Translations under genes and position numbers: made by a program
Origin: Aequorivita sp. H23M31
GTDB taxonomy: Bacteria > Bacteroidota > Bacteroidia > Flavobacteriales > Flavobacteriaceae
NCBI RefSeq assembly: GCF_004022485.1
Contig: NZ_CP034951.1
Location: 1,798,001 to 1,862,000, forward strand
Length of the DNA stretch: 64,000 bases
Reading direction: 5' to 3'
The notes under the pieces: generated by a model
Told to the model about the DNA's origin: nothing
Seen by the model: the letters and a program-made list of their open reading frames with translations, nothing else
Database searches by the model: none
Shown: one piece after another, positions 1-64,000 of the stretch
How positions within the stretch are numbered: position 1 is the stretch's first letter
Layout of the letters: each line of letters starts with the position of its first letter

Positions 1-304
1 CCTCTTTATTTTTGTAAAATTGGATGCTGCAAATTATCACCATTCTTAGAAAGCTTTTGCAGGAGAAATATTAAGAATAGCGAACGGAAATTGCACCTTA
101 TTTGAAAGTAGGTAATCTAATATATAAAGTACAAATATTCCTAAGAAATATTTTTATATTTATGATAAATCTGTAGTTCCTATTGATAATTCTTCTCTTT
201 TTTAATAATCTCTTAGGTACCAATTAACAAATCCCTAAATGTTTCGGATTTTGGAATGGATATATTTGTTCCAGATTTTAAAGTCCAATCTTTCATCACA
301 CATT
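1..304. other. Intergenic region at window edge, no gene seen
   Basis: AT-rich stretch with no convincing reading frame on either strand. A TATATTTG at 261-268 fits the Bacteroidota -7 consensus TAnnTTTG and lies about 37 bases before the start of the next gene, so it may be that gene's promoter; no clear -33 element was found at the expected distance. The end of an upstream gene could lie outside the window. Confidence 0.4.
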
Positions 305-946
305 ATGAAATATCCGAAATATCTTCTCACCCTAATTATATTCGCCCTAGGGGGGACTCTAACCGCACAAGAAACCAAGTTTAACCGGTTTTCACTGGAA
401 CTTACAACTGGTATCGATGCGCCACTTTCCCTTCGCAATGGAAAATCAACTTCCGATTATATCGCATTTAAGCAATTTCAAATTTCGGGTAGATATATGA
501 TTTCCCAGACATACGGTATCAAAGGTTTTTATGGATACAACCAATTTAATCCCTCCAACGATTCTAATAATGGGCTAACTTTCCACCGTGTAGGTGCAGA
601 GGCAGTGGTAAATATTAATAGATTGCTTAATATAAATTCCGCTGGCCGCAGACAATTTAATGTATTGGCACATGGAGGAATGGGGCTCTCCTTGGCAAAA
701 CCCGACACTCAAAGCAATACGGATAACATAGGAAACGTTCTAATGGGAATGACGGGAGAAATAAAGTTGAGCAACCGTTTTTCGATATTGGGAGATGTAA
801 CGTACTTAGCTAATCTAAGGCAACATACCTATTTTGATGGTACCTCGCTTCCGCACAACGATTACAAAACGGGAAGTTTTGTAAATATCAGTGTGGGAAT
901 AATGTATAGTTTAGGTCCGAATAAATTTCACGCAGATTGGTATTAA
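305..946 (+). CDS. Small outer-membrane beta-barrel protein, hypothetical
   Basis: Predicted 213-residue exported protein. The ATG at 305 was chosen over an upstream in-frame ATG at 239 because it begins a clean signal peptide (MKYPKYLLTLIIFALGG, cleavage after TAQ); the longer form adds 22 residues that would bury it. After the signal, alternating hydrophobic and polar strands rich in Gly, Asn and aromatic residues, ending in a strand close to the C-terminus, suggest an eight-stranded barrel of the OmpA/OmpW-like size class. No catalytic motif is visible. It stands alone, convergent with the permease gene downstream. The function is unknown; the barrel call rests on pattern only. Confidence 0.6.
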   Translation: MKYPKYLLTLIIFALGGTLTAQETKFNRFSLELTTGIDAPLSLRNGKSTSDYIAFKQFQISGRYMISQTYGIKGFYGYNQFNPSNDSNNGLTFHRVGAEAVVNINRLLNINSAGRRQFNVLAHGGMGLSLAKPDTQSNTDNIGNVLMGMTGEIKLSNRFSILGDVTYLANLRQHTYFDGTSLPHNDYKTGSFVNISVGIMYSLGPNKFHADWY

Positions 947-994
947 AATGAATTATAGCGAATTAGATTGACGCTGGACTGAATTAATTATTCT

Positions 995-2098
995 CTATCC
1001 CCTTACATCCATAGCATCCCTGAGCGCATTGCCAATTAGCATAAATGCGGTTACCAAACTCATAATAGCTAAACCAGGAATTAAAGCCAAATAGGGTTTT
1101 CCTAAAATTATATAGGCATAATGATCTTTTATAATCCCTCCCCAGCTGGGAATGGGAGGTTGTGCACCAATTCCTAAAAACGACAGACCACTTTCAATTA
1201 GAATAGCACTTGCAAAATTAGCCGCAGAAATAATTATAACGGGAGCCATACTGTTTGGCAGTATATGCCTCAGGATAATTCGATAATCTCTATAGCCAAG
1301 GGCACGGGCCGCAGTAACATATTGCATTTGCTTTACGCCCAGTACCTGTCCACGTACCACACGTGCAACTTCAACCCACATAGTTAGTCCAACAGCAATA
1401 AAAACCTGCCAAAACCCCTTGCCAAGAGCCAAGGTAATAGCGATTACCAACAGTAGCGTTGGGATAGACCAGGTAACATTTATTAGCCACATAATGGCCG
1501 CGTCAATCTTTCCTCCATAATATCCCGCAATAGCTCCGAGAGAAATTCCAATTACCAAAGAAATGAAAACGGCTACAAAACCGATGGCCAAAGAAATTCT
1601 TATACCTATCAACATACGGCTCAATAGATCTCGGCCATATTTATCGGTACCGAGCAAAAACCTTTTTTCGGCAATATACTTTGTGGAAATTTCTTTTGCC
1701 GATTTAGCCTCAGGGAAAAGTGAAAGTGGATATTCCTTTTGTAGTCCAGCGGTTCCATCCGGGGTGTATTCGGTAATCTCCACGCCCCTATCTCTTATTA
1801 TATATTTAGAAATGGGGATTTCGGTATCTACGTTTTTTCTGCCAAAGAAGAAAATGGAAAGGGAATTTTGGTTCTGCACCTTTGCAGGAATTGTAAGCAT
1901 CAAAACGTCAAAACCGGGATTTTTGGAATGTATGGAAAGATGCATTTGATTGGCATTTACCGAATTATCGGGAGCCAAAGCATATGCAAAAATGGCCAAA
2001 AGAACGCATACTATTAAAAACCCAAAACTAAAAACGCCCCAAAAGTTTTTTTTAAACTTTTGGAGCGCAATTCCAGTTAATGAAGTAGCGGTTTTCAC
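995..2098 (-). CDS. ABC transporter permease, OppC/DppC type
   Basis: Inner-membrane permease of 367 residues from the binding-protein-dependent transport family (BPD_transp_1), the second permease of peptide/nickel-type importers. The start is GTG. One N-terminal membrane helix (about 20-42) is followed by a soluble stretch to about residue 150, then about five helices. The EAA loop is clear (ARALGYRDYRIILRHILPN), and LLGTDKYGRDLLSRM before the transmembrane core is typical of OppC. The roughly 110-residue periplasmic insert is longer than in Escherichia coli OppC but is common in Bacteroidota. No partner permease, ATPase or binding protein is adjacent, so the substrate is unknown; the other subunits are probably encoded elsewhere. 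Confidence 0.85.
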   Translation of the reverse strand: MKTATSLTGIALQKFKKNFWGVFSFGFLIVCVLLAIFAYALAPDNSVNANQMHLSIHSKNPGFDVLMLTIPAKVQNQNSLSIFFFGRKNVDTEIPISKYIIRDRGVEITEYTPDGTAGLQKEYPLSLFPEAKSAKEISTKYIAEKRFLLGTDKYGRDLLSRMLIGIRISLAIGFVAVFISLVIGISLGAIAGYYGGKIDAAIMWLINVTWSIPTLLLVIAITLALGKGFWQVFIAVGLTMWVEVARVVRGQVLGVKQMQYVTAARALGYRDYRIILRHILPNSMAPVIIISAANFASAILIESGLSFLGIGAQPPIPSWGGIIKDHYAYIILGKPYLALIPGLAIMSLVTAFMLIGNALRDAMDVRG

Positions 2099-2242
2099 GT
2101 TCCAAATTTACTGAATTTTTTCGGTAGAACATGAAATTACCCTTCTCCCTATTTGATAGCTTAAAGTTTATTTCCCCAAAGCCCGGTATGAAAACGTCCT
2201 CTATTCTAAAGGTAAGGTCCCTATAGAATTAGAACTAATTGA

Positions 2243-4474
2243 TTATTGCTTTATATCAGCAACCTTATCAGCTTTAATATGGCTCATTTTTAGATCTTCA
2301 AGCACGTGTACGGCTTCTTCTACATAAATATCCTTTCCCAAATTCTTATGCCAACGTTTGCGCTTTTCCATCAAGGTCGTGTCTTTTACCATAAGCTCAA
2401 TCTCATTAGGTAATGAAACGAATTTAAGGTGATTATTATATTTATCGATAGAATCAAAACGTTTGGTTTCCTCCTTTCTTTGGTCAATCTCCGCACTATA
2501 TTCGTTGTAATTTAAATTGACCTGTTTTTCATCTCTACGAACCTTGATCCACTTCGCATTATCGTCAATCAGTTGTAATTCCTTGTTTTTTGCCATCCTG
2601 GCCTTACTTTTTTTGATAGTTTCCTCATAATCAAGATATCCATTCCAAGGAGAATATTTAGCAGGAGCAATTTTGTCATAAGGCAAAGGATTCTCGTAAT
2701 CCTTTTCGCCTATGTCTATATAACTGTATCGATCTGGCATTACAACGTCGCTTTTCACTCCTTCTAACTGGGTAGAACCACCGTTGATACGGTAAAACTT
2801 TTGAGAAGTAATCTTTAAAGCACCCATATCTCCCATATCGTTGTTTCGAAGCCATTGGTTTAAATCCACAACATTTTGCACGGTACCTTTACCATAAGTT
2901 TGTTTGCTTCCTATGATAATAGCTCGATGATAATCTTGCATTGCCGCTGCCAAAATCTCGGAAGCAGATGCTGAAAGTTCGTTGACCAAAATTACTAATG
3001 GACCATCCCATACAATTTCATCGCTTTCATCATCAAGAACCTCTTTTCTATCGGTAGAAGCTACCTGAACTACTGGTCCCTTTTTTATAAAAAGACCTGC
3101 AATGTCAACTGCAGTACGTAAGGACCCTCCTCCATTATTTCGCAGATCAAGAACAAGTCCCTCCATTCCCTGAGACTTTAAACTAAGTATTTCTTTTTTA
3201 ACATCGGAAGCTGCATTGCGCTCCTTGTAATTCTGCATATTAAAATAAAATTGGGGCAGATTGATTAAACCAAACTTATGATCTTCTTTCTCAATTAAAG
3301 AAGATTTGGCATAGGTCTCCTCAATTTCTACAACATCTCTTGTTAAAACCTTATCTGAAATAGTCCCATCCACATTTTTAATAGTTAGGGTTACTTTAGT
3401 ACCCTTAGGTCCCTTGATAAGTTTTACTGCATCGTCAATACGCATTCCTACAATGCTGACAGCTTCTGCTTCCTTGTCTTGCTTTACTTTTAAGATAACA
3501 TCTCCAACTTCAATTTTTTCGCTTCGCCAAGCTGGGCCTCCGCTAATAATTTCAATTACCGTTATATAGTCGTTTTTCTTTTGAAGTTTAGCTCCAATGC
3601 CTTCCAGTTTTCCAGACATCTGGAGATCGAATCTATCTTTATCCGGCGGAGCGAAATAATTACTATGTGGATCAAATTCTGTTACAATAGTATTTAAATA
3701 AATTGCAAAATAATCCTTGCGCTCCAAATCCTTCGTAAAATCGAAATATTCATCCAAAGACTTTTTAGTATTTTCTCTAGCTTGCTCTTCCAGTTCGGCC
3801 AATGTTTTAGGAACAAATGGTTCTGTAGATTTCCTTTCAGACTTTTTCGGACGACTTATGGCCTCATCATTATCAAAATCTTCATCTTCATTGTCAGAAA
3901 CCTCTTCAGAAGCACTTATTCCCTTCTCCATGTTCTTTTGATCTTCCACGAGATCGTAGTAACCAGATAGAACAGTAAATTTAAGTTGCTTTCTCCAACG
4001 TTCGCGTAATTCATTTCGATCTTTTGCATATCCCATCTTGTCATAATCCAAGTCAATAGATTCCTTTTTTGTGAAATCGAAGGGTTTCTCTAAAATTTCA
4101 GGATAAAGTTCGGTCACCTCGGCCATCCGCTCTAAAAAACGACTGTGCACTACATTGAAGAAAGAAAGATCTTTTTCCTTAATCTGATCATCAATCTCTG
4201 TTCTATATTTACTGAAATCTTGAATATCAGAAGTCAAAAAATACCTTTTTAAGGGATCCAGCCCTTTTATAAAATTATCATACACATCTGCCGAAAAGGC
4301 ATCGTCCACACTCTTTGGGTCATAATGTCCCTTTTGAATAACATAGGTAACCAGATCCAAGAGCAATTTATCCTTGTCCGGATCTTTAAATTCTTTGGTA
4401 GTAAAACTACAAGAAGCCACTGCCACAAATACAGCAAGGAATAATACCTTAAAATTCTTTTTTAAAATATGCAT
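2243..4474 (-). CDS. prc: Carboxy-terminal processing protease (tail-specific protease, S41)
   Basis: Lipoprotein of 743 residues with lipobox VASC (Cys22). Periplasmic serine protease of the Prc/Tsp family, which degrades or trims envelope proteins from their C-termini. An N-terminal all-helical region (about 30-270, with a charged low-complexity stretch near 185-215) precedes a PDZ domain (about 285-375, with LEGIGAKLQ and GGPAWRSEKIEVGD) and the S41 protease domain. The catalytic Ser lies in NELSASASEIL near residue 500 and the Lys in QTYGKGTVQ near residue 526. The long helical C-terminal domain (DUF3340) is present, as in E. coli Prc. It is divergent from surE, separated by 190 bases that should hold both promoters. 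Confidence 0.92.
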   Translation of the reverse strand: MHILKKNFKVLFLAVFVAVASCSFTTKEFKDPDKDKLLLDLVTYVIQKGHYDPKSVDDAFSADVYDNFIKGLDPLKRYFLTSDIQDFSKYRTEIDDQIKEKDLSFFNVVHSRFLERMAEVTELYPEILEKPFDFTKKESIDLDYDKMGYAKDRNELRERWRKQLKFTVLSGYYDLVEDQKNMEKGISASEEVSDNEDEDFDNDEAISRPKKSERKSTEPFVPKTLAELEEQARENTKKSLDEYFDFTKDLERKDYFAIYLNTIVTEFDPHSNYFAPPDKDRFDLQMSGKLEGIGAKLQKKNDYITVIEIISGGPAWRSEKIEVGDVILKVKQDKEAEAVSIVGMRIDDAVKLIKGPKGTKVTLTIKNVDGTISDKVLTRDVVEIEETYAKSSLIEKEDHKFGLINLPQFYFNMQNYKERNAASDVKKEILSLKSQGMEGLVLDLRNNGGGSLRTAVDIAGLFIKKGPVVQVASTDRKEVLDDESDEIVWDGPLVILVNELSASASEILAAAMQDYHRAIIIGSKQTYGKGTVQNVVDLNQWLRNNDMGDMGALKITSQKFYRINGGSTQLEGVKSDVVMPDRYSYIDIGEKDYENPLPYDKIAPAKYSPWNGYLDYEETIKKSKARMAKNKELQLIDDNAKWIKVRRDEKQVNLNYNEYSAEIDQRKEETKRFDSIDKYNNHLKFVSLPNEIELMVKDTTLMEKRKRWHKNLGKDIYVEEAVHVLEDLKMSHIKADKVADIKQ

Positions 4475-4607
4475 ACTATTTTTTTATTCTTAAATTCTAG
4501 GAAACGCCTAAATTATACAAAAAACCGTGCCATAAAAATACAATGGTAATAATATTTTGTTAAACAAGATTTTGAAGCGAAGGTTTGACATTCCTAGGAT
4601 TACAAGA

Positions 4608-4638
4608 GTTCAGAACATAATTAATAAATGTATTTTTG
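4608..4638 (+). promoter_or_regulatory. Candidate promoter of surE
   Basis: TATTTTTG at 4631-4638 fits the TAnnTTTG -7 consensus of Bacteroidota and sits 26 bases before the ATG. A weak -33 candidate (GTTCAG at 4608-4613) lies 17 bases upstream, slightly closer than the usual 19. Assigned by position and consensus only. Confidence 0.4.
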
Positions 4639-4664
4639 TAGGTTAAAATAGTATTGAGAATTTG

Positions 4665-5438
4665 ATGATAAAACGCCCCCTTATTTTAGTTACAAATGAT
4701 GATGGCATCAACGCTCCTGGAATTAGAGCTCTGATAGAAGTAATGAACGAAATTGGCGATGTTTGTGTCGTTGCACCGGACTCTCCCCAGAGCGGAATGG
4801 GGCACGCCATTACTATAAACGATGCAGTTTATTGCAACCATATCAAGGTTGGTAGCGATAAGCTCCATCAGGAGTATAGTTGTAGCGGCACACCTGTAGA
4901 TTGCGTAAAACTGGCCGTAAATGAGGTTTTAAAACGAAAACCTGATCTTTGTGTTAGTGGAATAAATCACGGAAGCAATTCATCAATAAACGTCATTTAC
5001 AGTGGAACTATGAGTGCTGCGGTAGAAGCTGGCACCTTGGGAATTCCCGCTATCGGCTTTTCACTTTTGGACTTTTCACTAGAAGCAGATTTTAATGCCT
5101 CAAAGAAAATTGCGAAAATAATTGCCCTCGAGACCCTTAAAAACGGATTACCAAAGGGAGTGGTCCTCAATGTCAACATTCCAAAACTGAAAAGTTCTGA
5201 AATTAGAGGTATAAAGGTTTGTCGCCAGGCGAACGCACATTGGCAAGAAAAATTCGACAAGCGCACAAATCCTTTAGGGCGGGATTATTATTGGCTAACC
5301 GGAACCTTCGTAAATGAGGACAAAGGCAAGGATACAGATGAATGGGCCCTCGAACAAGGATATGTTTCCGTGGTTCCAGTACAGTTTGACCTTACCGCTC
5401 ATCATGCCATCAATGAACTTAATACTTGGGATTTGTAA
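4665..5438 (+). CDS. surE: 5'/3'-nucleotidase SurE
   Basis: Metal-dependent nucleoside monophosphate phosphatase of 257 residues, near the usual SurE size. The metal site is visible in VTNDDGINAPG at the N-terminus (paired Asp) and in NHGSNSSINVIYSGTMSAA near residue 100, the SurE signature. The ATG at 4665 is preferred to the TTG one codon earlier. The protein acts in the cytosol in nucleotide turnover and stress survival. A three-helix membrane protein follows, then coaD, on the same strand; the 222-base gap after surE, which contains a GGGAGAC repeat, makes a shared transcript uncertain. Confidence 0.95.
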   Translation: MIKRPLILVTNDDGINAPGIRALIEVMNEIGDVCVVAPDSPQSGMGHAITINDAVYCNHIKVGSDKLHQEYSCSGTPVDCVKLAVNEVLKRKPDLCVSGINHGSNSSINVIYSGTMSAAVEAGTLGIPAIGFSLLDFSLEADFNASKKIAKIIALETLKNGLPKGVVLNVNIPKLKSSEIRGIKVCRQANAHWQEKFDKRTNPLGRDYYWLTGTFVNEDKGKDTDEWALEQGYVSVVPVQFDLTAHHAINELNTWDL

Positions 5439-5660
5439 TTTAGATAAGACGGGAGATAGAGGACGGGAGACGGAGGCGGGAGACGGGAGACGGGAGACAA
5501 AATCAAAAAAGGGAAAAAAAAGAATTCCTGTCATCCCACGCTTTAGCGAAGATCTAAAAACCTGAAACTTTTAATTTTGAACAGTAAACTTTTTCTTTTG
5601 AATTTTTAACGAAAATGAAAGTAGCTGAAACTTGAAACCTGAAAATAACTATAAAACATT
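5439..5660. repeat. GGGAGAC short tandem repeat and AT-rich spacer
   Basis: Just after surE the sequence holds three contiguous copies of GGGAGAC at about 5478-5498, inside a longer purine-biased stretch of GACGGGAGA-like units (5445-5510). Apparent reading frames here are low-complexity artefacts. The second half (5570-5660) is AT-rich leader for the next gene. Confidence 0.6.
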
Positions 5661-5948
5661 ATGAAACCACATATCAAGGAAATTTTAATTGGGCTGGTAA
5701 TAGGACTGGTTGCGAACGTGGCGGGAATATACCTTTACATTTATTTTTTCTCTGAACATAGTTTAGAAACTACCTTACAGGCTGCCGTGGAAGAAGGTTT
5801 TTTAGGTAGTTTAATTGCCCTCGGTGCAATTCTCAACCTGTTGGCATTTTTCGTTTTCATAAAGAAAAAACAACTTTATAGAGCTCGCGGCGTATTATTG
5901 GCGACACTCATTGCAGCGTTGGCAATAGTTATTTCAAAATTCTTCTGA
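5661..5948 (+). CDS. Small three-helix membrane protein, hypothetical
   Basis: Protein of 95 residues with three predicted membrane helices (about 8-30, 48-68 and 77-94) joined by a short acidic loop and a basic loop (IKKKQLYRARG). No motif assigns a function. Its own ATG follows a plausible purine-rich leader. It lies between surE and coaD, 57 bases before coaD, and may be co-transcribed with coaD. From memory, flavobacterial genomes often carry a similar small membrane protein next to surE; this was not checked. Confidence 0.7.
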   Translation: MKPHIKEILIGLVIGLVANVAGIYLYIYFFSEHSLETTLQAAVEEGFLGSLIALGAILNLLAFFVFIKKKQLYRARGVLLATLIAALAIVISKFF

Positions 5949-6005
5949 CAAAAAACTGCATTCCCTTAGATGTTGTTATCTTAGTAAGCCAATAAAATCA
6001 TTAAA

Positions 6006-6458
6006 ATGAAACGAGCAGTATTTCCTGGAACCTTCGATCCGATTACCCTTGGTCATATAGACATTATTGAACGTGCCCTACCACTCTTTGATGAAATCGT
6101 GATAGCCATTGGAGTCAATGCTGATAAAAAAACAATGTTTCCGTTAGATGAAAGAATTAAATTTATTACAGAAGCCTTTAAAGAAGAGACCAAGATCAGC
6201 GTTAAAAGCTACTCAGGCCTTACAGCACATTTTTGTATTTCGGAACAAGCAGAATATATTGTCCGGGGTTTGCGTAATACTACCGATCTAAACTTTGAAC
6301 AGCCGATTGCCCAAACTAATTTTAAGATGGCTAAAATAGACAGTCTGTTCTTAATCTGCTCTCCTGAAGTTTCCAACATCTCCTCCACCATCGTCAGGGA
6401 TATAATGCGAAATGACGGGGACTATTCTAATCTCGTTCCTACTTCAGTAAAAAAATAA
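6006..6458 (+). CDS. coaD: Phosphopantetheine adenylyltransferase
   Basis: Transfers AMP from ATP to 4'-phosphopantetheine, the penultimate step of coenzyme A synthesis, in the cytosol. The 150 residues match the normal family length. The nucleotidyltransferase signature GTFDPITLGHIDII at the N-terminus contains the (T/H)xGH catalytic motif, and SNISSTIVRDIM near residue 125 is the ISSTxVR motif of CoaD. It is convergent with rpsT; a hairpin at 6505-6534 separates them and may end both transcripts. Confidence 0.95.
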   Translation: MKRAVFPGTFDPITLGHIDIIERALPLFDEIVIAIGVNADKKTMFPLDERIKFITEAFKEETKISVKSYSGLTAHFCISEQAEYIVRGLRNTTDLNFEQPIAQTNFKMAKIDSLFLICSPEVSNISSTIVRDIMRNDGDYSNLVPTSVKK

Positions 6459-6504
6459 GCAATTAACTCCAAAGTGGTTCGGATCTTCCTAAAAGCCCTA
6501 AAAT

Positions 6505-6534
6505 GAAAAAACCTTCCAGTTTCCTGAAAGGTTT
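6505..6534 (-). terminator. Rho-independent terminator of rpsT, possibly bidirectional
   Basis: An 11-base stem (AAACCTTCCAG paired with CTGAAAGGTTT, one mismatch) with a TTTC loop. On the minus strand it is followed by a T-run, as expected for the end of rpsT. On the plus strand it lies 46 bases after the coaD stop and could also end that transcript. Confidence 0.75.
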
Positions 6535-6557
6535 ATATTTCTATACATTTAAAAATC

Positions 6558-6809
6558 TTATAGAGCAGCTACGTGCTTGGCCATATTCGATTTCAAGTTT
6601 GAAGCCTTGTTATCGTGAATAATGTTTTTCTTGGCCAATTTGTCAATCATAGAAACCACAGTTGGGAACATAGTCTCAGCTTCCTTCTTATCTGTAAGCT
6701 CTTGGAATTTCTTCATGGCGTTACGAGCCGTTTTATGCTGATAACGATTTCTCAAGCGTTTAGTTTCGTTGCTTCTAATTCTCTTTAATGCTGACTTGTG
6801 GTTTGCCAT
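6558..6809 (-). CDS. rpsT: 30S ribosomal protein S20
   Basis: Small basic protein of 83 residues that binds 16S rRNA in the small subunit. It starts [19 protein letters not shown], the S20 N-terminal signature, and stays rich in Lys and Arg throughout with predicted long helices. The length is normal. It lies 28 bases downstream of tRNA-Glu on the same strand, so the tRNA promoter at 6931-6961 probably drives both genes; the hairpin at 6505-6534 follows the stop. Confidence 0.96.
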
Positions 6810-6837
6810 TGTGTACTTGTTAAATTCTAAACTTCTG

Positions 6838-6909
6838 TAGTCCGTAGGGGAATCGAACCCCTGTTACCAGGATGAAAACCTGGCGTCCTAACCCCTAGAC
6901 GAACGGACC
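6838..6909 (-). tRNA. tRNA-Glu (UUC anticodon)
   Basis: A complete cloverleaf reads on the minus strand: acceptor GGTCCGT pairing with ACGGACT (first pair G-U), the D-arm GTCTAGGGGTTAGGAC, an anticodon arm CCAGG-TTTTCAT-CCTGG containing TTC, and a T-arm AGGGG-TTCGATT-CCCCT. CCA is not encoded. It sits between proS and rpsT. Exact ends were placed by eye. Confidence 0.93.
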
Positions 6910-6930
6910 ATTAATTTTCAAATGCGGATG

Positions 6931-6961
6931 CAAAAATACAACTATTTTTCATTCACGCAAA
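6931..6961 (-). promoter_or_regulatory. Bacteroidota-type promoter of tRNA-Glu and rpsT
   Basis: On the minus strand TTTG (6958-6961), exactly 19 bases of spacer and TATTTTTG (6931-6938) match the TTTG-N19-TAnnTTTG consensus of Bacteroidota vegetative promoters. Transcription would start a few bases before the mature tRNA 5' end at 6909. Confidence 0.75.
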
Positions 6962-6988
6962 TCTAAAATGAAATTTTATTGTTTTTAT

Positions 6989-8464
6989 TTAATACGCCTT
7001 TGCAAAAAGCACTTTCCTTGCTCCTGCTTTCCCAGTCACCATACAGTTTCCGCTCTCATCTTGAGCATCTAAAGGAATACATCGTATGGTCGCTTTGGTC
7101 TCATTTTTAATCTTTTCTTCTGTTTCAGGAGTACCGTCCCAATATGCGGAAATAAATCCGCCTTTGGATTCCAGCACTTCCTTAAACTCATCATAGGAAG
7201 AAACTTCTGTTGTATGTTCTATTCTATAAGTCAATGCTTTCTCAAAAAGATTGTTTTGTATTTCCGCCATTAAAGAAATTACTTTATCTACCACATCATG
7301 CTTAGCCACAAATTCCTTCGTAAGTGTATCTCTTCTTGCCAACTCCACAGTTCCCTTTTCTATGTCCTTAGGACCAATTGCAATTCGAACGGGAACACCT
7401 TTTAATTCATATTCATTGAATTTCCAACCTGGCTTCTGAGTGTCGCGATTGTCAAATTTAACTCTAAGTCCCTTTGAACGCAATTGCTTCATTAAGTCAT
7501 TAGCTACCTCGCTCACCGCTTTCAACTCTTCCTCACTTCTGTAAATAGGCACAATAACCACCTGATCAGGCGCCAGATTTGGTGGAAGAACCAGGCCATT
7601 ATCATCGCTATGGGTCATTATTAAAGCTCCCACTAGTCGAGTGGAAACACCCCAAGAAGTTGCCCAAACATAATCTAGAGCTCCATCTTTGGCAGCAAAC
7701 TTAACATCAAAAGCCTTGGCAAAATTTTGTCCCAGAAAGTGGGATGTTCCTGCCTGTAAAGCTTTACCATCTTGCATAAGCGCCTCGATACAATAAGTTT
7801 CAAGTGCCCCAGCAAATCGTTCACTTTCTGTTTTGGTACCTTTCACAACTGGAATCGCCATAAAGTTTTCCGCAAAGTCGGAATAAACATTCATCATTTG
7901 TTCTGCCTCCGCAATAGCTTCTTCTTTAGTGGCGTGGGCAGTATGTCCCTCCTGCCATAAGAATTCCGCTGTTCGCAAAAACAGACGGGTACGCATTTCC
8001 CAGCGGACCACATTGGCCCATTGGTTTATTAACAACGGTAAATCTCTATAAGATTGAATCCATTTGCGGTAAGTATCCCAAATAATTGTTTCAGAAGTTG
8101 GCCTAACAATTAATTCCTCCTCCAATTTTGCTTCCGGATCTACGATAATTCCACTTCCGTCCTCTGCATTCTTTAGTCTATAATGTGTAACTACGGCACA
8201 TTCTTTTGCAAATCCATCAACATGGCTGGCTTCTTTACTGAAATAGGATTTGGGGATAAATAATGGAAAATAGGCATTCTGATGTCCTGTTTCTTTGAAC
8301 ATCCTATCCAACTCGGCCTGCATCCTCTCCCAAATAGCATAGCCATAGGGCTTGATTACCATACAGCCCCTTACGCCCGAATTTTCAGCTAAATCGGCTC
8401 TGATTACCAACTCATTATACCATTTAGAATAATCTTCTTCTCGTGTAGTTAGTTTCTTCGCCAT
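6989..8464 (-). CDS. proS: Prolyl-tRNA synthetase, archaeal/eukaryotic-like short type
   Basis: Class II synthetase of 491 residues that charges tRNA-Pro in the cytosol. The length and the absence of the roughly 180-residue editing insert place it in the short type common in Bacteroidota. Motif 2 region [15 protein letters not shown] (near 165-180), [15 protein letters not shown] (motif 1/2 area) and [17 protein letters not shown] (near 240) are typical of this form. The anticodon-binding domain follows, with [15 protein letters not shown], and the C-terminal zinc-like domain ends in [12 protein letters not shown], the usual ProS terminus. It lies 79 bases upstream of tRNA-Glu, which has its own promoter. 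Confidence 0.96.
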
Positions 8465-8567
8465 AGTATGGGATTTGGCACAAAAGTTGCAACCTTGTTA
8501 AAGCATTAGTTATTGTTCGCAAAACTACTTATTTTTATGAATTCAAACAATTATTAAAACTACAGAT

Positions 8568-9641
8568 ATGTTCACCCAGAAAATTACCATAAAGTCGTTC
8601 ACCCTTCCCTTGCTGATTGGGACTTTAGCTATTTTGATGGTTTCGTGCGGAACACAAAATAAAGCTTATAATCAGAATGATGGTATTTATGCTTCCGGGG
8701 AAAGATCTTCCCAGGAAAAAAATACTTCTAACGATAATCAGTACGAAAAAGCTAATTATTACAAGCAATATTTCCAAATGAAAAAGAATGACTACGGAGA
8801 AATTGCCGAAAATGATGAAGATATAATTTTTACGGATATCGATGCCTATACCACTTCCGAAAGAATTGATGACGAAGGAAATATCATAATTGAAGAAAGC
8901 TATGAAGATCCCTATGGTCCCTGGGGGAATAACTCAGAGGATGTTACTGTCAACATTTACAATAATTATGCCTCATATGGCTATGGATACGGTTTCTACA
9001 ACCGACCTTATGGATGGTATAATAGTTATTGGGGATATCCCTACTATAATTACTACGGACCTTATTGGGGTATGAGCTTTACTTGGGGCTGGGGTTACCC
9101 ATACTATGGATACGGTTATCCGTATTATGGTTATCCTTATGGATACGGATATCCTTATGGATACAGCTATGGTTATGGTTATGGTTATCCTTATTATGGT
9201 AATGCCTCCTATAATCGAGGAAGAAGAAATACCGACTATAGTAGGACAGAAGCAAGAGGGCGTTCAAATAACGCTACAACAAGAAATTCGTATAGCCGAT
9301 CTGAAACTACACGTAGAATAAATAGAAATAATGTGAATGTTCGCTCAAACGATTCACGTGTGCGATCAAATAATACGAATGTTAGGTCCAATTCAAATAG
9401 TACCATTAGAAATAACAGTTCCAACAACACGCGAAACATTCGCAGCAACTCCAACAGTAATATTCGAAGCGCACCTTCAAATAATACCCGTAACAACAGT
9501 TCTATCCAGAGTGGTAGCAATAGGAGTTCAACGCCAAGGACCTATTCAGCTCCACCAAGAAGTTCAAGCGGAAGTAGCATTCAAAGCTCGAGTGGAAGTG
9601 GGAGAAGTAGTGGTAGAAGCGGAAGCCGCGGAAGAGGTTAA
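8568..9641 (+). CDS. Tyr/Gly-rich, Arg/Asn/Ser-rich lipoprotein, function unknown
   Basis: Lipoprotein of 357 residues with lipobox LMVSC (Cys27). Three compositional blocks follow: an acidic soluble part (about 30-135), a Tyr/Gly/Pro block (about 140-215) made of repeats such as YGYPYYGYPYG, and a basic Ser/Asn/Arg block to the C-terminus (NNTRNIRSNSNSNIRS and similar) ending in SGRSGSRGRG. No enzymatic motif is present. Such proteins are often annotated in flavobacteria by spurious similarity to vitellogenin. The composition suggests an unstructured, sticky surface or periplasmic protein; that is inference. A hairpin at 9673-9716 follows the stop. Confidence 0.75.
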   Translation: MFTQKITIKSFTLPLLIGTLAILMVSCGTQNKAYNQNDGIYASGERSSQEKNTSNDNQYEKANYYKQYFQMKKNDYGEIAENDEDIIFTDIDAYTTSERIDDEGNIIIEESYEDPYGPWGNNSEDVTVNIYNNYASYGYGYGFYNRPYGWYNSYWGYPYYNYYGPYWGMSFTWGWGYPYYGYGYPYYGYPYGYGYPYGYSYGYGYGYPYYGNASYNRGRRNTDYSRTEARGRSNNATTRNSYSRSETTRRINRNNVNVRSNDSRVRSNNTNVRSNSNSTIRNNSSNNTRNIRSNSNSNIRSAPSNNTRNNSSIQSGSNRSSTPRTYSAPPRSSSGSSIQSSSGSGRSSGRSGSRGRG

Positions 9642-9672
9642 TAAAAACACAATTCGAAAAGCAAATAATAAA

Positions 9673-9720
9673 TATGCCATCTCATATTTGGAAAATCCAA
9701 AAAGTGGGATGGCATAAATT
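9673..9720 (+). terminator. Hairpin after the Tyr/Gly-rich lipoprotein gene
   Basis: TATGCCATC (9673-9681) pairs with GATGGCATA (9708-9716), and an inner TTTGGA/TCCAAA stem extends the structure. The following bases are AAATTTT, so the T-tract is weak. It lies 31 bases after the stop codon. Confidence 0.5.
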
Positions 9721-9747
9721 TTAAATGATTAATACTACAATCTACGG

Positions 9748-11268
9748 ATGAAAACAATACATCTTATATTCTTTTTAATACTTTCAACAGCAGGTATACA
9801 CGCTCAACAAATAACTGACGGATTAAGATACAGTCTTGATCAAAATATTGGAACTGCGAGGTTCACGGCTCTTAGTGGAGCAATGGGGGCATTGGGCGGT
9901 GATTTTTCGGCTATGCGCGAAAATCCGGCAGGAAGTGCTGTTTTTATGAAATCCAATATTACTCTTACAACCTCATTATTGGATATAAAAAATACTTCTT
10001 CCTATTACAATCAATTGGAGAAAACATTTTCCGACGATATAATTATTAATCAGATGGGTGGAGTTTTTGTTTTTGACAATTTTGAAGAAGATTCCAGTTT
10101 AAAAAAATTCACAGTCGGCTTTAATTACGATATGGTTCGCGGACTTGATGATGAAATATATATTGCGGGAAGAGGTCGAAACTCACTAGGAAATTTCTTT
10201 TTGGAACAGGCCCAAGGAATCCCCTTAAATCTTTTGCAATTGCAGGCGGGTGAATCCATTGCAGATTTATACAGCTATCTTGGAAGCGAAATGGGATCAA
10301 CAGCCCAAAATGCATTTTTGGGATATCAAGCTTATTTATTCGACCCCCTCGATCCTGATAATCCTTTAAATTCCTCTTATGTGTCGAATGTAAGTGGAAA
10401 TAGCTTTAATCAAGAATACTTGTATAGATCTCGGGGATATAACAGTAAATTTACAATTAATCTGGCTACTCAGATTACTAATGACTTTTATTTTGGAGTT
10501 AACCTTAATACGCATGCAATTGATTTTAGCCGGAACACCTACTTTGTAGAAACCAACAACAATCCAGGATCAATTATTACAGGAATAGGATTTGAGAACA
10601 ACTTATCAGTTACGGGAACTGGAATATCCGCACAATTTGGAGCGATTGCAAAAGTCGCTTATAATTTCCGTTTCGGATTAAATTGGGATACCCCTACTTG
10701 GTTTAGGGTTTCAGAAATTACTTCGCAATATCTAGAAAGCCAAAGATTGGTAGATCAGCGAAATGTCACTGCTATTGTCGATCCCCGCGTCATCAATATA
10801 TATGCTGATTACGATTTAAAGACTCCTGGAAAACTCGGAGTGAGTACAGCTTACATTTTCGGTCAAAAAGGACTACTCAGTTTTGATTACTCTTATAAAG
10901 ATTATTCAAACATTGAGTTCCAACCTAAAAATAATTCCTATTTCAGAGATTTGAACTACAGCATAAAAAACACTTTAAAAGGAGTTTCCACCTTTAAAGC
11001 GGGGGCAGAATATCGAATAAATCAATTGAGTCTTCGTGGTGGTTTCCACTATGAGGAAAGTCCTTATAGAGATGATAAAACATTGGGAGATTTAACCGGC
11101 TTTTCCCTCGGTACAGGTTATAGTTTCGGAAATTGGAACCTGGACCTAGCCTATTCTAGATCTGAACAGGATAGAGAACTACAAATGTATTCTCAAGGAT
11201 TTACGGATAAGGCCAATATAAATTCAGTGTACAGTAATTTTATTCTTTCCCTCGCATTTGATTTTTAA
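9748..11268 (+). CDS. OmpP1/FadL-family outer-membrane transport protein
   Basis: Protein of 506 residues with signal peptide cleaved after IHAQ. The N-terminal stretch GTARFTALSGAMGALGGDFSAMRENPAG is the typical start of the OmpP1/FadL/TodX family, whose barrels take up hydrophobic compounds such as fatty acids. The rest consists of beta strands with aromatic girdles, ending in NFILSLAFDF with the terminal Phe favoured by outer-membrane assembly. The substrate is not known. It is on the same strand as the preceding lipoprotein but separated by a hairpin. A non-coding stretch of 473 bases follows. Confidence 0.88.
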   Translation: MKTIHLIFFLILSTAGIHAQQITDGLRYSLDQNIGTARFTALSGAMGALGGDFSAMRENPAGSAVFMKSNITLTTSLLDIKNTSSYYNQLEKTFSDDIIINQMGGVFVFDNFEEDSSLKKFTVGFNYDMVRGLDDEIYIAGRGRNSLGNFFLEQAQGIPLNLLQLQAGESIADLYSYLGSEMGSTAQNAFLGYQAYLFDPLDPDNPLNSSYVSNVSGNSFNQEYLYRSRGYNSKFTINLATQITNDFYFGVNLNTHAIDFSRNTYFVETNNNPGSIITGIGFENNLSVTGTGISAQFGAIAKVAYNFRFGLNWDTPTWFRVSEITSQYLESQRLVDQRNVTAIVDPRVINIYADYDLKTPGKLGVSTAYIFGQKGLLSFDYSYKDYSNIEFQPKNNSYFRDLNYSIKNTLKGVSTFKAGAEYRINQLSLRGGFHYEESPYRDDKTLGDLTGFSLGTGYSFGNWNLDLAYSRSEQDRELQMYSQGFTDKANINSVYSNFILSLAFDF

Positions 11269-11741
11269 AGATGATTTAAATCTTTCTTAAACCTCGATTT
11301 TTCTTAAATTATTTGGTAGACAGTATTCATAAAGGATTTAAGGACAATAAACTATAGTCAAAATTATAGGACAATTGAAGCTACCTATCCAATGCTTTTA
11401 ATTTTAACCCAAAAGTATCTTCATTTCAACTTATGGAAGGTCACCCTAATAAGAATCAATTTCTAAAAAATTAGAGTCAAGCTATATAGTTTGTATAACT
11501 AAAAATATAAGCCAGAAAAGAGGAGTTTTCTTAAGAACCATCTGTAAGATTCTAATAGAAATTTTGCAGAGCTGGGAATTAAAGACAGTAGTTATTATTA
11601 CCGAAGAGAAGTCTTTAGACCGTTTGAATACGGATTAGGAAATACCTTCACGAACCAAACGATTACTAATCCATATATACCAAAAAGCCCCGCACGATGC
11701 AGGGCTTTTTTGTTCTGTTTGGTTCTGCGTTGGTGTTCCAC
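11269..11741. other. Intergenic region, no gene seen; terminator near its right end
   Basis: AT-rich spacer between two convergent genes. No supported reading frame on either strand. A stretch around 11570-11690 on the plus strand reads as ELGIKDSSYYYRREVF without a start codon and might be a decayed coding remnant, but this is weak. Confidence 0.4.
11683..11710 (-). terminator. Rho-independent terminator of the giant surface-protein gene
   Basis: AAAAAGCCC (11683-11691) pairs with GGGCTTTTT (11702-11710) around a short inner GCA/TGC stem. Read on the minus strand the hairpin ends in five T residues 32 bases after the stop codon at 11742. The A-run on the other side would let it work in both directions. 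Confidence 0.8.
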
Positions 11742-14700
11742 CTAGCGCTTCAGTGCAAAGTGCCCCTTGAACTGGTAGGGGGTGCCGTCCAGCACGTACT
11801 CCACGCGGAACCAGTAGTCGCTCGATGGCAGCGGGTTCCCGTTGTAGGTACCGTCCCATCCGGGGCCCAATGGGCTCACCTGCTTGAGCAGCTTCCCGTA
11901 GCGGTCGAAGATGTAGATCTTCGCGCTCGGGTCCGCCTGGGCCATCCCGATGATGTTCCAGGTGTCGTGGTAGCCGTCCCCGTTGGGCGTAAAGTACGGC
12001 ATGTAGTCCAGTACCCCGATGGTGATGGTCACAAGCCCGCAGCCGTTCTTGTCCCGTATGGTTATCGTGTGCGGGCCCGCCGCCACGTTCTCGAAGATGG
12101 TCCCGTCCTGGAAGGGGCCGTCGTCAAGCTGGTACTCGTAGATGCCCAGCCCCGTGGCCCAGACCTCGATGCTGTGGCTGTCCGCGAAGGGCAGGGTGGT
12201 CACCGATGCGCCGTAGGTGAACGGCGGGGAGGAGAGCACCACCTCCGTGCTCGCCGAGGCATCGCAGCCCGTGGCAAGGGCGGTGACGATCACCGTATAG
12301 GTGCCGTCCACCACCGCTACGGTGGAGGGGCCGTCCTCCCCGGGCAGCAGCACCCCGTCCAGCATCCACTCAAAGGAGTAGAGCTCCGGGTCCAGTCCGG
12401 TATCGATCACCAGCGCGGGGCCGATCGGGTTGCCGTTGGCGTCCACGCACAGCGTGTACTGCTCCTCCAGTACGATCAGCGGCAGCTCATGCACCTTGAG
12501 GATGACCTCGACGATGGCATGGCACTGCGGCTCGTAGAGGTTCTCCTCGTTGGTGACGCGGGCATAGACCACCTGCGGGTTGATGGTGTTCACGAACGGG
12601 AACACGATCGGGTCGGTCCCGGCCTCGGCCTCCTCAAGGGTCTCGTAATAGGCCAGTGAGTACACCAGCGGGTCCTGGCCCCCCAGTATCCCGTTGCGCA
12701 GGTCCACCACCTTCTGGATGCTGAAGTCCTCAAGGTCGAACTCCGCGAACCCGTCGCTCGGCGGAAGGTTGTCGCATATGGCGAACGGCTCCGCCGGCTC
12801 CGTGGCCTCCGCGCCCTCCTGTACGATCAGCTCGAAGTGCTGGAGCCCGCCGATATAGCAGCCGGTAACGCGGTCACGGATGCCCGTATAGATGGTCTGA
12901 GGGTTCTCCGTATTGCCCATAAGGTCACGGTTCCAGTGCTGTCCCGGGTTGAGTATGCGGTTGGTACCGGTCTCCGCGAACACGGGGTCCAGGTAGAAGG
13001 TTACCTCAAAGTCGAGCTGCGACTGGCCGGGCCCCAGGATCTCGTCTATCTTGGTGGTAAGGTCGAACAGGGCCAGGTCCGTGCCGGACAGGCACTGCAT
13101 GTAGTTGGACACCGGTGCGCTGGCGTCCGGCAGCGGGTACACGATCAGCTCCAGCTCAACGATCTCGAAGCAGCCGGTCGCGGCATTGGTCGCCCGTACG
13201 TAGATGGTCTGCGGGCTGGAGGTGTTGGCATAGCTGGTCGGGTCGGGCACCGCGGTGGCGGGATCGCCCCCAACGGCATCGCCGTAGCTCTCGAAGTAGC
13301 CAAGCTCCCAGGTCTCGCCATGCAGGATGGCCGCCGCCCTGAGGGTCAGGTCGAAGAGCTCCACCCCGTCGTCGGGGCCGGGGCCCACCACGATGTTCTC
13401 GTCGCAGAGCACCAGGGGCTCGGGCGTGGCGGGCTGCGGGTTGGGCAGCACGCGCAGCAGCAGGTGGGTGTAGGAGACGCAGCCGCTGTTGCCGTCCTCT
13501 ACCCGTACGTAAACGCGCTGCGGGTTCTCGGTGTTCTCAAAGGCATGGTCCGGGTCGATGCGGTCCACGTTGGCCAGGGCGTCAGCCTCCGTAAGGAAGT
13601 AGCCCACCCCGAGCCCGGGGGCACCGCCGGTTATCTCGGCGTTCTTGACGGTAAGGTCGAAGACCGCGCGCATATCGTTGGGCTCGCCCAGGTCGTCGCA
13701 GATCTCCAGCGGCCCGGGCTCGTTGATGGGGATACCGTCCGAGACCACAAGGGCAAAGTGGCCCGTGGCAAAGCACAGGTCGCCCTCGGTGTAGGCCAGG
13801 CGCACGTAGATCTCCTGGGGGTTCGAGGTATTGGTATAGGCCCCCGGGTTCACGATCGGGTCGTCGCCGGTATCGGCACCGCCCTGGGTGGTATGGTAGG
13901 TAAGGCGCAGCACCGTGCGGTCCTGGCCACCGTATATCAGGTCCTCCTGTACGGTAAGGTCGAACACCGCAGTACCGTCACCGTCGGGGTCGCACGCCAC
14001 AAGGTCGGGAAGGTCCACCGGGACCACCGGGCTCGGGGACACGATAAGCTCCAGGGGCACGATGCTGTAGCAGCCCGAGGTATTGGGCGCAAGGGCGAAG
14101 GTGGCCCGCGCATAGATCGTCTGGGAGAAGGCCACGATGTTCTGGAACGGGGAGGCAAGCGGCAGGGTGCCGTTCTGGGCATCCAAAAGGGTCTCGTGGT
14201 AGGTCACCACAACCGCGGGGTTGCCGTTGGATATCTGGGCGTCCCTCAGGGCAAGGTCGAACCGGGCAAAGCCGTCGTTGTCGTCATCGCACTTTACCAG
14301 CGGGTCGGGCTCGCCCGCCCGCGGTACGGGGAGCACCACAAGGGTCAGCGTGGTGGTGGCCGAGCAGCCGGCGGCACTGGAAACGGTCACCTGCAGGGTG
14401 TAGGGGCTGATCCCCTGGCCCGCACCGTCGACCGGGTTGGCATAGGCCGATGGGTCCGCGATGGGATTATCGTTCTGCTGGTCCGCTATGCTCTCGTAGT
14501 ACCGCACGGTAAGGGCGGCGTTTCCGCCGGTGATGGTGTTGTTGTTGGCGGTCAGGTCGAATATCGAGATCCCATCGGTATCGCTGCCGCTCTCCAGGTC
14601 GTCGCAGAGGACCATGTCCGCGGGAGGGGTGATCGCGGGGAAGCCGCCCACCACCAGCCCAAAGCTGCTGATGCGGAAACAGCCGGTCACGTCGTTCTCA

Positions 14701-17700
14701 AGGCGCACCCAGATGGTCTGTCCGGAGCTGGTGAACGAGGTCGGATCGGTGATGGCATTGGTGGGCACCAGGGCATCGTCCAGGGCCGTGTGATAGGTAA
14801 GGATGAAGTCCGGGGACTGGGTGCCGTATATGAACGGCGCGTTGTCGGTAAGGTCGAACTCCGCACTGGTGCCCCCGTCAAGGTCGCAGGCAAGCAGGTC
14901 GCCGAAGCCCTCGGTGGGCGCATCGGGCACGGGGCTTACCCACAGCTCCAGCTCACGGATGACGTGGCACCCCGTGGCGGTCTTTTCAACCCGTGCCCAG
15001 ACGGTATCGAAAAAGGGCGTGTCGTTGGTGTACGGGCCGGTGATCTGGGTAAGGGGATCTCCGAGCTCGGCCAGGATCCGTGTGGTATAGTACTGGATGG
15101 CCAGTCCCGGCTCGGCGTTGGCGATCTCATCATCCTTTAGGGTCAGGTCGAACTCGGCAAAGCCGTCGTTGTCGTCATCGCACACCACAAGCGGGGTGGG
15201 CGTGATCGCCCTGGGTACGGGAAGTACCACCAGGGTCAGGGTCGTTTTGGACGCGCATCCATCGGTATTGAAGACGCTCACCTGCAGGGTGTGCGGGGTG
15301 ATCCCATCCCCGTTCGCGTCCACAGGATTGCTATAGGTGGTGGGGTTGGGGACCGGGATGTCGTTCTGTTGGTCGGCCACGGTCTCGTAGTAGCGAACGG
15401 TCAGCGACAGGTTGCCGCCGGTGATGGTACTGTTGTTGCTGTTCAGGTTGAAGACCGATACCCCGTCGGTATCGCTGCCGCTGGCAAGGTCGTCGCAGAG
15501 CTCCATGTCCGCGGGCGGCAACAGGGCTGGCAGGCCGGAGACTACCAGCTCAAAGCTGCTGATACGGAAGCAGCCCGTACCGTTGTCCTCCAGGCGTACC
15601 CAGATGGTCTGGCCGGTGCTGGTGTAGGCAGTGGGGGAACCGATGGCATTGGTGGGCACCATGGCATCGTCCAGGCTGGTGTAAAAGGAAATGAGGAAAT
15701 CCGGTGACTGGTCCCCGTACACGAACTCCGTGTTCTCGGTGAGGTCAAATTCGGCACCGCTGCCATCCTCCGCGTCACAGGCGAACAGGTTCCCGAAGCC
15801 CGGGGCCGGGGCGCCCGGAACGGGGTTTACGATCAGCTGTAGCGGCACCACGGCATAGCAGCCCGTGGTGGTGCGCTCCACGCGCGCCCAGACGGTATCG
15901 AAAAAGGGGTTGTCATTGGTGTAGGGGCTAAATATTTGATCCAGCAGCGAGCCGATCTCGGCCAGTGCCCGTGTGGTATAGTAGCGGATGGTCACATCCT
16001 GCTCCCCGTTGGTGATCTCGATATCCTTCTCGGTCAGGTCGAACTCGGCAAAGCCGTTGTTGTCGCCATCGCACACCTCCAGTGGGGTGGGCACGGCGGG
16101 TACCGGAAGGGGGTTCACCACCAGGGTAAGGGTGATGGTGGCGGAACAGCCGAAATTGTTGGTCACCCGCGCCACGATGGTCATCGGGTTGAGCGGGGCG
16201 GGCGGGATCTCCCGGTTCTGGTAGGCACGCGGGTTCGGGATCGGGTTGTCCATCGCCTCGTCGGCGTAGGTCTCGAACCAGGTCACCGAGAGGGAAAGGT
16301 CCCCCCCGGTGATCTCCCGGTTGCGCGTGGTCAGGTCGAAGGTGCTGATCTGGTCGCTGTCGCTGCCGCTGGCAAGGTCGTCGCAGAGCTCGTACGGCAG
16401 TGGCTGGATGGGCACCGGCAACGGGTCCACGAAGAGCTCCAGCGGCACGATGTCGTAGCAGCCCTCACCCCCGTTGTGCGGAGAGGTGTTCAGGGCGTTG
16501 CCCACCGCAAGCACGTAAACGGTCTGGTGGAACGGAACCGTGTTCTGGTAGGCCGCCGGGGTGCCGATGGCGCCCGAGAAATCGGGGGCGGTAAGGGCAA
16601 GATCGCCAGCAGCTACAGCGTCCGCCTCGGTCTCGTAGTAGTAAAGGTCGTACTGCGCAGGGTCCATTCCCCCCAGCATCTCAGGCTCTTTTACGGTAAG
16701 GTCGAAGATCTGAAGGCCGTCCGTGTCGTCGTCGCAAAGACGCAATGGGGTCGGGACAGTCAAAGTGGGACTGTTGCGGACATATAAATAAAGTCTTATT
16801 ATAGCGTTACAGCCACTCAAACCTTCAATGCGTGCAAAAACAACATCAACAAACGGGTCATCGTTAATGTACGGGTCGATAAGTTCGTTTAGGTTATTTT
16901 GGGCATCAAGCTCTGTGGGATGGTAGGTTACAACCAATGTGGCATCGCCCATTGTAATATCATCATCCGCATCGTGTAGGTTAAAAGGAGCATAACCGTC
17001 ATTATCAGTATCACAAACAATTAGAGGAGCAGGATTGGGATTCGCATTGGGAGGAAACTCCATTATAATTTCAAAATCAGTAACCGCATAACAGTCCGGA
17101 TTAATACGATTTTCAACTCTTGCATATAATGTGATGGGAGTAGATGTGACAATATAAGGTTGGGGAAGTGGATTATTTCCGGTATCGGCATCCCCTGGAT
17201 TATCATGATAGGTAAGGTTAAGAAGATTTGGATTCTGCCCGTTTAAAATGGCAGATGAAAAAATAGCCTGCAGGTTAATAGGCTCCTCACCGTTATTATC
17301 TTGGTCGCATATATAATAAGGACTAGGTGGCGCAGTGGCAAGGGCTGTAACCAAGGAAATCTCAAATGAATCTATAACATAACAGGTACCATTGTCATTT
17401 TCAACCCGGACCCAGATAGTTTCAATACTTCCAACAATTGGATAAGCATTCGCTGGTATTATCGGGTTCACATCGTTATTGGCATCCTGTTGAGAATGGT
17501 GGTAAGTAATAACAAAGTTAGGATCTTGACCTCCTAATACGACAGCATCATTTTCCGTAAGGTCAAAAAGTCCCGTGGAACTACCATCATCACAAATACC
17601 TAAATCTTCAGGAGGACTAGCAATGAACGGCTGTGGATCTATTATAATTTCAAAATCTACAACCGCGTAACAATCCGTATCAAGACGATTTTCAACTCTT

Positions 17701-19472
17701 GCATAAATGATCATCGGAGAAGTGGTAACCACATAAGGATTGGGTAAGGCGTTTGTCCCATTATCCGCATCTCCAGGATTATCATGGAAAGTCAGTGCTA
17801 CATCGGCCAAACTTTGTCCGTCCAAAATGGCAGCAGAGAAAAGCGCTTGTAGATCCAAAGTTTCTTCTCCATCACTGCCCTCATCACATAGACGATAAGG
17901 ACTTGGCGGCGGGGTTGCAAATGCCGTCACCAATGAAATTTCGAAAGAATCTATAGCATAACAGGTACCATTTGCATTCTCGATCCGTACCCAAATGATT
18001 TCGCTGTTTCCAACAATAGGGTAAGCATTTGCGGGAATGATTGGACTTGCATCATTCTCGGCATCCGGTTGGGTATGGTGATAGGTAATGACAAAGTTGG
18101 GATCTTGAGTTCCCAGAACTACTGCATCATTTTGCGTTAGGTCAAAAAGCCCTGATGAACTACCATCATCGCAAATACCGAGATCTTCTGCCGGGCTTGC
18201 AATCTCTGGCTGCGGGTTAAAGAGAATGATAACGCTATCCGTTACGTCGCAAAGGGGGCTAGAAACTGTCACCGAGTATTCACCCGAATTTGGAGCAGTT
18301 ACAGTATAGGTATCACCGGTAGCTCCAGGTATTACAACCCCATCTAAAAACCATTCATATGCCAATCCGGTTTCTCCTCCTGTATCTGCAAACAATACTA
18401 TATCGTCTTCGCTACAGGTTTCAACGTCATCACCCAAATCAACCTCTAAATCGGAGTCTAGGAATACTGTAACCGTATCTTCGTCAGTTATCATTACCCC
18501 ACTACAGTTCGTATATTCTGCTTGAGCTGTAAAAGTTGTCGTTTCGGTAACACAAACATCCAAAGTTGTACCGCTTCCAACTTGGATTCCATTGGCATAC
18601 CATTTAATTTCAACATTAGGATCTCCATTGGGAGTAAAACGCCAGGCTTCATCATGAGCCGACCAGCTGCCAGTGTTTCTTCCTGGTGGGGTGTATCCTA
18701 CTGTTGCGTCGGCATTTTGAATACCAATAACGCCATTACCATTCTGCCAACTATTACAAGGGGTCCTATCTTTTACATAAACCTCAATAACATTGGTAGT
18801 TTCATAAAGGATCATTTGATAAGTCTGTTCCCCTACACCCATATTACATTGAAATTGACCCAATTTATAAATGTTAAAGACCAACATCCTACAGGGATAA
18901 CTTCCCACAAGTTCGTAGTTAATAGACCATCCGGGGAAAGAATATCCAGCTCCCGGGCGAGTGTCTTGCAATACTCCAAAAATTCCAAGTACGGACCGTG
19001 AGTCTGAGCTTATTCCTGTATACGTTCCGTTGTTACCAGGGACGGGGCCGTTTAATGGATATCCTGCAGAAGTCCCCGGAGTATATCGGCCATTTGGAAC
19101 CTCTCCTACAATACTAAAAGATAGGGCACCATTGGAACTAATTATGGCCCTTTCATAAGGCTCACCAAAAAAACAAAACTCAAAACCTAAATCTATTCGC
19201 TGGGACCATTCATCATCCACGGCAATACTAGTAGAGCCTGTCCCTCCAGTAAAGGGAAAGGGAGGGGCAAAAGGTATAGCCGAAACCTCATAGCTCGTGG
19301 TTTCACCGGTATGTAGATATTCAGCAGTGAGTGTAGTACAAGGATCTGAACAAGTTACTTCTACATCTTCACCGGCATCCACATTGGGACAACCAGATAC
19401 CTGAGAATAAAGGGGAAATGATAAAAGTAATACTAGAAACCCTAGATATTTTTTGGGGCAGAAGTTTGTCAT
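11742..19472 (-). CDS. Giant T9SS type B (CHU_C) repeat surface protein
   Basis: Exported protein of 2576 residues. The signal peptide (LGFLVLLLSFPLYSQ) is followed by a module of about 320 residues, then Ig-like segments with conserved Cys, then about 19 tandem repeats of 90-115 residues with the signature CDDDNDGFAEFDLT and later (I/V)WVR(V/L)E plus GC. The C-terminus (FTPNGDGYHDTWNI, IYIFDRYGKLLKQ, GWDGTYNG, YWFRVEY) is the gliding-motility-associated CHU_C domain used for export by the type IX system, so the protein should be anchored on or released from the cell surface. Repeats 8-10 and 11-13 form a duplicated triplet, and repeats 1-2 and 3-4 a duplicated pair. Base composition changes abruptly at about 16,770: repeats 6-19 and the C-terminus are about 65% GC, the N-terminal part about 35-40%. 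A role in adhesion or gliding is inference. Confidence 0.93.
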   Translation of the reverse strand: MTNFCPKKYLGFLVLLLSFPLYSQVSGCPNVDAGEDVEVTCSDPCTTLTAEYLHTGETTSYEVSAIPFAPPFPFTGGTGSTSIAVDDEWSQRIDLGFEFCFFGEPYERAIISSNGALSFSIVGEVPNGRYTPGTSAGYPLNGPVPGNNGTYTGISSDSRSVLGIFGVLQDTRPGAGYSFPGWSINYELVGSYPCRMLVFNIYKLGQFQCNMGVGEQTYQMILYETTNVIEVYVKDRTPCNSWQNGNGVIGIQNADATVGYTPPGRNTGSWSAHDEAWRFTPNGDPNVEIKWYANGIQVGSGTTLDVCVTETTTFTAQAEYTNCSGVMITDEDTVTVFLDSDLEVDLGDDVETCSEDDIVLFADTGGETGLAYEWFLDGVVIPGATGDTYTVTAPNSGEYSVTVSSPLCDVTDSVIILFNPQPEIASPAEDLGICDDGSSSGLFDLTQNDAVVLGTQDPNFVITYHHTQPDAENDASPIIPANAYPIVGNSEIIWVRIENANGTCYAIDSFEISLVTAFATPPPSPYRLCDEGSDGEETLDLQALFSAAILDGQSLADVALTFHDNPGDADNGTNALPNPYVVTTSPMIIYARVENRLDTDCYAVVDFEIIIDPQPFIASPPEDLGICDDGSSTGLFDLTENDAVVLGGQDPNFVITYHHSQQDANNDVNPIIPANAYPIVGSIETIWVRVENDNGTCYVIDSFEISLVTALATAPPSPYYICDQDNNGEEPINLQAIFSSAILNGQNPNLLNLTYHDNPGDADTGNNPLPQPYIVTSTPITLYARVENRINPDCYAVTDFEIIMEFPPNANPNPAPLIVCDTDNDGYAPFNLHDADDDITMGDATLVVTYHPTELDAQNNLNELIDPYINDDPFVDVVFARIEGLSGCNAIIRLYLYVRNSPTLTVPTPLRLCDDDTDGLQIFDLTVKEPEMLGGMDPAQYDLYYYETEADAVAAGDLALTAPDFSGAIGTPAAYQNTVPFHQTVYVLAVGNALNTSPHNGGEGCYDIVPLELFVDPLPVPIQPLPYELCDDLASGSDSDQISTFDLTTRNREITGGDLSLSVTWFETYADEAMDNPIPNPRAYQNREIPPAPLNPMTIVARVTNNFGCSATITLTLVVNPLPVPAVPTPLEVCDGDNNGFAEFDLTEKDIEITNGEQDVTIRYYTTRALAEIGSLLDQIFSPYTNDNPFFDTVWARVERTTTGCYAVVPLQLIVNPVPGAPAPGFGNLFACDAEDGSGAEFDLTENTEFVYGDQSPDFLISFYTSLDDAMVPTNAIGSPTAYTSTGQTIWVRLEDNGTGCFRISSFELVVSGLPALLPPADMELCDDLASGSDTDGVSVFNLNSNNSTITGGNLSLTVRYYETVADQQNDIPVPNPTTYSNPVDANGDGITPHTLQVSVFNTDGCASKTTLTLVVLPVPRAITPTPLVVCDDDNDGFAEFDLTLKDDEIANAEPGLAIQYYTTRILAELGDPLTQITGPYTNDTPFFDTVWARVEKTATGCHVIRELELWVSPVPDAPTEGFGDLLACDLDGGTSAEFDLTDNAPFIYGTQSPDFILTYHTALDDALVPTNAITDPTSFTSSGQTIWVRLENDVTGCFRISSFGLVVGGFPAITPPADMVLCDDLESGSDTDGISIFDLTANNNTITGGNAALTVRYYESIADQQNDNPIADPSAYANPVDGAGQGISPYTLQVTVSSAAGCSATTTLTLVVLPVPRAGEPDPLVKCDDDNDGFARFDLALRDAQISNGNPAVVVTYHETLLDAQNGTLPLASPFQNIVAFSQTIYARATFALAPNTSGCYSIVPLELIVSPSPVVPVDLPDLVACDPDGDGTAVFDLTVQEDLIYGGQDRTVLRLTYHTTQGGADTGDDPIVNPGAYTNTSNPQEIYVRLAYTEGDLCFATGHFALVVSDGIPINEPGPLEICDDLGEPNDMRAVFDLTVKNAEITGGAPGLGVGYFLTEADALANVDRIDPDHAFENTENPQRVYVRVEDGNSGCVSYTHLLLRVLPNPQPATPEPLVLCDENIVVGPGPDDGVELFDLTLRAAAILHGETWELGYFESYGDAVGGDPATAVPDPTSYANTSSPQTIYVRATNAATGCFEIVELELIVYPLPDASAPVSNYMQCLSGTDLALFDLTTKIDEILGPGQSQLDFEVTFYLDPVFAETGTNRILNPGQHWNRDLMGNTENPQTIYTGIRDRVTGCYIGGLQHFELIVQEGAEATEPAEPFAICDNLPPSDGFAEFDLEDFSIQKVVDLRNGILGGQDPLVYSLAYYETLEEAEAGTDPIVFPFVNTINPQVVYARVTNEENLYEPQCHAIVEVILKVHELPLIVLEEQYTLCVDANGNPIGPALVIDTGLDPELYSFEWMLDGVLLPGEDGPSTVAVVDGTYTVIVTALATGCDASASTEVVLSSPPFTYGASVTTLPFADSHSIEVWATGLGIYEYQLDDGPFQDGTIFENVAAGPHTITIRDKNGCGLVTITIGVLDYMPYFTPNGDGYHDTWNIIGMAQADPSAKIYIFDRYGKLLKQVSPLGPGWDGTYNGNPLPSSDYWFRVEYVLDGTPYQFKGHFALKR

Positions 19473-19582
19473 AATTTAGGAAAATGTAATTGCGTGGGGG
19501 AAATTAAGAAAATTTTGTGAATACGGTCAAAGTACACACGGAAAATATGAACTTAAGACCATCTTTAACAATTGTGATTCCG

Positions 19583-19590
19583 TATCTTTG
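19583..19590 (+). promoter_or_regulatory. Candidate -7 element of folE
   Basis: TATCTTTG fits the TAnnTTTG consensus exactly and lies 34 bases before the chosen folE start. No convincing -33 element is seen 19 bases upstream. Its position supports the ATG at 19625 over the upstream in-frame start at 19517, since transcription would begin after the latter. Confidence 0.5.
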
Positions 19591-19624
19591 CACCTTATCT
19601 AAATTAAGAAAAGTTTTGAAATTG

Positions 19625-20302
19625 ATGGATTTAGAAAAAACACTTAAAACCATAGACGCAATGGGCGATGACCATATAAGTGGCTCTTCGGAAACACCCT
19701 TGCGCCCCGACGCTTTTGAACTCAGCGACATTGAAAAGATTGCTTCGATCAAAAATGACGTTCAACATATAATGGAAACTTTGGGCTTAGATCTAAATGA
19801 CGATAGCCTCAAGGGCACGCCTAACAGAGTGGCTAAAATGTTTGTACAGGAAATTTTTGGCGGACTTCATCCAAATAGAAAGCCGAAAGCTTCCACCTTC
19901 AGCAATAAATATAAATATAATGAAATGCTGGTAGAGAAAAACATTACGCTTTATTCTACTTGTGAGCACCATTTACTTCCCATAGTAGGAAAAGCACACA
20001 TCGCTTATATCTCTAACGGAACCGTGGTTGGACTTTCGAAAATGAATAGAATTGTGGACTACTACGCCAAAAGACCACAAGTACAAGAACGCTTAACGAT
20101 GCAGATTGTAAAGGAATTGCAACAAGTGCTAAATACTGATGATGTTGCGTGTATAATCGATGCAAAACACCTCTGCGTTAACTCAAGAGGTATACGGGAT
20201 ATTGATAGCAGTACCGTAACTGCCGAATTTGGCGGGGCTTTCAAAAATCCAGAAACAAAAAGAGAATTTTTGGATTATATTAAATTGGAGACGGAGTTTT
20301 GA
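19625..20302 (+). CDS. folE: GTP cyclohydrolase I
   Basis: Converts GTP to dihydroneopterin triphosphate, the first step of folate and pterin synthesis, in the cytosol. From the ATG at 19625 the protein has 225 residues; an in-frame start 36 codons upstream would add an unrelated hydrophobic extension and precede the promoter. The zinc and active-site region is clear: STCEHHLLPIVGKAH, then GLSKMNRIVDYYAKRPQVQERL, and DAKHLCVNSRG with the second zinc Cys. It ends with STVTAEFGGAF. The gene is followed by ATGACGGAT-type repeats and a decayed four-helix-bundle gene. Confidence 0.96.
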   Translation: MDLEKTLKTIDAMGDDHISGSSETPLRPDAFELSDIEKIASIKNDVQHIMETLGLDLNDDSLKGTPNRVAKMFVQEIFGGLHPNRKPKASTFSNKYKYNEMLVEKNITLYSTCEHHLLPIVGKAHIAYISNGTVVGLSKMNRIVDYYAKRPQVQERLTMQIVKELQQVLNTDDVACIIDAKHLCVNSRGIRDIDSSTVTAEFGGAFKNPETKREFLDYIKLETEF

Positions 20303-20392
20303 GGATTGACGGGTGCTGGATGAAAGATGACAGATGTTGGATGACGGATGATGAGTGAGGAAAAACAAACACACATTTATTTGAATATAATT
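20303..20392 (+). repeat. Left flank repeat (GGATGACGGATGA) of the four-helix-bundle pseudogene
   Basis: Purine-rich short repeats of ATGACxGAT type between folE and the pseudogene. GGATGACGGATGA near 20339-20351 appears inverted (TCATCCGTCATC) at about 20774-20785 on the far side of the pseudogene, so the two stretches form imperfect inverted flanks. Confidence 0.55.
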
Positions 20393-20745
20393 ATGGAGGC
20401 TAAATTCAAATTTGAAAAGTTGCATATTTGAAATATGGCTTTTTGGAGATGAGATTGATAAACTTTCGGAAAGGTTTCCAAAAAGAGATTTACAATTTAA
20501 CTTCCCAAATTTGCAGAGCTGGGGATTCTATAGCCTTAAACATTTCAGAAGGTTCAATCCTTCAGTATAATCCAGAACAAAAAAAGTTTATAGGGTATGC
20601 AAGTCGGTCCTTAGGAGAAGTAGTTACTTGTATTCATAAAGTTAAAAGAAGAAAATATATTTTAGAAACGGAATTTGAAAAACAATACAACGAAGCTTTC
20701 CATATAATGAACATGATGGCTGCGTTTAGAAATCAAATAAATTAA
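20393..20745 (+). pseudogene. Four-helix-bundle protein (S23/IVP-like), frameshifted
   Basis: Read from the ATG at 20393 the start is MEAKFKFEKLHI, the typical N-terminus of the four-helix-bundle family first described from 23S rRNA intervening sequences, but a TGA follows at 20429. A second frame carries the next part (WLFGDEIDKLSERFPK). A further shift at the five-A run 20480-20484 is needed to reach the third frame, which holds EIYNLTSQICRAGDSIALNISEG and runs to the stop at 20745. Joined, the three frames give one normal-length protein of about 117 residues. At least two frameshifts therefore separate one gene; an internal TTG at 20428 is an unlikely start. Several runs are homopolymers, so sequencing error cannot be excluded. 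Function of the family is unknown. Confidence 0.75.
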
Positions 20746-20796
20746 AAAACAAGGTGATCACTTCGGTCATCGGTCATCCGTCATCAAGCATCAACC

Positions 20797-22263
20797 ATGA
20801 ACAACCTTCACATTTATAACTCGCTTACTAAAACCAAAGAAAAATTCGTCCCTATACACGAAGGCGCTGTGGGAATGTATGTATGCGGCCCTACGGTTTA
20901 CAGTAATGTTCATTTAGGAAATTGCAGAACCTTTCTTTCGTTCGATCTTGTATTTAGATATTTAAAGCATCTGGGATATAAAGTGCGCTATGTTAGAAAT
21001 ATTACCGATGCGGGACATCTGGAGAATGATGGGGAAAGTGGGGAGGATCCTATTCTGAAAAAAGCGCGGATTGAGCAATTGGAGCCTATGGAGGTTGTTC
21101 AGAAATATACTGTCGATTTCCACACGGTTTTATCAAAATTCAATGCGCTACCGCCGAGTATTGAGCCAACCGCGACGGGCCATATTATCGAACAGATTGA
21201 GATAATAGAAAAAATAATTGCCGAAGGATTTGCCTACGAAAATAATGGTTCAGTTTATTTTGATGTTCTCAAGTTCAACGAATCTCACCAATATGGAAAA
21301 CTGAGCGGTCGGAACATTGAGGATATGATCGCGAATACCCGTGAATTATCTGCTCAAACCGACAAAAAGAATCTGCAGGATTTTGCTCTTTGGAAAAAAG
21401 CGGAACCTCAGCATATAATGAGATGGCCTTCACCTTGGAGTGTCGGATTTCCAGGATGGCATTTGGAATGTACGGCCATGAGCACAAAATATCTGGGCGA
21501 CAATTTTGACATTCACGGAGGCGGAATGGATCTAAAATTCCCACACCATGAATGTGAGATTGCCCAAGCGGAGGCATGTAATGATATTTCGCCGGTCAAT
21601 TATTGGATGCATGCCAATATGCTTACATTAAACGGAAGAAAGATGTCCAAATCTACCGGCAACTTTATTCTTCCCAATGAAATGTTTACCGGAGAAAATG
21701 ATATTCTAAAGAAGCCCTTTTCCCCTACAGTGACTAAGTTCTTTATGTATCAGGCACACTATCGGAGCATTTTGGATTTCAGCAGCGAAGCTTTGGAAGC
21801 TTCCGAAAAAGGATTCAACAGATTAATGGATGCCTACCGAATGTTGAACGGTTTGGAAACTTCAGAAAAATCTAGTCTTGATATAGAAAGTTGGAAAAAA
21901 GCGTGTTATGATGCGATGGATGACGATTTTAATAGTCCAATCCTTATCGCTCATCTTTTTGAAGGGGTTAAGTTCATTAACGCTCTTAAGGAGGGAAAGG
22001 AAACTATTACCAAGGAAGATCTGGAAAACCTGAAAACCACGATGCACAACTTTTTATTTGAGGTAATGGGATTACAGGATCTTTCTTCAGAAAATTCTGG
22101 TGATAGCGAAAAACTTTCAGCTGCGGTTGAGCTTCTTATTGAACTACGAAACCAGGCACGTGCAAACAAGGATTTTGCAACCAGCGATAGAATACGGGAC
22201 CGACTTTCGGATAAGGGAATTCAATTGAAGGATGGGAAAGAGGGAACTACTTTCAAGTTATGA
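20797..22263 (+). CDS. cysS: Cysteinyl-tRNA synthetase
   Basis: Class I synthetase of 488 residues that charges tRNA-Cys. The zinc-binding and HIGH-like region [16 protein letters not shown] is at residues 29-44; WHLECTAMS and HHECEIAQ carry further zinc ligands near 230-260; the KMSKS motif appears as [11 protein letters not shown] near 285. The C-terminal helical domain follows, with [20 protein letters not shown], typical of CysS. Length is normal. The upstream 50 bases hold TCATCCGTCATC repeats; a block of five degenerate tandem repeats begins right after the stop. Confidence 0.97.
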
Positions 22264-22680
22264 GTTAAGAGTTATGAGTTATGAGTTGTGATTGCTAAAA
22301 TGAATAATGAAGAACTAAAATAGGGTTTATCCCCCGCCCTAAAGGAAGCTAGTTTATGAGTTGTGAGTTGTGAGGCTGAAATGAATAATGAGAAATAACT
22401 AAACTCGGGATTTACCCTCCGCCCTAAAGGGAACTAGTTATGAGTTATGATGCTAAAATGAATAACGAAGAACTAAACTAGGATTTATACCCTGTCCTAA
22501 AGGGAACTAGTTATGAGTTATGAGTTATGATGCTAAAATGTAATGAGAAATAACTAAACTCGGGATTTACCCTCCGCCCTAAAGGGAACTAGTTTATGAG
22601 TTATGAGTTATGATGCTAAAATGAATAATGAAGAACCAAACTAGGATTTATCCCCGCCCCTAAAGGGAGCTTGTGTAGCT
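22264..22680 (+). repeat. Five degenerate tandem units of about 80 bases with CCCTAAAGGG palindrome
   Basis: Each unit contains copies of GAGTTATGAGTTATGA, then GCTAAAATGAATAATGA, then GGATTTA(C/T)CC and a CCCTAAAGG palindrome followed by GAACTAGT. The palindrome cores start near 22337, 22422, 22495, 22577 and 22658, giving spacings of 85, 73, 82 and 81. Two slightly different unit types alternate (AACTAAACTCGGG and AACTAAACTAGG). No gene lies in the 505 bases between cysS and yidD. Confidence 0.85.
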
Positions 22681-22768
22681 TAATGGGTTTATAACCTGGC
22701 ATCGAAAATTGATATACTGCTTACCTATTTGCGGATTTACTGATTACCGATCCCTGAACACTGAAAAT

Positions 22769-23014
22769 ATGAATTATGAATTAAAAAAGATTCTGGTGTT
22801 CCCATTTGTCCTTTTGATACGTGGATATCAAAAATTCATTTCTCCATTTACTCCAAGCAGCTGTCGCTACTCTCCTACTTGTTCATCTTATGCTAAAGAG
22901 GCTCTTGAAAAACATGGCTTGTTAAAAGGTGGATGGATGGCGGCAAAACGAATTCTTAGCTGTAATCCTTGGGGTGGATCGGGTTATGATCCGGTTCCTC
23001 CTAAAAAGAAATAA
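22769..23014 (+). CDS. yidD: Membrane protein insertion efficiency factor YidD
   Basis: Small membrane-associated protein of 81 residues that assists YidC-dependent insertion of inner-membrane proteins. The three-Cys family signature is complete: [16 protein letters not shown], then [24 protein letters not shown]. The ATG at 22769 is chosen because [21 protein letters not shown] is the expected amphipathic N-terminus; the in-frame start 20 codons upstream adds unrelated residues. The next gene, lgt, begins 64 bases downstream on the same strand. Confidence 0.93.
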
Positions 23015-23078
23015 GTTCAATATCCACAATACTTTTTGGCTTTTGCTATCTTTACGCAGCGCAAAATAAATCTCCAAT

Positions 23079-24047
23079 ATGCACTATCTTACAATTACCT
23101 GGAATCCTTCTGAAGGCATCGATTTGGGCTTCTTTATGATTCGTTATTACAGCCTTATGTTTGTGGTCGCCTTTACTTTAGGGTGGATTTTGACCAAGAA
23201 AATTTACGAACGTGAAGGACAGCCACAAGAAATGCTCGATAAGCTTTTTATATACATGGTGATTGCTACCTTGCTTGGAGCACGATTGGGACATGTTATT
23301 TTCTATCAGCCAGAACTATTTGTTCAGGATCCACTTGCAGTCTTTCTCCCTATTAGTACTGTTCCAGAATTTGAATTTACAGGATTTCAGGGATTAGCAA
23401 GTCATGGAGCGGCAATTGCCTATGTTTTGGCGATGTTATATTACAGTAAAAAGGTTATCAAAAAACCATTTTTATGGGTTATGGACCGTATCGTTATTGC
23501 CGTGGCCGCCGGTGGAATTTTTGTGCGTATCGGAAATTTCATGAATTCAGAAATTATAGGAAAGCCATCAGGCGATTTTCCTTTGGGTGTCCGCTTTGTC
23601 CATGAAGACATTCGCCCATACCAGGCCGTAGAAGCCACGGGAATCCAGAATCCATCAAAAGCTTATGATGCCATTGTACATAATCCGCAATTTTCGGAGT
23701 TGCTGAACAGCGTTCCTTTTAGACATCCCGCGCAACTTTATGAGGCTGGAGGCTATCTGATTGTTTTTCTTGTTTGTTGGTATCTCTATTGGAAAACTGA
23801 ACGAAGAAAACAGATTGGCTATATTTTTGGAGTGTTTTTGATCCTTCTCTTTATGGTTCGTTTTCTAGTTGAATTTGTAAAGGAAAGTCAAGGCGGATTC
23901 TTGGAAGATGTTCTGGGAGTCTTTTCTACTGGGCAGTGGCTGAGTGTTCCTTTTATAATTGCGGGAATATATATAATGTGGAGAGCTTCAAAAAAGAATC
24001 CTTATGTTGATGACTTAACGTCCCAGCCCCCTAAAGGGGCAGAATAA
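23079..24047 (+). CDS. lgt: Prolipoprotein diacylglyceryl transferase
   Basis: Integral inner-membrane enzyme of 322 residues that attaches diacylglycerol to the lipobox Cys, the first step of lipoprotein maturation. About seven membrane helices are visible. Family residues are present in order: LGARLGHVIFY, FQGLASHGAAIAY (the HGA motif), VRIGNFMNSEIIGKP (Lgt signature), and FRHPAQLYEA, followed by MVRFLVEFVKE. The last seven residues (SQPPKGAE) are encoded by a GCCCCCTAAAGGGGC palindrome at 24026-24040 related to the repeat block after cysS, suggesting the reading frame was extended by a repeat. Several lipoproteins in the window are expected substrates. Confidence 0.96.
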   Translation: MHYLTITWNPSEGIDLGFFMIRYYSLMFVVAFTLGWILTKKIYEREGQPQEMLDKLFIYMVIATLLGARLGHVIFYQPELFVQDPLAVFLPISTVPEFEFTGFQGLASHGAAIAYVLAMLYYSKKVIKKPFLWVMDRIVIAVAAGGIFVRIGNFMNSEIIGKPSGDFPLGVRFVHEDIRPYQAVEATGIQNPSKAYDAIVHNPQFSELLNSVPFRHPAQLYEAGGYLIVFLVCWYLYWKTERRKQIGYIFGVFLILLFMVRFLVEFVKESQGGFLEDVLGVFSTGQWLSVPFIIAGIYIMWRASKKNPYVDDLTSQPPKGAE

Positions 24048-24125
24048 TCGTCCTTTTTTTTATTAAAGTAAATCTTTCAACGATTTCTAAAAAGATTTCC
24101 TTAGCTCAATAATTTTACTTTTAAT

Positions 24126-24620
24126 ATGAAAAAAATACTTGTTTTTATAGCCCTGGTGGGCTCGCTTCTTACTTTTTACAATTGTAAGGATACATCCAAT
24201 CCTGAAAACAAAAGTCTTACTAAAGAAATAACTTTTAAAAAGGATGGGGAACTAACTTTAATGAAAGCAGAAAACGATTCCCTATTGGTTAAACTAAATA
24301 TTGAGATTGCCGATGATGACTATAAGACCCAAACAGGTTTGATGTATCGCCACTCCATGGATAAGGATCAAGGAATGCTGTTTATTTTTCCTGATTCGGA
24401 GCCCCGGTCTTTTTATATGAAGAATACAGAATTTGGATTGGATATCATTTATTTCAACTCGTCTCAAGAAGTGGTAAGCATTCAGAAAAATGCAAAACCT
24501 TATAATGAGTCTTCTCTTCCTTCCGAAGGTCCCGCCCAATATGTTCTGGAAGTAAACGCGGGCCTTTCTGATACTTGGAATCTTGAAAAAGGAGATAAAT
24601 TCCAGTTCAGTAAAAATTAG
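24126..24620 (+). CDS. DUF192 domain lipoprotein
   Basis: Protein of 164 residues with a signal sequence ending in TFYNC (lipobox-like Cys20). A single DUF192 domain covers about 50-160, with TQTGLMYRHSMDKDQGMLFIFP and SFYMKNTEFGLDIIYF, the family core, and a C-terminal AGLSDTWNLEKGD. DUF192 proteins are small secreted or periplasmic beta proteins of unknown role. Ends with TAG. It follows lgt by 78 bases on the same strand. Confidence 0.88.
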   Translation: MKKILVFIALVGSLLTFYNCKDTSNPENKSLTKEITFKKDGELTLMKAENDSLLVKLNIEIADDDYKTQTGLMYRHSMDKDQGMLFIFPDSEPRSFYMKNTEFGLDIIYFNSSQEVVSIQKNAKPYNESSLPSEGPAQYVLEVNAGLSDTWNLEKGDKFQFSKN

Positions 24621-25000
24621 TCAATATCGAATTTTCATAGTCAGCTTTCGAGAATACGGTAATTACTTCTTCTAAATTTAAACTCACTAAGATTGCCTCA
24701 ATGCGAATTCAATCTTTCATAATCCAAATCTTTGGACAGGTATTGGACTGATGACGGACTTTTGCATCTGCTTCGGGAAAATCGTATGTTTTCAGAACAG
24801 AGTACAGATTACCAGGAATGCAAGAAATTTCATAAAACATATTCTTGAATTCGTGGTAAAAGTAACCTAATCAAATTTATCTCCTCACTGAAACTCTGAG
24901 ATAAACCACGAAATTTTGATCACCAAATTTGAAACAACTTATAAATAAAAAAGCTCGCCATTTCTGACGAGCTTTTTTGTTCTATTTATTAGATTCCGGA
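24621..25000. other. Intergenic region between convergent genes; terminator at right end
   Basis: No reading frame longer than about 40 codons with a plausible start was seen on either strand. The only recognisable element is the strong hairpin at 24947-24978. Confidence 0.5.
24947..24978 (-). terminator. Strong terminator of secDF, probably bidirectional
   Basis: AAAAAAGCTCG (24947-24957) pairs perfectly with CGAGCTTTTTT (24968-24978) around a 10-base loop. The A/T arms give T-runs in both directions. It is 22 bases past the secDF stop on the minus strand and well past the DUF192 gene on the plus strand. Confidence 0.88.
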
Positions 25001-28000
25001 TTAGGCTTCTAGAACCACTTCTTCCTCCTTCTTTTTGTCAATTAAATCTTCAACTCTTTTACGTTTTACCGTATCATACATAATCGGCGTTGCGATAAAC
25101 AATGAAGAATATGTACCTACCACAATACCCACGATAATTGCGAAAAGCAGGCCTCTAATGGATTCTGCCCCGAAAAGGAACATAGACAACAATACGATAA
25201 GGGTTGTAAAGGACGTATTCAATGTTCTACCCAGAGTACTGTTCAAAGCCACATCAATAACACGGTTCAATTTCCACCCTGGATGTTCCCCAAAATACTC
25301 ACGGATACGGTCAAATATAATTACCGTATCATTCAGGGAGTAACCAACCACAGTAAGTATCGCCGCAATAAACGATTGGTCGATTTCCATATTAAACGGC
25401 ATAAAGCTGTACGTTAATGAGAATACTCCGAGCACAATAAGCACGTCATGGAAAATCGCCACAACCGCACCTAAACCAAATTGCCATCTTCTAAATCGTA
25501 ACAATATGTACAGGAACATTACTAACAAAGCTCCAAGCACCGCCCAGAATGAGTCTCTCTTAATGTTATCCGCAATTGTTGGACTTACCTTGTAATACTC
25601 CATCCTACCAAAGGATTTACCTTCTTCGTCACCCACAAATTTCTCGTAAGTCATATCTGCTGGAAGATCAGTTTTAAGAGTATTATAAAGCATGTGCTCT
25701 ATTTCCTCATCTACTTCGGTTCCGGTTTCCTCAACTTTGTATTTTGTGGTAATCTTCAATTGATTATCACCACCATAAGTTTTTGCTTCCGCACTTCCAA
25801 AAGTGGCAATCAGTTCATCTTGAATTTTAGCTGAATTTACATCTTTGGCAAATCGAACCGTATAAGTTCGACCACCCACAAAATCCACTCCTTGGTTCAG
25901 ACCTTTTGTGAATAGGGAAATAACGCTTATTAAGATTAATACACTTGAAAGGATATAAGCTACTTTCCTCTTTTTCAAGAATTCAATATTCACATTGGTG
26001 AAAAGATTCTTCGTAATCGGAGTAGAACACGCAAGAGGTCTTCCTTTATGAGTATAAGCCTCAATGAATAACCTTGTTACGAAAATTGCAGTAAACAAAG
26101 CAGTTGCAATACCTATTAATAAGGTTGTTGCGAAACCTTGGATGGGTCCAGTTCCAAAAACCAAAAGAATTAATCCCGTGAGACCGGTGGTTATGTTGGC
26201 ATCCAAAATGGATGAAAGAGCATTGCTAAAACCATCCTTAATGGCATCTTTCTGCGCTTTTCCTTTGGCGAGCTCTTCCTTGATCCTTTCAAATATAAGT
26301 ACGTTAGCATCCACCGACATACCAATGGTAAGTACAATACCCGCAATACCAGGAAGCGTAAGTACAGCCCCTAATCCTGCCAAAATTCCAAAGATGAACA
26401 GAAGGTTTACCAACAATGCGATATCGGCAAAAACTCCCGCTCTTCCATAGTATCCAATCATCCACAAAAGAACTACTATAAGGGCAATTCCAAAGGACAT
26501 CATACCACTATTTATTGCCTCGTGACCCAGAGTTGGTCCTACTACCTCCGCTTGAACAATCTCTGCAGAAGCTGGAAGTTTACCGGCACGAAGTACGTTG
26601 GCCAAATCCTGACCTTGATTTACGGTAAAGTCACCTGAAATTTGGCTTCTTCCACCCGCAATAGGCCCTGAAGTAACACCTGGAGCAGAATATACGATAT
26701 CATCAAGTACAATTGCAATCTGACTTTGGTTCTGATAAGCATCGCCTGTCATTTGTTCCCAAATCTTGGCGCCTTGACCATTCATTTGCATCGATACCAC
26801 TACTCTACTCATCTGGTCGTATTCCTGTCTGGCATCAACCACTACACTCCCACCAAGTGGTGGAACATCATCTCTATTGCTTTTTAAAGCATATAAACCT
26901 GTAGTTTCCTCACCTTTCAATTGTGGGGCTGCTACTGGTAATCCCCAAACGAATTTGGCATAACGCATATCTGTGGGCAACAGAGAACGAATTTGAGGCA
27001 TACGTAGATACCCATTGATTGTAGCGGTGTCCTTTAATCTAAAAGTGGCGATTACTGGTCCGCCTTGGTTTCCAAGTGCAACCATTCTTGAAAGAATTGG
27101 ATTGGCTTTGTTATCCTCTACAATTGTATCTTTAACATCCTGTCCACCCAAAAGCTTACTAACGTCATCTTCCTCAACTTCGGTAGTATCTGCTTTCGTG
27201 CTTACCGTATCTAAAACAGCCACGTTGTCCTTTTTGGCAGTTTCAATCTCTCCAGCTCTGCTATCCGCAGCTTGAAGGAAACCAGCCATTTCATCAAATT
27301 TATATACGTCCCAGAATTCAAGTTGGGCGGTACTTTGAAGAAGTTTTCTAACTCGGCTTACATCCTTCGCTCCCGGAAGTTCAACCAAAATTCGGGCAGA
27401 TTTACCCAAACGTTGGATATTAGGCTGGGTAACTCCGAATTTATCAATACGCTTTCTAAGAACTTCAAAAGCAGAAGTAATGGATTCATCAATTTTTCTT
27501 TCAATAATAGGCTTTACTTGAGCATTGGTCATCGTTGGATTGATGGCATCTTCCAAATTCTTATTGAAGAAAATATCAGGAGACGCAAGATTATTTTCTC
27601 CCGGAAGGGCCTCAAAAGCCTTGAAAAAGGATTCTAAATAAGTATCCTGACTGGTTTTTTGAAGTTCTGTTGCTTGTTCCAACGCTTGGTTGAAAGCAGC
27701 ATCCTTGGTGTGATTAGCCAATCCTTTCAAGATGTCCTTTACAGAAACCTCAAGAATTACGTTTATACCTCCTTTAAGGTCGAGCCCTTTGTTAAGTTCC
27801 TTTTCCTTTGCCGTATTGTAATCAATCCCTAAAAAAACAGGATCCACTCCAACTGAATCGAGATAACGTGCTTCGGCAGCTTCTCTTAAATGTGGTTCAT
27901 TTTCAGAATATTTGCTTCTTGCAAAATCCTTTGCGTTGCTTTCTACCTTGCTGGCAACAAACGTAAAAGAAAGCTGATAAATACTTACCAATCCGAAGAG

Positions 28001-28036
28001 GACGGCAAATACGGTAATTAATCCTTTATTTTGCAT
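25001..28036 (-). CDS. secDF: Fused protein translocase subunit SecDF
   Basis: Inner-membrane protein of 1011 residues in which SecD and SecF are one chain, as is usual in Bacteroidota. It uses the proton motive force to help SecYEG pull proteins into the periplasm. The SecD half (1 to about 640) has one N-terminal helix, a large periplasmic domain (GLDLKGGINVILEV near 70, RIDKFGVTQPNIQRLG near 205) and five helices with GMSVDANVLIFERIKEE. The SecF half (about 680-1000) repeats the plan with FVGGRTYTVRF and VGYSLNDTVIIFDRIRE. An acidic insert near 280-305 replaces part of the SecD P1 region. A promoter at 28097-28126 overlaps a perfect inverted repeat, and a terminator follows the stop. Confidence 0.97.
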   Translation of the reverse strand: MQNKGLITVFAVLFGLVSIYQLSFTFVASKVESNAKDFARSKYSENEPHLREAAEARYLDSVGVDPVFLGIDYNTAKEKELNKGLDLKGGINVILEVSVKDILKGLANHTKDAAFNQALEQATELQKTSQDTYLESFFKAFEALPGENNLASPDIFFNKNLEDAINPTMTNAQVKPIIERKIDESITSAFEVLRKRIDKFGVTQPNIQRLGKSARILVELPGAKDVSRVRKLLQSTAQLEFWDVYKFDEMAGFLQAADSRAGEIETAKKDNVAVLDTVSTKADTTEVEEDDVSKLLGGQDVKDTIVEDNKANPILSRMVALGNQGGPVIATFRLKDTATINGYLRMPQIRSLLPTDMRYAKFVWGLPVAAPQLKGEETTGLYALKSNRDDVPPLGGSVVVDARQEYDQMSRVVVSMQMNGQGAKIWEQMTGDAYQNQSQIAIVLDDIVYSAPGVTSGPIAGGRSQISGDFTVNQGQDLANVLRAGKLPASAEIVQAEVVGPTLGHEAINSGMMSFGIALIVVLLWMIGYYGRAGVFADIALLVNLLFIFGILAGLGAVLTLPGIAGIVLTIGMSVDANVLIFERIKEELAKGKAQKDAIKDGFSNALSSILDANITTGLTGLILLVFGTGPIQGFATTLLIGIATALFTAIFVTRLFIEAYTHKGRPLACSTPITKNLFTNVNIEFLKKRKVAYILSSVLILISVISLFTKGLNQGVDFVGGRTYTVRFAKDVNSAKIQDELIATFGSAEAKTYGGDNQLKITTKYKVEETGTEVDEEIEHMLYNTLKTDLPADMTYEKFVGDEEGKSFGRMEYYKVSPTIADNIKRDSFWAVLGALLVMFLYILLRFRRWQFGLGAVVAIFHDVLIVLGVFSLTYSFMPFNMEIDQSFIAAILTVVGYSLNDTVIIFDRIREYFGEHPGWKLNRVIDVALNSTLGRTLNTSFTTLIVLLSMFLFGAESIRGLLFAIIVGIVVGTYSSLFIATPIMYDTVKRKRVEDLIDKKKEEEVVLEA

Positions 28037-28093
28037 GTTTATATTTTTTGGTCAGGTTTAAACCCAGTTCCGATTTTTTTTTTCGGAACAAGA

Positions 28094-28126
28094 GCGCAAA
28101 TATATGATTTGCGCCAAAACTGACAA
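28094..28126 (-). promoter_or_regulatory. secDF promoter overlapped by a perfect inverted repeat
   Basis: On the minus strand TTG (28124-28126), 19 bases of spacer and TATATTTG (28097-28104) match the Bacteroidota promoter pattern, with transcription expected about 50 bases before the secDF start. The -7 element lies within GCGCAAAT-N5-ATTTGCGC (28094-28114), an 8-base perfect inverted repeat, a plausible operator. The regulator is unknown. Confidence 0.6.
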
Positions 28127-28285
28127 TTAAGATTATTTAATAAAATTAAATTTGGAAAAACAAAAAAACGGAACAGACAATGTTTATTAATATGAATCAA
28201 TAAATCTGCATTTTCCGTCGATTGGAGTTAACTTTTTTGGAAAGTAGTTAGAAACCAAATTACGGCTCCTATCCAAAAAAGATAT

Positions 28286-28903
28286 TTAGCAATAAGGACC
28301 CGCCCGTACTTGGGGTACTTTATAATCTAAATGAGTTATTAATCCAGGAAGAGAGGCATAAATAACTGGATTTATATTTTCGAAATTATCTCTTGGAACG
28401 TAAATAATTTCAGAAGAGACCAAAGCGAATCTTGGCTTTAAATATTGATCTCCAAAGAACTTTGCTTCAACCAGAACACCTTGAAAACCTACACCAGATC
28501 CCGAATCTGTATGAATCTTAACAACCTCTAATTGATATTGTTTGGAATTATTGCCATAAGGAACTTCTGGGATGTTGTTTTTTTCATTGAAAGCGGAATT
28601 GCCTAAATCAATTTTATTTTGCCTGTAGAGCAGACTTTTAATTACTCCCACTTCCAAAGCACTGTAGTAGGAAACTTTTAACTTCCCATCAATTAGATCG
28701 GATACCTGAACATGCTCAACCCCTATTGCTTCTAATTGAGAGGTAATTTCAGAAATAGCAATATCTACTTGCTCACTGGAAATGGAATGTGCATTGAAAC
28801 GAACTACTATCTCCTGGTTGGAGTTCAATATAGTTTGTTCCGTACCTGCTCCATAAAAGACTAGAACAGTGAATAATCCAAGAATGTACCATTTCCAATT
28901 CAC
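28286..28903 (-). CDS. Membrane-anchored or secreted hypothetical protein
   Basis: Protein of 205 residues with a GTG start and an N-terminal hydrophobic segment (about 5-19, WYILGLFTVLVFYG) that could be a membrane anchor or uncleaved signal. The remainder is soluble and mixed alpha/beta, with NQEIVVRFNAHSISSEQVD near 30 and a C-terminus ending RAGPYC. I do not recognise the family and see no catalytic motif. It lies downstream of the copper-operon lipoprotein on the same strand, but a perfect hairpin with a T-tract at 28923-28946 separates them, so it is probably transcribed separately. Confidence 0.7.
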   Translation of the reverse strand: MNWKWYILGLFTVLVFYGAGTEQTILNSNQEIVVRFNAHSISSEQVDIAISEITSQLEAIGVEHVQVSDLIDGKLKVSYYSALEVGVIKSLLYRQNKIDLGNSAFNEKNNIPEVPYGNNSKQYQLEVVKIHTDSGSGVGFQGVLVEAKFFGDQYLKPRFALVSSEIIYVPRDNFENINPVIYASLPGLITHLDYKVPQVRAGPYC

Positions 28904-28922
28904 GCGCCAAATATAAAAAAAT

Positions 28923-28946
28923 AAAGACTGTATCGCTACAGTCTTT
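28923..28946 (-). terminator. Terminator of the copper-uptake operon
   Basis: AAAGACTGTA (28923-28932) and TACAGTCTTT (28937-28946) form a perfect 10-base stem with a TCGC tetraloop. On the minus strand it is followed by ATTTTTTTAT. It lies 26 bases after the lipoprotein stop. Confidence 0.85.
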
Positions 28947-28972
28947 ACACAAATCTAAAAATCGGGGAAAAT

Positions 28973-29827
28973 CTAAAACTCCAGTTCGAAATAAAGAGAG
29001 CTTTCGGGATGGTTTTCTGTAACTTCTTCCCCCTTTAAAACATCGCCGTTTTCATTAAGAAGCTGCATGTTTATTCTCCAGTACCCCGTCATTGTAAAAG
29101 ACAGTTTTCCCTCATACATCTTGGTAATCGAATTGTAAACCATATCCTGATTGTTTGGGGAAGAATGATTTCCCATTGAAGTCATTCGCGGATCAACAGT
29201 AATCTTATAGTTTTCAACCAGAGGGAAGGTCATCATATCCTGCATTTTATAAAGTACTGCCTGAAAATCGTTGATAGCAACTTTTGGCTCTTTTGGATTT
29301 ACAAATGCCAGAACATAACGAACATCATCAGCGCCGGTGAACACCTGTGTTTTCTTCATCCCATCTGCAGGTTGATCAACAGAAAGTTTCTGGGTTACGG
29401 TTACTTCTTGTCCGTTAAAGTTATATTTTAAAGTCAAGTCCCAATATTCCATATCGTTACCAGCCATTTGGAAAACAATATGTCCTTTATATAGTGTATT
29501 GTCCACCACATTTTTCAATATGCTATGTGGTCCAGAATGGCTCATAGATTCCATATGCATCATTGGCATCCAAGTAAGTGCGGCATTAGTTATATAAATA
29601 TTGCTAGCCTTATCCAAAATTCGAATAGCAAATTCATTATAACCTACCGTAAGTGTGGATTTTTCAGAATATATTTCAACCGTATGATCGGCTTCGGAGA
29701 TTTCGTAAATTTTAAAAAGTCCTTCAACTGGATTGATTTCTAGAGATTCATCATCATTTTGGTCTGTACACGCAAGAAATGAGCCCGTAAGAAATAGTAT
29801 TGCGATAATATATTTTAATGTTTTCAT
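28973..29827 (-). CDS. Met/His-rich periplasmic lipoprotein, probably copper-related
   Basis: Lipoprotein of 284 residues with lipobox FLAC (Cys20). The first half resembles the YtkA/FixH-like beta-sandwich fold (TVGYNEFAIRILDKAS, LTLKYNFNGQEVTV). A cluster WMPMMHMESMSHSG at about 87-99 has five Met and two His, a composition used by periplasmic copper-binding proteins. A second related domain (about 160-280) includes MTSMGNHSSPN. It begins 24 bases after the TonB-dependent receptor on the same strand, so the two are almost certainly co-transcribed. The proposed job is to accept copper after passage through the receptor; this is inferred from context and composition. Confidence 0.72.
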   Translation of the reverse strand: MKTLKYIIAILFLTGSFLACTDQNDDESLEINPVEGLFKIYEISEADHTVEIYSEKSTLTVGYNEFAIRILDKASNIYITNAALTWMPMMHMESMSHSGPHSILKNVVDNTLYKGHIVFQMAGNDMEYWDLTLKYNFNGQEVTVTQKLSVDQPADGMKKTQVFTGADDVRYVLAFVNPKEPKVAINDFQAVLYKMQDMMTFPLVENYKITVDPRMTSMGNHSSPNNQDMVYNSITKMYEGKLSFTMTGYWRINMQLLNENGDVLKGEEVTENHPESSLYFELEF

Positions 29828-29851
29828 ATTTATATAAGATTTGATTTTTCG

Positions 29852-31891
29852 TTATTTAATTGAATAAGCAATAGTTAAATAAATGTTTCTTCCCATTCTA
29901 GGAATGTTTTTCCAGTCGGTATAGGAAGAATAATAAGTATCAAGAATATTCTCAATTCCAGCTTTTACAAAGAGATCATCATTACCTAAGAAGAAACGTT
30001 TTCCGAAGCTTGCCGAAAGAGTAGCATATGAAGCCGTTTTAGTTTCTCCATACGCGGGATTATAATTAACCTGCTCTCCAGCTCCACTTACAGTTAGAGA
30101 AGCTGAATATTGGTTTTTATAAAAATCCAGACCACTTTGGTAAGAAATGGGACTAATTAATGGAAGGTTTTCACCCTCATTATCTATACCTCGATGATAT
30201 GAAATTCGCGCGGATAATTTAAAGGCATTGGAAAGAGCATAACGCCCTAAAAGTGAAGTATTGAATAATTGGGCGTAATCCAAATTTCCATAAACCTTTA
30301 CCCCATCAGCTCCAATTGCCATTGGACGAAGCGAAGGATCTATCGTTCCAATTATATAATTAAAAACTTGAAAATAATTAGCCTCTGCCGTTATCTGGAA
30401 AATTGGTCTCTCATAGCTGAGAGATACATTTGCTTCGGCGGAACTTTCAGTTTTCAAGTTTGGATCGCCAATATAATCGTGGTTGTCGAAACTGTTGAAC
30501 AGATAAAAACCATAACCTTCAGATACGGACGGAGCTCTTTCGCCATAAGATAAACCCCCATTAAAATGAAAATCATCCAACATTTTATGGTATTGTGCGG
30601 AAAAACTTTTCAGGAATCTAGTGTTAGTCCTATCCATATCGGGATAGAATATCTTTAAACTGTTCAGGCCAAAATCATCTGCTACCGTATTTGAATGATA
30701 AGTTAACCGAGTGGAAAGCTTTAACGAGGATTCTTTAAAGGAAATATTGTCCTCCCCATAAATCCCAAAATCCATTGTATGCACATCGGGCCAGGTAAGC
30801 ATAAACATTAAAGCTTCATTGCTGTTTTCCGGATACATGGTCATCTCGGCGAGCGATTTATTGAGGTAACCATCTACCTTAAAAAAGAAGCGATTATTAT
30901 TCTTTCTCATATTGGCTTGCGAGTAAAATCCAACAGTTTCGCTCCACCCAGGCATATCCATATGAATAGGTACATCTGGCCTTTTGGTATCATCCATCAC
31001 GTGCTTTATTGTATTATAATACAGCTTGGACTCCCACCTACCCAGACGTCCAAATAGGCTGTCCTGATTAAAACTGACCGAACCGATAACAGCTCGAGCC
31101 AGAGAAACGTCCATAGTCAAAGCTGGATATCCTACATTCTTGGCTTCATCATATATTAAAGTGGCAGAAATAGATTTATCTGCTGCAAGTATATAGCCTG
31201 AATTCAAGGAAAAGTTATATTTCTCAAACTGAGAATAAAGGATTTCTCTATCACCTCCTGCCTTATAATTATCAGACTTTCTATAGATTATATCAGAATT
31301 TAGGTAGAATTTTTCGTCTGAATAATTCAACTCGCCACCGAATACGCGCAATTTGTTATTGCTCTCAAAAGCGCTTTCTAAGGAACCCGTCCAACCAGTG
31401 GGTTTAAAATTACTCCTATCCAATTTCAGGTTAATAGATCCGCCTATGGAATTTCCGAAAGCAGCACCTTGTTGCCCTGATCCAATTTCCGCCTCCGAAA
31501 GATTCGAAACATCTACATAAGAAGTCACTGGATCCATTTTATCTGTGCACGCTCCAAAGATTTGCATTCCATCTATGGTAACCGCTAGACGTTCAGAACC
31601 CATATCATTCATGGTAGGTTCCCAAGCATAGGCGCCGCGTTTAACCATATTGATACTTCTGGAAGATTCCAAAAACTCGTCCAAGGAGGACATGGGTTTA
31701 TGTTGCTTATTATGGTTCAATTGCTTGCCAGCAGAAATAACCACAACCTCATTTAGATTTATAAGCTTTAAGGTATCGGCGGTTTCTTCCTGAGCGTATA
31801 ATTTTCCTCCAAAAGAACCAAAGAACAGGATATATAAAAGACATCCTAATAGTATCCCTTTAGATGGAGATACACGATTAAATGATTTCAT
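29852..31891 (-). CDS. TonB-dependent copper receptor, OprC/NosA-like
   Basis: Outer-membrane receptor of 679 residues. The signal peptide ends in KLYAQ; the plug domain spans about 45-160 (LNEVVVISAG, RLAVTIDGMQIFGACTDKMDPVTSYVD, GNSIGGSINLKL) and a beta barrel follows to NIYLTIAYSIK. In the plug CTDKM (Cys115, Met119) is a CxxxM pair, and KHVMDD (His297, Met299) in the barrel is an HxM pair. The Pseudomonas aeruginosa copper receptor OprC binds copper through CxxxM and HxM motifs, so the known ligand set is matched in order. This supports copper rather than siderophore import. The gene sits between a Cys/His-rich small protein and a Met/His-rich lipoprotein on the same strand. Confidence 0.82.
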   Translation of the reverse strand: MKSFNRVSPSKGILLGCLLYILFFGSFGGKLYAQEETADTLKLINLNEVVVISAGKQLNHNKQHKPMSSLDEFLESSRSINMVKRGAYAWEPTMNDMGSERLAVTIDGMQIFGACTDKMDPVTSYVDVSNLSEAEIGSGQQGAAFGNSIGGSINLKLDRSNFKPTGWTGSLESAFESNNKLRVFGGELNYSDEKFYLNSDIIYRKSDNYKAGGDREILYSQFEKYNFSLNSGYILAADKSISATLIYDEAKNVGYPALTMDVSLARAVIGSVSFNQDSLFGRLGRWESKLYYNTIKHVMDDTKRPDVPIHMDMPGWSETVGFYSQANMRKNNNRFFFKVDGYLNKSLAEMTMYPENSNEALMFMLTWPDVHTMDFGIYGEDNISFKESSLKLSTRLTYHSNTVADDFGLNSLKIFYPDMDRTNTRFLKSFSAQYHKMLDDFHFNGGLSYGERAPSVSEGYGFYLFNSFDNHDYIGDPNLKTESSAEANVSLSYERPIFQITAEANYFQVFNYIIGTIDPSLRPMAIGADGVKVYGNLDYAQLFNTSLLGRYALSNAFKLSARISYHRGIDNEGENLPLISPISYQSGLDFYKNQYSASLTVSGAGEQVNYNPAYGETKTASYATLSASFGKRFFLGNDDLFVKAGIENILDTYYSSYTDWKNIPRMGRNIYLTIAYSIK

Positions 31892-31977
31892 CTTGATATT
31901 ATTTTAGATAATGTAAATAAGAATGATCCCTTAGAATTTCCTATATAAGAAAATTCCAATCACGATCTCTAGATAAA

Positions 31978-32355
31978 TTATCCTAATCGGGGCGGATGAA
32001 GAATTTTAGAAGAAAAGAGGGAATTGCGAAAAACCGGTTTATAACCAATAGCTTGGGTGCTGACAATTTCAATTTCAGTAGAAAAAAGAAATTCGGAAAT
32101 GGTTTCTGAAATTATTATTTGCGGTATCTCCGTTTTTGTGGTTTTACTGTTGAATGGATTTTTACTATCCTCGCCAGCCTCATGTGCCAACTCCTTACTC
32201 AGGTGACATTTTCCGTTACAATGCATTTCAGGATTGTCCTTATTTTCACAAAGAACGTTGACTATATAATCGTAGTTAATCATATAATCCATTATCGGCC
32301 AAAAAGGCTTTGCCAACATAATGAAAGTAGCTAATAAAAGGATTACATTTTTCAC
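31978..32355 (-). CDS. Small Cys/His-rich exported protein of the copper operon
   Basis: Protein of 125 residues with GTG start, an N-terminal hydrophobic segment (residues 3-20, VILLLATFIMLAKPFWP) and a metal-ligand-like cluster CENKDNPEMHCNGKCHL (Cys36, Met44, His45, Cys46, Cys50, His51). No named family is recognised. The segment after the cluster is polar and low in complexity. It is the first gene of the set with the receptor (86 bases downstream) and lipoprotein. A TATCTTTG -7 element (32360-32367) lies only four bases before the GTG, so the mRNA may be almost leaderless; an ATG at codon 13 is the alternative start but would cut the hydrophobic segment. Confidence 0.7.
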   Translation of the reverse strand: MKNVILLLATFIMLAKPFWPIMDYMINYDYIVNVLCENKDNPEMHCNGKCHLSKELAHEAGEDSKNPFNSKTTKTEIPQIIISETISEFLFSTEIEIVSTQAIGYKPVFRNSLFSSKILHPPRLG

Positions 32356-32359
32356 GCTA

Positions 32360-32367
32360 CAAAGATA
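32360..32367 (-). promoter_or_regulatory. -7 element of the copper operon
   Basis: TATCTTTG on the minus strand matches TAnnTTTG exactly. The base pattern 19 positions upstream is TTTT, a partial match to the -33 TTTG. Distance to the GTG start is four bases, implying a very short or absent 5' leader. Confidence 0.5.
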
Positions 32368-32647
32368 TATTGAGTTCCCTTTTTATAAAATGATTATTGT
32401 CATTTTGTATAAAACCACTGCATAAATTTCTCATGAAACCCAACAACTTCAATACATTACCGCAGTTGAACGAATTTAAATTATTTGTAAACTTTTTTGT
32501 GTTGATAATTCGCAATAGGCTGTTTTCTAGATTATTAACAATCATTATTGACAACTTTTAATTTTTGATTTCAAAATCAAATTTCTATTTCACTATATTT
32601 ACCTAATAAAATTATGAATTATTTAACTACCAAAAATCCCTGCACAC

Positions 32648-35200
32648 ATGCCAGTAAAAACAATTGAACCTGCTCGTCAAACTTTTACCCAAGATGAAGC
32701 TTTTAACGCTTCCGTTGAATACTTTAAAGGTGATGACCTTGCGGCCCGCGTTTGGGTTAATAAATATGCCTTAAAAGATTCTGACGGGAATATTTATGAA
32801 AAGACCCCTGACGATATGCACCGTCGAATAGCAAGAGAAATTGCCCGCATTGAACAGCGTTATGCCAATCCTTTGAGTGAAGAAGAGGTCTACGACGCCA
32901 TAAAGGATTTTAAATATATCGTACCTCAAGGTAGCCCAATGGCAGGAATTGGCAACCCTTTCCAAATCGCATCTCTTTCAAATTGCTTTGTAATCGGTAA
33001 TCAAGGTGATTCCGATTCGTACGGAGGAATCATGAAAATTGATCAAGAACAAGTACAACTTATGAAACGTCGCGGTGGGGTAGGCCATGATCTTTCCCAC
33101 ATACGACCCAAAGGATCACCTGTTAAAAACAGCGCCTTGACTTCTACGGGAATTGTTCCTTTTATGGAGCGATATTCAAATTCTACTCGCGAAGTTGCCC
33201 AAGACGGACGTCGGGGCGCTTTGATGTTATCCGTTTCCATAAACCATCCAGATTCCGAAGATTTCATTGATGCCAAAATGGAACAAGGCAAAGTTACCGG
33301 TGCAAATGTCTCCGTGAGAATTGATGACGCCTTTATGAAGGCAGTAAGAGATGGTGAAAATTACACCCAAAAATATCCTGTTTTCAGTGAAAATCCGAAG
33401 AACGTGAAGGATATAAATGCAGGCAAATTGTGGAAAAAGATCGTTCACAATGCCTGGAAATCTGCCGAACCTGGAATTTTATTTTGGGATACAATAATTA
33501 AAGAATCCGTTCCGGATTGTTATGCAGACTTGGGCTATAAAACAGTTTCGACAAATCCTTGTGGTGAAATTCCTCTATGTCCTTATGATTCATGCCGCTT
33601 GTTGGCAATCAACTTATTTTCCTATGTTGACAAGCCGTTTAAAAAAGATGCTTCCTTCAATTTCGAACTGTTTAAAAAGCATTTAAATATCGCCCAGAGA
33701 ATTATGGATGACATAATTGACCTCGAGCTTGAAAAAGTGGATGCTATTATCGCCAAAATCGATGCCGATCCACAATCTGAAGAAATTAAAGCGGTAGAAC
33801 GAAATTTATGGCTCAACATTCAAAGAAAAGCATTGGAAGGCCGTAGAACGGGAATAGGCATTACTGCGGAAGGCGATATGCTCGCTGCATTGGGAATTAA
33901 ATATGGCAGTGAGGCGGGAATTGAGTTTTCGGTAGAAATCCATAAAACATTAGCTCTTGAAGCATATAGAGCTTCTGTAAACACTGCAAAGGAACGTGGA
34001 GCATTCCAAATCTTTGATTCCGAACGCGAGAAAAACAATCCTTTTATTCTTCGATTGAAAGAAGCAGATGAAAAATTATATTTTGACATGTTGGAATACG
34101 GCCGCAGAAATATTGCGCTGTTGACTATTGCCCCTACCGGCACAACAAGTTTAATGACACAGACCACTTCCGGTATCGAACCGGTCTTCCTTCCCGTATA
34201 TAAAAGAAGAAGAAAAGTGAATCCGAATGACAAAAATGTTCGCGTGGATTTTGTAGACGAAGTGGGCGACAGCTGGGAGGAATATGTAGTTTTCCACCAC
34301 CGCTTTAAGGAATGGATGGAAGCGAATGGGATTTCGACTGATAAAAATTATTCTCAAGAAGAGCTGAACAAATTCGTAAAGAAGTCTCCTTATTATAAAG
34401 CAACTTCAAACGATGTCGATTGGATGAGCAAGGTAAAAATGCAGGGAGCAGTTCAAAAATGGGTAGATCATTCCATATCAGTAACCATCAATCTTCCAAA
34501 TGATGCTACAGAGGAATTGGTAGGCAAATTATATATGGAAGCTTGGCAGGCAGGATGCAAAGGAGTTACCGTGTATCGCGATGGTTCACGTTCGGGAGTT
34601 TTGATTGCTAACGATGAAAAAGATGAGGAACAAGAAACAATGCTTACTCCTTTTCCCACAAAACGTCCTGAAATTTTGGATGCTGATGTAGTTCGTTTTC
34701 AAAATAGCAAGGATAAATGGATTGCCTTTATCGGATTGATTGATGGAAAACCTTACGAAATATTTACTGGTTTTGCCGATGATGAGGATGGAATCCTTAT
34801 ACCACGATGGGTAAATGAAGGGTATATTATCAAAGCCAGAAATGATGATGGAAGTTCCAGATACGATTTCCAATATAAAAATAAAAGAGGCTACAAAACC
34901 ACTATTGAAGGACTTTCACATAAATTCAACCCAGAGTTCTGGAATTATGCGAAACTAATTTCCAGCACTCTTCGCCACGGGATGCCTATTGAAAAAGCTG
35001 TTGAATTGATCAATAGTCTGCAATTGGATAGCGAAAGCATCAATACCTGGAAAAATGGAGTCGCTCGCGCCTTGAAAAGATATGTTGCCGATGGTACAGA
35101 GGCCAAAAAACAAAAGTGTGAGAATTGTAATAGCACTTCACTTATTTATCAAGAAGGTTGTTTGACCTGTAAAGATTGCGGTTCATCCAAATGTGGATAA
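32648..35200 (+). CDS. nrdJ: Adenosylcobalamin-dependent ribonucleotide reductase, class II
   Basis: Reduces ribonucleotides to deoxyribonucleotides using a B12-derived radical, independent of oxygen. 850 residues. The substrate-site motif STNPCGEIPL carries the Asn-Cys-Glu radical triad near residue 305; SLSNCFVIGN and RRGGVGHDLSHIRPKGS lie upstream with the first redox Cys; LLTIAPTGTTSLM near 490 is the phosphate-binding loop. The C-terminal tail has a zinc-ribbon-like CENCNSTSLIYQEG then CLTCKDCGSSKCG, with the redox Cys pair that re-reduces the active site. No ATP cone is obvious at the N-terminus. No B12 riboswitch was recognised in the 292 bases upstream. A terminator follows. Confidence 0.94.
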   Translation: MPVKTIEPARQTFTQDEAFNASVEYFKGDDLAARVWVNKYALKDSDGNIYEKTPDDMHRRIAREIARIEQRYANPLSEEEVYDAIKDFKYIVPQGSPMAGIGNPFQIASLSNCFVIGNQGDSDSYGGIMKIDQEQVQLMKRRGGVGHDLSHIRPKGSPVKNSALTSTGIVPFMERYSNSTREVAQDGRRGALMLSVSINHPDSEDFIDAKMEQGKVTGANVSVRIDDAFMKAVRDGENYTQKYPVFSENPKNVKDINAGKLWKKIVHNAWKSAEPGILFWDTIIKESVPDCYADLGYKTVSTNPCGEIPLCPYDSCRLLAINLFSYVDKPFKKDASFNFELFKKHLNIAQRIMDDIIDLELEKVDAIIAKIDADPQSEEIKAVERNLWLNIQRKALEGRRTGIGITAEGDMLAALGIKYGSEAGIEFSVEIHKTLALEAYRASVNTAKERGAFQIFDSEREKNNPFILRLKEADEKLYFDMLEYGRRNIALLTIAPTGTTSLMTQTTSGIEPVFLPVYKRRRKVNPNDKNVRVDFVDEVGDSWEEYVVFHHRFKEWMEANGISTDKNYSQEELNKFVKKSPYYKATSNDVDWMSKVKMQGAVQKWVDHSISVTINLPNDATEELVGKLYMEAWQAGCKGVTVYRDGSRSGVLIANDEKDEEQETMLTPFPTKRPEILDADVVRFQNSKDKWIAFIGLIDGKPYEIFTGFADDEDGILIPRWVNEGYIIKARNDDGSSRYDFQYKNKRGYKTTIEGLSHKFNPEFWNYAKLISSTLRHGMPIEKAVELINSLQLDSESINTWKNGVARALKRYVADGTEAKKQKCENCNSTSLIYQEGCLTCKDCGSSKCG

Positions 35201-35252
35201 AAGCGGATATGGTCTATTGCTCCAACGGAGTTTAAACATTCTCTTTATTAGC

Positions 35253-35289
35253 AAAAGCCTCAAGGATTTGAAATCCCTGAGGCTTTTTT
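35253..35289 (+). terminator. Rho-independent terminator of nrdJ
   Basis: AAAAGCCTCA (35253-35262) pairs with TGAGGCTTTT (35278-35287), with an inner GGATTT/AAATCC stem. A T-run ends the hairpin. It lies 52 bases after the nrdJ stop. Confidence 0.88.
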
Positions 35290-35376
35290 GCAATGAATTT
35301 CCAAGGGTCCTAGAGAAACTCCGAGTTTTATTAAATAAGCCCAACTCTCGAATTAGATTGCTTCGATCTTCGCAAT

Positions 35377-36978
35377 TTACATCCCAGAAATTACCTTATC
35401 CTTAGGAAGTTTTACGGAATAGGAAATTCTAACTTTCTTGGTTTCTCCCGCGTTTAAATGAAGGTTCCAAGTTAATTCTCCCTTATCATTATTTACTTTG
35501 GCATTTGAAGTTTCAAGTAACTTGATTTCAATATCCTTTTCAGTAGATAACGGAAATTGTTCTTTCACATCTATATCAATTGCTTCTTTACGAGAATTTC
35601 GCACGGAAATTTCATAAGTGTAAACCCGTTTTTGAGAGCCTCCAAAAAAAGAAGTACTTCCTTCTTCATTGATTCTTTCTCGTTTTGTAATTATCCGCTC
35701 GTCTCTTCCCAAACTCAATGTCAAAGTATCCTCCGTGGAATTTGGATTGATATAGGAATTTCCGGCAAAATTGTTATCAATTATCAAATTTGCATTTCCG
35801 GGCAAAAGATTGTACTGCTGCCAGTTCGAAACTTTTGCTACCAAAAAGGCACCTTCATCCAAACGCGGCGCAGTAAAATAAGAATATTTCGCAGGTAACT
35901 GATATTCTTTTAACTCCACAGCTTGTGGTTTTTGGTTTGAATAGATGTCATAAGGCGTATTGACAACGAAAGATGTGGATAATTGATTTTCTTGTACTAT
36001 CACCATCTCGTCCAATTCCGCACTACTGCCATTCATGCTTTCCTTTTGAATCCCCGCTTGACGATTTGACGTTCTTTGATTGTACACCACTGGTTGGCGA
36101 AAACCCACCCACCACGGATTTAATTCGGGAGCATTATTGTTGCGTTGGGGGTTTCCACTGGAAAAAGCCAACTTAACCTGTTTCCAATCGATTCCTGTAT
36201 TCTGGGAAACATTTGCTTTGTAAATAAGCTGCGCCGGTTCATTCAAATTATCAACATTTATTTCGTAAAAAGGCGTCCAAGAAACATTGTTGGAAAAGTA
36301 ATTGATTTCAAAATCGGTTTTTACAGCTGTGTTGGAATTTATCCGCACTACCAGCTGGCCAGCATTATTCCCGCTACCCCCTGCTTCTTGCATTTGTTTT
36401 TGTAGTTTGTCTACTATTTTTTGTTGCTTCGCTTCTTGTTCCTTCAACTTAATAATATTGGACGATAAAATTTTATATTCCTCCCGATAAAACTTGATCA
36501 TTGCAGCCACACTTGTTGGAGAAACGCCACTCTCCCCTCCAAATTTTCTGTTTTCCTCAAGCAACGCCAGACTGCCTTCCTCAGCCTTTCTAGCATTTGT
36601 CAAACCATCAAGAATTTCTTTGGCATCCTCATATTTATTTTTGACCGCTATATATTGCGAACTTTGGTTTTCTCCCTTTACCAAATAATCCCTTTCATAA
36701 GAAACGGAAAGAATGGTAAGCTGTTTGTTGTCACTGCTTATCCGAATACTTTGTGGATCGATATTCTGGGCGATTTGACTAATTACCAATTCAGAATTTC
36801 CACTGGGGATTGATACCTGCTTGGCTATATGATGCAGGCTCGCACCTTGGGAAAAGATTGTGGCATCAATTAAATTGGCATTTGTCTCAACAACATTTTG
36901 TCCCGAAAGAGAAGGAACAGTCAAAAAAAAGAGTAGAAGTAATGTTAAGATGGATAAATGGATCGAAGAAGTCTTCAT
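35377..36978 (-). CDS. DUF4139 protein, mucoidy inhibitor MuiA family
   Basis: Exported protein of 533 residues with a signal peptide ending SLSGQ. An N-terminal DUF4140 domain (about 30-130, ATIFSQGASLHHIAKQVSIPSG) is followed by a coiled-coil stretch (about 150-200, KIVDKLQKQMQEAG) and a C-terminal DUF4139 beta domain (about 215-530, VSWTPFYEINVDNL, ISVRNSRKEAIDIDVKEQFPLS). The family includes MuiA, named from a mucoidy phenotype; the biochemical role is unknown. An insertion rich in Ser, Asn and Gln (about 310-345, including ELDEMVIVQENQ) resembles a TonB-receptor-like linker. It is convergent with nrdJ and stands alone. Confidence 0.85.
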   Translation of the reverse strand: MKTSSIHLSILTLLLLFFLTVPSLSGQNVVETNANLIDATIFSQGASLHHIAKQVSIPSGNSELVISQIAQNIDPQSIRISSDNKQLTILSVSYERDYLVKGENQSSQYIAVKNKYEDAKEILDGLTNARKAEEGSLALLEENRKFGGESGVSPTSVAAMIKFYREEYKILSSNIIKLKEQEAKQQKIVDKLQKQMQEAGGSGNNAGQLVVRINSNTAVKTDFEINYFSNNVSWTPFYEINVDNLNEPAQLIYKANVSQNTGIDWKQVKLAFSSGNPQRNNNAPELNPWWVGFRQPVVYNQRTSNRQAGIQKESMNGSSAELDEMVIVQENQLSTSFVVNTPYDIYSNQKPQAVELKEYQLPAKYSYFTAPRLDEGAFLVAKVSNWQQYNLLPGNANLIIDNNFAGNSYINPNSTEDTLTLSLGRDERIITKRERINEEGSTSFFGGSQKRVYTYEISVRNSRKEAIDIDVKEQFPLSTEKDIEIKLLETSNAKVNNDKGELTWNLHLNAGETKKVRISYSVKLPKDKVISGM

Positions 36979-37156
36979 ACGAATTTGGCTTTAATTTTAA
37001 AAAGACAGTCAATTTTTATGCCGTTGTGGAAAAAGAGCCTCCTTTGAGCTGTCCTAGATAGAGAATAGAAAACAAACTTAACACTGTTAAAAGGATCATC
37101 CCAATAGAAAATGCTTAAATTTAAAAATCCTTCAATTTCGGGATTTTATCAAGACT

Positions 37157-38464
37157 ATGGAGCACATCGTAATTATCGGAAACGGTATTGCAGGCATAAC
37201 AGCCGCACGACATATTCGAAAACTATCAGATAAAAAGATTACGATCATTTCGGCAGAAACTGATTATTTTTTCTCGCGTACAGCGCTAATGTATGTTTAT
37301 ATGGGGCATATGAGATGGGAAGATATCAAACCTTATGAAGACTGGTTTTGGAAAAAAAATAGTCTGGAATTGAAGAAGGGGTATGTAGAATCCATTAATA
37401 CAGACTTAAAAACGCTATATTTTAGAGAAGGCGATTCCATTACTTATAACAAATTGATAATTGCCAGTGGTTCTACAACAACCACTTTTGGTTGGCAAGG
37501 TTTGGAGTTAAAAGGTGTCCAGGGATTGGTTTCCAAACAGGATTTGGAAATGCTGGAGGAAAACGCACCCAATAATAAAGAATGCCCAAGCGCCGTAATT
37601 GTTGGGGGCGGATTGATTGGGATTGAAATGGCTGAAATGCTACGAACACGAGATATTCAGGTTACTATGATAATTCGCGAGCCCGCTTTTTGGGAAAACG
37701 CACTTCCACTCCTCAATTCTGAAATGCTATCACGTCATATCCAATCACACGGGGTGGATTTGCGACATAATTCCCAACTGGATAAAATCCTAGGAGATGA
37801 TCAAGGAAATGTTCGCGCCGTATTGACGACTTCAGGAGAAGAAATTCCTTGTAAAGTTGTTGGAATTGCTACCGGTGTAAAACCTAATATTTCATTTCTG
37901 AAAAATTCGAAAATCGAAACCGATAGAGGGATTCTTGTTAACCGAAAACTACAAACCAATATTGAAGAGGTATTCGCCATTGGGGATTGCGCCCAGCAAC
38001 GTGAGCCTATTGGATTAAGACCATCTGTTGAAGCGGTTTGGTACACAGGCAGAATGATGGGCGAGGCCCTTGCTCAAACCATCTGTGGAAATCCCTTTGA
38101 GTACAGGCCAGGCCATTGGTTCAATAGCGCCAAGTTTTTTGATATCGAATACCAAACCTACGGATGGGTATTCCCAAAAGGAAGAAGAAAAGATTATGAG
38201 GAACAATTCCATTGGAAATGCGAAAGCGACCTAAGAGCAATTACCGTTTCTTATAACAAAGAAAGTGGCGAATTTTTAGGAATAAACACCTTTGGAATCC
38301 GAATGAAACACGAGGTTTTTAATAGGTGGTTAAATCAAAAACGAAGCGTTGACTATGTGATAGAGAATTTAAGAGAAGCGAATTTTGATCCGGAGTTTTT
38401 TAAAAAATATGAAAAAGAGATTTTGAAGGAATATTTGTCCAAAATAAAAATATTGAAGGTTTAA
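37157..38464 (+). CDS. FAD-dependent pyridine nucleotide oxidoreductase
   Basis: Protein of 435 residues from the FAD/NAD(P)H disulfide-reductase-like superfamily. The FAD-binding GxGxxG is IIGNGIAGITAARH at the N-terminus, the second dinucleotide site is IVGGGLIGIEMAEML near residue 150, and VFAIGDCAQQ near 275 binds the flavin ribityl chain. There is no redox-active CxxxxC. The C-terminal 140 residues lack a known domain. Similar enzymes reduce rubredoxin, nitrite or ferredoxin-type partners; the partner here is not known. Two genes further along is a polyferredoxin membrane protein, now interrupted, which would be a natural electron partner (inference). A REP-like hairpin starts one base past the stop. 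Confidence 0.85.
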   Translation: MEHIVIIGNGIAGITAARHIRKLSDKKITIISAETDYFFSRTALMYVYMGHMRWEDIKPYEDWFWKKNSLELKKGYVESINTDLKTLYFREGDSITYNKLIIASGSTTTTFGWQGLELKGVQGLVSKQDLEMLEENAPNNKECPSAVIVGGGLIGIEMAEMLRTRDIQVTMIIREPAFWENALPLLNSEMLSRHIQSHGVDLRHNSQLDKILGDDQGNVRAVLTTSGEEIPCKVVGIATGVKPNISFLKNSKIETDRGILVNRKLQTNIEEVFAIGDCAQQREPIGLRPSVEAVWYTGRMMGEALAQTICGNPFEYRPGHWFNSAKFFDIEYQTYGWVFPKGRRKDYEEQFHWKCESDLRAITVSYNKESGEFLGINTFGIRMKHEVFNRWLNQKRSVDYVIENLREANFDPEFFKKYEKEILKEYLSKIKILKV

Positions 38465-38465
38465 T

Positions 38466-38498
38466 AAACCCCAAAGGTGTTTGAAACCTTTGGGGTTT
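38466..38498 (+). repeat. REP-like hairpin, copy 1 (may act as terminator)
   Basis: AAACCCCAAAGGT (38466-38478) and ACCTTTGGGGTTT (38486-38498) form a perfect 13-base stem with a 7-base loop. The same motif recurs at 40156-40188 and 41811-41862 and, as a variant, at 39501-39528. It lies directly after the oxidoreductase stop and could end transcription from either side. Confidence 0.75.
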
Positions 38499-38525
38499 GA
38501 AAATCAAACTAAAATCTGTTAGGGA

Positions 38526-39269
38526 TTAATTTACCAAAACACTTAAAGAATCCTCAAGTTTCTTAGCTTCCAAAAACAGTATGTTGTTTTCTAGATGTAT
38601 GTGTAAGTGCAAATCATCTTGGAAATCTCTCAACATTTCAAAGGCCACTTTATAGGTGTTGCAACCGTCCTCCGGCGTGGTAAAGTTGTTAGATAATTTA
38701 GCAATTTCTCTATGGCGAACGCCTTCGTCATCGTGCTCTTCCATCAGTTTGGCAATGGGTCTTTCGACAGTTTCCAATCCTTCTGGTTTTGCGGGAGCAG
38801 TTCCATTTTCCTTGGCTTCCAGCATTCGTTTGATATAAGGGAAAAACATTCCTTCTTCCTCCACCATATGGCTGCCCAGATTTTCAGCGGACTCTCGAAA
38901 CAATTCTTTAATTTCAAATAGTTCAGGGTGCCTTTCTCCGTGAACTCTAGCGATTTTATCCAAATAGAAGTTGATTACGGGAGATTTTTCAGTTACATAT
39001 CGGTGATGTTTCTTCTCAATAAAATCTATTAATAAATCTAGAGGCCAAGATTTATAATCGATGCTTTGAGCTGATGAAGTTTGAGAAATAGAAGCCAAAT
39101 CATTCAACAGGGCATCTTTATCAATTTGTTCTTGCTCACAAACATCTTCGATGGAGCGATTTCCACGGCAGCAAAAATCAATTCCATATTTAGAGAATAC
39201 TGCAGCGGTTTTGTAGTCATCGGCTACAAATTCCTGAATTAATTTCTTGGGGTTTACTGTATTTATCAT
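38526..39269 (-). CDS. ric: Iron-sulfur cluster repair di-iron protein (RIC/YtfE/ScdA)
   Basis: Repairs iron-sulfur clusters damaged by nitric oxide or peroxide, using a non-haem di-iron centre. The 247 residues give the full two-domain form: an N-terminal ScdA_N domain (about 1-60) with the conserved Cys pair in YGIDFCCRGNRSI, and a hemerythrin-like four-helix domain with the metal-binding His and Glu in KKHHRYV, VHGERHPE, GSHMVEEEGMFFPY, EEHDDEGVRHRE and LHIHLENNILF. Divergent from the pseudogene region upstream. Its position beside an FAD oxidoreductase and a polyferredoxin fits a redox and nitrosative-stress neighbourhood. Confidence 0.94.
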   Translation of the reverse strand: MINTVNPKKLIQEFVADDYKTAAVFSKYGIDFCCRGNRSIEDVCEQEQIDKDALLNDLASISQTSSAQSIDYKSWPLDLLIDFIEKKHHRYVTEKSPVINFYLDKIARVHGERHPELFEIKELFRESAENLGSHMVEEEGMFFPYIKRMLEAKENGTAPAKPEGLETVERPIAKLMEEHDDEGVRHREIAKLSNNFTTPEDGCNTYKVAFEMLRDFQDDLHLHIHLENNILFLEAKKLEDSLSVLVN

Positions 39270-39642
39270 AATTGAGAATTTATTTTTTTAATTTCCATAA
39301 TCCCTGGAAGGGGATTCCTTTTAATGAAGCAAATATATACATTAAAACAATTACGGACAAAATTGTCTTAATTATATTTTGTTAAAAGTTAAGGGAATAC
39401 ATATAGGAGTTGTTTATCAAGTTTAAGAAAGGATATATTTACGGTGGTATGAAGATACTTTATAAAGAATATTAGCGTCGGCTTTTATGTCCGTTACCAC
39501 ACCTCACAGGTCTCAAAGACTGTGAGGTTTTACTATAAGTGATATTTTTAATGCGAATAAAAAGGTTTAACTTGGTAAACCCAAAAGTTTTAACTTTTCC
39601 GCTGGAGGAAGAAAATCTTAAGGGTTTAAAGCCGTGCTGAAT
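39270..39642. other. Intergenic region with one REP-like hairpin, no gene seen
   Basis: AT-rich spacer between ric and the decayed transposase. Contains AATCCC/GGGATT (about 39299-39316) as a weak hairpin and the CCTCACAG/CTGTGAGG hairpin at 39501-39528. No supported coding region. Confidence 0.5.
39501..39528 (+). repeat. REP-like hairpin, variant copy
   Basis: ACCTCACAG (39501-39509) and CTGTGAGGT (39520-39528) form a perfect 9-base stem with a 10-base loop that contains TCTCAAAGA. It is 115 bases before the decayed REP-associated transposase. Confidence 0.7.
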
Positions 39643-40145
39643 ATGGAATACGAACCTATAGCATCAGAAAAATATTATCATATTTTCAATCGCGGAAACA
39701 ACCGAGAAGATATCTTTATGGAAGAACAGATTTATTCATATTTCTTAGAATTATTAAAGAAACATATTCTTACAGGGGCGCAAATCTTGACCTAGTATTT
39801 ATTGAAAAATCATTTTCATCTCCTGATAAAGGCAAAAAACGTTGAAGATAAGAAAACAAATCAAGGCTTCTCCAACTTGTTTAACGCTTATGCAAAAGCA
39901 GTAAATAAAAAATACAATCGCAAGGGTAATTTATTTCGAAGGAGATTTCAGCGGAAAAGAATTGAAGCAGAAGACTATTTGAAAAGATTAATAGTTTATA
40001 TTAACCTAAATCCCGTGATTCTTGGATTCTGACTTCTTTGGAAAGGAAATTTGTACTTAATTTATTTGATGATAAAGAAAATACCAAATACAATTTAGAT
40101 TCCAATAAATACAAAATTGATTATGATAATTATTATTTAGAGTAA
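39643..40145 (+). pseudogene. REP-associated tyrosine transposase (RAYT), decayed
   Basis: The frame from the ATG at 39643 reads YYHIFNRGNNREDIF, the typical start of Y1/REP-associated transposases, then meets an in-frame TAG at 39793-39795, and continues in the same frame with LLKNHFHLLIKAKN, where HFH is the HUH metal motif, and AEDYLKRLIVYINLNPV, which carries the catalytic Tyr. A TGA at 40030 then ends the frame early; a shifted frame (FDDKENTKYNLDSNKYK to a TAA at 40143) looks like the rest of the tail. The gene is therefore disabled by one nonsense codon and at least one frameshift. Its flanks carry REP-like hairpins, the elements this family mobilises. Confidence 0.85.
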
Positions 40146-40155
40146 AGTTGTTGCA

Positions 40156-40188
40156 AAACCCAATAGGTCTTTGAGGCTTTTGGGGTTT
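40156..40188 (+). repeat. REP-like hairpin, copy 2
   Basis: AAACCCAA near 40156-40163 and TTTGGGGTTT near 40179-40188 are an imperfect copy of the copy-1 hairpin, 11 bases after the transposase remnant and just before the polyferredoxin gene. Confidence 0.6.
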
Positions 40189-40213
40189 GGATCCAATAAA
40201 TCACAAACAAACA

Positions 40214-41800
40214 ATGAACACATTCCAAAGAAATATGTCTCTCGCGGGAGAACCACCAAAAGCAATAAACACCCAACAGAAACTATCATCCGGACTGGGA
40301 TTGCTGGGGTTGACGGTATTAGTTCTGGCTATTTTTAATGTTGATTTTCCCAATAGAGGGTTATGGCTCACAATGGCATTAAGTGCAATTGCGGTGGGAA
40401 CTATTTGGTTTTCTATTGCAGCATACTCGGATAAGCACCCAGGAATTAAAAATGACGGAGTTTATTTTAAATCGCTTACTTCTCACGGGTTTTGGGCGTG
40501 GATTCTTGGGATTGGCCTGACTCTTTTTTACGTTCTTCTTTATTGGTTTCCTGCTTATTTGGGACTATCGGAAAATGGAAACAACACAGGCATTGTAGCG
40601 CTCTTTGATCCTTTAAGCAGATTTATCAGTGGTAATCCCGCAAGTCAGTGGTTTGTATATGGAACGCTTTACACCTTAGCGATTCTAGCATTTGGAGTAA
40701 AGTTTCTTATGAAATATCGGCATAACAGGTATGAAAGGCTTCGAACATTTTCTGTAATGTTTTTCCAATTGGGATTTGCATTTCTCATTCCCGAACTAAT
40801 GCTTCGCCTGAACCGAGAAACCTTTTCTCTTCCCTATTACGATCTTAAAAATATATAGCCTCTTAACTATTATAATTTTGAGCAATATAGAGTTGACGAA
40901 TTTATTTCCGCAGGAGATATTGGAATTGGATTACTGATATTCGGAGTGGCTTCTATTTTAATTATAACTCCAATTCTTACGTACAAGTACGGAAAACGTT
41001 GGTATTGTAGTTGGGTTTGTGGTTGCGGTGGATTGGCGGAAACCGCTGGAGATCCATTTAGACATTTAAGTGATAAACGAGTCGTCGCGTGGAAAATTGA
41101 ACGTTGGGTAGTTCACAGCGTTTTGGTTTTTGTTGTGTTGATGACAACTGCCGTGGTCTATAGTTATTTGGGTGAGGACTCTTCAAAATATTGGCTTACA
41201 AAAACTACCTTTCTTATAAGTGTAGCCATGCTTTTAACAGTAGTTTTTCTTTGGATTTGGATTTATAAAAGAAAAGAATTGCAAAAAGATGCCCAACTCG
41301 GTGCAATTGGTTATTTCGTTATCATAATCGCTCTTATCCTTCTTCACCTTAGTACTGGATACAAACTATTTCTCTTTGATGCCGAAACCTTGCGTGCTTC
41401 CTATGGCTTTTTGATTGGTGCGGTTTTTAGCGGCGTAATTGGCGTGGGCTTTTATCCTATTTTCGGAAATAGGGTTTGGTGCAGGTTTGGGTGCCCAATG
41501 GCTGCAATCCTGGGAATCCAACAAAGGCTCTTTTCAAAATTTAGAATTACCACCAATGGCGGACAGTGCATCAGTTGCGGGAATTGTTCTACCTATTGCG
41601 AAATGGGTATCGACGTACGTGCATATGCCCAGAAAGGCGAAAATATAGTTCGTGCGAGTTGTGTAGGTTGTGGCATCTGTTCTGCCGTTTGTCCTCGTGG
41701 AGTTTTAAAACTTGAAAATGGACCTTTAGAAAATCGTATAAGTCCGAACGAAATTTTGCTTGGGAATGATGTGGATTTGATGAAATTTGTAAATAAGTAA
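40214..41800 (+). pseudogene. Polyferredoxin membrane protein (NapH/NosR/CcoG-like) interrupted by one in-frame TAG
   Basis: Both halves are in one frame: about 214 codons, then TAG at 40856-40858, then 314 codons to the stop at 41800. Read through, the join is DLKNI-stop-PLNYYNFEQ; a Trp codon (TGG) there would restore a protein of about 528 residues. The first half holds about five membrane helices. The second has the CSWVCGCGG motif of NapH/NosR proteins, further helices and two Cx2Cx2Cx3C clusters, CISCGNCSTYC and CVGCGICSAVC, for two [4Fe-4S] centres. It would pass electrons across the membrane, perhaps with the FAD oxidoreductase upstream. A TGG-to-TAG mutation or a sequencing error explains it; normal stop usage of TAG elsewhere in the window argues against recoding. 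A second start for the rear half alone is not evident. Confidence 0.8.
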
Positions 41801-41810
41801 AAACGGTATA

Positions 41811-41862
41811 AGACCCCAAAGGTTTTCCTCCTCCGGCGGTCAAGTTAAAACCTTTGAGGTCT
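41811..41862 (+). repeat. REP-like hairpin, copy 3
   Basis: AGACCCCAAAGGTTTT (41811-41826) and AAAACCTTTGAGGTCT (41847-41862) form a 16-base stem with one mismatch and a 20-base loop containing CTCCGGCGG. It separates the polyferredoxin gene from the glycosyltransferase pair. Confidence 0.75.
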
Positions 41863-41928
41863 GAAACTTAGAGATTGCTTTCCTCGCAATATAAAAATAA
41901 AACGGAGTGGATTACTTCGTTCCTCGCA

Positions 41929-42624
41929 ATGAATATCAAAGTAATAATCCCCGCTTTTAACGAAGAACAATCCATTGGCAAAGTAATTTCTGATATTCCT
42001 AGAATAGTTTCAGAGATTATCTTGGTGGATAATAATTCCACGGATACCACTTCTGAAGTTGCTAGGAAAGCCGGTGCCACAGTTCTTTTGGAAAAGCAAA
42101 AAGGCTATGGATATGCGTGTTTAAAGGGAATGGAATATATTTCGCATTTCGACTCCGCTCACCGACCGGATATTATAGTATTTCTTGATGGAGATTATAG
42201 CGACTACCCTGAAGAATTGACAAATATAGTCGCTCCAATTATTCAAGAAGATATTGATTTTGTAGTTGGCGCTCGCGTGATGGAATTAAGGGAAAATGGC
42301 TCTATGACGATGCCTCAAATTTTTGGAAATTGGCTGGCGACTTCTTTGATGAAACTTTTTTTCAATTCTACATTTACGGACTTGGGACCATTCCGCGCAA
42401 TTAAATACAATAAGTTGTTGGCCCTTGATATGGAAGACAAAACCTATGGCTGGACGGTGGAAATGCAACTCAAAGCTCTAAAGAGAAACTATAGTTATAG
42501 AGAAATTCCCGTTCCTTATCGCAACCGAATTGGCGTTTCAAAAGTATCAGGAACTGTAAAAGGTGCTATCTTTGCCGGCGGAAAAATCCTAGGCTGGATT
42601 TTTAAATACAGCGTTAAAAAATGA
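41929..42624 (+). CDS. Family 2 glycosyltransferase, dolichyl-phosphate-mannose-synthase-like
   Basis: Protein of 231 residues of the GT-A fold. The start MNIKVIIPAFNEEQSIGKV is the standard N-terminus; an upstream in-frame start at 41875 is not needed. LVDNNSTDTT near 35 and VFLDGDYSDYPEE (DxD-type metal site) near 85 are the nucleotide-sugar-binding residues. YGWTVEMQLKAL and VPYRNRIGVSKVSGT match polyprenyl-phosphate glycosyltransferases. No membrane helix is predicted. It overlaps the next glycosyltransferase by four bases (ATGA), so the two are translated as a pair. The acceptor and sugar are unknown. Confidence 0.88.
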   Translation: MNIKVIIPAFNEEQSIGKVISDIPRIVSEIILVDNNSTDTTSEVARKAGATVLLEKQKGYGYACLKGMEYISHFDSAHRPDIIVFLDGDYSDYPEELTNIVAPIIQEDIDFVVGARVMELRENGSMTMPQIFGNWLATSLMKLFFNSTFTDLGPFRAIKYNKLLALDMEDKTYGWTVEMQLKALKRNYSYREIPVPYRNRIGVSKVSGTVKGAIFAGGKILGWIFKYSVKK

Positions 42625-44111
42625 TTGTTGAGACCATAATTATCTTTATTTATTCCATTGCGCTCATTTTCATTTTTCTATACGCTTTGGCGCAGTTAAA
42701 CTTACTCTTCAATTATTTAAAAGCCAGAAAAAAGCATCCTGGCACACTTGTTTTTGATTTTTCAAAACCAGAGGAAATTCCTTTTGTGACCATTCAATTA
42801 CCTGTTTATAATGAATTGTATGTAATGGAAAGGCTTTTGGATAATATTTCAGAAATAGACTATCCTAAGCAAAAATTAGAAATACAAGTCTTGGATGACA
42901 GTACGGATGAATCATTTGGAGAAACAGCGAAACACATTGAAAGACTTCAACAATCCGGACTTGATATTAAACACATTACTCGTGCCAACCGCAATGGTTT
43001 TAAAGCAGGCGCGCTGAAAGAAGGATTGAAAACTGCCAAAGGTGAATATATAGCCATTTTTGATGCGGACTTCCTTCCGAAGAAAGATTGGTTATTGAAA
43101 ACTATTCCTTATTTCAAAGATGCGGAAATTGGTGTGGTGCAAACCCGTTGGGGGCATTTGAACAGAGATTATTCTATTCTTACCCGCGTACAAGCTTTTG
43201 CGCTGGATGCACATTTCACTTTGGAACAAGTGGGCCGAAATAGCAAGGGACATTTTATCAACTTCAACGGGACTGCTGGAGTCTGGCGAAAAGAATGTAT
43301 TCTGGATGCAGGCAATTGGGAGGGAGATACTTTAACGGAAGATTTAGACCTCAGTTATAGAGCTCAGTTAAAAAAATGGAAGTTTAAGTATTTGGAAGAA
43401 GTAGAAACTCCTGCCGAACTCCCTGTAGTTATAAGCGCGGCACGGTCCCAACAATTCCGGTGGAATAAAGGCGGTGCGGAGAATTTCCAGAAAATGGCTG
43501 GTAGGGTTTTAAAAAGTCACGATCTCTCAGCAAAAACGAAAATTCATAGCTTTTTACATCTGCTGAATAGTACAATGTTTTTAAATATTTTGATCGTTGC
43601 CATTCTTAGTATTCCTATGCTTTACATTAAAAATGAATATGCACATTTAAAGGTTTACTTTTACGTGATGACTTTCTTCGTTATCAGCACCATTATCTTC
43701 TTTATATGTTATTGGTTCACCTATAAATCGATATATGGTGGCGGATTTAAAGACTTTTTGAAGTATATTGGAATGTTTTTCGTCTTCTTCTCCGTGGCGA
43801 TGGGATTTTCTCTTCATAATTCTATTGCAGTAATAGAAGGGCATTTTGGAAAGAAAAGTGAATTTATCCGCACGCCGAAATTCAATCTAAATGAATTGAA
43901 CAAAAGTTGGAAAGAAAATATATATCTCTCCAGGAATATTTCTGCCAATGTTATTTTTGAAGGAATATTGATGTTGTATTTCGCTTTTGGAATGTACAGC
44001 GCTTTTATTGTAGGAGATCAAGGTGGGGATTTTGGACTTTTCCCCTTTCACCTGATGCTTTTCTTGGGGTTTGGGTTTGTGTTTTTTAAATCTTTGACTT
44101 CCAAAGCCTAA
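42621..44111 (+). CDS. Cellulose-synthase-like processive glycosyltransferase, membrane-bound
   Basis: Protein of 496 residues in GT family 2. One N-terminal membrane helix (about 5-27) precedes the catalytic domain with VLDDSTDESF, AIFDADFLPKKDW (DxD), LTEDLDLSYRAQ (catalytic Asp) and SQQFRWNKGG (the QxxRW motif of processive synthases); about four C-terminal helices follow (about 320-490). This arrangement is that of synthases that polymerise and export beta-linked glycans. No PilZ domain or BcsB-like partner is present. It overlaps the preceding glycosyltransferase, so the two may build or prime one polymer; the product is unknown. Confidence 0.88.
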   Translation: MIVETIIIFIYSIALIFIFLYALAQLNLLFNYLKARKKHPGTLVFDFSKPEEIPFVTIQLPVYNELYVMERLLDNISEIDYPKQKLEIQVLDDSTDESFGETAKHIERLQQSGLDIKHITRANRNGFKAGALKEGLKTAKGEYIAIFDADFLPKKDWLLKTIPYFKDAEIGVVQTRWGHLNRDYSILTRVQAFALDAHFTLEQVGRNSKGHFINFNGTAGVWRKECILDAGNWEGDTLTEDLDLSYRAQLKKWKFKYLEEVETPAELPVVISAARSQQFRWNKGGAENFQKMAGRVLKSHDLSAKTKIHSFLHLLNSTMFLNILIVAILSIPMLYIKNEYAHLKVYFYVMTFFVISTIIFFICYWFTYKSIYGGGFKDFLKYIGMFFVFFSVAMGFSLHNSIAVIEGHFGKKSEFIRTPKFNLNELNKSWKENIYLSRNISANVIFEGILMLYFAFGMYSAFIVGDQGGDFGLFPFHLMLFLGFGFVFFKSLTSKA

Positions 44112-44207
44112 CTCTATGGAAAAGCTTTCACGCAGAGTAACGCTGAGGTAAACGCTGAGATTCGCAGAGGAATTAGATTAAATTGATATTAGGAATAGAA
44201 AACAATC
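44112..44207. repeat. Short intergenic region with GCAGAG/GCTGAG repeats
   Basis: Between convergent genes, CGCAGAGTAACGCTGAGG and ACGCTGAGATTCGCAGAGG (44133-44172) form a degenerate direct and inverted repeat of a type common between flavobacterial genes. No gene. Confidence 0.5.
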
Positions 44208-45569
44208 CTAAGGTTTTTCAACATAGTCTTTTACATCCATTAGATTTAATCCACCATAGTTGCCACTACTCATCAGAAGCAAGCAGGTATTTTCATAATC
44301 CTGGGAGTATAGATAAGTCTTAAAATCTGCGGGATTGGTGAAAACTACTAGATCGTCACGATCAAAGGCTTCTTCTATTTGCTCTTGTTTAATTTCTTTT
44401 AATTGTTTGATCATTACCGCCTGGGGCGAATAAAAAACAACAGCTGTATCAGCAGAGTCTAGCGTTCCTCGATATTCTTTTAGAAAATCCGGAGATAGAC
44501 TACTATAGGTGTGAAGTTCCAAACAAGCTATTAATTTCCTATTGGGATATTGATTTTTCACTGCATCGGTTGTAGCTTTTACTTTACTCGGTGAGTGGGC
44601 ATAATCCTTATAAGCAACTGCAGTTTTGGTCTCAGCTATTTTCTCCAAACGTTTGCTCGCACCTTTAAAAGTGGCGATGGCTTCATAAAAGTCATCAGCA
44701 TCTATGCCCATTAATTGGCATATCCATCGCGCTCCTTCAAGATTGTTTAAGTTGTGCCCTCCGAAAATTTCGATGGGCATTGGACCTTCGGGTGTTTCCA
44801 AAAAGGTGATCCCATCCTTTACTGAATATTTAGGAGTTTTATAGGGATATTTTTTAATTGGATTTGTGGAGGCTTCGACAATTCGTGTTACTTCCAAATC
44901 TTCTTCATTATAAACAATCGAACCGCCATTGGTAATTTCATTTAAAAATATTTCGAATTGTTCTACATAATTCTCATAGGTAGGAAAAACATTTACGTGA
45001 TCCCAGGCGATTCCGCTCAATAAAGCGATATTCGGTTTATAAAGATGGAATTTCGGCCGTCTGTCAATTGGAGAAGACAGATATTCGTCTCCTTCAATTA
45101 CCATAAAATCGTTGTCGTCGGTCATTTTAACCATGGTATCAAAACCTTCCAGTTGAGCACCGACCATATAATCCACATCTTTTTCGTGGTAATTCATGAC
45201 ATGGAGAATCATAGACGTAATGGTAGTCTTTCCGTGGGAGCCACCAATAACGACACGGGTTTTGTTTTTGGACTGTTCGTAAAGAAATTCAGGGTAGCTA
45301 TAGATTTTCACATCGAGTTCCTTAGCCTTTAAGAGTTCGGGATTATCGGCTTTGGCGTGCATTCCCAATATAACTGCATCAAGATCCGAAGTGATTTTTT
45401 CTGGAAACCATCCTTCTTCTTCGGGCAATAAACCTTTGGTTTTTAAACGTGATTTTGAAGGTTCGAATATTTCATCATCGCTACCAGTTACGACATCTCC
45501 TTTTTGATAAAGAGCAAGAGCGAGATTGTGCATGGCACTACCGCCTATGGCTATAAAGTGAATTTTCAT
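44208..45569 (-). CDS. mpl: UDP-N-acetylmuramate:L-Ala-gamma-D-Glu-meso-Dap ligase
   Basis: Peptidoglycan recycling enzyme of 453 residues that rejoins the tripeptide to UDP-MurNAc with ATP. It belongs to the Mur ligase family: an N-terminal Rossmann-like domain (IHFIAIGGSAMHNLALAL), the ATP loop VIGGSHGKTTITSM near 110, SGIAWDHVNVFPTYENY and GGHNLNNLEGARW, and a C-terminal domain (KDYAHSPSKVKATTDAV). The DYAHxP and GAQLEGFD residues favour Mpl rather than MurC, whose size and N-terminus are similar; the MurC alternative is unlikely. It is the first gene of an otherwise separate minus-strand group, with no obvious operon partner. Confidence 0.92.
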   Translation of the reverse strand: MKIHFIAIGGSAMHNLALALYQKGDVVTGSDDEIFEPSKSRLKTKGLLPEEEGWFPEKITSDLDAVILGMHAKADNPELLKAKELDVKIYSYPEFLYEQSKNKTRVVIGGSHGKTTITSMILHVMNYHEKDVDYMVGAQLEGFDTMVKMTDDNDFMVIEGDEYLSSPIDRRPKFHLYKPNIALLSGIAWDHVNVFPTYENYVEQFEIFLNEITNGGSIVYNEEDLEVTRIVEASTNPIKKYPYKTPKYSVKDGITFLETPEGPMPIEIFGGHNLNNLEGARWICQLMGIDADDFYEAIATFKGASKRLEKIAETKTAVAYKDYAHSPSKVKATTDAVKNQYPNRKLIACLELHTYSSLSPDFLKEYRGTLDSADTAVVFYSPQAVMIKQLKEIKQEQIEEAFDRDDLVVFTNPADFKTYLYSQDYENTCLLLMSSGNYGGLNLMDVKDYVEKP

Positions 45570-45666
45570 AGAGTGTTTTCAGGTTTAACCCTTCGACTGC
45601 GCTAAGGGTGACATTTGTTGTGTAAAGATACTTTTTCTCTATTTGAATAAATAACCGGAATTTAGA

Positions 45667-46695
45667 TTAAAGTGATAGAATGATTGATTTTTCCTTTTTG
45701 CCTTGCGGAAAATCCCTTTTGGCAGATAAAGCTTTGTCAATCCAAATAAGAGCATTTTTCTTATCATCAAGATTTTTATAAATCTGTGCAATGTGATAAT
45801 ATGCCCATTCCTTAGTCACACCATCTTCTAGGGTGTAGTTTGCCACATATTCCTTTAAGCAATCAATTCCGTACTGGGGCTCAAGATTATATTCCGCACA
45901 AATTCTTCCTATCTCATAATTTAGCTGATTTCTTTTATGGAGCTTAAAGGATTTAGCAGCAGTTTCTATTGCTTTTCCAGGTTGATGATTCTTTTCATAT
46001 AAAGCAGCAAGTTTTTCATAGGTATGTGGAGATCCACCAACTTCAATTGCCTTTTTATAATAACGCTCGGCATCCTGAGGTCTATCGCATTCTTCAGCAA
46101 CATAACCTTTGGCCAAGTATCCATCGACTGGCGAAATTTGACTAAGTTCCTTTGCATATTCTAAAGCCTTCTTCTCACTTCCACCCAGGATTCCTGGTAG
46201 GGCTATGTAGAATTCTATCAATGCCCATCGTGAATCTATATGCTGAGGATCTAATTTTGCGGCCGTTTGTAGTTGATGTTTTATGGGCCCGATATAACCC
46301 AGCGCACGGATTTTACTAATGGACATTGCTTTCATTCCCATTGCTGCTCCGTATTTAAAGTGAAAGTCAGCATTGGATTCTTCTTCATTGACCAAGTCTT
46401 TATAATACGAAATTGCCGTATCCCAATCCGCAGCGTAAGCGGCAATATCTCCTAAATATTCCTGTGTTTTTTTATCGTGCGGATTTTGTTTTAAGAAATT
46501 TTCAAAAATAGGTTTTGCCTGAACAAATTTCTTCTCTTTAAAATACTTTTCTGCCTGCTTATAGGAAGATTGTGCATTTGTACAGGGAGGAAAAATAAAG
46601 ATAACTAGGGCAAGGAGAATAATTTTAGTTAGGCCCAAATGAAAAGGTCCCCCTCTGCCTTCGGCAACTCCACCCGACGGGGAGAAACAACTCAT
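45667..46695 (-). CDS. TPR-repeat periplasmic protein with repeat-derived N-terminus
   Basis: Protein of about 342 residues. From about residue 22 a signal peptide (IILLALVIFIFPPCTNAQ) leads into tandem TPR-like helical repeats to the C-terminus (AEKYFKEKKFVQAKPIFENF, LGDIAAYAADWDTAISYYKD and others), which bind other proteins. The start is uncertain: the ATG at 46695 gives an extra segment SPSGGVAEGRGGPF before the signal, and this segment is encoded by an intergenic repeat also seen at 46773-46890. A TTG at 46638, directly before GLTKIILL, would give a normal signal peptide. The repeat may have replaced the original start. Confidence 0.8.
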   Translation of the reverse strand: MSCFSPSGGVAEGRGGPFHLGLTKIILLALVIFIFPPCTNAQSSYKQAEKYFKEKKFVQAKPIFENFLKQNPHDKKTQEYLGDIAAYAADWDTAISYYKDLVNEEESNADFHFKYGAAMGMKAMSISKIRALGYIGPIKHQLQTAAKLDPQHIDSRWALIEFYIALPGILGGSEKKALEYAKELSQISPVDGYLAKGYVAEECDRPQDAERYYKKAIEVGGSPHTYEKLAALYEKNHQPGKAIETAAKSFKLHKRNQLNYEIGRICAEYNLEPQYGIDCLKEYVANYTLEDGVTKEWAYYHIAQIYKNLDDKKNALIWIDKALSAKRDFPQGKKEKSIILSL

Positions 46696-46890
46696 CCTAT
46701 TATTTTTTGGGAAGTTCAATCCCTCTAATTTCTCTGCCACTAAATACTGCTACTGATTACTGATCATCCAGACGGTCCCCTTCTGCCATGGGCTTCTCCC
46801 CGAAAGGAGAGAAACAGCGGATTATACTAATTTTAGGAATTTCATTCTCTCAGATCTCTTACTCCCTACTGCCATTGAATACTGATTAAC
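46640..46890. repeat. Two diverged copies of an intergenic repeat of about 120 bases
   Basis: GGTCCCCCTCTGCC...ACGGGGAGAAACA (46643-46690) followed by TTTTTTGGGAAGTTCAATCC, TCTAATTTCTCTGCCACT and TACTGATTACTGATC resembles CGGTCCCCTTCTGCC...AGGAGAGAAACAG (46773-46816) followed by TTTTAGGAATTTCATTC and CTACTGCCATTGAATACTG. The left copy overlaps the 5' end of the TPR gene; the right copy ends about 18 bases before the stop of the DUF4136 gene. Confidence 0.6.
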
Positions 46891-46908
46891 GGAATTACCG
46901 ACAACCGA

Positions 46909-47430
46909 TCACTTCTTCCCCGGTGGATATTTCTTTAAGATCTTCTCTATAATTGCGAGGTAATAAGCTTCTTTTTGTTCTGGAGTTGCTCTTTCTTTGA
47001 GTTCGCCATCGGCAACAGCTTGCCAAACTAGATCATCTTTTGACACATCGATAAAATCCATTGTCAATTGTTGATTGATAATTCTTCCACCTATTGGAAT
47101 TCCACCGCTAACTCCAACTCCAACATTACTGCCCGAGCCACCGATCCCAATACCTAGTGTACTTCGGGAATTGGAAATATTTTCGCGTGCATAAAAATTT
47201 ATATAGAGTTGCGGAGAATTGCTCTTTTCAAAGCCGCGTCCTTGAAATAGACTATCGGCAATTTGCATTATTCTGGAATCATCCAATTCTGTTAAACCCG
47301 AGTCTATGGAAGGATAAAAATTATAGGAGGTATATTTTGAAAAATCTACATTTTTGTCATAATCTACGGCTACGGAGGCGCCACAGGACACTAATAATAG
47401 TACCATACTTATTGTTGAAAGGAACTTCAT
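46909..47430 (-). CDS. DUF4136 domain lipoprotein
   Basis: Lipoprotein of 173 residues with lipobox LLVSC (Cys16). A single DUF4136 domain follows, with VDFSKYTSYNFYPS near 30, a Gly-rich loop (LGIGIGGSGSNVGVGVSGG) near 90-110, INQQLTMDFIDVSKDDLVWQAVADGEL and the C-terminal helix KEAYYLAIIEKILKKYPPGK. DUF4136 proteins are probably outer-membrane-associated lipoproteins of unknown function. It is convergent in spacing with neither neighbour and likely monocistronic. Confidence 0.88.
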   Translation of the reverse strand: MKFLSTISMVLLLVSCGASVAVDYDKNVDFSKYTSYNFYPSIDSGLTELDDSRIMQIADSLFQGRGFEKSNSPQLYINFYARENISNSRSTLGIGIGGSGSNVGVGVSGGIPIGGRIINQQLTMDFIDVSKDDLVWQAVADGELKERATPEQKEAYYLAIIEKILKKYPPGKK

Positions 47431-47570
47431 CTGTCTAGAATTTTCAATAAAAATACATAAAAAAGCATTTTCGAATTAGACGATTATTATTGTTTTTCTT
47501 CGACTTACCGAGGAACCACTTATGCTACAAAAGCATTTCCTCTCCGATTACACTCGATAATCTCGATTCT

Positions 47571-47633
47571 AGCGGAGCATCTCCCATCCTTCGGCTCCGC
47601 TCGGGAGGCTCAGTTTTAATGGAGCATCTCCCA
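47571..47633. repeat. Duplicated obgE 3' end with inverted repeat
   Basis: GGAGCATCTCCCA occurs at 47574-47586 and again at 47621-47633, where it encodes the last residues of ObgE (WEMLH). Between them AGCGGAGC (47571-47578) and GCTCCGCT (47594-47601) form an inverted repeat that could serve as a hairpin after obgE. Confidence 0.6.
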
Positions 47634-48614
47634 GAGTTTGTCCTTGAGCTCTGTGAGACCTTGATGGGCCACCGATGAAATAAATAAATAGGGGATACCT
47701 TTAAAGTCTTTGTCAAGCAGAACTTTCATTTCCGCCTTTAGCTCTTCATCTAGCATATCGCTTTTGCTAATGGCCACCAAACGCTCTTTGTCAAGCAATT
47801 CAGGATTATAACGTCGAAGTTCGTCAACGAGAATTTCATATTGTTCTTTAATATCCTGTGCATCAGCTGGAATAAGAAATAATAAAGTAGAATTTCTTTC
47901 AATATGACGTAAAAACCGATGGCCTATCCCCTTCCCTTCAGCGGCGCCTTCAATAATTCCAGGAATATCGGCCACAACAAAGGTTTGATGATTGCGATAT
48001 TCCACAATACCCAAGTTGGGTTTTAGTGTTGTAAATTCGTAATTGTCAATCTTGGGCTTGGCGGCAGTAATAACGGAAAGTAAAGTGGACTTCCCTGCAT
48101 TTGGAAATCCAACCAATCCAACATCTGCCAATATTTTTAGCTCCAGAATTATATCCAGTTCCACACCTTCCTCTCCTGGCTGGGCATAACGTGGGGTCTG
48201 ATTGGTCGCAGTTTTGAAATGGGCATTGCCCATACCACCGCGTCCTCCTTTTACAATAACTTTTTGTTCGCCATCTTCGGTAAGTTCAAAAAGAATATCA
48301 TTGGTTTCCTTATCCCGAACCACGGTACCTAATGGCACGTCGACATAAACGTCTGCACCATCGGCCCCAGTACTGGTTTGTTTTCCGCCTGATTCTCCGT
48401 GCTCTGCCCTAAAATGTTTTTTGAATTTAAGATGGTAAAGGGTCCAAAGATTTTTATCGGCTCTAATAATTACATGACCTCCTCTCCCTCCATCTCCACC
48501 GTCGGGACCTCCCTTGGGAATATATTTTTCCCTCCGCATATGACGACTTCCTTGACCTCCCTTACCGGAAGTGACATGGATCTTGACATAATCTACAAAA
48601 TTACCTTCGGTCAC
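47616..48614 (-). CDS. obgE: GTPase Obg
   Basis: Large-subunit ribosome-assembly and stress GTPase of 332 residues, start GTG. The N-terminal Obg fold (1-158) is Gly-rich ([28 protein letters not shown]). The G domain carries [12 protein letters not shown] (P-loop), [17 protein letters not shown] (G2/G3), and the NKxD-like motif as SKSDMLDEE. The C-terminal extension is short. It follows adk by 45 bases on the same strand, so adk and obgE are likely co-transcribed, an arrangement commonly seen in Bacteroidota. Confidence 0.96.
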
Positions 48615-48659
48615 CTTTTATTGTTTCTAATTTATTATTTCAAGTTTGACTGTGTGAAA

Positions 48660-49232
48660 TTATAGACTATCTATTACTTTGCTTAATCGCCCAGTAATTT
48701 CCTCGATAGTTCCAACACCATCCACTCCGTAATATTTATTCAATTTTTGGTAATAATCCTTTAGAATAGCGGTTTCGTTATAATAGACCTTGATTCGATT
48801 TCGAATTATCTTTTCATCCGCGTCGTCTGCCCTACCGCTTGTTTTACCTCTATTTATCAAACGTTCTACCAACACTTCATCGTCCACTTCCAAAGCTACC
48901 ATGGCATCTATTTGAGTGTCCTTATCCTCCATTAAGTAACCTAAGGCTTCGGCTTGGGCCTCCGTTCTTGGGAAACCATCAAAAATAAAACCATGCGCAT
49001 CTGGGTTTTTGTCAACTTCATTGCTCAACATGTCAATGGTGATTTCATCCGGCACCAACTTGCCTTTTGCCATAAACGACTTTGCAAGATTTCCCAGCTC
49101 AGTCTCGTTTTTGATATTTTCGCGAAACACGTCTCCGGTGGAAATGTGAACGAGATTGTATTTTTCTTTCAGAAAATTAGCCTGGGTACCTTTTCCGGCG
49201 CCTGGAGGGCCAAATAAAATAATATTGGTCAT
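48660..49232 (-). CDS. adk: Adenylate kinase
   Basis: Balances ATP, ADP and AMP. The 190 residues give the short form with a reduced LID (LINRGKTSGRADDADE). The P-loop is LFGPPGAGKGTQAN at the N-terminus, the AMP-binding region has STGDVFRENI, and FIFDGFPRTEAQAE near 85 is the adenylate-kinase signature. The gene starts 45 bases upstream of obgE on the minus strand. Confidence 0.97.
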   Translation of the reverse strand: MTNIILFGPPGAGKGTQANFLKEKYNLVHISTGDVFRENIKNETELGNLAKSFMAKGKLVPDEITIDMLSNEVDKNPDAHGFIFDGFPRTEAQAEALGYLMEDKDTQIDAMVALEVDDEVLVERLINRGKTSGRADDADEKIIRNRIKVYYNETAILKDYYQKLNKYYGVDGVGTIEEITGRLSKVIDSL

Positions 49233-49510
49233 GGTTGTGTTTTGAATTGTGGAAAACGAAGCGGTAAAAATACAAAAATTAAAAAGAGAGAAATATCTAT
49301 TTCTGGCTTAAATAAAACGATGATTATAAATAAGTTCTTTGTTTCCGGTCAGAAAATAAAATTTTTTTCCAAAACAAAAGAAATTCACCAAGATTCTCCA
49401 ATTCCGCAGTTCCCATTAATACTACTTTTTCATCCAAAAAGAATGTAAGCTCTTTTCGAATTAACATTTCCATATAAAAGTTAATTTTTAATTTAATTAA
49501 ATTAGCCATT

Positions 49511-50773
49511 ATGGACTATCAGGACCTTATTACTCTTGGAATTTCCTTTGGACTAGGTCTTCTGGTCGGACTTCAGCGTGAAAACACCAAACACGAAACC
49601 GCTGGTGTAAGAACATTTACCCTAATTGCTATTCTGGGAACAGTTGCAGGATTTCTTACCCGCGATTTCGACAATCCCTACATTCTTCCGGTTTTTGGAA
49701 TCGCAATCACCGCCTTGATGATTACAGCAAACCTTGTTATCTCCAAAAGAGACGAAAATCCTACCGCGGGACAAACGACCGAGGTAGCGGTTCTATTAAT
49801 TTTCGCTCTTGGCGCTTATCTGGTATTGGGAAATCAAATAATAGCCGTAATAATTGGCGGAACGCTTGCTATTCTTCTTTATATCAAGGAAAGACTTCAT
49901 GAAATTATCCATAAGTTAAAGGATAAGGAATTAGGGGCCATTATGACATTCGTGGGAATTTCCTTGGTAATCCTACCAATCCTTCCGGATAAAACGTATG
50001 GTCCATTGGATGTTTTAAATCCGCGTAATATCTGGTTGATGGTTACATTGATCGTGGGCATCAGTGTTTTGGGATATTTTGTTTACAAATGGGTTGGCAA
50101 AAAAGCAGGAATGATATCCAACGGAATTTTGGGCGGGATTATTAGCAGCACAGCAACTACGGTTAGCTATGCCAGGAATGCCGCCAAAGAATCTACCTTA
50201 AGCAAAGTTTCCGCATTTGTAATTATTGCCTCGGTCACCGTTTCCCTTATCCGAGTAATAATCGAAATAGGGATCGTAGTACCGGAAAAACTTGGATCGT
50301 TGATGCTTCCGTTTGCACTATTGTTTTTATTTATGACCGTACTTTCCATTATTATATTTTATACCGTTTCAAAAGACAAAGCGCTTGAGGATATGCCCGA
50401 ACCCAAGAACCCGGCACAATTCAAAAGTGCTTTCATCTTCGGTTTGTTATATGGCTTGATTTTATTGGCAGTTGCATTTACGGAAAAGGAATTTGGAAAT
50501 GAAGGCCTTTATATAATTTCAATAATTGGAGGTCTGGCAAAAAAAGATGCCATCACACTTTCATTGGCCCAATCAATTAAAGGTGGATTGGCTACAGATT
50601 TGGGATGGAGATTGATTATGACGGGGGTTCTGGCCAATTTTGCTTTTAAGATCGTGCTGGTGGGCGTGCTGGGAAACAAAAAACTCCTAAAATGGGTAGG
50701 AGGAGCTTTGGTTATTTCTATAATATTTGGTCTATTACTAATCTGGCTATGGCCCGAAACCTGGAGTTTTTAA
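49511..50773 (+). CDS. MgtC/DUF4010 family integral membrane protein
   Basis: Membrane protein of 420 residues with about 12 predicted helices. The N-terminal part (1-130) is the MgtC/SapB fold, seen as LGLLVGLQREN and TAGVRTFTLIAILGTVAGFL, which in MgtC is involved in survival under low magnesium. The C-terminal half is DUF4010 (GGIISSTATTVSYARNAAKE, GLAKKDAITLSLAQ). The substrate or partner is not known. It stands alone, with a 278-base region before it and App1-like phosphatase 162 bases after it on the same strand. Confidence 0.88.
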   Translation: MDYQDLITLGISFGLGLLVGLQRENTKHETAGVRTFTLIAILGTVAGFLTRDFDNPYILPVFGIAITALMITANLVISKRDENPTAGQTTEVAVLLIFALGAYLVLGNQIIAVIIGGTLAILLYIKERLHEIIHKLKDKELGAIMTFVGISLVILPILPDKTYGPLDVLNPRNIWLMVTLIVGISVLGYFVYKWVGKKAGMISNGILGGIISSTATTVSYARNAAKESTLSKVSAFVIIASVTVSLIRVIIEIGIVVPEKLGSLMLPFALLFLFMTVLSIIIFYTVSKDKALEDMPEPKNPAQFKSAFIFGLLYGLILLAVAFTEKEFGNEGLYIISIIGGLAKKDAITLSLAQSIKGGLATDLGWRLIMTGVLANFAFKIVLVGVLGNKKLLKWVGGALVISIIFGLLLIWLWPETWSF

Positions 50774-50935
50774 AATCGTTTCTTTGAAATGAAAATTCAA
50801 AATAGAGCTTTTTGAATCTAAAGCCAAACGATCGTCTATTTTCCGTGCACGCTATTTATTCTTTTGAATTTATCCGACTTCTTTCTTATATAAATTTCGT
50901 TTAATATTCCCTCCATTTGTTTAACTTGTTTCTCG

Positions 50936-51949
50936 ATGAATCCATTTAGAAAAGATCCCTCCCAAATTATTCCTTTTAGAAGTTATGGCACTTCAAATCA
51001 TCTATATGCCAAAGGAAGGGCATTGGAAGATGAAAATATAGACCTCTCAAAAAAAGGTTTTTTAACAATGCTGTGGATCGCCTATAAACGTTTTGGCACC
51101 GTTCTAATAAAACATACCGATCTGTTGTTGACCCTTCCGAATGGACAGAAAATAGAGATCAAAACTGATAACCAAGGATATTATCTGATTGACCAGACGA
51201 TAAAGAGTTTATGGGAATTAGTTGATGCGGACGGCGTTCTATCTTATGAAATATCTTTTAATGACACTCGTCATAAAAAAAGAACATTCGGAGATAACAA
51301 GTTTAAGGGTGAGATTATGATTCCATCGGAAACGGCAAAATTCGGAGTAATCAGCGACATTGATGATACCATAATCCATACCGGACTCACTTCGCGATTT
51401 AAATGGCAAGTGATAAAAAATACCATTTTTAAAAGAGCCGAAAAACGGATACCGTTGGAAGGAGCAGCCGATTTTTACAATACACTCCATAACGGTAAAT
51501 CGGGAAATGAATGCAATCCTATCTTTTATGTAAGCCACGGCCCTTGGAATCTCTATCGATATCTGGAATTATTTTTAAAAGCCAACAAATTTCCAAAGGG
51601 TGCTATCCTACTTCGGGATTTTGTAAATCCGTTGACGAAAAGATTTCATAAAACATCAGAAAGTGAGAAGCCCGAAAAACAAAAGGAGATTTTGAACATT
51701 TTGAAAACCTATCCAAAGCTCTGCTTTATTTTAATTGGCGATAGCGGAGAGCACGATCCGGATATTTACATCGAAATTGCTGAAGCTCATCCCGAACGTA
51801 TTCTGGCTATTTATATGCGAAGTGTGAGCCACCGAAAAAAAATGATCCGGGTAAGAGGTCTTTTTAAAGAATATGAAACTGTCCCGGTTTTGTTGGTGGA
51901 AGACAGTAAGGCTGCTGTTGAACACGCAAAAGAAATGGGGTTTATTTAA
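50936..51949 (+). CDS. App1-like phosphatidate phosphatase domain protein (DUF2183)
   Basis: Protein of 337 residues with a HAD-like phosphatase domain. The DxDxT nucleophile motif is DIDDTIIHTG near residue 142, and YVSHGPWNLY and LIGDSGEHDPDIYIEIA follow at the expected spacing of the App1 family, which includes yeast phosphatidate phosphatase App1. The N-terminal part (about 1-130) is beta-rich and of unknown role. There is no signal peptide, so the protein should be cytosolic. The following region is a repeat field. Confidence 0.88.
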   Translation: MNPFRKDPSQIIPFRSYGTSNHLYAKGRALEDENIDLSKKGFLTMLWIAYKRFGTVLIKHTDLLLTLPNGQKIEIKTDNQGYYLIDQTIKSLWELVDADGVLSYEISFNDTRHKKRTFGDNKFKGEIMIPSETAKFGVISDIDDTIIHTGLTSRFKWQVIKNTIFKRAEKRIPLEGAADFYNTLHNGKSGNECNPIFYVSHGPWNLYRYLELFLKANKFPKGAILLRDFVNPLTKRFHKTSESEKPEKQKEILNILKTYPKLCFILIGDSGEHDPDIYIEIAEAHPERILAIYMRSVSHRKKMIRVRGLFKEYETVPVLLVEDSKAAVEHAKEMGFI

Positions 51950-51954
51950 AATCA

Positions 51955-52075
51955 GCCTTGGAACCACGAACCCCAGCCTGACACGATTTTTCACCGGGAA
52001 CCGCTTCGCTAGACGAATCACGACTCTTTGAATCACGAGACACGATTTCTTTGAATCACGAAAAAATGATCGATA
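51955..52075 (+). repeat. GAATCACGA-type repeats, left side
   Basis: Degenerate copies of GAATCACGA(C/G) and GACACGATT occur between 51955 and 52075 (for example AGACGAATCACGAC at 52012-52025, and TTTGAATCACGAG and TTTGAATCACGAAA just after). They are reverse complements of the CGTGATTC units on the far side of the DUF2442 pseudogene. Confidence 0.6.
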
Positions 52076-52096
52076 GAAAACAAAATAATTGTACTG

Positions 52097-52394
52097 TTAG
52101 AAGTTTATCCGAAAAACTAATTCATACTTTCTCTTTTCTAAGCTTTTGTTTTGTCTGACGGTAAGTTCATATAAGAATTCTGGAGCAAACCCGAAATCAT
52201 TTGGCCATACAATTGTCCAATTATCCAAACTAAATTTCTTGAAATAATCCTTGTTTTTAAGTGGCTCAAAAACTTTTCTTGAATCATTTAAAATGGAACT
52301 TTCCAAATCTACGATCCCGCTTTCTCCATTATCAAAAAAGAATATGGATTTTGAAATTTTCTAAAAATTTTGCTTTTACAACGCTAATAATCAT
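52097..52394 (-). pseudogene. DUF2442 domain protein, frameshifted
   Basis: Read on the minus strand from ATG at 52394 the frame gives VVKAKFLENFKIHILF and then meets a stop within a run of six A residues on the plus strand (52334-52339). Skipping one base there continues as DNGESGIVDLES, KVFEPLKNKDYFKKF and WTIVWPNDFGFAPEFLYEL, the DUF2442 core, and on to the C-terminus. A single-base insertion in a homopolymer explains it, by mutation or sequencing error. The restored protein has about 98 residues. DUF2442 proteins are usually antitoxin-like partners or unknown; no partner gene is visible here. Confidence 0.75.
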
Positions 52395-52440
52395 TGTTCA
52401 ACTTTTTTATTCCAACGGATTTATTTAAAATATTCTTGAA
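52395..52440. other. Short AT-rich spacer
   Basis: AT-rich spacer immediately upstream of the DUF2442 remnant, which would hold its promoter. Nothing recognisable. Confidence 0.3.
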
Positions 52441-53008
52441 TCACGAATCAGGACCGCTTGCTCCTCCGCTAAAGCTAGGCGGCACGCGGACGCTAGACGA
52501 ATCACGACTTCTTGAACCACGACACACAACCGTCCTTTGCACGAAACACGACTAAATGGAATCGACACGCGAGAATATTGCGTGGGTCATTCGTACGCTA
52601 TGAAAATAAAGAAAGCCTTTACTTTAAAAAGTCATGATTCAAATCGTGATGCTTCAAATTGTCCTGTTTCCTGCCTCCCTTTAGTCCTGTTTCCAAAAGT
52701 CGTGTTTCAAATCGTCGTGATTCCATACGTCCTCCTATCCGCCCCTCTTTTGTCGCAAACCTAAAAGTCGTGATTCCCTTTAAGTCGTGATTCAAATCGT
52801 CGTCATTCCATACGTCCCTTTTTCCGCCTCTCTTTTGTCGCAAACCAAATAGTCATGATTCCCTTAAGTCGTGATTCAAAACGTCGTGATTCAAAACGTC
52901 GTGATTCAAAACGTCGTGTTTCTATACGTCCCTTTTTTCGTCTCTCTTTTGTCGTAAACTAATCGTCGTGATTCCCTTAAGTCGTGATTCAAAACGTCCA
53001 GACCCCAA
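52436..53008. repeat. Nested repeat field with GTCGTGATTCAAAAC units
   Basis: The first part (52436-52560) repeats GAATCACGA and GACACGA units and a copy of GCTAGACGAATCACGAC also found at about 52008-52025. The second part (52619-53005) consists of CGTCGTGATTCAAA units; at 52869-52915 three contiguous copies of about 15 bases follow one another. Larger units of roughly 110-130 bases recur, each with CCATACGTCC or CTATACGTCC, then CTCTTTTGTCG and AAAC, near 52720-52760, 52800-52850 and 52920-52965. No gene is supported. Confidence 0.75.
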
Positions 53009-53019
53009 AAAGTCAATTC

Positions 53020-55056
53020 CTATTTTCCTTTCTCAAAATATCGATAAATGGCCAATTGCGATTGCACCTTCTTCTCCGAATTCCGAACGTATTCGTTTTT
53101 CTGTTCAGCATCTATAATTCGGGCTTTTACGTTATCTGCCAATTCGATGTTTATCACATCCTGAATGGTTTTCTTGTGGTCTTCATCCAAAATCGGTGTC
53201 ACCACTTCAATTCGATGGGTAAGATTTCGGGTCATCCAATCGGCAGAACCTATAAAAATTTCAGGATTGCCGTCATTTCCAAATATATAAATCCGACCGT
53301 GCTCAAGAAAACGGTCAACGATACTGGTTATATAGATGTTTTCACTTTGGCCGGTAATTCCTGGCACCAGAGAGCAGATTCCACGGATCAACAACCTTAT
53401 TTTTACACCGGCATTGCTCGCTTTGTAGAGTTCTTTAATCATCTCCTTATCCTCAAGACTGTTCATTTTTAGAATAATAGAAGCCTCTTTTTTATCATTT
53501 GCTAAGGCAATTTCTCTTTCTACCAATTCCGTAAATCTAAGACGGGCAGAAAAAGGGGAAACCAAAAGTTCTTTTGTTTTTGGAACCATTATCTTCTTCT
53601 CCAAAACCATGAAAACCCTCTTAACATCCTTCGTGATTTTTTTATTGAAAGTCATTAATCCGAAATCCGTGTAGAGCTCAGCGGTATTTTCATTGAAATT
53701 TCCCGTTGCAATGTAAGCGTACCGTTTTACTTTCCCGTCACATTTCTTTTCGATATACAGAATTTTTGAATGTACCTTAATATCAGGATAACTATAAATT
53801 ACCTTAACTCCGTTTTCTTTAAAAATCTCACCCCATTTTAGATTATTATCTTCGTCAAAACGGGCTTTTACTTCCATAAAAACAGTAACGTCCTTTCCAT
53901 TCTTTGCGGCCTTGACAATCGCTTTATTAAGAGCGGATTCTGATGCCGTTCGGTAAATAGTTAATTTAATGGTTGTAACATCTTCATCTGAAGCTGCTTC
54001 CTCCAGCAATCTAATTACCGGCGCAAAACTTTGATAAGGATAATGCAAAAGTTGATCTTTCTTTTCAATAGTTTCAAAAATCGAATCTGCCTTACTTAAA
54101 ACAGGGTGTGGAAGAGGTGTTAATTTTGGTAATTCCAGATTCTGTTGTGTAGGATTTGGAAAAGACATAAAGTCTTTAAAATTGTGATAGCGTCCACCCA
54201 GGACGATGTCCATATGCGAAACATCCAATACCTTTTTTAAAATTTCCTGAAACGATTCGGGCATTCTAGAATCGATTAAAATCCGCGTGGCTTGTCCCGT
54301 ATCTCGTCGGGGAAGGGCAGCTTTTATTTTTTCCATCAGGTTGCCAGAATATTCATCTTCAATATAAAGTTCGGCATCCCGAGAAATCTTTATGGAATAA
54401 AAGACCATTTTTTTGTCTTCGGAAAATTCCCTTTCCAAATTATATTTTAAAATATCATCGATAAAACTGAGTTCAAAATTTTTTCCATCTTCCGAAGGAA
54501 ATACAAAAAACCTTGGAACCGATTCCGGAATTTCTACGATGGAATATTCTCTATTGGCAGTTTCTCCGGAGAGATATAAAGTTTCATTTTTCACAAAAAC
54601 TTCATGTTTCTCTTTGGCAGAAAAACTTTTTACTTCAATAATATCCCTAAGGGATTCTTCGTAATACACCGAAGCAATTTTCTTTTGATTTTCAGAAAAC
54701 CCTTCATAAGGAACCAAATGAATATCGTGCTCTGCTAATTGAGGAATTATTTTCTCATTAAAAATCCTTCCGAACTCCTTTTGCTGAATATCTACTTGCA
54801 GTTTTATTTCCTTTAAAACCCGATTGGGCTTGGTAACCAGTTTTTTTCTAAGTGATTTGTCCAGTCGTTTTATTTGTCGGATATCCGAAACACGTACCCG
54901 AAAAAATTCATCTAAGTTAGAGGAAAAAATAGCCAGAAATTTGATCCGCTCATACAACGGATTACGCTCATCGGCGGCTTCCTGTAAAACGCGATGATTA
55001 AAACGCAGCCAGGAGAGATCGCGATGATAAAACTTATTGTTATAGAGTGATGCCAT
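53020..55056 (-). CDS. ppk1: Polyphosphate kinase 1
   Basis: Makes long-chain polyphosphate from ATP at the inner face of the membrane. Protein of 678 residues, within the normal PPK1 size. The N-terminal domain starts with FYHRDLSWLRFNHRVLQEA; the two C-terminal phospholipase-D-like domains carry the catalytic His in KVHSKILYIEKK near 430 and the second site HGRIYIFGNDGNPEIFIGSADWM near 590. The upstream side has a short AT-rich leader and its downstream end abuts the repeat field. No exopolyphosphatase gene is adjacent. Confidence 0.95.
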   Translation of the reverse strand: MASLYNNKFYHRDLSWLRFNHRVLQEAADERNPLYERIKFLAIFSSNLDEFFRVRVSDIRQIKRLDKSLRKKLVTKPNRVLKEIKLQVDIQQKEFGRIFNEKIIPQLAEHDIHLVPYEGFSENQKKIASVYYEESLRDIIEVKSFSAKEKHEVFVKNETLYLSGETANREYSIVEIPESVPRFFVFPSEDGKNFELSFIDDILKYNLEREFSEDKKMVFYSIKISRDAELYIEDEYSGNLMEKIKAALPRRDTGQATRILIDSRMPESFQEILKKVLDVSHMDIVLGGRYHNFKDFMSFPNPTQQNLELPKLTPLPHPVLSKADSIFETIEKKDQLLHYPYQSFAPVIRLLEEAASDEDVTTIKLTIYRTASESALNKAIVKAAKNGKDVTVFMEVKARFDEDNNLKWGEIFKENGVKVIYSYPDIKVHSKILYIEKKCDGKVKRYAYIATGNFNENTAELYTDFGLMTFNKKITKDVKRVFMVLEKKIMVPKTKELLVSPFSARLRFTELVEREIALANDKKEASIILKMNSLEDKEMIKELYKASNAGVKIRLLIRGICSLVPGITGQSENIYITSIVDRFLEHGRIYIFGNDGNPEIFIGSADWMTRNLTHRIEVVTPILDEDHKKTIQDVINIELADNVKARIIDAEQKNEYVRNSEKKVQSQLAIYRYFEKGK

Positions 55057-55191
55057 AAATTTCCGCTAAGACGGATATCTCGTTTAAGGTAAATTCGTAA
55101 TCCTTCAAAGGAAATGATTTATGGCGGAAAGTGCTGTTTTGGAAATGTTAAGGTTTGGACGTTACAAAAATTGGAATGGATTTCGCGTCGA

Positions 55192-55806
55192 TTAAAATAA
55201 CCCATGCAACTGAGCATCTATTCTATTTATCACTTCTCCCAGATGTTCAGGATCATCGACGAAATTGATGGTATCCACATCAAAAATTATAAGGTTTCCC
55301 TTGTCGTAACCATGGACCCAAGCTTCGTAACGCTCGTTTAACCGACTGAGATAATCGATGCTAATTGAAGTCTCGTATTCTCTACCTCTATTGTGAATTT
55401 GCTTAACCAAATTGGGGATGCTGCTTCTAAGATATATCAGTAAATCCGGAGCTTTGGTTACACTTTCCATCAATTCAAAAAGAGAACGATAATTTTCAAA
55501 GTCACGATTAGTCATCAAGCCCATTGCGTGAAGGTTTGGTGCAAAAATATAGGCGTCCTCGTAAATAGTTCGATCCTGAATTACATCCTTTCCTTTTTCA
55601 CGGATTTCGAGAATCTGACGGAAACGACTGTTCAAAAAATATATTTGAAGGTTGAATGACCATCGCTCCATCTGATTGTAAAAGTCGTCGAGATAAGGAT
55701 TGTCATCCACCTCCTCATAATGGGGCTGCCATTTATAATGTTTTGCCAATAAACGTGTAAGAGTAGTTTTACCGGAACCAATGTTTCCTGCAATCGCAAC
55801 ATGCAT
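55192..55806 (-). CDS. Deoxynucleoside kinase
   Basis: Phosphorylates deoxynucleosides with ATP in the salvage pathway. The 204 residues are the usual dNK length. The P-loop IAGNIGSGKTTLTR is near residue 6, the substrate-binding ERWSFNLQIYFLNSRF and the DRTIYEDAYIF motif near 100-108 and RGREYETSISIDYL near 150 follow, the last containing the LID Arg residues. The substrate base preference cannot be read from the sequence. It follows the gene for a secreted unknown by two bases on the same strand, so the two are probably co-transcribed. Confidence 0.93.
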   Translation of the reverse strand: MHVAIAGNIGSGKTTLTRLLAKHYKWQPHYEEVDDNPYLDDFYNQMERWSFNLQIYFLNSRFRQILEIREKGKDVIQDRTIYEDAYIFAPNLHAMGLMTNRDFENYRSLFELMESVTKAPDLLIYLRSSIPNLVKQIHNRGREYETSISIDYLSRLNERYEAWVHGYDKGNLIIFDVDTINFVDDPEHLGEVINRIDAQLHGLF

Positions 55807-55808
55807 AT

Positions 55809-56609
55809 TTATTCTTTCTTAGGAAGGGTTAGTGTAAAAGTGTGCAAATTTTTGCCGTCATAAATATAAAGGAATTCGTTGGTAAGCTGCAAATCCTTTA
55901 TTGTGATTTCCGGAAGCTCCAGCTTTACCGCCTCTTGCAATATTTCTCCATTTCGTTTAGCGAAATCAGGAATATAAAAAAGCTTATTTTCCTTCAATGC
56001 AACTAGATTTTCGTTCAGTTGGACTATTTTCTCATAGCCTTCATTTGGTATTTCATTCAGAAGACTTCCATAAACATTAAAGGCGCGTAATTTTTTTGGC
56101 GTAAGCGTAAAGCAATAATTAAGATTACTAGTCTGAGACAGCAGTTTTCCTGGGAAGGGTTGGGAGACTACCATCTGCATATTTGTTCTATAATTGTAAA
56201 TCTCCAATTGTTGGGTATCCATATTAAAAACCCACAAACTATTATTGCCGGCATTGGTGGCTGCACTTACATTAATAAAATCGCGAAGATTGTTAAAACT
56301 TATGCGTTCAATTTCGTTTAGTTTGTTATCGAGGAGCACCACGGTATTTGTATCCTGAAAAAAAGCTACAACTTTTAAGGGATTTATAATATCAACGGAA
56401 GTCAATCTGCCCAATTGCAAAGCGTTATAAACAAAATTGCCATCCTTCCCTAGTTTGTTGAGAACTCGGTCTTTTAAAAAGTAGGTATTTTTGAAGTTGT
56501 CAACGCCTATGAAGCGATCCATGGTCACCGGAATTGTTTCCTTTATTGCCACAGTTTGGGCGCCTCCTATCTGGGGAAATATCAACAATAGAAATAAATA
56601 TCGAAACAT
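55809..56609 (-). CDS. Secreted beta-rich protein, hypothetical
   Basis: From the ATG at 56609 a 266-residue protein begins MFRYLFLLLIFPQIGGAQ, a clean signal peptide; an in-frame start further upstream (56714) only adds unrelated residues. The remainder has repeating beta-strand segments with a six- to seven-blade propeller-like look (VVLLDNKLNEIERISF, SLWVFNMDTQQLEIYNY, LYIYDGKNLHTFTL), but no named family was recognised. It lies directly before the deoxynucleoside kinase on the minus strand, two bases apart. Function unknown. Confidence 0.72.
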   Translation of the reverse strand: MFRYLFLLLIFPQIGGAQTVAIKETIPVTMDRFIGVDNFKNTYFLKDRVLNKLGKDGNFVYNALQLGRLTSVDIINPLKVVAFFQDTNTVVLLDNKLNEIERISFNNLRDFINVSAATNAGNNSLWVFNMDTQQLEIYNYRTNMQMVVSQPFPGKLLSQTSNLNYCFTLTPKKLRAFNVYGSLLNEIPNEGYEKIVQLNENLVALKENKLFYIPDFAKRNGEILQEAVKLELPEITIKDLQLTNEFLYIYDGKNLHTFTLTLPKKE

Positions 56610-56814
56610 ATTTAATTGATTAAAGGCAAAGATACCTCTTACCCATAGAAGTCGAAATGATTTTGGAGAGTTTTGAAAATTATTCTGACGGCGAAGTTGA
56701 CACCAAACAACCAATCACTAAAAAGCAGTTGCCTAAAATCCAAAATAGTTTTAAGTTGCAGCTACACTTGTAATTTAAACAAAAGAGATAAGAACATTTT
56801 AATCATAAAAAATT

Positions 56815-57615
56815 ATGTTGAAGCACTTATACCTTACAATAATTATTTCACTCCTCGCCTGTTACGGATTCGCTCAACAAATAAGCGGTAGTGCTTTCTA
56901 CACCTCCATGTATAAAGAAGATGAGCCAAAATTTGATGAGGAGGAGATGGAAGACCCCCTTACTCAGGCCCTTGCAGAACAATTAAAAAAGGGATTCCTT
57001 GATGAATATGAGCTCCAATTTAATCAAGAAGAATCCATTTTTAAGAAAATCCCAAAATTGGAAAAACCAGATCCAAATAAAGGAGGGATATCAATATCAA
57101 TGTCCTTGATGGGAGAAAACGAAATTTTGTATAAGAATATAAAGGAAAACAAATTGATCAATGAAAAGGAATTATATGGAAAACCGTTTTTGATTCAAGA
57201 TACCATTGAAATCAGGGATTGGAAATTGAGTAAGGAAAGCAAAACTATTGGAGAATACGTATGCTTTAAAGCTACTTATCTTCCTCCTAGCCTCAGCGGG
57301 GATAAGGATAATGAGGAGAATTCTTCAACTCACTCGGAAACCAAGGAAGAAGAGATTATTGCGTGGTACACTCCACAGATTCCCGTTAAAAATGGCCCCA
57401 AGAATTATGGTGGTTTGCCCGGCTTGATCTTGGAAGTACAGGAGGGAAAATTAATTTTTCTCTGTACAAAAATTGTACTAAGCCCCAAAGAACCAATGGG
57501 AATCATAAAACCATCCAAAGGGAAAAAAGTAAGCCAAAAAGAATTCGATGCCATTTTAGAGAAAAAGAATGAAGAAATGAGGGAAAACTTTAAAACCCGA
57601 AAACGGAGAGAGTAA
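56815..57615 (+). CDS. GLPGLI family protein, first of three
   Basis: Protein of 266 residues with signal peptide ending GFAQ. Family core: ISGSAFYTSM near the start, FNQEESIFKKIPK, YGKPFLIQDTIEIRDWKL, KTIGEYVCFKATYLPP, then AWYTPQIPVKNGPKNYGGLPGLILE, which holds the GLPGLI signature, and a Cys near FLCTKIVLSP. The C-terminus is charged (EKKNEEMRENFKTRKRRE). GLPGLI proteins are secreted, of unknown function, and often lie beside TonB-dependent receptors. It starts a same-strand series with two paralogues and a receptor. Confidence 0.93.
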   Translation: MLKHLYLTIIISLLACYGFAQQISGSAFYTSMYKEDEPKFDEEEMEDPLTQALAEQLKKGFLDEYELQFNQEESIFKKIPKLEKPDPNKGGISISMSLMGENEILYKNIKENKLINEKELYGKPFLIQDTIEIRDWKLSKESKTIGEYVCFKATYLPPSLSGDKDNEENSSTHSETKEEEIIAWYTPQIPVKNGPKNYGGLPGLILEVQEGKLIFLCTKIVLSPKEPMGIIKPSKGKKVSQKEFDAILEKKNEEMRENFKTRKRRE

Positions 57616-57762
57616 TTACTCTTGAAGATGTAAGTCGCGCTAATTCTAGGCAGTGTATTTGCAGCGGTAGCCGCAAAAGTAGCGGCAGTTATTAAGGATG
57701 GATTTCATGTATATTTGTTTCCATCCATAAAAAACTCTCAAATTCACTAAAATACACATTGT

Positions 57763-58650
57763 ATGAAAGCATTTATAACCTTGCTCTTCCTTATTTTTTC
57801 ACTGCAAAACTTCGCCCAAAACATTAGTGGTCAGGCCTATTATCAATCTAAAAATGCATTGGACTTTGATGTTTCCGACACAAAATCGCAACTATCGGAG
57901 GATGTGAAAAAGACGATCCTCGACGGAATGAAAAGCATGCTGGAAAACACTTTTATCCTCACTTTCAATAAGGAAGAATCCATTTATAGGGAAGAAGAAA
58001 AACTAGATGCTAATCCCGCATACGCCGGAATGAAAATGATGATGGGCAGTTTTATGCCGGGACCGATGTATAAGAATCTCAAAACTGGTAAAATGCTGGA
58101 GGAAAACGAATTCTTCGGAAAGCAATTTTTGGTTACCGATACTATTCAGAAATTAGATTGGAAGCTTGAAAAGGAATCCAAACAAATTGGTCAATATGTG
58201 GTATTTAAAGCCACTGCTATCAAAAAAATAGACCCGAATGATTTCCTAATGGCACGACCCAAGAAAAAAGACTCATCGGCAAATGAGGCAAAAGATGAAA
58301 AAGAAAAAAACGCAGATAATAAGAAAAATGAAATCCCAGATCCTATGGATATGATCGAAATCCCAGAAGAGATTGAAATTACTGCCTGGTACACGCCACA
58401 AATCCCCGTTAGCAATGGTCCTGGAGAATATGGAGGACTTCCAGGATTGATAATGGAATTGAGCTTTTATAAAACCACGATTCTCTGTTCAAAAATTGTA
58501 ATGAATCCGAAGGCGGCAGAAAAAATTGAAGCACCAAAAAAAGGAAAAGAAGTTTCCAGAGAGGAATACACTAAGATCGTAAAGGAAAAGACCGAAGAGC
58601 TCCGGGAGAATTTTAGGAATATGGGTGGTAGACGTGGAAGTGGATTCTAA
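57763..58650 (+). CDS. GLPGLI family protein, second of three
   Basis: Protein of 295 residues, signal peptide ending NFAQ. It keeps the same core as the first (FNKEESIYREEEKL, FFGKQFLVTDTIQKLDWKL, QIGQYVVFKAT, AWYTPQIPVSNGPGEYGGLPGLIME, ILCSKIVMNP). An insert of about 40 residues rich in Lys, Asp, Glu and Asn (residues 170-205) lies before the GLPGLI region and is absent in the other two. A 146-base gap separates it from the first copy. Followed by a GAAATC simple repeat and the third copy. Confidence 0.93.
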   Translation: MKAFITLLFLIFSLQNFAQNISGQAYYQSKNALDFDVSDTKSQLSEDVKKTILDGMKSMLENTFILTFNKEESIYREEEKLDANPAYAGMKMMMGSFMPGPMYKNLKTGKMLEENEFFGKQFLVTDTIQKLDWKLEKESKQIGQYVVFKATAIKKIDPNDFLMARPKKKDSSANEAKDEKEKNADNKKNEIPDPMDMIEIPEEIEITAWYTPQIPVSNGPGEYGGLPGLIMELSFYKTTILCSKIVMNPKAAEKIEAPKKGKEVSREEYTKIVKEKTEELRENFRNMGGRRGSGF

Positions 58651-58653
58651 AAA

Positions 58654-58697
58654 GAAATTGAAATCGAAATCGAAATCGAAATTCAAAGTGAAATTGT
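58654..58697 (+). repeat. GAAATC hexanucleotide repeat
   Basis: Three contiguous GAAATC units and degenerate neighbours between the second and third GLPGLI genes. A similar stretch occurs after the TonB receptor at 62369-62426. Confidence 0.65.
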
Positions 58698-58738
58698 AAC
58701 CAAAAATTTAAGAGAAATCTTCTCTGCCGTCTTTGCGC

Positions 58739-58757
58739 CCCTGCCCGTCCGGCAGGC
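58739..58757 (+). repeat. CTGCC/GGCAG short hairpin
   Basis: CTGCC (58741-58745) and GGCAG (58751-58755) form a small GC-rich hairpin 30 bases before the third GLPGLI gene. This is a common flavobacterial intergenic element; no role is inferred. Confidence 0.45.
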
Positions 58758-58785
58758 GGATCTGCAGTAAAATATCTTTTTTTAA

Positions 58786-59562
58786 ATGAAAAAAATCATT
58801 CCCTTTCTATTTATAATTTTCTCAATCTCCCTTTCCGCCCAAAATATAAGCGGCAAGGCATATTATAAATCCAATACCAATACTGGCAGGGATTACAGTG
58901 AAATGCCGGAGGAAAAAAGACTTCGACTTGAAAAAAGGGATAAGGAGCTTTATGAGAAAACGTATATCCTTACCTTCAACAACAAAGAATCTATTTTCAA
59001 AGAAGAAGAAACCCTAAAAGATCCACGAACTTCAGCATATATGATGGGAGTTTTTTCAGCTATGAGAAGTTATATCATCAAAAGCATCTTTAAGAATCTG
59101 GAGACCAGGAGAATTATCGAAGAAAGGGAATTCTTGGGAAAAAAGTTTCTTATTGATGACACGCTGACAAATATAGATTGGCAACTAGAAAAAGAATCCA
59201 AACAAATTGGAGAGCATATTGTTTTTAAGGCCACCGCGACAATAAAAGTTGATTTGAATGATTACCGTACGCAAATTTCAACACCTCAAGATTCAGTAGA
59301 GACAAAAAATGAAGGGATTTTTATAGCGACTGCGTGGTACACTCCACAGATTCCAGTTTCAAATGGTCCTGACGAATATTCGGGATTACCGGGACTGATT
59401 ATGGAACTCAATGTAGGACGAACAACCTTCCTATGTTCCAAAATTATTTTATATAATGAAAATAAAGTCAAAATTAATCCTCCCAAAAAAGGGGAAGTTG
59501 TCACTTATGAAAAATTTGAGAAGATTGTAGCCCTTAAAAAAGAGGAGTTAGAGAAGAATTAA
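58786..59562 (+). CDS. GLPGLI family protein, third of three
   Basis: Protein of 258 residues with signal peptide ending LSAQ. It repeats the family core: ISGKAYYKSNTN, FNNKESIFKEEETL, FLGKKFLIDDTLTNIDWQL, QIGEHIVFKATATI, AWYTPQIPVSNGPDEYSGLPGLIME and FLCSKIILYN. The GLPGLI signature reads SGLPGLI here. The three copies differ mainly in length of the mid-region. It lies 83 bases before the TonB-type receptor gene. Confidence 0.93.
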   Translation: MKKIIPFLFIIFSISLSAQNISGKAYYKSNTNTGRDYSEMPEEKRLRLEKRDKELYEKTYILTFNNKESIFKEEETLKDPRTSAYMMGVFSAMRSYIIKSIFKNLETRRIIEEREFLGKKFLIDDTLTNIDWQLEKESKQIGEHIVFKATATIKVDLNDYRTQISTPQDSVETKNEGIFIATAWYTPQIPVSNGPDEYSGLPGLIMELNVGRTTFLCSKIILYNENKVKINPPKKGEVVTYEKFEKIVALKKEELEKN

Positions 59563-59645
59563 GAGTAAAATAATTGGTGATTGGAAATACCTCTCGCCCC
59601 ATCCCATTTCCGTAAACTCGGAAACCTTTGATTAAAAAATATAAA

Positions 59646-62366
59646 ATGAATAAAATCCTATTCTTCCTCTTCACAATATTTTCTCTTTCTCTTTCCGCCC
59701 AGAGTATCAAGGTAAGAGGAACTATCAAAGACAGTATCGGCAGTCCGTTGGAATTTGCCAATGTTATAGCCAGCATAAAATCTACTGGCGAAACAGAATC
59801 GTATGGCATCACCAACCACGAAGGTCGTTTTCAACTGGACCTTCCAAAAGGAAATACCTATGTTTTGAGAGCGAGTTTCTTGGGTTTCCAAAATGCGGAA
59901 AAGTTAGTTGAAGTTCCTGATAATGCCCAAAATATGCAAATCGATTTTATTCTTAAAGAACAAGAAAACCGATTGGATGATGTGGAACTTGTCTATGAAA
60001 TGCCCGTTACTATCAAAGGAGACACGATTGTTTACAACGCCGATAGTTTCACTTCTGGCACTGAACGCAAACTGGGCGACGTGCTGAAAAAACTACCTGG
60101 TGTGGAAGTGAACAAAGAAGGTGAAATCCAGGTAGAAGGTAAAACCGTTCAAAAAGTAATGGTGGAAGGAAAGGACTTTTTTGATGGCGACAGCAAACTT
60201 GCAACAAAGAATATTCCCGCCGATGCAGTTGATAAAGTTGAGGTTTTGCGAAATTACAATGAAGTGGGCCAAATGCGCGGTCTTGGAAATGATCAGGATA
60301 ACATAGCCATCAACATTAAACTCAAGGAAGGAAAAAAGAATTTTTGGTTTGGCGAAGTTACAGGTGGAGCAGGTATTGCTGATGATTATGGTGATGAAAA
60401 TGGCAGGTATTTAGTCCATCCCAAATTGTTTTATTACAGTCCTAAATACAGTATTAACCTAATTACGGATTTCAATAATATTGGAGAGGTGCCATTTACT
60501 TTTATGGATTACTTCAAGTTTACCGGAGGATTTCGAAACATCAATCGAAGTGGGGGCACCAATTTTAATATTAGCAATAGCGACTTGGGATTTGCAATGG
60601 CCCAAAACGATCGTGCAAAGGCAATTACCGCGAAGTTTATTGCGGGAAATTTTAGTTACGCTGTTAACAAAAAATGGGATGTAAGCGGATTCACTATTCT
60701 TAGTGATAATAAAACTGATATTGTAAACAGCAGTATTCGGCAGTATAATCTTCAAGGAATTACTGAGAAAACCGATTCTGAAAATAATCAGCACAGCCAA
60801 TTGGGGATGTTGAAATTAAGCAGCAGATATAAGCCAAGTCACAATTTTCAACTTGATTATGATGTTCTGGCTAAAACATCCAACCAACGCCAAGATGATA
60901 CAACTATTTCCATATCAGCGGGCAATCAAAACGATATTTCAGGCTTAAAGGAAAACAAACCTCTTTCTATTAATCAAAATTTAAACGCTTATTACACCCT
61001 AAACGAAAAGAATATTTTCGCAGCTCAACTTCAGCATCTGTATCAAGATGAAGATCCATTTTATCAGGCAGTCCAGGATATAAATCCCTTTATGGGAAAC
61101 CCTGAAATACCCGATCCTGTTGTTCTTGCCGAACGCTATAATATCAACCAGGACAAAAATGTGAAAAGCAATAAAATTGATGGGAAAATCGATTATTATT
61201 ATGTGCTTAATAATTTAAGCAACTTAAATTTCACTCTCGGAACTACCTATAGCAATCAAAAATTCAAATCTGGGATATTCCAGATTCTGGACAATGGAGA
61301 TACTAATCCCTTTGTAAGCGATGATTTTAACAATGATGTTTCCTATACTTTTTCAGATATATTTCTCGGGCTTCATTATAAACTTAAAACAGGGAAATTC
61401 ATAATCACCCCCGGAATTACACTTCATAATTACAATTTGAAGAATGAACAATTTGGAACTATTTCTTCCCAAAATGATTGGAGAATACTTCCAGATCTCA
61501 ATGTGATTTTAGAATTGAAAAAGAGTGAAAACCTACGATTCAATTATTCCATTTCTTCAGAATATAGCGACGTGAATAATTATGCACAAGCCTACGTTTT
61601 TAATAATTATAACCGGCTCTTCAAAGGAAATAGGGAATTGGAGAATTCGCTTTCGCATAATTATAATCTGTCCTATTTTAGTTTCAATCTATTTAATTAC
61701 ACCAATATACATGGAAGGTTAAACTATAGTAGAAGAATTGATGCCATAAAAAACACAACTGTTTTCTCGGGAATCAATCAGGTTAGCCGCCCCTTAAACT
61801 TTGACAGCAATTTTCCGGATGAAACATTTTCAGCTTATGGAAGTTTTAGCAAAAGGGTTAAAAAAATTGAGTTCAAATTGAACGCAAATCTATATTTAAG
61901 CAAGGTTCATAATATCATTAATGAGGAAATACGAGAAAGCGAGAGTTTTACCCAAAACTATACGGCGAGCATAGCCAGCAACTTTAGAAAGTTTCCAAAT
62001 ATTGAAGTTGGGTACACCTTCATCAAGAATGATTATGACAACGGAGGGGGAAATCAAACCTTTTTTACCAATAAGCCTTATGCGAAGTTGGATATGCGTT
62101 TTTTAAAGAATTTTGACTTTGTGGCGGATTGGGATTATTACAATTACACTAACGAAGAGAAAAGCATTAAAAATACTTATTCCTTCTTAAATGCGAATTT
62201 ATATTACCAAAATGGAGAAAGTCCTTGGGAATTTTCGGTTCGAGCAACCAATATTCTGAATACAAAATCCTTGAACAACGATAGTTTTAGCGAACAGTTC
62301 ACAATCGCTTCGCAATATTTTGTAATGCCACGCATTGTGATGTTTGTGATAAAATATGATCTTTAG
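59646..62366 (+). CDS. TonB-type outer-membrane beta-barrel receptor of the GLPGLI cluster
   Basis: Outer-membrane protein of 906 residues. From the ATG at 59646 the signal peptide ends LSAQ. A CarboxypepD_reg-like beta domain (about 25-105, IKVRGTIKDSIGSPLEFANVI, GRFQLDLPKGNTYVLRASF) is followed by a plug-like region (about 115-245, TVQKVMVEGKDFF, DKVEVLRNYNEVGQM, NIAINIKLKEGKKNF) and a barrel to the C-terminus (MPRIVMFVIKYDL). Unlike typical siderophore receptors the plug lacks an obvious TonB box. The family is commonly found next to GLPGLI genes, and three lie directly upstream here on the same strand. Confidence 0.9.
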   Translation: MNKILFFLFTIFSLSLSAQSIKVRGTIKDSIGSPLEFANVIASIKSTGETESYGITNHEGRFQLDLPKGNTYVLRASFLGFQNAEKLVEVPDNAQNMQIDFILKEQENRLDDVELVYEMPVTIKGDTIVYNADSFTSGTERKLGDVLKKLPGVEVNKEGEIQVEGKTVQKVMVEGKDFFDGDSKLATKNIPADAVDKVEVLRNYNEVGQMRGLGNDQDNIAINIKLKEGKKNFWFGEVTGGAGIADDYGDENGRYLVHPKLFYYSPKYSINLITDFNNIGEVPFTFMDYFKFTGGFRNINRSGGTNFNISNSDLGFAMAQNDRAKAITAKFIAGNFSYAVNKKWDVSGFTILSDNKTDIVNSSIRQYNLQGITEKTDSENNQHSQLGMLKLSSRYKPSHNFQLDYDVLAKTSNQRQDDTTISISAGNQNDISGLKENKPLSINQNLNAYYTLNEKNIFAAQLQHLYQDEDPFYQAVQDINPFMGNPEIPDPVVLAERYNINQDKNVKSNKIDGKIDYYYVLNNLSNLNFTLGTTYSNQKFKSGIFQILDNGDTNPFVSDDFNNDVSYTFSDIFLGLHYKLKTGKFIITPGITLHNYNLKNEQFGTISSQNDWRILPDLNVILELKKSENLRFNYSISSEYSDVNNYAQAYVFNNYNRLFKGNRELENSLSHNYNLSYFSFNLFNYTNIHGRLNYSRRIDAIKNTTVFSGINQVSRPLNFDSNFPDETFSAYGSFSKRVKKIEFKLNANLYLSKVHNIINEEIRESESFTQNYTASIASNFRKFPNIEVGYTFIKNDYDNGGGNQTFFTNKPYAKLDMRFLKNFDFVADWDYYNYTNEEKSIKNTYSFLNANLYYQNGESPWEFSVRATNILNTKSLNNDSFSEQFTIASQYFVMPRIVMFVIKYDL

Positions 62367-62368
62367 TT

Positions 62369-62426
62369 GAAACCAAAATTGAAATCAAAATCGAAATCGA
62401 AACCGGAGGAGGATTGAAATCGAATT
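62369..62426 (+). repeat. GAAATC/AAATCG simple repeat
   Basis: GAAATC-type units with one and two base changes (ATTGAAATCAAAATCGAAATCG) lie between the receptor stop and the CysH-like gene stop. Matches the repeat at 58654-58697. Confidence 0.6.
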
Positions 62427-62428
62427 CT

Positions 62429-63073
62429 TTACAAAAGCTGAATTCCACATTCCCGATCCGCTTCTCCTTTAGTGGGATCGTAATAGTCGAATTCTATAGC
62501 AAGGTTGTACTGCTGGGTATATTGATACAAATCTTTTGTGGTGGCGTAATAAAACGGGCTCACTTTTAAGATTCCATTTTTTGTATAGCTCAAAATGTCC
62601 AATTTTTCCCGGTGCTCGGATTGTCCCTGCCTCACATTGGTAAACCATACGTCAGGGTTGTGGTCTTTTAATGCCCTTCTAAAAGGTTCCATCTTTACCA
62701 ATTCGGTAAACAAGGCATGCAACCGGTCATTGACATCCGGAATTCCATAATAATAGCTAATAAACTCCTTTGAGAAAGTGGGTTTGTATTTGTAGAGGTT
62801 CAAGCGCAAGGATTTTTCCATCTCCCAGATATGCTCATAAGTAGAGGAGGTATTAAATCCCGTATCGCACCATATTACCGGAATATCAGGTTTCTGCTGC
62901 ACGACGGCATGGATAAGAACGGTAGCATACGGTCTGAAATTACTGGTTATAATGGGTTTTTCAGCAAAAGACAATGCCCATTGGATAATATATTCCGCAG
63001 ATTTTTCCCTTAGGATCTTGTTATAATATCCTAAATCGAGAACCTCATCTTTCTTTTTTGCCTCTACTTTCAT
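62429..63073 (-). CDS. cysH: Phosphoadenosine phosphosulfate reductase family protein (CysH-like)
   Basis: Protein of 214 residues of the PP-loop ATPase-like PAPS reductase family, which reduces activated sulfate to sulfite. ITSNFRPYATVLIHAV is the loop near 45, IPVIWCDTGFNTSSTYEH near 70 binds the nucleotide, EPFRRALKDHNPDVWFTNVRQGQSEHR follows, and the conserved C-terminal Cys is in ADRECGIQLL, the ECG(L/I) active-site motif. A lone gene; no cysD, cysN or cysI is in the window. A TATCTTTG at 63082-63089 (minus strand) is eight bases before the ATG, so the leader would be very short. Confidence 0.88.
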   Translation of the reverse strand: MKVEAKKKDEVLDLGYYNKILREKSAEYIIQWALSFAEKPIITSNFRPYATVLIHAVVQQKPDIPVIWCDTGFNTSSTYEHIWEMEKSLRLNLYKYKPTFSKEFISYYYGIPDVNDRLHALFTELVKMEPFRRALKDHNPDVWFTNVRQGQSEHREKLDILSYTKNGILKVSPFYYATTKDLYQYTQQYNLAIEFDYYDPTKGEADRECGIQLL

Positions 63074-63081
63074 CTTAAACG

Positions 63082-63089
63082 CAAAGATA
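63082..63089 (-). promoter_or_regulatory. -7 element of the CysH-like gene
   Basis: TATCTTTG on the minus strand fits TAnnTTTG exactly. It is eight bases upstream of the start codon, which leaves only a few bases of 5' leader. No strong -33 TTTG is present at 19 bases. Confidence 0.5.
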
Positions 63090-63256
63090 GCAATCTCTGC
63101 TTCTTGATTTTAAAAAAAAAGATTTTTTTGTCTTTATATTAGTTAAGAATCAAATTGGCTGAACAAAAACAAAAAGTGGCAATAAGGAATGTGTCTGATT
63201 AATTACCTTTATCAACTTTCAAAAATAGGTTCACCTTATTTCCAGTAATCGTCAAA

Positions 63257-63760
63257 ATGAATTATACATTTAGAAAGGCTACAATCCAAGATATTCCCCA
63301 AATTTGGCAAATCCTGCAAGATGCTATCGCTCGCCGGAAAGATGATGGCAGCAACCAATGGCAGGACGGTTATCCAAATCCCGAAACCATTGAAAATGAT
63401 ATTACCATTGAAGCTGGATACATTCTGGAAATAGATTCGCAAATTGCAGGTTACGCCGCAATCCTTATCAACGACGAACCGGAATATGATAACCTAAAAG
63501 GAAAATGGCTCACTACCGGTGATTTTGTTGTCTTTCATCGCTTGGCGGTTGCTAAAGAATTTTTAGGAAAAGGAATGGCGAGCGAGCTCTTTCTCCAGAT
63601 AGAAAAATTCGCAAAGGACCATAACATTAACAGTATAAAAGCCGATACGAATTTTGACAATCTAGCAATGCTACATTTGTTTGAAAACCTGGGTTATCAT
63701 TTTTGTGGCGAGGTATATTTCCGTGGTAGTGCGAGGAAAGCTTACGAGAAAGTACTATAA
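63257..63760 (+). CDS. GNAT family N-acetyltransferase
   Basis: Protein of 167 residues with a GNAT fold (MNYTFRKATIQDIPQIWQIL at the N-terminus). The acetyl-CoA loop is VAKEFLGKGMASELFLQIEKFA near residue 100, with the R/Q-x-x-G-x-G/A pattern in KEFLGKGMA, and the C-terminal HLFENLGYHFCGEVYF is typical. The acceptor substrate cannot be told from sequence. It is divergent from the CysH-like gene with a 183-base gap. Confidence 0.88.
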   Translation: MNYTFRKATIQDIPQIWQILQDAIARRKDDGSNQWQDGYPNPETIENDITIEAGYILEIDSQIAGYAAILINDEPEYDNLKGKWLTTGDFVVFHRLAVAKEFLGKGMASELFLQIEKFAKDHNINSIKADTNFDNLAMLHLFENLGYHFCGEVYFRGSARKAYEKVL

Positions 63761-63859
63761 GAATAAAAGTTTTCCTTGAATGCATTATTTTAAGTTCAAT
63801 AGAAATCCTTTTTTTCCAATCTGGCACGTTTTTTTCTAATCCGAGCGTAAAATTAACTT

Positions 63860-64000
63860 ATGAAAAAATTCCTTTTAGGCGTAATCGTTGCTCTTGCAAT
63901 TGTTTTTGTTTTCCGCTTTTGCGATAACAAAAAAAGTGATCGAGAGACAATTTCCGCAGATACTGCCTTAATTCAGAAAGAACTTAAAAATGTGGGTAAG
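63860..64000 (+). CDS. Probable DUF4230 domain protein, cut by window end
   Basis: Only the first 47 codons are in the window. MKKFLLGVIVALAIVFVFRF is a membrane anchor or signal, followed by CDNKKSDRETISADTALIQKELKNVGK. From memory this matches the start of flavobacterial DUF4230 proteins (single-pass membrane protein of unknown role), but the domain itself lies beyond the end. The gene continues past 64000. Confidence 0.55.
   Translation, partial: MKKFLLGVIVALAIVFVFRFCDNKKSDRETISADTALIQKELKNVGK

Follow-up and report, generated by a model that had tools for sequence, protein, structure and literature searches.

Biased gene conversion between paralogous tracts probably explains an abrupt step in GC content inside a giant surface-protein gene of Aequorivita sp. 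H23M31. The gene is contained in the 64,000-nucleotide stretch of DNA analysed here (the window), and the step falls where it becomes nearly identical to a second giant gene, situated ~190 kb away on the same genome.

The giant gene and its composition step

The gene, the locus A copy of a giant T9SS type B surface protein, occupies 11742..19472 on the minus strand, and a single open frame of 2576 aa spans the GC step uninterrupted. TIGR04131 recognises the type B C-terminal sorting domain (residues 2489-2576; 11745..12008, minus strand) with a score of 117.8 bits, the cut-off being 35, and CHU_C (PF13585) is also found. At the other end, the AT-rich head (17075..19472, minus strand) comprises the signal region, assigned by eye, the N-terminal module and the first repeats. 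Two plus-strand neighbours mark locus A: folE (GTP cyclohydrolase I, PF01227) at 19517..20302, and cysS, named by reading the protein, at 20797..22263, which was found in 28/28 genus genomes.

GC amounts to 3220/5041 (64%) over 11742-16782 versus 1143/2690 (42%) over 16783-19472, and the flanks of the gene have ~38% (4381/11680 over 1-11680; 16793/44528 over 19473-64000). Maximum likelihood places the changepoint in GC3 at bp 2739 of the gene (~16733 in the window), where GC3 rises from 0.32 to 0.86 with a likelihood ratio of 786. This bears out the abrupt switch within one reading frame that was reported in the preliminary description, whose counts of 40 of 60 bases at 13441-13500 and 21 of 60 at 17341-17400 were reproduced exactly on recounting. 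Expressed as a log odds ratio between GC3 in the tract and GC3 outside it, the apparent strength of the effect is 2.6 in Aequorivita sp. H23M31 and ~3 in two drafts. The GC-rich block extends beyond the stop codon to ~11681; its non-coding end (11681..11741, minus strand) has 31/61 GC, versus 59/181 over 11500-11680. A 15-base pattern search of the 64-kb window gave no match.

The second copy and the tract boundary

The second copy lies at C1:2005894-2011839 and has in common with the first the GC-rich tract 11681..16782 (minus strand), with 99.4% identity and 31 differences in 5102 bp; these include 12 and 11 W/S differences, an even split that gives no sign of the direction of conversion. 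Upstream of the tract in the gene is an edge zone (16783..17074, minus strand), in which three 100-bp windows show 66-86% identity and GC is mostly not raised. The next windows, past 16782, show 99-100%, and GC rises there. The head lacks DNA-level sharing with the second copy. The coincidence is exact in another Aequorivita genome, G015, where the tract starts at bp 1623 and 1848 are also the GC3 changepoints.

In one other species the tract includes a whole second gene, PorP/SprF, which is also GC-shifted. The preliminary description held that codon usage had changed while the protein sequence was kept, and this is clearest for that in-tract PorP/SprF, with 92.5% protein identity and GC3 of 0.68 versus 0.34.

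Concerted evolution of the Aequorivita loci

Flanking similarity shows that loci A and B are kept across several Aequorivita species, and locus C across three. The tracts (last 900 aa) are 100% identical within each of G000 (this genome), G015 and G016, and all 26 heads compared find their best match in another species. By sequence comparison, this combination is concerted evolution: within a genome, paralogues resemble each other more closely than orthologues from different species do, which holds for the converted part alone, and the loci are older than the sequence identity they share. Across genomes, stalk sequence is common only in the pairs G016/G009 and G014/G023.

Locus B provides both states. 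Its genes in G015 and G016 have GC3 of 0.66 and 0.82 inside the tract; those of G001, G012, G020 and G022 are flat, as are the diverged pairs of G014 and G023. Copy number alone was rejected as the cause, since G014 and G023 have two copies each (~65% identity) and yet GC3 is ~0.2. In the gene tree, low-GC single copies are nested among high-GC genes. Independent pairs agree in 6/6 cases at a GC3 threshold of 0.45, and at 0.38 five agree and one is without difference; G026 is excluded from this test, and some drafts (G011, G025 and o122 among them) were classed as having near copies from their contig ends or by assumption. No overlap between contig ends and the tract contig was found for G011 (one contig tested) or G025 (two tested).

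Survey across genomes

The survey pool consisted of 123 distinct genes from 52 genomes, of which 21 were dropped (cut by the end of a stretch or contig, or <800 codons). The 102 genes kept, from 47 genomes, comprise 37 with near-identical copies (near), 50 far, 8 of middle identity, 4 near with too little head and 3 taken as collapsed; tracts were defined by chaining all aligned pieces. Outside the genus, 110/249 genomes had a match and 34 were fetched, their regions hand-picked from the match list together with further loci and therefore not random. Of the 19 near genomes, 4 belong to Aequorivita, 12 carry distinct genus codes and 3 are MAGs (CALSSW, NORP82, M30B29), whose genera may overlap with the others.

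In 19/19 genomes with near-identical copies, the shared part exceeds the rest of the gene in GC3, by +0.04 to +0.52 (mean +0.22). The 27 genomes without near copies show differences of -0.03 to +0.08 (maximum +0.084; mean +0.006), and the two groups differ with a Mann-Whitney P of 1e-8 (19 vs 27). The rise in GC is confined to the recombining stretch, with three of the 19 inside the range of the genomes without near copies: G246 (+0.04), G117 (+0.07) and CALSSW (+0.08). Four genomes carry both kinds of gene, and these differ in the expected sense, G246 weakly.

A strong changepoint (LR>=25) is present in 32/37 near genes versus 0/50 far genes, and genes that are single-copy or have two diverged copies are without a step. 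The median distance from changepoint to tract start is 158 bp (n = 32), versus 1383 bp under random placement. Some changepoints lie well away from the tract start: at -3033 bp in G002, where a contig end truncates the partner, at -1374 in G206 L323, at ~765 in G127 and at 549 in G167. FRAM221 has a near-identical pair without a usable head comparison in the survey; a separate estimate of GC3 gave 0.23 outside and 0.29 inside. GC-rich tracts without an observed second copy occur in G163, SAT2595, G122 and G205-C7, and are treated by assumption as collapsed draft repeats.

Proposed mechanism and alternative explanations

The T9SS type B surface proteins to which this gene belongs form a set in which varied N-terminal heads are carried on a common stalk and sorting domain. 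Comparison of the loci shows concerted evolution, in which homologous gene conversion transfers the stalk and some flanking DNA from one paralogous locus to another and so keeps the stalk near-identical within a genome, the heads staying distinct. Repair during the conversions appears to prefer G/C over A/T; GC would climb in the converting tract only, up to the homology edge, and an abrupt step would therefore arise there. Single or diverged copies have a stalk of background composition, an association seen in the survey above. By analogy with published work on SprB and SprF, the common stalk is likely kept because its sorting domain has to match a PorP/SprF-like partner that the proteins have in common. 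The preliminary description had offered GC-biased gene conversion among repeats as one source of the step; conversion stands as the kind of process, with a distant second gene copy and not the neighbouring repeats as partner.

The composition of the four-fold sites shifts in several ways. Among 22 genomes, 12 lose both A and T, 4 lose A alone, 5 lose T alone and one barely changes. The one-sided loss in 9/22 genomes counts against a simple GC bias, which would not predict it. A tentative extension of biased conversion is that ectopic conversion may carry a strong lineage-specific and sometimes strand-specific bias (loss from the coding strand of A in some genera, of T in others, and of both in the strongest cases), as if the invading strand alone were corrected, and that the tract may in this way gain its own codon dialect within one gene.

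The strand-asymmetric shifts in these 9/22 genomes also favour a reading that we consider rather improbable, in which repeated break repair in the tract introduces mutations with a distinct and sometimes strand-specific spectrum, which then spread through ordinary conversion. Six genomes carrying 3-4 copies yielded 30 S>W and 29 W>S isolated singletons; the lack of an AT bias agrees with such recombination-linked mutation, and the counts give no sign of the direction of conversion, but they mix new mutations with possible remnants of replaced alleles, the two not being separable. The strongest cases are near-symmetric W to S, which counts against this reading.

Selection on codon usage or on the mRNA of the stalk is very unlikely to have produced the step. 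In some genera (G117, G127, G150 and G247) the shift is limited to particular synonymous classes, and ribosomal genes exceed the heads in C at two-fold pyrimidine sites, partly in the same sense as the strong tracts. However, ribosomal genes are mainly A/T-ending at four-fold sites in 13/13 genomes, and the cosine of the tract shift with the ribosomal shift ranges from -0.56 to 0.47. The comparison with ribosomal genes, which had been suggested as a check, shows that ribosomal usage does not account for the step. No shift is seen in single-copy stalks, whereas the PorP/SprF gene and the 61 non-coding bases are shifted as well. The effect is hence independent of codon optimisation (ribosomal comparison) and of gene function (in-tract PorP/SprF).

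Still less credence is given to a chimera with a GC-rich donor, an origin also proposed in the preliminary description; the 3' part would have been acquired through horizontal transfer, with duplication following. The abruptness of the step within one reading frame would suit such an origin, but orthologues from Aequorivita are the group in which the tract falls, its nearest neighbour being that of a sister species at GC3 0.40, and the same syntenic locus holds AT-rich and GC-rich stalks in different species. The step also recurs at the edge of identity in 19 genomes. A search for phage gave no match and one for plasmids a single match with 17% query coverage, and the best 120 of 2617 protein relatives are all either unnamed or T9SS type B proteins, led by one from Aequorivita (64%). 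An assembly artefact or contamination is the least probable of all: draft assemblies do collapse these tracts, but the genome is one contig, and the step is present in the one-contig genomes G000, G015, G016, G247, G127, G167, G206, G089, G117, G220 and G172, so that misassembly is unlikely.

Comparison with reported cases of biased conversion

Lassalle et al. (2015, PMC4450053) proposed GC-biased gene conversion in bacteria, with frequent recombination going together with higher GC irrespective of codon optimisation, and the present case resembles theirs in both respects. That study compares the GC of genes with evidence of intragenic recombination, and its main text does not contain the word "paralog"; here, paralogues of the same genome recombine with each other, and the difference in composition appears as a step within individual genes. 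Primate X-chromosome palindromes, as described in PMC8981503, are similar in that near-identical arms (>99%) kept by gene conversion are GC-richer than their single-copy flanks. Those belong to a meiotic eukaryote, while the tracts described here are bacterial coding sequence, with GC3 up to 0.86 in the shown pairs and strand asymmetry in some genera. The finding in M. tuberculosis that GC content of paralogues is without association to conversion frequency (PMC13061034) counts against biased conversion as the explanation, and biased gene conversion as a shaper of bacterial base composition is described as debated (PMC6867656). Literature searches, with most subscription journals outside their scope, gave nothing on point for ectopic bacterial conversion, concerted evolution in Bacteroidetes adhesins or conversion in Flavobacteria, nor for Aequorivita with this domain or for multicopy rRNA operons.

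The effect has been seen so far in this surface-protein gene family and the PorP/SprF gene. These genes have converting and non-converting parts in one reading frame, the comparison is repeated in at least 13 genera, and single-copy species provide same-locus controls. If biased conversion is upheld, such composition steps are not to be taken as horizontal transfer, and the genes would make the bias and the responsible repair enzymes directly testable.

Relation to SprB and PorP/SprF

SprB is reported as a giant protein that is rich in repeats, carries a type B sorting domain and has a PorP/SprF partner (PMC9143113). The products of the genes described here match it in their giant size, repeats and sorting domain, and the locus-B genes also have PorP/SprF on their 3' side. 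They differ in that the window copy is without an adjoining PorP/SprF. No PorP/SprF gene was found beside the window copy or the second copy; the three in this genome sit elsewhere. At locus B, a PorP/SprF gene is located downstream in 8/8 genomes compared.

The GC step and the second copy

The giant surface-protein gene is an uninterrupted open frame of 2576 codons on the minus strand (11742-19472), and the C-terminal end of its product is a type IX secretion type B sorting domain. The preliminary description of an abrupt GC switch inside this single reading frame is borne out: G+C is 64% at 11742-16782 against 42% at 16783-19472, the remaining window having ~38%, and a two-state fit places a step in third-position GC (GC3), from 0.32 to 0.86, at gene bp 2739 with a likelihood ratio of 786. 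The window genome (G000), one contig of 3.68 Mb, holds a second giant gene, the matching part of which lies at C1:2005894-2011839. Over the 5102 bp between 16782 and 11681 the pair shows 31 differences, 22 at third positions, an identity of 99.4%. Just upstream of 16782, three 100-bp windows have 66-86% identity and a GC of 0.39-0.51, and farther out identity is 43-67%. At the other end the identity extends 61 bp beyond the stop codon, to 11681, and 31 of these 61 non-coding bases are G or C. Because near-identity spans 16782-11681, the non-coding bases included, the GC block is the block common to the paralogue. Such a 3' stretch common to near-identical copies within one genome is termed the tract, the N-terminal part the head, and the repeat part with the sorting domain the stalk.

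The stalk shows higher-order repetition at 14170-16092, where segments return each 891 bp, or three ~297-bp units. Open frames of 320 aa (11697-12659), 767 aa (12837-15140) and 283 aa (15936-16787) lie on the plus strand opposite the GC-rich tract, and one opposite the tract of the relative G016 reaches 1522 aa; among the antisense frames listed, those of at least 700 aa opposite the gene occur exclusively at GC-rich tracts. The long antisense frames are most likely a by-product of the shortage of A/T at third positions.

Copies in Aequorivita and across the family

In the relative G015 the copies are 99.6% identical across 6986 bp, with GC3 of 0.26-0.28 outside and 0.66 inside, and the identity starts (bp 1623 and 1848) are the GC changepoints (1623 and 1848). 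The copies of G016 are 100% identical across 5420 bp, with GC3 of 0.29-0.30 outside and 0.82 inside. No strong step was found in G001, G012, G020 and G022 (likelihood ratios 2-15), in each of which the C-terminal part had a single match at E 1e-60, or in G014 and G023, where the two copies align at only ~65%. In draft assemblies the tract is frequently a short contig alone; contig ends overlap it in G002, G003, G005, G008, G009, G017, G024 (20 bp only) and G027, whereas the tested contigs of G011 and G025 gave no such overlap. In G008, which is the nearest relative in the tree, tract GC3 is ~0.3-0.56 against 0.19-0.30 across most of the head (300-bp blocks).

Stalk genes fetched from further genomes of the family comprise 123 distinct genes from 52 genomes, of which 102 genes from 47 genomes are classifiable, near-identity being a mean identity of at least 93.5% over 1 kb. 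GC3 is higher in the common part in all 19 genomes with near copies (mean +0.22, range +0.04 to +0.52), as against a mean of +0.006 (range -0.03 to +0.08) for genes without a near-identical copy in 27 genomes (Mann-Whitney P 1e-8). A changepoint with a likelihood ratio of at least 25 is present in 32 of 37 genes with a near copy and 0 of 50 without, and its median distance to the tract start is 158 bp, compared with 1383 bp if placed at random. A few lie far from it, namely those of G127, of one gene in G206 and of G002, whose partner is truncated at the end of a contig. The same holds within genomes that have both kinds of gene (near, far): G074 (+0.24, -0.01), G172 (+0.19, +0.02), G166 (+0.17, +0.01) and G246 (+0.04, -0.01). 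Genes of middle identity (81-91%, n=8) shift by -0.05 to +0.14, and the near-copy genomes G246, G117 and CALSSW fall inside the range of the far set. Very high stalk GC3 was also seen in drafts that show no second copy, at 0.88 in the genes L129 and L130 and ~0.95 in L120 (Luteirhabdus pelagi, 3717-bp contig; from blocks presumed to be those of L120).

Trees, heads and loci

The preliminary description had offered, as one of two causes, a chimera with a donor from a GC-rich relative. A single donor event cannot produce the tree of the last 499 residues, in which low-GC single copies are nested among high-GC ones: G022 (GC3 0.36) groups with G009 and G016 (0.77-0.80), G001, G012 and G020 (0.31-0.34) with G003, G005 and G011 (0.72-0.86), and G008 (0.40) with the window genome (0.90). 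The low-GC species are likewise dispersed in a species tree built from three marker proteins. With the GC3 threshold set at 0.45, all 6 of the independent pairs whose members differ in having a near-identical copy differ in GC in the same sense (sign test 0.031); at 0.38, 5 pairs agree and 1 shows no difference (0.0625). In this comparison the near-copy labels of several drafts are based on contig ends or on assumption.

All 26 heads compared match best in other species, reaching 97% identity across the greater part of the head, whereas in this comparison the tracts are 100% identical within each of G000, G015 and G016; the 3' part thus shows the pattern of concerted evolution. By flanking similarity, the window genome, G002, G014, G015 and G023 have the giant gene at locus A (folE, cysS), and locus B is present in G001, G012, G014, G015, G016, G020, G022 and G023; in all eight of these a PorP/SprF gene lies close by on the downstream side. 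Locus C is recognised from both flanks in the window genome and G016, and from the downstream flank in G009. The head of G022 at locus B shares 71-72% identity with the G014 and G023 heads at locus A, and the G016 heads are similar to head types of other loci. Judged from such similarities (heads of L055, L048 and L047 against L050, L052, L049 and others), certain heads seem to have changed locus.

The base shift and a possible bias behind it

The composition shift tracks DNA, not protein. The G016 tract runs 1018 bp beyond the stop, across a PorP/SprF gene, and GC3 of this gene is 0.68 in G016 and 0.61 in G009; the G020 orthologue, 92.5% identical in protein to that of G016, has 0.34, and six others have 0.24-0.45. 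At four-fold sites of the G016 gene, A and T are both below four of those orthologues. At four-fold sites, ribosomal-protein genes use mainly A/T-ending codons in 13 of 13 genomes, but at two-fold pyrimidine sites C is commoner in them than in heads, so that they resemble the tracts in part (cosines -0.56 to 0.47).

Among 22 genomes, four-fold A and T both drop in 12, the strongest ones included, A alone in 4 (G127, G150, G247, CALSSW) and T alone in 5 (G117, G220, G166, G167, NORP82), and G246 hardly changes. Far genes have no mean shift (n=50; mean changes <0.01, SD 0.03-0.05). In the tracts of G247, G127 and G150 (L304, L305, L306, L307, L117, L135), coding-strand synonymous sites are poor in A (0.08-0.10 at four-fold sites) and T is nearly constant; two-fold purine sites shift to G in these genomes and pyrimidine sites do not. 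In the G117 tracts (L315, L316), four-fold T goes from 0.44 to 0.14 and A from 0.46 to 0.68, while C/T sites are nearly static and GC3 rises from 0.13 to 0.20 only. Repair biased toward G/C alone is expected to act equally on both strands; the one-sided genera may therefore have a bias that is strand-aware, or a mutation process linked to recombination. Counted in six genomes carrying three or four copies, isolated singletons comprise 30 changes from G/C to A/T and 29 in reverse, and each may be either a new mutation or what is left of a replaced allele.

Relation to known systems

For bacteria, GC-biased gene conversion was proposed on the grounds that gene GC is linked to recombination within genes (PMC4450053), and Weissman et al. 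(PMC6867656) tied GC to break repair in prokaryotes. The GC rise of near-identical primate palindrome arms (PMC8981503) is of the same kind as that of the tracts. In contrast, a study of M. tuberculosis paralogues (PMC13061034), where GC content is not associated with conversion frequency, counts against generality of the effect. The open-licence literature searched yielded no description of a bacterial composition step at the edges of paralogue tracts.

SprB and other type B proteins depend on a PorP/SprF-like partner to be secreted and anchored (PMC9143113). With a common stalk and sorting domain and differing heads, several surface proteins could use one partner. None of the three PorP/SprF genes of the window genome is beside either giant gene. 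A frame of 357 aa that looks lipoprotein-like by eye, with a very high content of Tyr, Gly, Ser and Asn, lies at 8568-9641 on the plus strand.
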